A DNA stretch of 32,145 bases from Spirochaetales bacterium. GTDB taxonomy: Bacteria; Spirochaetota; Spirochaetia; SZUA-6; JAFGRV01. A program made the position numbers and the translations under genes. The stretch lies in the NCBI GenBank assembly GCA_016930085.1, contig JAFGHO010000008.1:1-32145 (forward strand), given 5' to 3'. Within the stretch, counting starts at the first letter, position 1. Every line of letters starts with the position of its first letter. Below, piece after piece: positions 1 through 32,145 of the stretch. Below the pieces are notes generated by a model. That model did not search any database, was not told where the DNA came from, and worked only from the letters and a program-made list of their open reading frames with translations.

Positions 1-112
1 CGTTCATAGAACGACACGTTCATAGAACGACACGTTCATAGAACGACACGTTCATAGAACGACACGTTCATAGAACGACACGTTCGCAGAACGACACGTT
101 CGCAGAACGACC
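1..112. repeat. Tandem array of seven 16-bp palindromic units
   Basis: Seven head-to-tail 16-bp copies fill bases 1-112. Copies 1-5 are identical (CGTTCATAGAACGACA). Copies 6 and 7 change only the central triplet ATA to GCA, and copy 7 also ends in C instead of A. Each copy contains CGTTC-N3-GAACG, and across copy borders GAACG-ACA-CGTTC forms a second palindrome, so the array alternates two inverted repeats with an 8-bp step. All three + strand frames meet TAG within the array, so it is not coding on that strand. The left end is cut by the window, so the true copy number is unknown. It could be a minisatellite, a DNA-binding array or a structured leader for the gene at 153. Confidence 0.95.
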
Positions 113-152
113 TTTGCGGGCGGATATTTTCCCGAAAAGAGTAACGAAGCGT

Positions 153-512
153 ATGCAGACATTTATCCAGAAGTATCTGAAAATACTCGCGATCGAACTC
201 GATGATCTTGAATCCGATATCAAGTTTCTCATTGAAAAATACAAGCAGAAGAAAGACTCGGAGACGATATCCAATTATGTTTTTCTGGAAAACCTCGTGG
301 TCCTCAACAGTGAATTATGCGGAATATCCAGTTTCAAAAAGTTGATGAATGAATTCGATCCCGCTTCATATGCGACAATTGAAGACTTTTTGGACGGCAT
401 CAAGGCACGATTTAAACGGAAAATCATCGAATGCGGACTTCCCGAAGGGATCTACATGATTATCGAAAGAAAACTTATCAAGGTATATACCTATGTCGGG
501 CAGATAGATTGA
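153..512 (+). CDS. Hypothetical protein, 119 aa, helical
   Basis: I do not recognise the family. The protein is charged and mostly predicted helical: an amphipathic N-terminal half rich in Leu, Asp, Glu and Lys (about residues 1-40) and a C-terminal half ending in a hydrophobic strand-like stretch (IIERKLIKVYTYVG). No signal peptide or membrane segment is visible, so it is probably cytoplasmic. ATG at 153 is chosen over an in-frame TTG at 114, which begins at the repeat array and lacks a ribosome site; AAAGAG lies about 10 bases before the ATG, a weak site. The gene starts 40 bases after the palindromic array. Moderate certainty that it is a real gene; function unknown. Confidence 0.6.
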   Translation: MQTFIQKYLKILAIELDDLESDIKFLIEKYKQKKDSETISNYVFLENLVVLNSELCGISSFKKLMNEFDPASYATIEDFLDGIKARFKRKIIECGLPEGIYMIIERKLIKVYTYVGQID

Positions 513-530
513 TATTATTGGCGGGAAGTC

Positions 531-559
531 TTGATATTTTTAAGGCAATTGATTATTTT
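531..559 (+). promoter_or_regulatory. Possible sigma-70-like promoter for the gene at 627
   Basis: TTGATA (531-536) and TATTTT (554-559) are separated by 17 bases in an AT-rich gap between two genes. The -10 box matches the consensus at only four of six positions, so this is a weak call. It would give a leader of about 60 bases. Confidence 0.35.
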
Positions 560-626
560 TTTAGAAAAAGAAAGCGCGGTTTTTATCAGTATCCCGTTTT
601 AACAAAGCCGACAGCAAGGAACAGCG

Positions 627-1025
627 ATGAGACATCCGGAAACGATTAAATGGGAGCAAAAATTAAAAAGCATATTCGACGAGATCGATGACTACCTGGA
701 AACCTCATATGGCGCCGATTATCCGCTTCACCCCGCCCGTCCGTCCCGCGGTTCAACGGCAAACAAGGAACATGACGGACTTTTCAATATCGGGGCCTCA
801 TTTTCGAGCGGCCTGGGCTCCGAATACGGACCCGGCTATATTCTGGAAATACGAATGGTCACCCTTTCTCATGTTCCCTCCGAGGTGCGCGAACGCATCG
901 AACAGGAGGTCGTCGAGTTATTGAGACGCAAGCTGCCGGAGAAGTTTGAAGGAAAATCGCTTCGTGTCGTCCGCGACAGGAATGTGTATAAAATATACGG
1001 GGACCTGAGTCTCGGAAACGTGTAA
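627..1025 (+). CDS. Hypothetical protein upstream of V-ATPase operon, 132 aa
   Basis: The family is not recognised with certainty; it looks like a conserved hypothetical of spirochaetes. The N-terminal part (1-30) is helical and acidic, followed by a low-complexity Pro/Arg/Ser/Gly stretch (about 36-47). The C-terminal half has an alternating strand-helix-strand pattern: a strand around LEIRMVTLSH, a charged helix near 90-112 and a final strand around VYKIYGDL. There is no signal peptide or TM segment. ATG 627 has an AAGGA ribosome site about 8 bases upstream. It ends 220 bases before atpE, and a strong promoter lies in that gap, so it is probably not an obligate member of the ATPase operon. 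Confidence 0.75.
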   Translation: MRHPETIKWEQKLKSIFDEIDDYLETSYGADYPLHPARPSRGSTANKEHDGLFNIGASFSSGLGSEYGPGYILEIRMVTLSHVPSEVRERIEQEVVELLRRKLPEKFEGKSLRVVRDRNVYKIYGDLSLGNV

Positions 1026-1175
1026 CGGCATCGAGCGGGATATCCGTCTAACGGCTGCGGGTCTCATGTTCCCGTGTGTTTCGGCGGCAAGAGGGCGGTG
1101 TTCGGAGAACGTTTGCTCGAAGGCGGATTCTTTCATCCGTTTCCGGCTGCCGGGGACGGAATATATCCGTTGTAC

Positions 1176-1204
1176 TTGATTATTTTATCATGCTTGGCTA
1201 CAAT
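1176..1204 (+). promoter_or_regulatory. Promoter of V-ATPase operon
   Basis: TTGATT (1176-1181), a 17-base spacer and TACAAT (1199-1204) make a good sigma-70-like promoter. Transcription would start near 1211, giving a leader of about 35 bases that holds the purine-rich ribosome site of atpE. The stretch TTGGCTACA at 1194-1202 recurs at the same place relative to the -10 box in the cyclase promoter (8586-8594). Confidence 0.7.
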
Positions 1205-1245
1205 ATGGTAATCTTTATAAGGGAGAGGAGTGAGGAAGAGGGGAT

Positions 1246-1869
1246 ATGGAAGTTCAATTACAGGAACTTATTGACAGGATAAAAAAAGAAGGCATCGAAA
1301 AAGCGGAAAAAACGGCAGACGAAATAAGAAAAAAAGCGGAGGAAGAGGCGAAAACGTTGATCGCCGGCGCCCGGGAACAGGCAGAGAAGATAAAGATCGA
1401 GGCAAAAGAGGCGGCCCGCAGATTTGAACTCACCGGAAAACAAGCGGTAAGTCAGGCGGGACGCGATCTGCTTTTGAAACTGGCTTCCGATATCGAACGC
1501 GTACTCAACGCCGTTATTCTCGAGGAAACAAGGGAAGCGCTTGATATAAATATCCTTAAAGAGATCATAAAAGGACTCCTCGACGCATGGGCCGTAAAAG
1601 GCGGGACGGATATAACGATACTGCTTTCCGGGAAGGACCAAAAGGCGATGTCCGATTTCTTTACTGAAAAATTGTCCCGGAAGTTGAAAACGGGGATGGA
1701 TTTTTCATCGGGGCAGGATATTGAAAAGGGATTCAGAATCATCGAAAAAGACGGATCTTCTTTCTATGATTTCACCGATAAGGGAATTGCCGCAGAACTT
1801 TCCAGGTACCTGAGTGCCCAATTGAAAGAATGTATCAATGACGCACTGAAAGACGGGAGCGGGACTTGA
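1246..1869 (+). CDS. atpE: V-type ATP synthase subunit E
   Basis: This is the peripheral-stalk subunit E of a V/A-type rotary ATPase, which connects the catalytic head to subunit I in the membrane. The N-terminal 70 residues are a continuous Ala/Glu/Lys-rich coiled coil (repeats of the type KAEKTADEIRKKAEEEAK). The C-terminal part (about 85-200) is mixed alpha/beta, as expected for the globular head of subunit E. At 207 residues it has the usual length. ATG 1246 follows GAGGGG closely. It is the first gene of the operon; its stop overlaps the TTG start of the next gene. The call rests mainly on the coiled coil, length and operon position, since subunit E diverges strongly in sequence. Confidence 0.9.
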   Translation: MEVQLQELIDRIKKEGIEKAEKTADEIRKKAEEEAKTLIAGAREQAEKIKIEAKEAARRFELTGKQAVSQAGRDLLLKLASDIERVLNAVILEETREALDINILKEIIKGLLDAWAVKGGTDITILLSGKDQKAMSDFFTEKLSRKLKTGMDFSSGQDIEKGFRIIEKDGSSFYDFTDKGIAAELSRYLSAQLKECINDALKDGSGT

Positions 1870-2429
1870 GCCGGTATTACTACACGATCGCCTCGCTTCC
1901 CATGCTTGCTTTTGAATCGGATCCCCCTTTCGGCATCGAGGACTTTCAAAAGCTGTGCGAGGCGGAATTAAAAGCGGACGATCTCGAACGAATCAGGGAC
2001 ATCTCTTTAATCCCGCCGGTCGATAAAACGGAGACCGGCATCGCAGCACTCGACGGGTATTACAGCTGGGACAGAAATCTCAGGAACGAACTCGCGGCCC
2101 TCCGCGCCCGGAAAAAGGGGCCCGGTTCGGAGAACCCGGACAGTATGCGGGAAACCGAACCGCGCATCAGGCATATCGCGCAGCAGGCGCATGAACACGA
2201 ATCCCCGCTTGCGGGCGAAGCGATACTAAACGGCGCCCGGTGGGATATGCTTGACGACCTGGAATCGGGACATTATTTCGATCTCGATTGCCTTGCCGTC
2301 TACACACTCAGACTTCTTCTCCTTAAGAGAAAAAGCCTGTTTCGAAAAGAAGATGGTGAAAAACGGTTCACCATGATCATGGAACATTTTAAACAATCAA
2401 TGGCAGATCTGGAGCATTTTGATGAATAG
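1866..2429 (+). CDS. V-ATPase operon DUF2764 family protein
   Basis: The protein (187 aa) matches what I know of DUF2764, found between atpE and atpA in spirochaetes and Bacteroidetes (the position of Treponema pallidum TP0425). It opens with the characteristic YYYTIASLPMLAFE stretch, followed by a helical, acidic protein without signal peptide or membrane segment. The start is TTG at 1866, overlapping the atpE stop as TTGA, so translation is probably coupled. Its function has not, to my knowledge, been proven. The operon has no recognisable subunit C (the central-shaft d subunit) and this gene sits where C could be, so a role as diverged subunit C is a reasonable inference but is not shown by the sequence. 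Confidence 0.85.
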   Translation: MSRYYYTIASLPMLAFESDPPFGIEDFQKLCEAELKADDLERIRDISLIPPVDKTETGIAALDGYYSWDRNLRNELAALRARKKGPGSENPDSMRETEPRIRHIAQQAHEHESPLAGEAILNGARWDMLDDLESGHYFDLDCLAVYTLRLLLLKRKSLFRKEDGEKRFTMIMEHFKQSMADLEHFDE

Positions 2430-4215
2430 AGCAAAAGGAAAAATCGTCGGGGTAAGCGGCAACATGCTCGTTGTCGAATACGAAGGCCGGGTTCAGATGA
2501 ACGAAGTCGGGTATGTCAATACTGAAGGTAAAAAACTCAAATCCGAAGTGATCAGAATTCGCGGCAACAGGGCTGAATTGCAGGTATTCGAACGAAGCCG
2601 CGGGATCATCGTCGGTGACGATGTCGAGTTCACCGCGGAGCTTCTGGCCGTCCAGCTCGGACCGGGGCTTATCGGTCAGATTTTCGACGGGCTTCAAAAT
2701 CCCCTGCCGCAGGTTGCCGAGAAATGCGGATTTTTTCTCGAACGTGGGGTGTATCTGAGCGCGCTTCCCGATTCCCTTGCGTGGGAATTCACGCCGGTCG
2801 CCGAAACGGGAAGCACGGTCGAACGGGGCGATACCCTCGGTACGGTTCCGGAAGGAATTTTTACCCATAAAATTATGGTTCCCTTTAATCTCTACGGGAC
2901 ATTTACGGTCAAACGAATCGTTCCTTCCGGCAAATACGGGATCCGCCAGACAATCGCTGAACTTGCGGACGAAAACGGAAAGGTTTTCCCGGTGACCATG
3001 GTTTTCGAATGGCCGGTAAAACGGCCGATCGACGTATATGCCGAACGATTGAAACCGGCCGAACACCTTTCGACAAAGGTAAGAATCATCGATACCCTTT
3101 TCCCGGTTGCACGGGGGGGGACATACTGTATTCCGGGGCCCTTCGGCGCGGGAAAAACGGTCCTGCAGCAGATTACAAGCAGGTATGCGGAGGTCGATAT
3201 CGTTATTATCGCCGCCTGCGGAGAACGTGCCGGCGAGGTCGTCGAGACCCTGCGCGAGTTTCCCGAGCTTATCGATCCGAGAACCGGAAAAACCCTCATG
3301 GAACGGACCGTCATCGTCTGTAACACGAGTTCGATGCCGGTCGCGGCACGGGACGCGTCGGTGTACACCGCCGTGACCATGGCTGAATATTACCGGCAGA
3401 TGGAATTGAATGTCCTTCTCCTCGCTGACTCGACGTCCCGATGGGCACAGGCCATGCGTGAAATGTCGGGGCGGCTGGAAGAGATACCGGGAGAAGAGGC
3501 ATTCCCCGCCTACCTCGAATCCGTTATCGCGGGTTTCTATGAACGGGCAGGCATCGTCCGCTTTAAAAACGGCGGGGTCGGTTCGGTAACGATCGGGGGA
3601 ACGGTCAGTCCGGCAGGCGGCAACTTCGAAGAGCCGGTCACACAGGCGACCCTGAAGGTGGTCGGGGCTTTTCACGGGCTTTCACGGGAACGTTCGGATG
3701 CCCGGCGGTACCCGGCGATCCATCCGCTTGAAAGCTGGAGTAAATACCCGGGCGCCGTCGCGGCCTCGAAAACCGAATATGTCCGTTCCATTCTTTTCCA
3801 TGGGAATGAAATCAACCAGATGATGAAGGTCGTGGGTGAAGAAGGAACGAGTCTGGATGACTATGTCACCTATATGAAAAGCGAGTTTTTCGATTATGTG
3901 TATCTCCAGCAAAACGCCTTCGATCCCGTGGACGCAGCGACAAGTACGGTGCGGCAGCGTTATGTCTTCGATCTGTTGTTCCGGATACTCGTTGCGCATT
4001 ACACGGTAGGCGACAAAGCGGAAGCCAGACGGTTTTTCAACCAGCTCAGGCAGAAGTTCCTCGACTGGAACGGTTCGGAGTGGGATTCCGATCTCTTTGC
4101 CGAGCAAGAAAAGGAATTGCGCAGTATGACGGAAGCGAAACAGCGGGAATCGTCTGAAGAAATGGATGCGTTGTGCAAAGGGATCACGAAGGATGAAAAA
4201 GGTGAAGGGAAATGA
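2422..4215 (+). CDS. atpA: V-type ATP synthase subunit A (catalytic)
   Basis: Catalytic A subunit of the V1/A1 head; it binds and hydrolyses or makes ATP. The Walker A loop GPFGAGKT is at residues 239-246 and the catalytic-glutamate motif CGERAGEV has its Glu at 268. The Walker B region [16 protein letters not shown] is followed by [10 protein letters not shown], both hallmarks of the subunit. The A-specific non-homologous insert lies before the P-loop. At 597 residues it has normal family length. ATG 2422 is preferred to the in-frame TTG at 2419 because GGAG (2411-2414) is then 7 bases away. The start overlaps the end of the DUF2764 gene by 8 bases, and the stop overlaps atpB as ATGA. Confidence 0.97.
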
Positions 4216-5537
4216 GAAAGATATACAACAAGATCGAACAGATAGCGGGAAATGTCATTACCGTCAGGGCTCAGGGGGTGAGTTACGGAGAACTCGCCGA
4301 GGTATCGTCCGCGTACGGCAGATCACTCGCCGAAGTCATCAAACTGGACGATGAAATGGTTTCACTCCAGGTCTACTCCGGCTCGCGCGGGATCGCGACG
4401 AACGACGAGGTACGGTTTCTGGGCAGGCCGATGATGGTGTCGTTTTCAGACAATCTTTTGGGACGTATTTTCACCGGGGGCGGAGAACCCCGCGATAACG
4501 GTCCCGAACTGACGGAAAACCTCATCGAAATCGGGGGACCCTCCGTTAATCCGGCGAAACGGATCATTCCACGCAACATGATTCGAACCGGCATTCCCAT
4601 GATCGATGTGTTCAATTCACTCGTCGAATCGCAGAAGCTGCCCGTCTTTTCGGTATCGGGGGAGCCGTATAACGAACTCCTCGCGCGAATCGCTCTCCAG
4701 GCTGAAGTCGACCTCATCATTCTTGGAGGAATCGGTCTGAAATATGACGATTATCTTTATTTCAAGGATGCGCTCGAAGAAGGAGGCGCGCTTTCACGGA
4801 CCATCTTTTTTGTCCATACCGCCGCCGATCCCATCGTCGAAGCGCTTCTGGTTCCCGATATCTCGCTTGCCGTCGCCGAGGGGTTCGCCCTCAAGGGAAA
4901 GCGTGTGCTTGTTCTTCTGACCGATATGACCAATTTTGCCGACGCACTCAAGGAGATCGCGATTACCATGGAGCAGGTGCCATCGAACAGGGGTTATCCG
5001 GGCGACCTTTACAGCCAGCTCGCGTCCCGATACGAGAAGGCGGTCGATTTTGAAGGCGCGGGTTCGATCACGATCCTCGCGGTCACCACGATGCCGGGAG
5101 ATGATGTCACCCACCCGGTCCCCGATAATACCGGCTACATCACCGAAGGCCAGTTCTACCTCAAAAACGGAAGGATCGAACCGTTCGGCTCGTTGTCGAG
5201 GCTGAAACAACTGGTGAACAAAGCCACGCGAGAGGATCACCGTCCCCTTATGGACGGAATGATCAAACTGTATGCCCTCTACAAGGAGACGCTGGAGAAA
5301 AAGGCGATGGGGTTCCGGATGTCCGAATGGGACACAAAGCTGCTTTCATACGGCCGGCTTTTCGAGGAAAAGCTTATGGATCTCAAGGTCAATATTTCAC
5401 TCGAAAAAGCCCTCGACCGAGGATGGGAAATACTTGCCGAGTGTTTTACTCCGGAAGAAACGGGGCTGCGGACGGAACTGACCGCCGCTTTCTGGCCCGG
5501 CGACGGGGCATCGGAGAGGGGCGATGGCGAGGATTAA
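4212..5537 (+). CDS. atpB: V-type ATP synthase subunit B
   Basis: Regulatory/non-catalytic B subunit of the head, alternating with A in the A3B3 ring. At 441 residues it has the usual length. The P-loop position is replaced by [18 protein letters not shown], which is how B subunits differ from catalytic A subunits. The motifs [18 protein letters not shown] and [17 protein letters not shown] are typical of the family. ATG 4212 overlaps the atpA stop (ATGA) and has the purine-rich site AAGGTGAAGG upstream. The 3' end overlaps atpD by 14 bases, which indicates tight translational coupling in the operon. Confidence 0.97.
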
Positions 5538-6123
5538 GTTTACCAAAAACGAACTCAAAAAACAGAAGGAAGCGCTTCAGCGGTTTTCGCGTTATCTGCC
5601 GACACTGCTGCTTAAAAAGCAGCAGTTGCAGACGGAAATACGAAAACTGCGGGCTAAACACGATGAACTGCTCGGGGAATATGAGAACATCGTCGCCGCC
5701 GTGATGAAGTGGGTTCCCGTGTTCGGTGAAGATATCGATGTGCAATCGCTTATTGACGTTACGGATATAACGATTGAAGACGGGAATATCGCCGGGATAG
5801 ATATTCCCGTCTTCAAGGGATTGACGATCGGGGACGTTCCATACGATTTTTATACGACGCCGCTTTGGGTGGACAGGGCACTGGTTCAGATAAGAAAACT
5901 CGTCACCCTTCGGACGGAAATCGATGTTCTCGAAAAGGATCTCCTTCTCCTGGCCGATGAGCTTCGAATTACAAGCCAGCGCGTGAACCTTTTCGAAAAA
6001 GTGAAGATCCCGGAGGCAAAAGACAATATACGGGTGATAAAAATATACCTCGGCGACCAGCAGGTTGCCGCGGTCGTGCGGGGCAAGATCGCGAAAAACA
6101 AGATAAGGAGGAATACCGAATAG
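5524..6123 (+). CDS. atpD: V-type ATP synthase subunit D (central rotor)
   Basis: Subunit D forms the central shaft that turns inside the A3B3 ring. The 199-residue protein starts with the Lys-rich region [20 protein letters not shown]. It has long N- and C-terminal coiled-coil helices (about 5-65 and 118-180) around a short beta-rich middle, as in the family. ATG 5524 lies inside the end of atpB with GGAG 7 bases upstream. The stop is immediately followed by the atpI start. No subunit F gene, the usual shaft partner, is found in the operon. Confidence 0.93.
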
Positions 6124-7977
6124 ATGATCGTCCGGATGAAAAAAGCGACAATTATCGTTCCTGAAGAAAAACGCAGCGAGACATTACTCAAACTCAGGGC
6201 ACTCGGTATTATCCACATCGGCCCGTTATCCGACGGAAACGGTTCCCGCACTGAAGATCGCCGTGAGAAACTCATCGAACAACGGGTATCGCTCGAGAAA
6301 GCCGTAAGAACGCTTCCTCTTATCAAGAAAAAGGAGAACTCATCCGTTTCACATGATTATCGGGATGCGTTACGTATTGCGGAAAAGATAGGTTCACTCG
6401 ACGAACGGCTCATCCGTTTACGGGAAGAGCGGGAAAGGTTTAAAAGCGACTATGATCTTTTCGCCCCATGGGGGAATTTCAATCCGGGGGATATCATCGG
6501 TCTAAGGGAAAAAGGAGTCGATATCAGGCTGTATGAGATGACCCATGAGGGTTATGGAAGGCTGGCAGCCGGTATCAGACACTGTGTCGTTCGGAAAAGC
6601 AAAGAGAAGGTGTATTTCATTACCTCGGACAGCCGCGAAGGGGAAACAATCCCGCAGGACGATATACGTCTTCCCGAATACGGGCCGCAGGGAATTGAAT
6701 CCCGGATAACGGAGGTCACGGGGGAAATAGAGAATATCGAACGTGAACTGCGTACGCTCGCACGGCAAAGGGCGTACATCGAATATGCGATCGAAAAAAT
6801 CTCGCATGAAATAGAGTTCGAAACGATACGGCTTGGTATGGGAGAGGCCGGGGAACTCTGCTATCTCACCGGTTTTAGTCCGCTAAACACGATCGATTTA
6901 CTCAAAAAGAAGGCGTCTGTGGAAGGGTGGGGGCTTTTAATCGATGAACCTGCCGCGGACGATGAAGTCCCGACACTGATCGAAACGCCGAAATGGGTAA
7001 AAATCATCGATCCCGTGTTCAAGCTGCTCGGTACGGTTCCGGGATATCGTGAATACGACATCAGTGTGTGGTTTCTGCTGTTTTTCAGTATTTTCTTTGC
7101 AATGATTATCGGTGACGCCGGCTACGGATGCATCATTCTTCTGACAATGCTGATCGCACGGCTGGCCGTAAAAAAGATGCCGAAGCATATCACGATACTC
7201 ATTGTGCTGTTGAGTTGTACGACAATTGTCTGGGGGGCGATTACCGGTACCTGGTTCGGTTCCGAGGCGATCGCGGAAAGCGTGCCTTTTTCATGGTTCA
7301 TCGTTCCGTTGATAGCCAGTTTTCCGGGCTCCGATAATCCGTACAATACGCAGGACATCCTCATGTTCATCTGTTTCACGCTCGCCGCGATACAGCTGAC
7401 GATAGCGCACCTCATCTCCTTTCTGAAAAAAGTTCCTGCCTTACAATCGTACGCGGACCTCGGAAAGATATCGATGCTTTGGGGACTCTATTTTCTCATA
7501 CTGTCGATTGTACTGAAACACGATCTCCCTTCCTTCGCCGTCATCAGTATCGCCTCCGGATTTATCGTCAATTTTATATGTGTCGAACAGAAAGGTAATT
7601 TTCTGAAAGGGCTGCTTTCAAGTCTCAAGAATATCATTCCGATCACCCTCAACTCGATCGGATCTTTTTCCGACATTATTTCGTACGTGAGGCTTTTTGC
7701 CGTCGGGCTTGCGGCGGTCAAAGTCGCCGAAGCGTTTAATAATATCGCCGGAGGTATCGGTTTGACATCCATCTGGGCGGTGATCGGCACCCTCCTGATC
7801 ATTGTGGTCGGGCATGGGTTCAATATCGTCATGTCCGGTATGTCGGTTATCGTTCACGGAATACGGCTCAATATGCTCGAGTTTTCCGGTCACCTCGGCA
7901 TGGAATGGTCCGGAAGGGAATACAAACCATTCAGGGAATTTGATGAGATAATAGAGGAAAATGAAAAAGGAGGATGA
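6124..7977 (+). CDS. atpI: V-type ATP synthase subunit I (membrane stator)
   Basis: Subunit I (a-type) is the membrane stator that forms the ion half-channels and holds the peripheral stalks. The 617-residue protein has a cytoplasmic N-terminal half (1-300) with coiled coils and a C-terminal half with about seven to eight membrane segments. The segment SYVRLFAVGLAAVKVAEAF carries the essential channel arginine, Arg523. The HGxN-type segment GHGFNIVMSGMSVIVHGIRL and the C-terminal MEWSGREYKPF are also typical. ATG 6124 directly follows the atpD stop, with AAGGAGGA (6105-6112) upstream; ATG 6136 is an alternative. Confidence 0.96.
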   Translation: MIVRMKKATIIVPEEKRSETLLKLRALGIIHIGPLSDGNGSRTEDRREKLIEQRVSLEKAVRTLPLIKKKENSSVSHDYRDALRIAEKIGSLDERLIRLREERERFKSDYDLFAPWGNFNPGDIIGLREKGVDIRLYEMTHEGYGRLAAGIRHCVVRKSKEKVYFITSDSREGETIPQDDIRLPEYGPQGIESRITEVTGEIENIERELRTLARQRAYIEYAIEKISHEIEFETIRLGMGEAGELCYLTGFSPLNTIDLLKKKASVEGWGLLIDEPAADDEVPTLIETPKWVKIIDPVFKLLGTVPGYREYDISVWFLLFFSIFFAMIIGDAGYGCIILLTMLIARLAVKKMPKHITILIVLLSCTTIVWGAITGTWFGSEAIAESVPFSWFIVPLIASFPGSDNPYNTQDILMFICFTLAAIQLTIAHLISFLKKVPALQSYADLGKISMLWGLYFLILSIVLKHDLPSFAVISIASGFIVNFICVEQKGNFLKGLLSSLKNIIPITLNSIGSFSDIISYVRLFAVGLAAVKVAEAFNNIAGGIGLTSIWAVIGTLLIIVVGHGFNIVMSGMSVIVHGIRLNMLEFSGHLGMEWSGREYKPFREFDEIIEENEKGG

Positions 7978-7983
7978 ATGATT

Positions 7984-8409
7984 ATGAATATAGGCGATCT
8001 TGCTTTCTCGGCGGCACTCTCATTTGCCGCGATCGGTTCGGCATTCGGTATCGGTGCTGCGGGAATGGCAGCAGTCGGTTCGTGGAAAAAATGTTATGCG
8101 CAAAACAAGAATGCACCGTTTTTACTGCTGGCGTTTATCGGGGCGCCGCTTACCCAGACACTCTACGGGTTTATCCTGATGAATCAATTGATCTCGTCGA
8201 ACGCCGAACCGCTTGCCAAACTCGGTATCGGGGTATTCGGCGGTATCGCGATAGGTTTTTCCGCTTTTTTTCAGGGAAAGATCGGGGCGAGCGGTTCCGA
8301 TGCGCTTGCCGAAACGGGGAAGGGATTTGGTAATTATATTATGGCGGTCGGATTGGCGGAAACGGTCGCCCTCTTTGTCATGATCTTTATGCTTATAACG
8401 TTGGGATAA
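7984..8409 (+). CDS. atpK: V-type ATP synthase subunit K (proteolipid ring)
   Basis: Proteolipid that forms the ion-carrying rotor ring. The 141 residues contain two fused helical hairpins (four TM segments) with Gly-rich helices 1 and 3. Only the second hairpin has the carboxylate: Glu126 in LAETVAL. The matching place in hairpin 1 reads PLTQTLYG, with Gln58. Thr57, Gln58, Gln97 and Glu126 correspond to the side-chain ligands of the Na+ site in Enterococcus NtpK, which suggests Na+ coupling. ATG 7984 lies 10 bases after AAGGAGG; ATG 7978, directly after the atpI stop, would add two residues and is possible. It is the last gene of the operon; I see no clear intrinsic terminator in the next 160 bases. 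Confidence 0.95.
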   Translation: MNIGDLAFSAALSFAAIGSAFGIGAAGMAAVGSWKKCYAQNKNAPFLLLAFIGAPLTQTLYGFILMNQLISSNAEPLAKLGIGVFGGIAIGFSAFFQGKIGASGSDALAETGKGFGNYIMAVGLAETVALFVMIFMLITLG

Positions 8410-8568
8410 TCAAGGGATGACGGCACCCTGCGGGATGTATCGTTCAGCCGGAGAGAGACATTCGTTAATTGAATAATGTCATGCGTCCTGTAAGCGTTTT
8501 AAAAGCCGTAAAGGCACACGGACCTTCAAGGAATCGATAAAAATAAAAGGCGTATACCACTCAGCATG

Positions 8569-8596
8569 TTGACATTGGTGTGTATTTGGCTACACT
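8569..8596 (+). promoter_or_regulatory. Promoter of HEAT/cyclase gene
   Basis: TTGACA (8569-8574), a 16-base spacer and TACACT (8591-8596). The -35 box is perfect. Transcription would begin near 8602-8603, just before the AAGGA ribosome site at 8602-8606. This makes ATG 8616 the start and excludes the in-frame GTG at 8580, which lies inside the promoter. Confidence 0.65.
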
Positions 8597-8615
8597 GAAC
8601 AAAGGAAAAGAGAGC

Positions 8616-11600
8616 ATGCTCACGAAAAAAGAGGAAATCGTCTTCGGGAAAGAAAGTAAAATATCGATTCTTGGCCTTTTGAAAAATTATTATGACGATG
8701 AAATATTCTCCGCACTCATCAGGGAATATTATAATACCGATATCGATATCAGTATCGCCGCGATCGCCTCATCCGGAGTGATCGGTAATGAAGTCGTCAT
8801 CCCGCACCTTTACGAGATCATCGAAAAAGGCAAACCGGCCCAGCGTATTGCCGCAATAAAGACCCTTGCCGGGATCAAAGCCCCCTCATCAATTCAACGT
8901 CTTATCGAGTACTACGGCTTTTTTCACGATGAAGCGATACGGAATGAGATTATGAAGTCGTTGAACACGATTGGTCCGACGCATAAGAATGTAGGGGAGT
9001 TGAACAGGACTATCTTTCTGAGTCCGGATTCGAACGAGTCGCTGAAGGTGACGGTAACAAAGGCCCTCGTCGAATCCGAAGAGTTCGAACTGTTAAAAAG
9101 ACAACTTCCCGTTGTTCCGCAAAAAGTCATAAAGGCCGCTTTTTTTGCCCTTCTTTCCTCCGAGAGTGAAGAGGCTTCGATATGCATACGATTTTTCAAA
9201 GATAAAACGGAACTTTTTTCATCATCGACACTCGGTTATTTTCTCGCCGCCTACCTCATCAGGTCTAAATATCCGCAACAAAGCTATATAATCGATAAAT
9301 TGCGTACCGCCGAGCATCGGACGCTTGTCGCCTTTCTCATCGCCATAAAAAAATGCGGTGGGAAAATCAGCCAGCCGATTAATGTATTCCGAACGCTTCT
9401 CATTATCCCTTATATCAATGCCTTTACCGAGACGGCGACCGGCACGATACTGGAACGGATTATCGCAGAAGGGGAGGCGCATTCCCAGTCGTCCTCACAG
9501 TATCAGCTGAATGAAATGGCGATGATGACAAAAACCCATATCGACAGCATCTTCTCGAAAATAAAACACGGCTATATTTCAATCAAGAATATCGGGGACA
9601 AGGAAAATCTTCTCATGGTTCTATTCACGAAACTGCTTGAAGGACTCGGGAATATCAAGATAGTGAATACGGTCAAATTTTATTTCAGGGACCTCGATTT
9701 TGAGAAACAGGATCCGGTGAGAATCATAAAAAAAATCAGAACACAGCTTGGCGACAAGGACAAGGATGTACTGAGCAACTTCAAAGCATGTCTTCCTGTT
9801 TTCCACATCCGCGATAAAAAAGAACGATTGAAACTCCTCAATTATCTCAAAGACATCAACCTGCATAGACCCTTTCTGCAAAGACGTCTCAACAGACTCA
9901 TCCGCGTCACCGGACACCTTCTGCTTAAAACAATGGTAAAGAAGCTGTCCGAAATTCTCGAGTTTGCCCGGGATGAAAAGATTTCCTATCTCGAGGAAAC
10001 GACGGTCGTCACCCTCTGCCAGCTTTTCCATAAAGCGACGGTGGAACAGGCAAGCGCTTTTTTATCGAGTCCGGACCAGGCCATTCCTTCCTTTAACGGA
10101 TACCTTCGCGGTGCTGGTTTCATGAAACCCGAATATACGATTCATTCACTCTTACGGCTGGCGGCCCAGCCGCTTCTTTCCCGTAAGGCACAGCTTCTCC
10201 TTCTTCGCAGTCTCGAAAAACTAGACGTCAAACATATCAAAGGTATCGTCACGCAATTTTTAAAGCTTCTCCTTCTTCCTCATTTGAGTGATGAGTTCAA
10301 AATGAGGATCGGAAATCTTGTGGTCTCCTCAAGCGATGCTTCGATTTTTCAGATTCTCCTCAATCTCACCTATCAGAAGGGTGAAGTGATCAGATGTGTC
10401 GCCGTCCGGGCGCTCAAGGTCTGCGCCCTGAAGCATGACAATATCCCGATGGATCTTCTCATTAACCGGTTTTACCTGCTTCTCGAAGACGATATCGGGG
10501 AAAGCAGGGAGGAGGTGATTCTCGCCCTCCTTGCCATCGGTGACGATTATGCGATACAGATTTTTAAGGATTACATTTCATTCAACGCCGAGGAAGCGGT
10601 GGCGCGTATCCTCAATAAGCTTGAAAATCCGATTTCACATGATATATTGCTGCTTTTGTTGTCGCTGCTTCGTTCAAAGGGACATATTATCCACAGAGCG
10701 CTCAGGAATGTCCTCTCTCGACTCGTGGCAACCAGTCACGGCGAGGAAATACGAAATGCCCTTCTCGAGTATCTTAACCCGGTCGCGCGGCAGGATTCCT
10801 CCCTGGCGGACGATGAGAAAATGAAGGCGATAAAAAGCAAAAAACTGATCAATCATGCAAAAGATGAGTTTAAATTCAAACGGGAGAACGCCCAGGTCCT
10901 TACCGTTCTGTTTATCGATATGGTCGGATATACTGAAAAATCATCCGTCGCGGACAACATCTCACTCATGCAGCTTATCCAGTCGTTTGAAGAAATCGTG
11001 CTTCCCGTAATCAAGGCATACAAGGGGTGTCTTGTCAAGAAAATGGGAGACGGTATTCTCGCGGTGTTCAAACACCCATTGAACGCTTCTTTTGCCGCAC
11101 TCACCATTCAGGAAAAAATCAGGACGGGAAACCAGTACAAGGTCGACAGGGAAAAGTTCGAAGTTCGTATCGGACTCAATACGGGTCTTGTTATCCGCAA
11201 AGACAACGATGTGTTCGGCGATGTCGTCAATATCGCTTCGAGAATGGAAACATCGGCTAATCCCGGTGACATTCTTCTGACACACGCGACCTATGAAGAG
11301 ATCAAGGATTATGTCGAATGTACGAGACTGGGGAATCTCCATGTCAAAGGGAAAAAAGAGACGATTACCGCATATGCCGCCGATTCGGTGAGACCCGATC
11401 TGAAAAGTATCATTCAGTCGGGAAAAGAAAGAATTTCTTCAGGGAACGGCAAAGAGGGGAAGAACCCCCTCACCATCCTCAAGGAATCCATCTTTTCTCC
11501 GGATTTTTCGCTGCCTGAAAGTCTGACCTCTCACAAGGAACTGTTTTCGCTTCTAAGCCGCGTTTTTTTCGATATCGCACGTTTTTCCGAAGAATATACA

Positions 11601-11690
11601 CGGGATTATCATGATGAATATGCCATAAAGCGCTATATTCAAAAGAAATGGGACGATCTCATTGAACGCTTTGATGTCCCGAAGACATAA
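8616..11690 (+). CDS. HEAT-repeat protein with C-terminal class III adenylate/guanylate cyclase
   Basis: A 1024-residue cytoplasmic protein without signal peptide or TM segments. Residues 1 to about 740 are all-helical with HEAT-like repeat spacing (for example VVIPHLYEIIEKGKPAQRIAAIKTLAG), so this part is probably a protein-binding solenoid. Residues about 758-920 are a class III nucleotide cyclase: metal Asp768 in LFIDMVGYT, Asp812 in KKMGDGILAVF, and Asn872/Arg876 in NIASRME for the transition state. All catalytic residues seem present, so it should be active and make cAMP or cGMP; the substrate is not certain. A 100-residue helical tail of unknown role follows. ATG 8616 is set by AAGGA 9 bases upstream and by the promoter. 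The gene appears monocistronic: the next gene has its own promoter. Confidence 0.9.
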   Translation: MLTKKEEIVFGKESKISILGLLKNYYDDEIFSALIREYYNTDIDISIAAIASSGVIGNEVVIPHLYEIIEKGKPAQRIAAIKTLAGIKAPSSIQRLIEYYGFFHDEAIRNEIMKSLNTIGPTHKNVGELNRTIFLSPDSNESLKVTVTKALVESEEFELLKRQLPVVPQKVIKAAFFALLSSESEEASICIRFFKDKTELFSSSTLGYFLAAYLIRSKYPQQSYIIDKLRTAEHRTLVAFLIAIKKCGGKISQPINVFRTLLIIPYINAFTETATGTILERIIAEGEAHSQSSSQYQLNEMAMMTKTHIDSIFSKIKHGYISIKNIGDKENLLMVLFTKLLEGLGNIKIVNTVKFYFRDLDFEKQDPVRIIKKIRTQLGDKDKDVLSNFKACLPVFHIRDKKERLKLLNYLKDINLHRPFLQRRLNRLIRVTGHLLLKTMVKKLSEILEFARDEKISYLEETTVVTLCQLFHKATVEQASAFLSSPDQAIPSFNGYLRGAGFMKPEYTIHSLLRLAAQPLLSRKAQLLLLRSLEKLDVKHIKGIVTQFLKLLLLPHLSDEFKMRIGNLVVSSSDASIFQILLNLTYQKGEVIRCVAVRALKVCALKHDNIPMDLLINRFYLLLEDDIGESREEVILALLAIGDDYAIQIFKDYISFNAEEAVARILNKLENPISHDILLLLLSLLRSKGHIIHRALRNVLSRLVATSHGEEIRNALLEYLNPVARQDSSLADDEKMKAIKSKKLINHAKDEFKFKRENAQVLTVLFIDMVGYTEKSSVADNISLMQLIQSFEEIVLPVIKAYKGCLVKKMGDGILAVFKHPLNASFAALTIQEKIRTGNQYKVDREKFEVRIGLNTGLVIRKDNDVFGDVVNIASRMETSANPGDILLTHATYEEIKDYVECTRLGNLHVKGKKETITAYAADSVRPDLKSIIQSGKERISSGNGKEGKNPLTILKESIFSPDFSLPESLTSHKELFSLLSRVFFDIARFSEEYTRDYHDEYAIKRYIQKKWDDLIERFDVPKT

Positions 11691-11747
11691 AAAAAAATCA
11701 CGAAGCGATATTTATTAAAAAAATTGAAGTATCTGAGGAAATTTTGC

Positions 11748-11777
11748 TTTACAGATGTAAATTCAGTGTCTTATACT
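11748..11777 (+). promoter_or_regulatory. Promoter of 7TM phosphatase gene, probably leaderless transcript
   Basis: TTTACA (11748-11753), an 18-base spacer and TATACT (11772-11777). Only seven bases separate the -10 box from ATG 11785, so the A of the ATG falls at the expected transcription start. No Shine-Dalgarno sequence precedes the ATG. Both facts point to a leaderless mRNA. Confidence 0.6.
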
Positions 11778-11784
11778 TTTATTT

Positions 11785-13917
11785 ATGGAAATAATATACG
11801 GTTTTAGTCTGCTATTATTGTTGCCTTTGTACTTTTCGACTATCGTCATGTGGTCGGATGTTAAAGACAGATCTGAGTACGGAACTCGATCGCTTCATCT
11901 CATGATATCTCTGATATTTATGATTCTGGCCGGTCTCTGCCAACTCGGCATTTATCTGTATCATGCGTTTTTAAATAAAGATCTCTTTATCATCGTTTTT
12001 TTTGCGCTTAATTTTCTCTATTATTCGGCTTTTTATATGCTTGAATATTCGATTCATTCACAGCGAATCCAGAAAAGTTTTCTGCTTTCGGATTATAAAG
12101 GTGCGGTTAAAAAAACCCTCACCCCGTTCAGTTTTTTCATTATCTATGTTGTCGGGGCGACGGCGAAATATCTCCTTATCGATGTGTTTCATATATTGAG
12201 ACCGATCAATGACCCGACCAATCTTGTCGCGGTTATCCTCTATATTATTTATTTTACCGCTGTGACGATTACGATTATCATGACGAATATGAATATATTC
12301 AAACTCCAGGAAGGAATTATACGGCAGAAGGAATATACGTTTAATACACTTCTTGTTATAAATATTGCGTTCTTCATCGTCCTTATCTTCATACCCGCTC
12401 TCATTGTCCGTCTCTGGATCTTCTTGTTTATTTTGTTTACCTTTGCCAATATCGTCTATATTATCAGGCTTATCAAGGAATATTTCTACTACAGAACCGA
12501 TCATCTGCGGCTTTGTCTGGCTTTTAACGAGGAAATACAGGAGAAACGGAATGTGCTGTTCGACAAAGCGATTAAAAGCCGTCCGGAAGAGGATGTGTCC
12601 ATACTGCGGTCGACGATGGAACAGGATATTCTCAAATCCCAGCGAGCGATCCTTTCGAGTGAATACGGCGTTACGGGGATGATGTTGCTGACGGTCGCCA
12701 ATAACATTCTCAAAGTCGAAAACAATGAATTGATTATCGGTCACTGCAATCCGATCCACGAAGTAAAGGAATTCAAACACCTCAACGAACAGCAGATCGT
12801 CAACAAGATATTACAGCGTTCGTTCGATCTGGACAGAATCGGTGCCGCGGATATAAATTCCCTGCAGGATGTGGGAGAAAAGGCGATTAATACGATCCTC
12901 AAGGAAAAAACCTTTGTCATTTATGATTATATACCGACATGTTACCGTGGAATTCAGCGGTTTATCGGACTATATCCTGTGTTTGACAATGAAGTGCTGA
13001 AGGGGATCCTCGCCATTTTCAAGGACAACAGCAATTATCTTTTTCCCGAAGAAGAGAAAGTCATATCGAGTCTCGTCGATGATATCAGGGTTATCCTCTC
13101 GATTATGGAAGGAAAGTTCATCCAGCAGGAACGGAACCGTCTCCAGGGAGAGATGAACATCGCGAAAGACATACAGTTGTCGATTCTGCCGCGATCGATC
13201 GAAATCGAAGGATATGACTGCGCATGTCTCATGGAGACCGCAACGGAAGTAGGGGGGGACGCCTATGATTACGTCAAGAGCAAGTTCGGTCATTATCTTG
13301 GCATCGGAGATGTGAGCGGACACGGCCTGCCCGCCGGTATTATGGCGTTGATACAGATGGCCGCCTTTGAATCGAGTGTCTTTTCCGCGGAAGAAATGAA
13401 TCAGGATATTTCTCCCGACAAGATTTATAATGTCGTAAACAGGGTCCTCTGTAATATCAACAAGGATCGGATCGGGAGCGATAAGTTTATGACACAGAAT
13501 TACCTGATCGAACGCGACGGAAGTATCATCCACGCAGGAACACATACGATTGCCCTGCGTTATTTTGAAAAAGAAGAAAAGGTTCTTGAACTGAGGGATT
13601 TCGCAAAGAAAACGGCTTTCCTGGGGATTACACCTTATATCAAATCGAGGGATTCCCTCGGTGTCCTCACCATGAATTCGGGCGATATTCTTCTTCTTTA
13701 TACCGACGGGGTGATCGAAGCGAAAAATCATTATCTGAAGATGTTCGGGCTCGAAAAACTGAAAGAGATCTTTCGGGGCATATCCGGGCTGTCAGCAAAG
13801 GAAATTGCTGAGAAAATCAGAGAAGAAGTATATAATTTTGCCAAAGACGGCGATGTCAAGCGGCATAACGGCGCATATGCCGATGACGTTTCCATCGTGG
13901 TAATGAAGAAATTATAA
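11785..13917 (+). CDS. 7-TM membrane protein with GAF-like and SpoIIE/PP2C phosphatase domains
   Basis: A 710-residue membrane-bound serine/threonine phosphatase of the RsbU/SpoIIE type. Seven hydrophobic helices fill residues 2-23, 38-62, 67-88, 114-136, 146-172, 188-208 and 210-231. A GAF-like region follows (about 265-450). Next come a coiled linker with the family motif AKDIQLSILP (about 470-480) and the phosphatase core. Metal-binding Asp residues are visible: Asp492 (VGGDAYD), Asp509 (GDVSGHG), Asp641 (YTDGVIEA) and Asp700/701 (ADDVS). RsbU-like enzymes usually dephosphorylate a STAS-domain antagonist; no such partner is encoded nearby. The N-terminal 7-TM unit is probably the sensor. 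There is no ribosome site before ATG 11785. Confidence 0.92.
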   Translation: MEIIYGFSLLLLLPLYFSTIVMWSDVKDRSEYGTRSLHLMISLIFMILAGLCQLGIYLYHAFLNKDLFIIVFFALNFLYYSAFYMLEYSIHSQRIQKSFLLSDYKGAVKKTLTPFSFFIIYVVGATAKYLLIDVFHILRPINDPTNLVAVILYIIYFTAVTITIIMTNMNIFKLQEGIIRQKEYTFNTLLVINIAFFIVLIFIPALIVRLWIFLFILFTFANIVYIIRLIKEYFYYRTDHLRLCLAFNEEIQEKRNVLFDKAIKSRPEEDVSILRSTMEQDILKSQRAILSSEYGVTGMMLLTVANNILKVENNELIIGHCNPIHEVKEFKHLNEQQIVNKILQRSFDLDRIGAADINSLQDVGEKAINTILKEKTFVIYDYIPTCYRGIQRFIGLYPVFDNEVLKGILAIFKDNSNYLFPEEEKVISSLVDDIRVILSIMEGKFIQQERNRLQGEMNIAKDIQLSILPRSIEIEGYDCACLMETATEVGGDAYDYVKSKFGHYLGIGDVSGHGLPAGIMALIQMAAFESSVFSAEEMNQDISPDKIYNVVNRVLCNINKDRIGSDKFMTQNYLIERDGSIIHAGTHTIALRYFEKEEKVLELRDFAKKTAFLGITPYIKSRDSLGVLTMNSGDILLLYTDGVIEAKNHYLKMFGLEKLKEIFRGISGLSAKEIAEKIREEVYNFAKDGDVKRHNGAYADDVSIVVMKKL

Positions 13918-13928
13918 TCTGTTTTTAC

Positions 13929-13963
13929 GCTGTGGAACCACTACAGCAACGTTCGGAAAACGT
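13929..13963. terminator. Possible bidirectional terminator between convergent genes
   Basis: Two small stems lie in the 109-base gap between convergent genes: GCTGT (13929-13933) with ACAGC (13943-13947), and ACGTT (13949-13953) with AACGT (13959-13963). On the + strand a T-run comes only about 14 bases later; on the - strand the stems are followed by GTAAAAAC. Neither is a classic intrinsic terminator, so confidence is low. Confidence 0.3.
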
Positions 13964-14026
13964 CCTTTGCAGATGCCGATTTTTACTGTTCGCTTAGCGG
14001 GAGAAATTGAAAAGCGCGAATGTGGG

Positions 14027-15262
14027 TTATTCGTATTCGCTTTGTTTTTCTTCCATTTCCTGCTGGAGATCGAGGTATTTTTTCGTGGTGTCAATGTATT
14101 CGAGTGCGAGCAGGAATTTCGGATCGAGTTCGAGTGCCATTTCCCAGTAGGATATGGCCTGGGTAAAATTACCGACGGCATACGCTTCGAGGCCTAAAGC
14201 GAAGTATTCATCGACCTGCCGTTCGCGCGCCAGTTTTTCCTTGTAGCCGAGCCGTATTTTTGCTTCGATACTGAACTTGTCCACCGGATTCAGGCTGCCG
14301 CTGAGATCGAGATTGTAATTGGTGACGAGACTGTATTCATTCACGTCGATGCTGCACCCAAGACTTGCCCTCGGGTTTTCCTTTAACCTGAAACCGGCCT
14401 GTATCGAGAGAAATTTGGCAAAAACGACATTGATTCCCGCAGCGATATCCCAGTGTTCCGCCGGGAAATCGACCGGATCGAAACTGAAGGGAAGGTTGAA
14501 ATCCACGGCAATGGTCACCGGTCTGATAAAGGAGTATGCCAAACCGGAAGAAAAAACCATGGGAAGGGGTTCATCGACTGTCGGGATACCGAGATTTTTT
14601 ACCGCCATGCCGATGGAAAAATTCTTTGTTCGTGAACTGTAAAATTTCAACAGATCGAATCTTGTGAGGATACCGAGATCGAGCATAATGGCGGCGATCG
14701 ATTGATCTTCATAGATTTCCGCCGGGATATTCCTGTAGGCGACCTTGACATTGGCACCGAGTGCTATGCCGTCAAAATAGTAACTGGAGAAAAGGTTATA
14801 CGAGATATTGAAGGTCCCGATCGATTCGGAAATGAAACCCGAATTTTCACTTTCTCCCCAGCTGTTGTAGGCGGTAAACGGAAGATAGAGGAATTTACCG
14901 CCGAAACCAAGACCGAGATCGTGAATTTTAAAGGTATAGATAATACCTTCTATATTCGAGTCCGCGATCCAGCTGTGATGAAGAAGCGACAGTTCTGAAA
15001 ATGCCAACATCGAGCTTCCTGCGGGATTTGATTCAATGAAGCCCGAATCCGATGAAACCGCAGTGTAGGCCGTCCCCATTCCTTCGAGCTTCCCGCCGAT
15101 GGGGATAAGGAGGGTGGGGAAGATGGTTAATCCGGTATTCGGATCGGAAAAAAAAGAAAACGTTTCACTCAATTCATTGTAAAAATCTTCATAATCCGCA
15201 AAAAGAGAGTATGAAAAGACACTGATTATGATAAAACAGAGTAATATTGTGCGTCTGTTCAT
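14027..15262 (-). CDS. UPF0164-like outer-membrane barrel protein with C-terminal TPR
   Basis: A 411-residue exported protein. Residues 1-22 are a Sec signal peptide (hydrophobic core LLCFIIISVFSYSL, cleavage likely after LFA). The body (about 45-335) has the pattern of UPF0164/FadL-like spirochaete outer-membrane proteins: the opening GGKLEGMGTAYTAVSSD, the ESNPAGSS turn, and many alternating strands with aromatic ends. Known UPF0164 proteins include Treponema pallidum TP0548 and TP0858. Residues about 345-395 form a TPR-like helical pair (YFALGLEAYAVGNFTQAISY), followed by a Gln/Glu-rich tail. The ATG has GGAGGG just upstream on the - strand. This is the only - strand gene in the window, divergent from 15723 and convergent with 11785. 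A role in uptake of hydrophobic compounds is an inference from FadL. Confidence 0.85.
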   Translation of the reverse strand: MNRRTILLCFIIISVFSYSLFADYEDFYNELSETFSFFSDPNTGLTIFPTLLIPIGGKLEGMGTAYTAVSSDSGFIESNPAGSSMLAFSELSLLHHSWIADSNIEGIIYTFKIHDLGLGFGGKFLYLPFTAYNSWGESENSGFISESIGTFNISYNLFSSYYFDGIALGANVKVAYRNIPAEIYEDQSIAAIMLDLGILTRFDLLKFYSSRTKNFSIGMAVKNLGIPTVDEPLPMVFSSGLAYSFIRPVTIAVDFNLPFSFDPVDFPAEHWDIAAGINVVFAKFLSIQAGFRLKENPRASLGCSIDVNEYSLVTNYNLDLSGSLNPVDKFSIEAKIRLGYKEKLARERQVDEYFALGLEAYAVGNFTQAISYWEMALELDPKFLLALEYIDTTKKYLDLQQEMEEKQSEYE

Positions 15263-15722
15263 AATCCCTCCCTCTATAATATACTTTTTTTTATTTCAAT
15301 ATTCCAGATATCAGGATTTTTTTATTTTAAAATCCTGTATTATAAACGACCATTATATGCTATTATATCCCCGGGCAGTATTTGAAGCAACACCATGTTT
15401 ATAAAAGAAATCTCCATGGTAATATCCGTTTCTCGTATATAACGATATCATAGTCGGCGGCATTTATTGCCGGTCATCCCGGTTATACGGGTATCGACGG
15501 ACGCGGATAAGGTAACCCTTCTATATTGATCGGCATGAAAGGATATAAAATCTTTTTTTTTGTCGATAATATGATAAATTATAAGAGGATCTTTTGGAGA
15601 GCGGATGATTTGCCCGATGGGACGTTTGTCTCTTAAAGAGAGGCAGATGAAATGAATGAGTCTCGTATCGACAATACCTTTTCCAGTTTCATGAAATACC
15701 TGGATATCAGGGGGAATTATCG
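15263..15722. other. Divergent intergenic region, AT-rich, with palindromes
   Basis: This 460-base gap separates the - strand outer-membrane protein gene from the + strand TPR gene and should contain both promoters. It holds a perfect 8-bp inverted repeat AGGATTTT/AAAATCCT (15313-15336), two adjacent small hairpins (15458-15472 CGGCA/TGCCG and 15478-15491 CCCG/CGGG), a T10 run near 15552 and AT-rich boxes (TATGAT 15570, TATAAG 15580). I could not fix a -35/-10 pair with confidence. The only open frame worth noting is a 24-codon ORF at 15652. Confidence 0.6.
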
Positions 15723-15726
15723 TTGA
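15652..15726 (+). CDS. Possible 24-codon upstream ORF coupled to the TPR gene
   Basis: ATG 15652 opens a 24-residue frame (MNESRIDNTFSSFMKYLDIR...) ending at TGA 15724-15726, which overlaps the TTG start of the next gene as TTGA. A GAGAGG stretch lies about 9 bases before the ATG. It could be a leader peptide whose translation feeds ribosomes to the weak TTG start; atpE and the DUF2764 gene show the same overlap. The peptide resembles nothing I know, and such a short frame can occur by chance. Confidence 0.25.
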   Translation: MNESRIDNTFSSFMKYLDIRGNYR

Positions 15727-18700
15727 TAGAAGCGGCCGGATATAAGGCACAACAAGTATTTTTCGCTGCACTCATTCTCATGACACTCGCCTTGAATGCT
15801 TTTGCAGGCGGTCAAAAGGAAGACAAGCTTTCCCGTGCAAAAGAACTCTATACGCTGAAATATTACGATAAAGCGCTTTTACTGCTGGCGGAAGTGGTGA
15901 GAGAGGATCCCGACCGTCGTGATCAAGCGATTGCACTCTCGAACAAGATTATCAATATACGTGACGAGTACAATGAATTATACGAGGTGTTGATCGATAC
16001 CCTCTACAACAAACTCGATGTCGATGCCGCACTTGCCATCATCGAAGAGATGAAAGAGAAGGATCCGTACCCCAATGAGAAAACAAAATCAACGGTGCAG
16101 ATTGCCGAAGACGCGGCCAGTGTCGTTGCCAATAAAAACTATTTCGAAAATATCATGGAAGAAGCACTCACTTATATCAGGGAAAACGATTTTTTCATGG
16201 CCGTCGAGGTATACCTGAACGGTTATAACGCGATGCCCCCCGTTGATTTACATCGAAGCGAGTTTGACGCCGAGACGCTCGATGCAATCACAGAAAGCGA
16301 TGTGACGGCATCGCTCTCGCGCATTCGGGAGACATCGGAAGTCGTTATTGAAGCCGGCAAAAAGGTGAAGGAGACGGTCGAAGGTTATATCGATGGGATC
16401 GATACACTGCTTGTTAACGGTGATATCCCTTCTTTTGATGGTCTTATCGATAATTTTATCACGATCGGCGGCCGGGCGGAGGCAATAAAGGAAGCAGCGG
16501 AGACGTTGAAATTTCAGGCGGACCGGTTACGCGAACGTGTCACGACGGCAAAAAGTGTTCTCTACCTGAAATATCTGTATCAGATTGCAACTGGGCGTGA
16601 AGAAAGCAAAGGCTATGAAGGAATCATCTATGCGGTCGAAGCCATGGTGAAATATAACGCTTCAAGACTTTCCGGGACATATAACATGAAATCCGAATCC
16701 TTCCTGACGGAAGGAAAGGCGTCCTTCGATCGGGGTGCTTTCGAAGAAGCGCGTACAAATTACAGGAATGCCGTGATCATGAGCAGACCGGTTCTTCCTG
16801 TTGCTTATTTTTCCGACACGGGGCAAAAGCTGCCCGAAGGTTTTTCTCTGACGACCTTCAGTACATGGATTATCGATGAAGCATTGATTTCTTTCATGGA
16901 TGCCGAAGAAGACGCGAAAAAAACCCTTGCCTATCTCTATATCCTCGATTACCAGGAGCAGCTGAATACCTTTTTTGCGGAGGGCGGGACACCGGATGAA
17001 GAAGCGCTTCGCCGTTTCGCCGCTGATATCGAGAAAAATCTTTCCGGAATAGAACGCCTTTCTCGACATTGGGAAGGATATATGAGAGAGCGTCGGGAGA
17101 AAACGCCATTGACATTCAATATGACCTCCTCGAACGTCGTCATCTCTTTGTGCGCGAAAACGATCTCTGCATTCATCGGAAAACAGGTACAACAACTCGC
17201 TTCATACCTGTCGTCGCAGAAAAGGTATTTTCCGGGCGAAAAGGAACTGCTCAAGACCGGAGAGCCGCACGACGAATACGGAAGGGTTTATTATCCCGAC
17301 CGCCGACTCATCGCGTTCAACCGGATACTTGAATCGTTATCGTTTCTCGATGAAAGTATTGAAACGCTTACGGCCCGCTGGTCACAGGAAGATGTCCTTG
17401 CCGATCAGGCAGACCTGCAGAAGGCGTTAAGCGATGCGGTTCTCCTGAAGAACGAAGCGGCGCTTTTCAGGGAAGAAGTGGAAGGAGAAGCCAAAACCGC
17501 GGAGGCGAATATCCTCGAAGCGAAAAAATTCAGGGATATCGGAAACAGGCGTTACGATGAAACACAGCGGGCTTACAGAAGGGATGAATTTGGAATAGTG
17601 GAGGAAAAAATAAGGGAAGCGACGGACGCCTATGACAACTCCCTCCAATATCAGGAAGACGCGACCGTCCGCAGCAGACGCCTTGAACTTGTCAGGTTAC
17701 AGCAGGATATAATCAAGGATCTTGATAGAATCGTCAGAAGAGAAGTCGAACGGCTGATAGAAAAGGGAATCGATCTTTACGCGAAAGCGCTTTACGAAGA
17801 CTCCCTCTCGACATTCCTCACCGCCGAGGACAGATGGAATGATACGCATACGGAAGAAAATCCTGAAATCAAGGTATGGCTCGGTTATGTACGGGAGGCA
17901 TTGACAATCGAATCCGAACGGAGTATTTCAGTAAAACATCCCCTCTACAAGGAAATGATGCAGTTGTATAATCTTGCAAAGCAGGATTATAATGACGGCG
18001 TGAAATTGAAACGGGAAGGGAATATCGAGGAAGGAATCGCGTCGATACGGCGGGCGGAAGAAAAATTGCTGAAAATCAAACAGCAGTTTCCGTATAATAA
18101 CGACGCAAATATTCTCAAACTCATGTGCACGAAAGAAAGGGACAACTCGGAATATCAGGAGACCGTCCGCCAGATCCAGACGGACGCACAGGCAAAATTA
18201 AACGAAATAAAGAGGGAAAAAGCGACGACACCGGGAAAGGTCGAGATTACCAAAGATCAGCGGGATGCGTACAATAACCTGAAGGACCTCATCGCTGTTG
18301 AAACGAAAAACACGGCACTGAAACGTCTTATCACCGATTTTGAAAACGAACTGTTTCCGGGCAAGGCACCGGTATCCGAGGAACGGAAAAGGCTTTCTCA
18401 AGAAAAAACGGAGCAGGCAAAACCCTATGTCGAACGAAAGGAAAAGGATTATTATCCCCTTGCAAAGGAACTTCTCGCGGAAGCGATCGAACTTGATCCG
18501 ACAAACAACAGGGCCAAGCAGTTGTACAATCAGGTAACGATCGAAGAAGGCCCCGACAAGGTATGGGTTTTGCCGCCTGCCGATAAAAGGCGGTATGAAG
18601 AGGCATTGCAGCTTGTGATTGACGGTGATTATCTCAGGGCAAGCACGATCGTGGATCAATTGCTTCAGAAATACAGCGGCTATGAAGATCTGGTTAAACT

Positions 18701-18728
18701 TAAAAACAGAATAGCGGTAAATTTGTGA
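15723..18728 (+). CDS. Large periplasmic helical/TPR protein, 1001 aa
   Basis: An exported 1001-residue protein of unknown function. Residues 1-29 are a signal peptide (core VFFAALILMTLALNAFA, cleavage likely AFA|GG). A TPR-like pair follows at once (AKELYTLKYYDKALLLLAEVV, about 38-60). The rest is nearly all helical and highly charged. It has TPR-like segments at about 330-350, 680-700 and 955-985, and long coiled-coil stretches at about 550-660 and 740-800. No enzymatic motif is visible. The start is TTG 15723, with AGGGGG 8 bases upstream; the first in-frame ATG would destroy the signal peptide. The next gene starts 68 bases downstream and encodes an exported sensor phosphatase, so this may be its periplasmic scaffold or binding partner, which is an inference from position only. 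Confidence 0.85.
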   Translation: MIEAAGYKAQQVFFAALILMTLALNAFAGGQKEDKLSRAKELYTLKYYDKALLLLAEVVREDPDRRDQAIALSNKIINIRDEYNELYEVLIDTLYNKLDVDAALAIIEEMKEKDPYPNEKTKSTVQIAEDAASVVANKNYFENIMEEALTYIRENDFFMAVEVYLNGYNAMPPVDLHRSEFDAETLDAITESDVTASLSRIRETSEVVIEAGKKVKETVEGYIDGIDTLLVNGDIPSFDGLIDNFITIGGRAEAIKEAAETLKFQADRLRERVTTAKSVLYLKYLYQIATGREESKGYEGIIYAVEAMVKYNASRLSGTYNMKSESFLTEGKASFDRGAFEEARTNYRNAVIMSRPVLPVAYFSDTGQKLPEGFSLTTFSTWIIDEALISFMDAEEDAKKTLAYLYILDYQEQLNTFFAEGGTPDEEALRRFAADIEKNLSGIERLSRHWEGYMRERREKTPLTFNMTSSNVVISLCAKTISAFIGKQVQQLASYLSSQKRYFPGEKELLKTGEPHDEYGRVYYPDRRLIAFNRILESLSFLDESIETLTARWSQEDVLADQADLQKALSDAVLLKNEAALFREEVEGEAKTAEANILEAKKFRDIGNRRYDETQRAYRRDEFGIVEEKIREATDAYDNSLQYQEDATVRSRRLELVRLQQDIIKDLDRIVRREVERLIEKGIDLYAKALYEDSLSTFLTAEDRWNDTHTEENPEIKVWLGYVREALTIESERSISVKHPLYKEMMQLYNLAKQDYNDGVKLKREGNIEEGIASIRRAEEKLLKIKQQFPYNNDANILKLMCTKERDNSEYQETVRQIQTDAQAKLNEIKREKATTPGKVEITKDQRDAYNNLKDLIAVETKNTALKRLITDFENELFPGKAPVSEERKRLSQEKTEQAKPYVERKEKDYYPLAKELLAEAIELDPTNNRAKQLYNQVTIEEGPDKVWVLPPADKRRYEEALQLVIDGDYLRASTIVDQLLQKYSGYEDLVKLKNRIAVNL

Positions 18729-18796
18729 TCGGCAATCGCATTTATGATCACTCACATGGATGTAAACATCGTCATAGAGAGAAAAAATGAATATAT

Positions 18797-21700
18797 ATGA
18801 AGTGTAAACACCTGGCCTTTTTCTGTACCATCTTTATGCTCCTCTTTTCCCTCACCGCCTTTGCGCAAAGTATAAATTGGGAGACCCCGCGCATACTGGT
18901 ACAATCCGGCGCGCGGTTTGTCAATGCGGTGTCGGGGGGAGATATGATCGCCCTGATGTGGCAGGAGTTTGACGAGAACAACACGGGAAGCGGGGGGAAA
19001 ATCTACCTTTCTCTCTGGACGACAACCGATACCGTGACATGGAAAAAGAATGAACGTTTTGCCGGACCTTTTACCTTTTCGGACAAGGAAACCCAGATAT
19101 ATTCGCTGGTGGTCGACCGCTTCGGTAACATTTATTGCGCCGTCGTCAGCGGAGAAAGGAAGACGACACTCTATTATTCGGACGACGGCGGAAGCAATTT
19201 TGTCGCGACGGAAATTACCGCCGGGCGGGCGACCGTCTCACCGCGGCTTTTCTTACGGGATAATGGCGAGTTTTTCCTTTTTCTTACCTATGAAACGAAA
19301 GATAATCTTTCACTCTATTATATTATCGCCGATCGATCGATCTTTTTCACCCCGTCGCATTCGAAAGAGTTCAGGCCGTTTCTTTCGAACGAAAACCTCG
19401 GATTCAATTTTCTTCCCCATCACTGTCATTATCGGGGTCTGGATTATATCGCCTTTCAGGCAAGCGACAGAGGGACCGCATACCAGATTTATATTAAAAT
19501 CAGTGATGACGGCGGCATCACCTGGAGCGATGCGAAACAGATAACGACCTTTACCGAACGCTGGAGAGAAAAAGAACAGGCACCGATTGATTTTAAAAAC
19601 CAGCGGCCGTATATAAAAGCAATGGGAGACTCGCTTTTTCTGACCTGGGAACGTCAATTCACCGGAGAAGTCGGTCAGGTATCCCAGATATATTATGCCG
19701 AACTGAGGGAAGACGGCGGAATAAAAACATGGGAGAGGGTGACGAATACTTCATATGCCTCCATATTTCCCCAGATCATTCACTACAATAACATGAATTA
19801 TCTCATATGGTTCGATAATCCCGGAAAGGACCATATACGTATCGCCCACCGCGGAACATATGAATGGGAAACGAAAGATCTTACGCCGCGGATCGATGGG
19901 GATTCCCGGTTTCCCCAGCCCGTGCAGATCCGTGATAATCTCTATATCTTCTGGGAGACTGTCCAGGGAACGAAATCGCTTCTCTATATTCTCGAACCGG
20001 ATCAAAGTGTACGGCCGCCGGATGTATATCCACTCAATTTTTCACCGGGAAAACCCTCACAGAGATCGACGGTGGCGATACGCTGGACCGTCCCCGAGGA
20101 TCCTTCCGGAATCGCCAGTTTTCTTTATGCATGGACTCAGTCGCGGATTGTTCGTGATGAGCTGATGCAGGAAGTCTACAGGACGGAGACCTCCGGCAAT
20201 TTTGAAGCGACAAAAGACGGGGTCTGGTATTTCCATATCAAGGCGGGGGATCTGGCGGGAAACTGGTCGGATATGGTGACCGTCAGCTTCATCCGTGACA
20301 CGACACCCCCGGGAAAGGTTTCCTTTAAACCACTCAAGACCGATGAACGGGGATTTCTTACCTCGAATTCATTTTCCATTGACTGGAATCCCCCCCCGGA
20401 CGGCGACGTTGCCGGGTACGCGTATGTATTTGAAAAGATAAGCGGAAACAGCGATCTTCCACTCGATCGTGTTCCTCCGGACGCTATCAGGGATCCTCCA
20501 TCATCGATTATGTTGTTTGCGACGGAAAAATCCTATAATAACCGGGATAACGGTGTGTGGGGTTTTTCCGTGCGTGCGATCGACCGGGCGGGTAATGCCG
20601 GAGAACCGGCTGTTTTATTTTTCAGATTGAATAAATATATACCGGTCACTATCGTTTCAAACGTTTTTTCACGTCAGAACTCAAACAATGAAACGGTTCT
20701 TTCCATTGAAGGCCGCGGTTTTCTCACCGACGGGGTGATTGAGGAGATTCATCTCGATAAAGACGGAAATGCTCCCTACGATTATTCATACGAATATAAT
20801 GAAGCGGATTACTCGATAAAAAATGACCGATTTATCGACGAGTTGAAACCGGACATCGAAGAGAAGGCCTTGTTCCGGCTTCTCCTTATTCACAAAAAAA
20901 GGGGACGGTATATCTACCCGTATCAACTGGAGATTGAACCGGGGGGAACGGTCAAGGCCCGCCCCCCGGATACGGTTCGAGAGGAATGGCAGGATGTTGC
21001 CACACCGCTTTTAAGCCTGAGTATGAACGAAGCGGTTATCTGGCTGATTGTCCTTTTTCTTTCCATCGTATCCATCACATCTCTCACAAAACTTGCCGGG
21101 GTTGTCCGGGAAGGCCAGATTATTCAGGCGGAGGTTTTAGCCATTATGAAAGGAAAAGAACCCGAGGATAAAAAAAAGACAGGCATCAGGAAGCTTCGAA
21201 CCAAAGGTGTCGGTTTGAGGATCAAGTTTACTCTTCTTATCACCTCGCTTATCCTCATTATCATTCTCATGCTTTCAATCACATTAAGTTATTACATGAT
21301 CGAAACACAGGGAAAGAATCTTGCGGAGGGGTTGGAGAAACAGGTGAAAGTACTTATAGGAAGTCTTGCCTCCGGAGCCGAAAAATATCTTCCTCTTCAG
21401 AATGCGCTTGAACTCGACGCCCTGGTCGATCAGACTGACGCCATGGAAGAGGCACGTCATGCGACGATTACCGGAATCAGCAGGCGCGGTTCCGAGGAGC
21501 CCTCCATGGAAGAATTTGTGTGGGCGACGAATAATGAAGAAGGAATTGATGCGATCATCGATACGCAGGAGTACAGGGTCGGCGAATCAGTTATTGAAGA
21601 CGAGGTATCACCCCTTGTCCCCGATATCGCGAAAGAGATCAACAGGAAAGCTTCGGAGCAGGTCGGAGAACTCGTCGAAGAAATCAACGAACTGATCAAG

Positions 21701-23356
21701 GATTACGCGGTCTACGCTTTACGAAAAGACCAGCAGGCGATTCAGGAAGCGGCAAGAATCGACGAAGCGCGAAAGGAAAAAAGCAATCTTGTTACGCAAA
21801 TACTTCACGGCGTCAGTAATTCCTATGAGGGGAGTGTCCCGCCGTTTGACGTCAAAAATTTAAAAGAATCATATGTATTCTACAAACCGGTTGTCTACCG
21901 GGGCAGGGATATATTCTTCCGCGGTATGGTGAGGGTGGAGGTTTCTACGGAAAATATTCTCGAAACCATTTCCCAATCGAGAACCGAACTAATACGCCGG
22001 ATCATCATCATCTCCCTGATAGCTATCGCGCTTGGTATCGCGGGGGCGATCCTGCTTGCATCGATTACGATCCTGCCGATCAAGAAGCTGGCACGGGGCG
22101 TTGCAATCATCCGTGATACCGAGGATAAAACAGCACTCAAGGATCATATCATCGAAATACGTCAGAAAGACGAGATACAGATGCTTGCAGAAACAATCAA
22201 TCAGATGACCCAGGGTCTCGTCAAGGCGGCGATCGCAAATAAGGACCTTACCGTCGGTAAGGAGGTTCAGAAGATGTTCATCCCGCTCGAACGCGATGAA
22301 AACGGTAAAAAAGGCTCGACCGGCGAAGATACGAATAAGTTCATCGAGATTTTCGGTTATTATGAAGGGGCGAAGGGGGTTTCCGGAGATTATTTTGATT
22401 TTGTCAGACTGGACGACGCTCATTATGCGATTATCAAGTGTGACGTGGCGGGGAAAGGGGTGCCCGCCGCCCTTATCATGGTTGAGGTCGCCACGATCTT
22501 TATCGATTATTTTCACGGCTGGAAGGCTTCCTCATCCGGCGTCAACACGGAAGAGCTTGTTTATAAAATCAACGACCTCGTCGAGGAACGGGGATTCAAG
22601 GGAAGGTTTGCCGCCCTCATCGTCGCCATCATCGATATCAAAAAAGGAATCGCCTATTGTTGTAATGCAGGTGATAATATCCTTCACTCCTACAGCGCTC
22701 AGAAAGACGATATGGTTCAGATCCAGCTGCCGCAGGCGCCTGCGGCCGGTGTTTTCCCTTCGGATCTCGTACAGATGCAGACGAGTTTCAAACAGGTCCC
22801 GGTCGGCATGAAGCAGGATGATATTCTCTTTCTTTTCAGTGACGGTTTTGACGAGGCAAAGAGACTTTTCAGGAATCGGAATTTCGAGCCCGTCAAATGC
22901 GACGAGCCATCGATTCGTGACAATGAACCGCATTTGGGAACGCATAATAAAGGGGATGACGGAGAAGAGTTCGGAATCGAAAGGCTATACGGAGTCATCG
23001 ACGCGGTCATTCACGGCAAACAATACCGGCTAATCAAACATCATAATCCCGTTCAGGATGAAGAGCTTGTTTTCGATTTTTATGCCGCCGACAGGAATAT
23101 CAGGAACATAATCATGGCCATGGTTTCCGTTGAAAAAATATATCGGACATATAAAAATCCGAAAGCCGGTCCCGAAGATAAAATTCTCGTGGACAGAAAA
23201 GTCGACGCCTTTCTCCAGGAACATTTTCTGCAGTACGGTGAATATTTCCGGCATCGAATCGAATTGTCCGACAATCCTGCATATGTGGCTTTTTCACATA
23301 TCAATGAAGACGAGCAGTATGACGACCTCACGATCCTCGGCGTACGGAAAAAGTAA
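18797..23356 (+). CDS. Giant sensor phosphatase: propeller, Ig/FN3-like, HAMP, SpoIIE/PP2C
   Basis: A 1519-residue multi-domain membrane phosphatase. Residues 1-23 are a signal peptide (cleavage AFA|QS). Residues about 25-400 look like a sialidase-type beta-propeller, with an Asp box SDDGGITW near 235 and a degenerate one near 128. Two Ig/FN3-like domains (about 405-630, one preceded by DTTPPG) follow. TM1 is about 745-765, TM2 about 812-836, a second periplasmic part about 837-1065 and TM3 about 1068-1090. A HAMP linker (about 1090-1145) leads to the SpoIIE/PP2C core: Asp1198 (SGDYFD), Asp1216 (CDVAGKG), Asp1349 (FSDGFDEA) and Asp1509/1510 (YDDLTILG). The part between the last two motifs is unusually long. 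An outer signal probably controls a cytoplasmic phosphatase. ATG 18797 has a weak site (GAGAG about 14 bases away). Confidence 0.9.
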   Translation: MKCKHLAFFCTIFMLLFSLTAFAQSINWETPRILVQSGARFVNAVSGGDMIALMWQEFDENNTGSGGKIYLSLWTTTDTVTWKKNERFAGPFTFSDKETQIYSLVVDRFGNIYCAVVSGERKTTLYYSDDGGSNFVATEITAGRATVSPRLFLRDNGEFFLFLTYETKDNLSLYYIIADRSIFFTPSHSKEFRPFLSNENLGFNFLPHHCHYRGLDYIAFQASDRGTAYQIYIKISDDGGITWSDAKQITTFTERWREKEQAPIDFKNQRPYIKAMGDSLFLTWERQFTGEVGQVSQIYYAELREDGGIKTWERVTNTSYASIFPQIIHYNNMNYLIWFDNPGKDHIRIAHRGTYEWETKDLTPRIDGDSRFPQPVQIRDNLYIFWETVQGTKSLLYILEPDQSVRPPDVYPLNFSPGKPSQRSTVAIRWTVPEDPSGIASFLYAWTQSRIVRDELMQEVYRTETSGNFEATKDGVWYFHIKAGDLAGNWSDMVTVSFIRDTTPPGKVSFKPLKTDERGFLTSNSFSIDWNPPPDGDVAGYAYVFEKISGNSDLPLDRVPPDAIRDPPSSIMLFATEKSYNNRDNGVWGFSVRAIDRAGNAGEPAVLFFRLNKYIPVTIVSNVFSRQNSNNETVLSIEGRGFLTDGVIEEIHLDKDGNAPYDYSYEYNEADYSIKNDRFIDELKPDIEEKALFRLLLIHKKRGRYIYPYQLEIEPGGTVKARPPDTVREEWQDVATPLLSLSMNEAVIWLIVLFLSIVSITSLTKLAGVVREGQIIQAEVLAIMKGKEPEDKKKTGIRKLRTKGVGLRIKFTLLITSLILIIILMLSITLSYYMIETQGKNLAEGLEKQVKVLIGSLASGAEKYLPLQNALELDALVDQTDAMEEARHATITGISRRGSEEPSMEEFVWATNNEEGIDAIIDTQEYRVGESVIEDEVSPLVPDIAKEINRKASEQVGELVEEINELIKDYAVYALRKDQQAIQEAARIDEARKEKSNLVTQILHGVSNSYEGSVPPFDVKNLKESYVFYKPVVYRGRDIFFRGMVRVEVSTENILETISQSRTELIRRIIIISLIAIALGIAGAILLASITILPIKKLARGVAIIRDTEDKTALKDHIIEIRQKDEIQMLAETINQMTQGLVKAAIANKDLTVGKEVQKMFIPLERDENGKKGSTGEDTNKFIEIFGYYEGAKGVSGDYFDFVRLDDAHYAIIKCDVAGKGVPAALIMVEVATIFIDYFHGWKASSSGVNTEELVYKINDLVEERGFKGRFAALIVAIIDIKKGIAYCCNAGDNILHSYSAQKDDMVQIQLPQAPAAGVFPSDLVQMQTSFKQVPVGMKQDDILFLFSDGFDEAKRLFRNRNFEPVKCDEPSIRDNEPHLGTHNKGDDGEEFGIERLYGVIDAVIHGKQYRLIKHHNPVQDEELVFDFYAADRNIRNIIMAMVSVEKIYRTYKNPKAGPEDKILVDRKVDAFLQEHFLQYGEYFRHRIELSDNPAYVAFSHINEDEQYDDLTILGVRKK

Positions 23357-23400
23357 CTGTTTCCATGCAGCATGTGCCGGTCAACTTCTTTTGGAAACAG
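23357..23400 (+). other. Perfect 9-bp inverted repeat directly after the phosphatase stop
   Basis: CTGTTTCCA (23357-23365) and TGGAAACAG (23392-23400) are perfect complements separated by 26 bases; the left arm begins at the first base after TAA. No T-run follows, so it is unlikely to be an intrinsic terminator. It may stabilise or process mRNA between this gene and the one at 23451, or bind a regulator. Confidence 0.6.
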
Positions 23401-23450
23401 GCCGATATGATTAATGGAGATCCGGTATCACCGTTATGAGGAGCAGATCG

Positions 23451-24149
23451 ATGAAAAAATTAATTATCCTGGTAAGTCTTGTTGTTCCGCTGTTTCCCTT
23501 TCTTGCCGTGGATACGATCAACGATGATCTCGAAAGCGGTGATGCCGCGGCGGTATACGGCCGCTCGATGATTACGATCGACAACAGCTATAATGACTGG
23601 TCAATGATTCCCGAGGTAGCATCTTTTTCCGCGCAAGGCAGGCCGTACACATTCAACAGGGAAAAGGACGGTATTCTGGAAAGCCTTTCTATCGATAAAT
23701 CGATCTACTGGGGGCATAACGGAACGAATCTGAAAAGCATAAAGGCATTTCTCGGAAGCGATACCATCGCATTCCATATCTCTTCATATTCTCCGTTTTC
23801 TGACGGCCTGATCCTTTTCCTTTACCTCTTCAAGGAAAGAAACAAGGGTGAGCCGAATTATTACACGATCGAAATCAATATCGACGTGAAACAGAGAAAC
23901 GGTATCGTCTATCTCTGGGAACGCGGCGGGAACGATGCCCTTGAAATCGGGACGGCGGCGGTCAACACGGAGGAGTTCGAGTGCGAGTTTTCGATCGAGG
24001 CGCTTCCTCTGTCCTTAAGGGAAGATTTTATCGCATCGTATTCATTTGATCTGACCACATGCTATTATAATCGGGTCAAAAGAACCTATGAGGAGTTTTT
24101 CTTTACCACCTTGAAAGTGAAGAATATTCCTTCATCACAGGATATATAG
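23451..24149 (+). CDS. Secreted beta-rich protein, 232 aa
   Basis: A small exported protein of unknown function. Residues 1-19 are a signal peptide (MKKLIILVSLVVPLFPFLA). The mature part is rich in beta-strands and aromatics. It contains ITIDNSYNDWSMIPEVASF and a later IYWGHNGTNLKSIKAFLGSDTIAFHI, a layout that recalls DOMON/CBM9-like ligand-binding folds (a D-W-x-x-I-P strand followed by strands describing a property). I cannot confirm the family. ATG 23451 with AGGAG 7 bases upstream is better than the in-frame ATG at 23436, which overlaps that ribosome site. It follows the giant phosphatase gene by 94 bases in the same direction, so it may be a periplasmic partner of that sensor. Confidence 0.75.
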   Translation: MKKLIILVSLVVPLFPFLAVDTINDDLESGDAAAVYGRSMITIDNSYNDWSMIPEVASFSAQGRPYTFNREKDGILESLSIDKSIYWGHNGTNLKSIKAFLGSDTIAFHISSYSPFSDGLILFLYLFKERNKGEPNYYTIEINIDVKQRNGIVYLWERGGNDALEIGTAAVNTEEFECEFSIEALPLSLREDFIASYSFDLTTCYYNRVKRTYEEFFFTTLKVKNIPSSQDI

Positions 24150-24272
24150 CCCTGCCGTCCCGCGAACATTTTCTCCGTAAATACCGGCCCTGCATACAGT
24201 CATGCAATCGGAACTTCCGGTCTTCGAGGCAAGCCTTCAGAAAAAAAGAATGAAAAACAGATTAAAAGAGCT

Positions 24273-24300
24273 TTGATTATCAAACACGAGATGATATATT
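24273..24300 (+). promoter_or_regulatory. Possible promoter of SNF2 gene
   Basis: TTGATT (24273-24278), a 16-base spacer and TATATT (24295-24300); TATTAT at 24297-24302 with an 18-base spacer is an alternative -10. Transcription would start near 24307, so the upstream in-frame starts TTG 24273 and ATG 24291 would not be on this mRNA. Confidence 0.5.
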
Positions 24301-24314
24301 ATACGACGGGAAAT

Positions 24315-27300
24315 ATGATGCGATACCCGCAGGTGATAAAATATGTCGGTAAACTCATCTATGAAAGGGGACTCGACTATTATAACGAAAAAAAAATATT
24401 GACATTTCACCGCGAGAAAAACCATATTGACGCTCGGGTTTTTGGATCGGCGAACAATGAATACTCGGTCACTGTCGATCTCGATGAGAACGGCGATGTA
24501 AAAGAGGCGCATTGCAGTTGTCCGTACTGGCAGCGGTGTAAACATGTCGCTGCGGTCTTGATTCACGCTTTCTCGGATAACGAAGGGCGGCCCGATGAAG
24601 AATCACCACCCCCGTTTCCGGTTGTCGGGGCGAAAACTGAAAAGATCATCCAGCTCGATTATTCTAAAGAACCTTCCCGGGACCTGGCGCATAACCTCCG
24701 TCAAATAGAAGAAAAAATGTCTCCCGGCCATTCCGATGACGGCAAAGAGTGGAGGCTTGTCTTCAAGATAAAAAAAAACCCGGACGCATCCGGTCAGCCG
24801 GTCGAATGGTTTATAACGCCCGGTATCCGGCTGCTTAAAAAAGACGGAACGCCGGGGAATGTTTACAATTACCGGAAAAAAAAATGCATCACGTATTCCT
24901 CCATTGAAGAAAAATTGCTTCAACGCCTTCTCAACAAACCGGGCTATAAAGACGATTTTGTCCATTATCTGGAAACCCTGATCGATAATGACGGAATACC
25001 GCTTGTCGTCCAGCACGGTTATGAAACGCATGAGATTCAACGGCACGTCATCAAAACGACACACCTCGAATTCGAAATACAGGAAATACAGCAATTGGAT
25101 GCGTTTTTTTCTCCCGTATTGACATTTCATTACGGCGACGGGATGAACCGAACCGTCACTCCCGCGGACGGCGCGGTTCTGAACGACGGATCGGTTTGCG
25201 CGGTACTCTCATATGACGGATCATTGCTTTATAAAAAAAATAACGGAATATATGCCGCCATTATCACGCATATATTTACCTTTGACAAGCTCTATACGCC
25301 GTCGGATATCGCGTCATTAGGCGATTTTATAAAAACAAAAGCTCCGGATGACATCACCGTGAGTTTTCACTCTCAGCAGATTAATCTGGTAAGCCACACG
25401 CCGAAACCCGTCCTTGAAATAAATCCGTTTCTTCACAACAGGATGACAATCGCTCTCCTCTTCGATTATGCGGGAAATATTATCGAATACAGCAAGGACG
25501 ACGGTTTTATCATACATAAAAGCAGGGGAAAGGAAATAACCGTATTAAGAAAAGACAGGATAACCGAACGTGATATTTTCGAACGTCTTAAAACTTTTTT
25601 CCGGGAATACGCAGCGGGCTGGCAATATCCGCAACATCAGGGAGAAATATACCTTGAAATCGATATTTCGACCTTTCTTTCACGGTTCAGTGAGGAACTT
25701 ATCCGGGAAGGATATATGATACGGATCGGCAGGGGGAAAATTTTAAAACGCGGCGGAGGAACATTCCGCCTTGACGTTTCATCCGGAATCGACTGGTTTG
25801 ATATCTCCCTTCTATATACCGACGAAGAAGGACATTCCCACACGGCCGTTCTGGATATCAACGACATCAAACAGGGGCTTGTGGAAGCGGGCGGATCATA
25901 TATTCTTCTCGATGCGGACAATATGGAAAAAGTGAAACTGCTTTTTCGTTCGTGTCGTCTCGAAAAGGGAATACTCCGCTCCCAAAAGCTCAACTTTTCG
26001 GCGATCGATATTCTTTACGAAGAGATCGCTTCCAGTGGTGACGGTACCATCGAGAAGTTCAGGACAATTTACGAAAAACTGAAGAACATTACGGCAATCC
26101 CCGATTACCGGTTGCCTGAACAATTTCGATGCACCCTCAGGCAGTATCAGCGTGCGGGGTATAACTGGCTTTCCTTTCTTGAAGAAGTCGGCATCAACGG
26201 CTGCCTGGCGGATGATATGGGACTCGGAAAAACGGTACAGACCCTCGCACTCATCATGCGGCTCAAAGAAGCGGAAAACCTCGGGCAGTGCCTTATCGTC
26301 GTTCCCGTGTCCACCCTCGCAAACTGGGAAAGTGAAATCGAACGATTCACCCCGGCGCTTTCCTGCATAAGACATGCGGGCCAGGGGAGGGCAACCTCGA
26401 TCGACGATATTTCCGGTTATGATTGCGTCCTGGTGAGCTACCATACCCTGCGGAACGATATCGAGATTTTCTCAGAGAAGACCTTTCACTACCTGATTCT
26501 CGATGAATCGCAGAATATCAAAAACGCGAATACAAAGACATTCAAAGCAGTACGGTCGATCAAGTCGGATCACCGGCTTTCACTGACAGGGACCCCCGTT
26601 GAGAACAACACACTCGAACTCTGGGCTCAAATGGAATTCCTCAATCCGGGTATTCTGGGATCACAGAAGACATTCAAAAATCATTATACGGTACCGATTG
26701 AAGAGTACCGGGACCGTTCCGCTTCCGCGGAACTCAAAAAACGGATATTCCCTTTTATATTACGCAGAAAGAAGGAAGATGTCGTCCGCGAACTCCCGGA
26801 AAAGGAGATTATTTACCGTTTCCTTGAAATGGGAACATTACAGCGGGAGGCATATTGTGAAGTGAATACCATATACAGGGAAAAGATAAATGCCGCGATT
26901 GATCGCAAAGGGGTAAAACGATCCGCGATTGAAATAATCGAAGCAATGCTCCGCCTGAGACAGATATCCCTTTTTCCTTTTTTGGTTTCTGAAAAGTACG
27001 GCAATATCGAATCATGCAAGTTCGAGTTTTTCAAGGAAATGATTCAGGAAATACTCACGGAAGATCATAAAATACTTGTATTCTCTCAATTCGTTCAGGT
27101 ACTTAAACAACTCGAAGCATATGTATCGGGAAGCGATATCGATTACGCATACATCGACGGTTCGACGAAGAAAAGAAAAAAAGAAATCGAACGGTTTCAG
27201 AAGGACCCGGATGTCAGGGTTTTTCTCCTGAGTCTGAAAGCGGGCGGACTCGGGATCAATCTTACCGCGGCCGATTATGTCATTCTTTTCGATCCGTGGT

Positions 27301-27518
27301 GGAATCCGGCGATCGAGCAACAGGCGATCGACCGCACGCACAGAATCGGACAGACGCAGAAGGTGATCGCGTATAAACTGATCGTCAAAGGCTCGATCGA
27401 GGAAAAGGTGATCGAACTTCAGCGCAAAAAGGAAAAACTCATCCGTTCGGTAATAGCGGACGATAAATCGATCTTCAAATCATTCAACAAAGAAGATATC
27501 ATGATGTTTTTCAAGTGA
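24315..27518 (+). CDS. SWIM zinc-finger SNF2-family helicase/ATPase
   Basis: A 1067-residue cytoplasmic DNA-dependent ATPase of the bacterial SNF2/RapA-like group. The SWIM zinc finger is at Cys67, Cys69, Cys75 and His77 (CSCPYWQRCKH). A long middle region (about 100-590) of uncertain fold precedes the SF2 core. Core motifs: I DDMGLGKT (633-640), II DESQ (730-733, where DEAH or DEAQ is common), III LTGTPVENN, V LKAGGLGINLT and VI QQAIDRTHRIGQ (about 1001-1012). All ATPase motifs are intact. ATG 24315 is chosen because GGG precedes it and the likely promoter overlaps earlier starts; ATG 24318, or 24291 and TTG 24273 upstream, remain possible. SNF2 enzymes move along double-stranded DNA and remodel protein-DNA complexes; the target here is unknown. 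Confidence 0.93.
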   Translation: MMRYPQVIKYVGKLIYERGLDYYNEKKILTFHREKNHIDARVFGSANNEYSVTVDLDENGDVKEAHCSCPYWQRCKHVAAVLIHAFSDNEGRPDEESPPPFPVVGAKTEKIIQLDYSKEPSRDLAHNLRQIEEKMSPGHSDDGKEWRLVFKIKKNPDASGQPVEWFITPGIRLLKKDGTPGNVYNYRKKKCITYSSIEEKLLQRLLNKPGYKDDFVHYLETLIDNDGIPLVVQHGYETHEIQRHVIKTTHLEFEIQEIQQLDAFFSPVLTFHYGDGMNRTVTPADGAVLNDGSVCAVLSYDGSLLYKKNNGIYAAIITHIFTFDKLYTPSDIASLGDFIKTKAPDDITVSFHSQQINLVSHTPKPVLEINPFLHNRMTIALLFDYAGNIIEYSKDDGFIIHKSRGKEITVLRKDRITERDIFERLKTFFREYAAGWQYPQHQGEIYLEIDISTFLSRFSEELIREGYMIRIGRGKILKRGGGTFRLDVSSGIDWFDISLLYTDEEGHSHTAVLDINDIKQGLVEAGGSYILLDADNMEKVKLLFRSCRLEKGILRSQKLNFSAIDILYEEIASSGDGTIEKFRTIYEKLKNITAIPDYRLPEQFRCTLRQYQRAGYNWLSFLEEVGINGCLADDMGLGKTVQTLALIMRLKEAENLGQCLIVVPVSTLANWESEIERFTPALSCIRHAGQGRATSIDDISGYDCVLVSYHTLRNDIEIFSEKTFHYLILDESQNIKNANTKTFKAVRSIKSDHRLSLTGTPVENNTLELWAQMEFLNPGILGSQKTFKNHYTVPIEEYRDRSASAELKKRIFPFILRRKKEDVVRELPEKEIIYRFLEMGTLQREAYCEVNTIYREKINAAIDRKGVKRSAIEIIEAMLRLRQISLFPFLVSEKYGNIESCKFEFFKEMIQEILTEDHKILVFSQFVQVLKQLEAYVSGSDIDYAYIDGSTKKRKKEIERFQKDPDVRVFLLSLKAGGLGINLTAADYVILFDPWWNPAIEQQAIDRTHRIGQTQKVIAYKLIVKGSIEEKVIELQRKKEKLIRSVIADDKSIFKSFNKEDIMMFFK

Positions 27519-27530
27519 CGGAGCGGTGAT

Positions 27531-27881
27531 ATGAAATCGAGGTTTTTATGTGAAGGATGCGGAATGCAGGTCCCTTTCGATGCGGCATCCTGCCCTTATT
27601 GTCATAAGGAGTTCAAGGCGGTCAGATGTCCCGTCTGCGGCCTGGTCGGCCGTCCGGAGCAGTTTCTTTCAGGTTGTCCTTCCTGCGGATATCTCATGTC
27701 AAATGAATTGTCTTTACCACCGTCCCGCAGGAAAAAAAAGAAAAAACGCATGAAATATACGTTCGAAAGAAAAAAAAAGCGGCGATCTGCCGTGCCTCTG
27801 ATCGTTTATCGGTTCGCAGGCGTCGTCATTTTTATTCTGCTCGTTATCATCGTTTTTCTGTATATACGGTCTTTGGCATGA
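27531..27881 (+). CDS. Small double zinc-ribbon protein with C-terminal TM anchor
   Basis: A 116-residue protein with four CxxC pairs: CEGC, CPYC, CPVC and CPSC within residues 8-52. They fit two zinc ribbons. A very basic linker (about 66-86, runs of Arg and Lys) and one C-terminal hydrophobic helix (about 89-112) follow. By the positive-inside rule the ribbons should face the cytoplasm. GGAG is 7 bases before ATG 27531. It starts 12 bases after the SNF2 stop, so the two are almost certainly co-transcribed. A membrane-tethered adaptor for nucleic acid or for the SNF2 enzyme is possible, but this is inference from basic charge and position. Confidence 0.85.
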   Translation: MKSRFLCEGCGMQVPFDAASCPYCHKEFKAVRCPVCGLVGRPEQFLSGCPSCGYLMSNELSLPPSRRKKKKKRMKYTFERKKKRRSAVPLIVYRFAGVVIFILLVIIVFLYIRSLA

Positions 27882-27947
27882 GGACACTCGATAATCACGG
27901 CGCGGTCATGATGCGGAAACGCGGGGTTGGCGTATTTTAATAAGGCA

Positions 27948-27976
27948 TTGACATACGGCTTCAAGCGTGATATACT
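27948..27976 (+). promoter_or_regulatory. Promoter of duplicated-domain lipoprotein
   Basis: TTGACA (27948-27953), exactly 17 bases and TATACT (27971-27976): the best sigma-70-like promoter in the window. Transcription would start near 27983 and leave a leader of about 58 bases before ATG 28042. Confidence 0.8.
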
Positions 27977-28041
27977 CAGGAAACACAGTAAGAGATGCAA
28001 AAAAATTGTAGTGTCTTGAAAATATATTGAAGGAGGAGTCA

Positions 28042-29364
28042 ATGAAAAAAGGGTATGTGAGGTTTGGTGCGATTGCGATCATTATCGTGCTGTCGTTTGT
28101 TTTTGCATGCCAGAACCCGATCAACGTCAGCGAACCGGCCGTCCCGCAAGCGGACAGCCTTGCCGGTGAAGAAGTTGACGATTCGCTTTTGCTCAATCCG
28201 GATATTATCACCGATATCGGAAAGGTGACCTATATCGACCTCGAAGGAGGATTCTGGGGCATTATCGGTTCGAAAGGAAAATATGACCCGGTCAATCTTC
28301 CAGGGGAGTTTTGCGTCGAGGGATTATTGGTGATATTCAGGGCGGAACTGATAAAAGATGCGGCATCAATCCATATGTGGGGACAATTGATACGGATCAT
28401 CAAAATAGAAAAACTCGAGCAGAAACTCATCACCGATGTCGGTGTCGTCAGACAGGTCGGCATTCAGGGCAATCCGTTTATCATCGAAGGTAAAAAAGGC
28501 ACCTACCAGCCGCTCAACCTGCCGGACCGTTTCAAGGTCCCCGGACTAAAGGTAAAATTTCTGGCCAGGCTGCGGCCCGACATCATTATCATTCCAAATC
28601 TGTGGCCGATTATCGAGATCCTCAAGATCGAGGCGGTTTCCCAGCCAGTCTATTTCGAATTAGGTCAACGCTTCAAACTCCCCGTTACTGAAACGGCAAT
28701 CGAGAAAACCGAAAATATACAGCTTGTCTTCGAGCGGGTGCTCACGGACTCCCGCTGCCCGCAGGACGTCGTCTGCATCTGGGCCGGAGAAGCGGTTGTC
28801 AGCGTAAATATAACCATCGGTCTCAGAAATTACGGAAGTTTCAAACTTTCCACACTTACCGACTCAAACAGCGTCGTCGTCAATAATTTCAGGTTCACCT
28901 TTCTCGATCTCTCACCGTATCCCGTGAGCACTTCCGATATCTCTCCCTTACGGTATGTCGGGATTTTCCTTGTCGAACGCGTTGCCGATGTACCGGTTGA
29001 GATCACGCTGGGCGAAAAGTTCAAACTTCCGGTAACAAAAACGGCGGTGGAAAAAAAGGCGAAAATCGAGTTTGTCTTTGACGAGGTCCTTTCCGATTCC
29101 CGCTGTCCAACCGGTGCCCAATGTTTTTGGGCTGGTGAGGCCATTGTGGCCGTCAATATCACGATACGGGGAGTCGATTATGGAAAATTCAAACTTTCGA
29201 CACAGCCGGGATATGAACGGATCATTGTCGACAGGTATTCCTTCACATTCCTGGACCTTTATCCGTATCCGTCGCTTTTGGATACCGCATTAACGAAGGA
29301 TTATACGGGGATTTTTCTTATTGACTATGTACCCGTCATTACAGTCGATGAGAGCGTGAAATAA
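28042..29364 (+). CDS. Lipoprotein with two tandemly duplicated domains (A-A'-B-B')
   Basis: A 440-residue exported protein. The signal peptide ends in a lipobox-like LSFVFAC with the modified Cys at about residue 22. Two copies of a strand-rich domain follow (about 57-122 and 132-197), sharing the pattern D-x-G-x-V, then G-x-Y-x-P-x-N-L-P and G-L-x-V-x-F. Two copies of another domain come next (about 204-314 and 319-430), sharing LGxxFKLPVT, DSRCPxxxxCxWAGEA, a FKLST strand and a FTFLDLxPYP strand. The paired Cys residues in each B copy could form a disulfide in the periplasm. Single B-type domains with the SRCP...C.WAGEA motif occur in bacterial secreted proteins of unknown function as far as I recall. 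ATG 28042 follows AGGAGG (28031-28036) well; an in-frame TTG at 28027 is unlikely. It has its own promoter and terminator. Confidence 0.88.
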   Translation: MKKGYVRFGAIAIIIVLSFVFACQNPINVSEPAVPQADSLAGEEVDDSLLLNPDIITDIGKVTYIDLEGGFWGIIGSKGKYDPVNLPGEFCVEGLLVIFRAELIKDAASIHMWGQLIRIIKIEKLEQKLITDVGVVRQVGIQGNPFIIEGKKGTYQPLNLPDRFKVPGLKVKFLARLRPDIIIIPNLWPIIEILKIEAVSQPVYFELGQRFKLPVTETAIEKTENIQLVFERVLTDSRCPQDVVCIWAGEAVVSVNITIGLRNYGSFKLSTLTDSNSVVVNNFRFTFLDLSPYPVSTSDISPLRYVGIFLVERVADVPVEITLGEKFKLPVTKTAVEKKAKIEFVFDEVLSDSRCPTGAQCFWAGEAIVAVNITIRGVDYGKFKLSTQPGYERIIVDRYSFTFLDLYPYPSLLDTALTKDYTGIFLIDYVPVITVDESVK

Positions 29365-29373
29365 CGGCACAAA

Positions 29374-29390
29374 GCCGGGTGCGTCCCGGC
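29374..29390 (+). other. GC-rich 6-bp hairpin after the lipoprotein gene
   Basis: GCCGGG (29374-29379), loop TGCGT and CCCGGC (29385-29390) form a perfect stem 10 bases after the stop codon. It is followed by an AT-rich stretch without a T-run, so it may act together with the stronger terminator 20 bases further on. Confidence 0.5.
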
Positions 29391-29409
29391 AATATATTAT
29401 CGTATGGCT

Positions 29410-29448
29410 GGGGTGGAAATGATTGTCGATCGTTTACACCCCTTTTTT
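29410..29448 (+). terminator. Intrinsic terminator of the lipoprotein gene
   Basis: GGGGTGGAAA (29410-29419) pairs with TTTACACCCC (29433-29442) over ten positions with a single mismatch, and T6 (29443-29448) follows at once. This is a standard rho-independent terminator on the + strand. Confidence 0.85.
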
Positions 29449-29544
29449 GCATTTTGTTCGTCCGCGTACCTTGAGTGTAAGCGATTTTACGAAACGTATT
29501 GTACGTGACGATTTCGACTGTATTGTCCGAACGTCCCTTCCCCC

Positions 29545-29573
29545 TTGACACCGGCATATAAAATCAATAGCAT
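29545..29573 (+). promoter_or_regulatory. Promoter of CotH/lamin-tail protein gene
   Basis: TTGACA (29545-29550), a 17-base spacer and TAGCAT (29568-29573). The -35 box is perfect and the -10 box matches four of six positions. The leader would be about 75 bases. It lies downstream of the terminator at 29410-29448, so this gene is an independent unit. Confidence 0.5.
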
Positions 29574-29653
29574 CTATATCCTTGAGAACATTGACACGTT
29601 GTGGTGAAACCGGACATCCGGCATATCAAAATACAGCCAAGGATCGCAGGTAA

Positions 29654-32145
29654 ATGAACAATGATGACATACCGTATCAGTATAGCGGTTTTGTATGTAA
29701 AAGACTGATGTTTATTTTGTTTATACCGATTGTCGTTGTATGCGGAAGCTGCCTCAATGCAAAGGAAGCCCTCGTCATTAATGAATACATGTATGACAAT
29801 ACAAAAACACTCTCCGATGAAGAACTCTCCTTTCCCGCTTGGATCGAATTGTACAATGCGTCAGGGAAACCGCATAACCTGAAAGGATTCAGACTCGAGT
29901 GCCCGGATACGATCGGTGCGTCCTGGACTTTTCCGGATGTCACCATCCGCGGCCGCGAGTACCTGATAGTTTTCCTTTCCGGCAAGGCACGCATCGTCCG
30001 TAATAAAAAGTCGAAGACGACATATGTTCATACCGGCTTTACCGTCAAAGGCCCTGAAACGATACTCCGTTTGTCGGCTCCGGAGGGACCTGCTTTCGAT
30101 GAGATCATCGTCACGGATTCGGAAAAAGACGTTTCGTATGAAAGAGTGGGAGACGGCGACGGGACAAGGTGGTCCGCCTGCGAGGTACCCACTCCCGGAT
30201 TCGAAAACAGCACGGCGGGATATGAGCAATTCATAAGGAAAAAAGAGAAATTCCGACCGTCCGTCACCATCAGTGAAGTCATGGCGTCAAACAGAACGAC
30301 ACTGATCGACGACCGTGGCGAGTTCTCCGACTGGATCGAACTCCACAACTCTTCCGATCATTACATTTACCTCAAGAATTACGGATTGTCGGATGACATT
30401 GATAGTCTCTCGAAATGGCGGTTCGGCGACGTCGCCCTTTTGCCGGGGCAGTACCTTGTCGTTTTCGCCTCCGGTGCGGCCGGAGAAACGGGAGACCGTA
30501 CCTTCCTCCATACGAATTTCAAATTGAATGCCGGTAAGGAATCCCTTTTTCTCAGCGACCCCAACGGGTTTATCGTCGACAGAATTTCGATAAAAGACTT
30601 GAGTGATGACATGTCATGCGGGAGGGATGAGACCGGCTGGCCCGGGGTATCCGTCTACACGGCGCCGACCCCCGGCGGTAAAAACAGTCCCGGCCCGCTC
30701 GATGGCGGGGAAACCGGGAATGCGACCGGCTGTTACGGCCTCTACATCAGCGAGGTGATTCCCTCAGGATGCGACGATAAAAAGGACGAAGACGGGGAGG
30801 TTTCCGATATTATTGAAATTCATAATAAAAACTCATTTTCCGTTAATTTACGGGGATATTTTCTTTCCGACAATCCACAGCACCCGAATAAATGGGCCTT
30901 TCCGGAAGTGATGCTACAGCCTGACATGTATCTGTTCGTTTTTGCATCCGGCAAAAACAGGCACGACCGCTATCTTCATACGGGTTTCAAACTCGGTTCG
31001 GATGAGGATGAACTTCTGTTCGTTCATGAAACCGCCGGTATAATCGACTCGATTCCGATACTTCCCGGCAGTTTCAATATGTCCTACGGCAGATCGACGA
31101 ACGACAGGAAGCTTGTTTTTTTTCTCAACCCGACTCCGGGCCGGCCCAATTCGGACGGCTACAGTGAGGTGACGGGGGAAGTGGAGTTCTCCCTGAAAGG
31201 GGGATTTTATTCAGGACCACAGCATGTGGCGATAAGCGGTCCACCGGACCACATCTACTACACACTCGACGGGTCCGTGCCGGGAAGATCGTCACATCGT
31301 TATACCTCACCGCTTTTAATCGATACGACCACAATCCTTCGCGCACGGGGCTTCAGTGAAGGGTGCGCACCCGGAAAGACGGCCACCGCTTCTTTTTTTT
31401 TCGGCACCGGTCATGATCTCCCCGTTCTGTCACTTGTCACCGATCCGTCCAACCTCTGGGACACGCGCACCGGGCTGCTCGTAAAGGAACACCTCGGGAA
31501 ACGCTGGGAACGTCCCGTCCATATCGAGTTTTTCGAGACGGACGGGAAAACAGGATTCAACCTCGAGGCGGGAATGCGGCTTTTCGGCCATTCGAGCCGG
31601 TATTTGCCTCAGACCCCCTTTTACCTCCTGACCCGTAAACGATATGGAGAGCGGACGATTCGTTACAGATTATTTCCGGACAAGGATATCCGTATATTCA
31701 AATCGATATTGCTTCGTAATGGGGGCGAGGACGGCGTGAATTCGCGAATCAGGGACGCGGTGACCTCCACGCTTGTGCGCGAACTCGGGATCGACGCACA
31801 GGCAAGCCGCCCGGTGGTATTGTATATCAATGGCGGCTATTGGGGCCAGTACTTTATAAGGGATAAAATCGACGAATATTTTCTCGCCTATCACCATGAT
31901 ATCGGAAATCCCTCGGGGATCGATCTTGTCGAAGGGCGAAATCGGGTGATTGCGGGCAACGCCGATGCGTATCAAAGCCTCTTTTCCTATGTTGCCTCTC
32001 ACAATGTGAGACAGCGGGATGTCTGCGATTATATCGGTTCACGCATCGATTTCGATAATCTTATCACTTATGAAATAGCCCAGATATATTTTGCCAATAC
32101 CGATATGGGCAACATACGCTTCTGGCGCGAACGCGCGCCGTGGGG
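29654..32145 (+). CDS. Exported protein with three lamin-tail domains and a CotH kinase-like domain (partial)
   Basis: An open frame runs from ATG 29654 to the window end without a stop (830 codons seen). An N-terminal hydrophobic stretch (about 19-32, MFILFIPIVVVCG) is a signal peptide; the cleavage type is unclear because Cys-Gly-Ser-Cys follows. Three lamin-tail domains occupy about 41-185, 204-345 and 363-500. They share the patterns I-[NS]-E, D-W-I-E-L-[HY]-N, Y-L-x-V-F and PTPG. Residues about 510-585 resemble a chitobiase/hexosaminidase C-terminal domain (YYTLDGSVPG). From about 590 a CotH-type domain begins, with INGGYWGQYFIRDKIDEYFL and, near the end, YFANTDMGNIRFWRERAPW. Asp817 there is probably the CotH catalytic Asp; the later metal-binding residues lie beyond the window. 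The ribosome site (AGG, 4-5 bases away) is weak; ATG 29708 is an alternative start. Confidence 0.88.
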   Translation, partial: MNNDDIPYQYSGFVCKRLMFILFIPIVVVCGSCLNAKEALVINEYMYDNTKTLSDEELSFPAWIELYNASGKPHNLKGFRLECPDTIGASWTFPDVTIRGREYLIVFLSGKARIVRNKKSKTTYVHTGFTVKGPETILRLSAPEGPAFDEIIVTDSEKDVSYERVGDGDGTRWSACEVPTPGFENSTAGYEQFIRKKEKFRPSVTISEVMASNRTTLIDDRGEFSDWIELHNSSDHYIYLKNYGLSDDIDSLSKWRFGDVALLPGQYLVVFASGAAGETGDRTFLHTNFKLNAGKESLFLSDPNGFIVDRISIKDLSDDMSCGRDETGWPGVSVYTAPTPGGKNSPGPLDGGETGNATGCYGLYISEVIPSGCDDKKDEDGEVSDIIEIHNKNSFSVNLRGYFLSDNPQHPNKWAFPEVMLQPDMYLFVFASGKNRHDRYLHTGFKLGSDEDELLFVHETAGIIDSIPILPGSFNMSYGRSTNDRKLVFFLNPTPGRPNSDGYSEVTGEVEFSLKGGFYSGPQHVAISGPPDHIYYTLDGSVPGRSSHRYTSPLLIDTTTILRARGFSEGCAPGKTATASFFFGTGHDLPVLSLVTDPSNLWDTRTGLLVKEHLGKRWERPVHIEFFETDGKTGFNLEAGMRLFGHSSRYLPQTPFYLLTRKRYGERTIRYRLFPDKDIRIFKSILLRNGGEDGVNSRIRDAVTSTLVRELGIDAQASRPVVLYINGGYWGQYFIRDKIDEYFLAYHHDIGNPSGIDLVEGRNRVIAGNADAYQSLFSYVASHNVRQRDVCDYIGSRIDFDNLITYEIAQIYFANTDMGNIRFWRERAPW

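Follow-up and report, generated by a model that had tools for sequence, protein, structure and literature searches.

An exported TPR-like protein and a giant PP2C sensor conserved across Spirochaetia: a probable, apparently undescribed signalling path inward from the outer envelope

Do three consecutive genes of a Spirochaetales bacterium, encoding an exported helical protein, a giant sensor phosphatase and a small exported beta protein, constitute one signalling module, and what would such a module sense? A sequence-only reading had proposed an undescribed three-gene module on the same strand of the window, by which we mean the whole stretch of 32,145 nucleotides that was analysed. As that reading stated, the three reading frames are open (15723-18728, 18797-23356 and 23436-24149, all on the plus strand); the first starts with a TTG codon. 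No terminator-like sites were found in the gaps at 18729-18796 and 23357-23435. The consensus promoter and terminator scan gave counts close to the shuffled expectation and was used solely for terminator absence in these gaps. The gene at 14027-15262 lies outside the coordinates considered by the earlier reading, which left it out. The genes are as follows.

14027-15262, minus strand: outer-membrane protein of the UPF0164/PorV family (FadL-like) with a TPR motif at its C terminus; the gene diverges from the pair (PF03687, TPR_1)
15263-15722, no strand: intergenic region between the divergent UPF0164 and TPR genes, an arrangement that is conserved (coordinates)
15723-18728, plus strand: exported 1001-residue helical TPR-like protein, core partner, orthologue of TP0855 (co-occurrence, adjacency)
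18797-23356, plus strand: 1519-residue membrane sensor phosphatase, orthologue of TP0854 (Pfam domains, relatives)
23436-24149, plus strand: exported protein of 237 residues with a predicted CBM9/DOMON fold, accessory (fold)

The TPR gene was found in all 54 Spirochaetia genomes with a full-length sensor. It is directly 5′ of the sensor gene in 52 of 53 cases in the Spirochaetia genome set, the sole exception being cut by contig ends. A second count placed it directly upstream in 76 of 80 loci, and three of the four exceptions were contig starts. These counts decisively contradict the notion that the first two genes are never neighbours elsewhere. The TPR-like protein and the sensor are a core pair, conserved across the class Spirochaetia far beyond chance. 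The trio as a conserved unit was ruled out, the small CBM9-like gene being present in 13 of the 65 loci with enough downstream sequence. The proposed module is partly supported: it stands for the pair, whereas the CBM9-like gene is accessory to it and UPF0164 is the more constant third partner. Seventeen other genomes have the CBM9-like gene directly 3′ of the sensor or one open reading frame further on, and no Treponema locus has it.

Pfam TPR and PPR matches of the 1001-residue window protein were all below cut-off. Taken by itself its TPR assignment is weak; relatives suggest it, mainly a split homologue (L183) with a TPR_2 match of E 1.6e-35. Conservation of the protein lies in its C-terminal half (residues 521-1001). 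One gene upstream of a sensor (L167) was considered as a UPF0164-TPR fusion and rejected. What its UPF0164 match covers is no more than the profile's TPR tail, which leaves a plain TPR protein.

The sensor itself gave Pfam matches to SpoIIE (E 7e-20; PF07228, 72 bits against a cut-off of 25), HAMP (E 7e-5) and, weakly, Asp-box/BNR repeats. Among 24 full-length relatives, SpoIIE was matched in 24, HAMP in 23, a BNR_2 propeller in 18 and Big_13 Ig-like domains in 16. Its parts, all on the plus strand, are listed below.

18878-20011, plus: periplasmic Asp-box propeller, residues ~28-405 (BNR_2 in relatives)
20012-21001, plus: Ig/FN3-like periplasmic domains, residues ~406-735 (Big_13; fn3 in 2 relatives)
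21032-21088, plus: TM1, residues 746-764 (hydropathy)
21230-21286, plus: TM2, residues 812-830 (hydropathy)
21296-21952, plus: predicted second extracytoplasmic domain, Cache/PAS-like with a helical hairpin, residues ~834-1052 (AlphaFold2)
22001-22057, plus: TM3, residues 1069-1087 (hydropathy)
22055-22219, plus: HAMP, residues 1087-1141 (PF00672)
22334-23353, plus: SpoIIE/RsbU-type PP2C phosphatase, residues ~1180-1519 (PF07228)
23012-23278, plus: family-specific extra segment of ~95 residues inside PP2C, borders approximate (profile gap)

The propeller, Ig/FN3-like domains and PP2C domain had been recognized earlier; the three transmembrane segments, the second extracytoplasmic domain that they imply and the extra PP2C segment had been omitted. 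The AlphaFold2 model of residues ~834-1052 has a long helix, two strand pairs and a helical hairpin. This topology between two transmembrane helices agrees with the layout of Cache domains, in which a PAS-like sheet follows a long N-terminal helix, and one of the 24 relatives matched sCache_3_2 (E 4e-6). The region is predicted to be a Cache-like second periplasmic domain. No viral relatives of the sensor were found, and the genome's other giant SpoIIE protein (1591 residues, G000:C13) was rejected as a paralogous module, as its match was weak (E 1e-13) and it has no TPR neighbour.

The PP2C fold and its metal-binding aspartates are intact. Among the closest VIA matches were the PP2C domain of RssB (Z 22.3), the RsbU domain (Z 21.6) and SiaA (Z 21.5), and Asp 1198, 1216, 1349, 1509 and 1510 are invariant in 24 of 24 and 42 of 42 sequences. 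The extra segment is marked by a gap in the profile at 1372-1521 when outgroup sensors (L163-L165) are matched; the SpoIIE domain of L163 is complete. The window sensor resembles RsbU, SpoIIE and RssB in its SpoIIE-family catalytic domain, invariant metal aspartates, HAMP and linker, but differs in the ~95 extra PP2C residues and the giant two-part periplasmic sensor. Linker dimerization is the published general model for regulation of RsbU/SpoIIE-type PP2C phosphatases (PMC12143880). Like SiaA of Pseudomonas aeruginosa (SiaABCD), the window protein is an inner-membrane sensor with a periplasmic region, HAMP and PP2C; unlike SiaA, it adds the propeller/Ig ectodomain, an extra transmembrane helix and an exported TPR partner.

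Natural variants of the sensor bear on whether its parts act together. In six genomes the propeller/Ig ectodomain is gone while Cache-HAMP-PP2C is kept; in five of these the sensor has 748-914 residues, and the sixth (G262) is known solely from a weak match to the membrane half. The signal peptide is retained in one such sensor (G212), indicating that ectodomain loss was an internal deletion. Five of the six genomes also have no TPR-family match, and in the other (G288) the match is weak (E 6e-6); the association of the two losses gave a Fisher p of 2e-8, uncorrected for phylogeny. Moreover, in nine genomes (family f34) the propeller (BNR_2), the TPR protein (TPR_2, the E 1.6e-35 match above) and HAMP-SpoIIE are three tandem genes on the same strand. 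The co-loss and the split-gene version argue that propeller, TPR protein and phosphatase are one signalling unit.

Most known cases of PP2C partner switching come from Gram-positives, along with a few from Gram-negative sensors of the Cache-HAMP kind. Our preferred reading, to which we give a probability of about 0.6, is a trans-envelope pathway of the RsbU/SiaA type that senses through the TPR protein and the propeller and dephosphorylates a STAS protein. It is built on gene order, domain composition, catalytic-residue conservation, co-loss and the gene split, all of which were observed; physical contacts, signalling direction, the nature of the signal and the substrate are what we infer. The exported TPR-like protein would bind the propeller/Ig ectodomain in the periplasm and relay the state of the outer envelope, with the FadL-like UPF0164 protein as the likely upstream element. 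The signal would then cross the inner membrane, aided by the Cache-like domain and HAMP, and a coiled-coil linker would switch the dimeric PP2C domain, which would remove phosphate from a serine on a STAS-domain protein encoded elsewhere. The CBM9-like protein would serve as an optional extra in the periplasm and might help to bind a ligand.

The UPF0164 assignment is strong (PF03687, E 4.6e-39, 134.6 bits against a cut-off of 21.4; TPR_1, E 4.9e-6), and the gene is directly divergent upstream of the pair in 48 of 53 informative loci. The region at 15263-15722 is possibly a shared control region for the UPF0164 and TPR genes. At a little under even odds, the barrel of UPF0164, the TPR protein and the sensor's propeller ectodomain may form a continuous chain from outer to inner membrane that ends in a PP2C/STAS partner switch. 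Such a chain would report outer-membrane state or import of hydrophobic nutrients, as a spirochaetal counterpart of FecA-FecR or Rcs-type signalling across the envelope, and the syphilis spirochaete would have kept it despite genome reduction. A somewhat less probable possibility is that TPR protein and sensor monitor envelope stress or integrity and are functionally untied to UPF0164, a lineage-conserved passenger. Consistent with this, UPF0164 is on the opposite strand, is missing from this place in 5 of 53 loci and is absent in one genome that keeps the pair (G290), and so is not obligatory. Against it, UPF0164 is gone genome-wide from all six ectodomain-less and all six sensor-negative f3/f8 genomes tested but present in eight of the nine module-positive ones (p 4e-5, uncorrected for phylogeny).

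For the substrate step of the preferred partner-switching pathway, no STAS or kinase gene was found at the window locus, which differs in this from the RsbU/SpoIIE/RssB systems. The leading candidate is a conserved STAS-zinc-ribbon protein of 185-190 residues, and the evidence is correlative. It is at least 60% identical in 28 of 28 genomes with the sensor's phosphatase half and in 1 of 18 without it (G221, 71%), the genomes being phylogenetically clustered, whereas V-ATPase B did not differ between the two groups. Within genus g6 the identities of the STAS-zinc-ribbon protein were 55-56% versus 64-69%, and in g18 51% versus 70%. Counting against the link, the phosphorylatable-serine motif is retained in g6 and g18 genomes without the sensor. 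It is unlikely, though worth weighing, that the phosphatase works through a SiaC-like STAS protein on c-di-GMP or a metabolic target and not on a sigma factor. SiaA is among the closest PP2C folds, and RsbW-type kinases are few or very weak in the syphilis-sized genome, where a sequence resembling a histidine kinase gave the one HATPase_c_2 match (E 4.6e-4). However, no SiaB kinase, SiaC or SiaD diguanylate cyclase gene was found in the same operon among the gene clusters round 80 loci and in the window annotation, a further difference from SiaABCD.

The earlier assignment of the small exported protein as DOMON/CBM9-like is borne out by its AlphaFold2 model (pLDDT 86), for which the six best VIA-align matches were CBM9, DOMON and glucodextranase-type domains (Z 8.7-9.4) and unrelated Ig folds reached at most Z 7.0. 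VIA alone separated CBM9/DOMON; Foldseek gave no significant match. While the predicted fold is that of CBM9/DOMON domains, a Pfam search with 14 members, allowing E values up to 1, gave no CBM9/DOMON or other credible match. The sole PDB profile matches, to S1 ribosomal protein (E ~0.01), were taken as spurious.

Sialidases use a catalytic set of three Arg, Tyr/Glu and Asp. Like GH33/BNR sialidases, the sensor has an Asp-box propeller, which is weak in the window protein itself; unlike them, it has the propeller fused to TM-HAMP-PP2C and does not conserve the catalytic set (Arg triad, Tyr/Glu nucleophile, Asp acid/base), and sialidase activity was rejected. One alternative takes the propeller as glycan-binding or sialidase-type, sensing or cutting a host or envelope glycan with help from the CBM9-like protein. 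The sequence-only reading leaned this way in suggesting that a glycan or an envelope component is sensed, and the idea fits the BNR_2 and weak sialidase PDB profile matches, the CBM9 fold and the listing of TP0854 as sialidase-like (PMC10600179). It is improbable given that only two Arg (R270, R286) and no Tyr of the propeller reach 90% conservation across 24 members, that most members have no CBM9-like gene and that the organisms include sediment and termite-gut dwellers as well as host-restricted ones.

The syphilis-sized genome (G056, 1,139,633 bp) keeps UPF0164, TPR protein and sensor as TP0856/TP0855/TP0854, with three tandem UPF0164 copies (TP0856/0858/0859) beside the pair and, unlike the window, no CBM9-like gene. 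TPANIC_0854 is annotated as a SpoIIE family protein phosphatase and modelled as sialidase-like, TPANIC_0855 is a hypothetical or predicted outer-membrane protein and TPANIC_0856 is UPF0164 (PMC10600179, PMC5015957, PMC11668736); they have been published as single proteins only (PMC10600179, PMC8407342, PMC5015957). The claim that the module is undescribed therefore holds in that we found no named system and no paper joining the three, but not for the orthologues singly. What looks like an apparently undescribed outer-envelope-to-interior route, present in most class members, comprises a giant propeller/Ig sensor with a dedicated exported partner, usually with an adjoining outer-membrane barrel gene, fixed across the class including T. 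pallidum. With no more than three SpoIIE and three STAS proteins, the T. pallidum genome could allow the pathway to be worked out. If the preferred pathway is correct, TP0854 would turn from a listed sialidase-like candidate in pathogenesis into a signalling receptor, and the FadL-like vaccine candidates TP0856/858/859 would gain a possible regulatory partner.

A further accessory gene lies downstream in the window.

27531-27881, plus strand: double zinc-ribbon protein with a C-terminal TM helix (DZR, E 5.5e-6)

Of 65 informative loci, 17 carry a member of its family downstream.

The sequence-only reading had proposed that a TPR protein, a giant sensor and a secreted beta protein form one envelope signalling module. 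The three open reading frames were borne out as described, and the locus is arranged as follows.

14027-15262, minus strand: UPF0164 gene
15723-18728, plus strand: exported TPR protein, 1001 aa
18797-23356, plus strand: sensor (propeller/Ig-HAMP-PP2C), 1519 aa
23436-24149, plus strand: small CBM9-like gene, 237 aa

Co-occurrence was counted in a phylum sample of 296 genomes by single-sequence search and then by profile search. Gene order was also read in a second collection, in which the best 80 sensor loci listed, the nearest relatives of the window sensor, all came from Spirochaetota, chiefly Spirochaetales MAGs and Treponema. Among the 54 genomes of the class that encode a full-length sensor, the single-sequence search found a TPR-type protein in 53, and the profile recovered it directly upstream of the sensor in the 54th (G290). 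In 52 of the 53 the TPR gene directly precedes the sensor gene on the same strand, while the remaining genome carries them on separate contigs. A TPR reading frame preceded the sensor in 76 of the best 80 loci listed; three of the other four begin at the edge of a contig, which leaves L140 as a genuine exception. A UPF0164/PorV gene lay upstream and divergent in 48 of 53 informative loci. The third member of the proposed trio did not hold up as a constant partner, as the CBM9-like gene was present in 14 of these loci. It was also present in G049 and in both f11-family genomes matched in the phylum sample, and in every case it closely followed the sensor. We conclude that the module of TPR protein and sensor, usually with UPF0164, is real and widespread. 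Its individual parts are of known kinds, and no description of it as a system was found in the searchable literature.

Natural losses and rearrangements bear on how these parts are connected. In six genomes (G206, G212, G259, G276, G288 and G262) the sensor matched only from its membrane half onward, with lengths of 748-914 aa where measured and a weak match in G262 (E 9e-5). UPF0164 was absent from all six, and five had no TPR-family match; G288 had only a weak one (E 6e-6), in a 582-aa frame away from the sensor. Because the signal peptide is retained in G212, its ectodomain was deleted internally, and since the six genomes span five genera in two families, several losses are likely (kinship ignored). 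Family f34 includes nine genomes in which three tandem genes encode the propeller/Ig, strong TPR and HAMP-PP2C proteins.

L181, L183, L192, L195-L197, L200-L202: tandem split loci, family f34

Other loci that we read, such as L182, L194, L198, L199 and L204, have a propeller gene without TPR or HAMP-PP2C neighbours. In L163-L165, from other families, a TPR-family gene lies upstream of a full-length sensor without the extra PP2C segment described below. Together, ectodomain loss, gene fission and these outgroup loci link the ectodomain both to the TPR protein and to the phosphatase.

The SpoIIE and HAMP domains of the sensor were both matched in the window protein by Pfam, and the propeller and Ig ectodomain, weak in that protein, was clear in relatives (BNR_2 in 18/24, Big_13 in 16/24). 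Downstream of the signal peptide, hydropathy indicated three TM helices, and therefore two extracytoplasmic regions.

Residues 1-740: sensor extracytoplasmic region 1, propeller/Ig
TM2 to TM3, about 220 residues: sensor extracytoplasmic region 2, from hydropathy

In an AlphaFold2 model of residues 735-1519 (pLDDT 86, pTM 0.54), the TM2-TM3 region consists of a long helix and two pairs of strands, with a helical hairpin inserted. This region looks Cache-like in the model, the structure search having been filled by the PP2C part, and sCache_3_2 was matched by one relative among 24. The PP2C part matched the structures of the RssB, RsbU and SiaA phosphatases (Z 21-22), and its Asp motifs were invariant across sets of 24 and 42 sequences. 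The PP2C domain of Spirochaetia sensors is about 95 residues longer than that of outgroup sensors, which is why Pfam coverage is limited to positions 1-138.

We propose that the state of the outer envelope would be signalled to the TPR protein, perhaps through the UPF0164 barrel, and that the TPR protein would contact the sensor propeller/Ig part. The signal would then pass through the TM, putative Cache and HAMP segments to the linker and on to the PP2C dimer, whose target would be a STAS protein. Linker dimerisation is a published general mechanism for such PP2C phosphatases, HAMP forms included (PMC12143880).

A version of the locus occurs in G056 (1,139,633 bp, one contig), which we take, from its genome size and the gene order at the locus, to be T. 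pallidum; three tandem UPF0164 genes are divergent from its TPR-sensor pair. TP0854 is listed in the literature as a SpoIIE-family phosphatase and is detected by proteomics, and tp0856, tp0858 and tp0859 of the same region are described as co-transcribed FadL orthologues (PMC8407342). We therefore equate the G056 pair with TP0855/TP0854. In most Treponema loci (clusters 4 and 6), and at L158:1828-4136, the neighbours of UPF0164 include genes for a GH57 branching enzyme and a DUF4912 protein, which remain beside the sensor after loss of the ectodomain, TPR and UPF0164 (L169, L170, L171).

No STAS or kinase gene was found at the locus. G056 encodes three SpoIIE and three STAS proteins, and one STAS adjoins the two other phosphatases, leaving two orphans. 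One orphan is a STAS-zinc-ribbon protein, which has two copies in the window genome.

G000:C28:52712-53254 and G000:C60:17588-18124: STAS with C-terminal zinc ribbon, highly conserved

Identity of at least 60% to the window genome's copy was found in 28/28 genomes with the sensor phosphatase half, compared with 1/18 without it. Within genus g6 identity was 64-69% with the sensor and 55-56% without, and within g18 it was 70% versus 51%, whereas V-ATPase subunit B, as a control, did not differ between the two groups (72-76% in each). The serine motif is retained in the copies from g6 and g18, so these are likely to remain under phospho-regulation by a different phosphatase. Conservation of this protein tracks the presence of the sensor phosphatase, which no more than suggests it as a substrate.

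The window spans bases 1-32145 of contig C8 in a 5.36-Mb draft genome, and two of that genome's 20 SpoIIE domains lie inside it. Besides the sensor, a second, separate signalling pair stands just upstream.

8580-11690, plus strand: HEAT-repeat protein with adenylate/guanylate cyclase domain
11785-13917, plus strand: another SpoIIE phosphatase, weak SiaA-like match, 95 bp after the preceding gene

Elsewhere in the genome, a 1591-aa SpoIIE protein (L159, G000:C13:14402-14986) matched the sensor profile weakly and was set aside, having no TPR neighbour.

The CBM9/DOMON-like assignment of the small protein was upheld by AlphaFold2 (14 relatives) and VIA-align; Foldseek alone gave no significant match to its model. 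Compared with the window copy, several relatives are extended at the N-terminus by an additional domain of about 130 residues. In 17/65 loci a zinc-ribbon/TM gene lay downstream (27531-27881 in the window). Directly after the sensor, Treponema and termite-gut loci encode a protein of 110-145 aa built from amphipathic helical repeats of the AGEKAQDWGEKG type.

L084, L088, L094, L095, L098, L102-L106 and others: 110-145 aa helical-repeat gene, replacing the CBM9-like and zinc-ribbon genes

Two further genes were seen downstream in the window. The first stands between the CBM9-like and zinc-ribbon/TM genes and looks like a lineage-specific insertion, since only L113 has a gene (1077 aa) in its place.

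24273-27518, plus strand: SNF2/SWIM helicase
29654-32143, plus strand: CotH-kinase protein with lamin-tail domains, truncated by the window end
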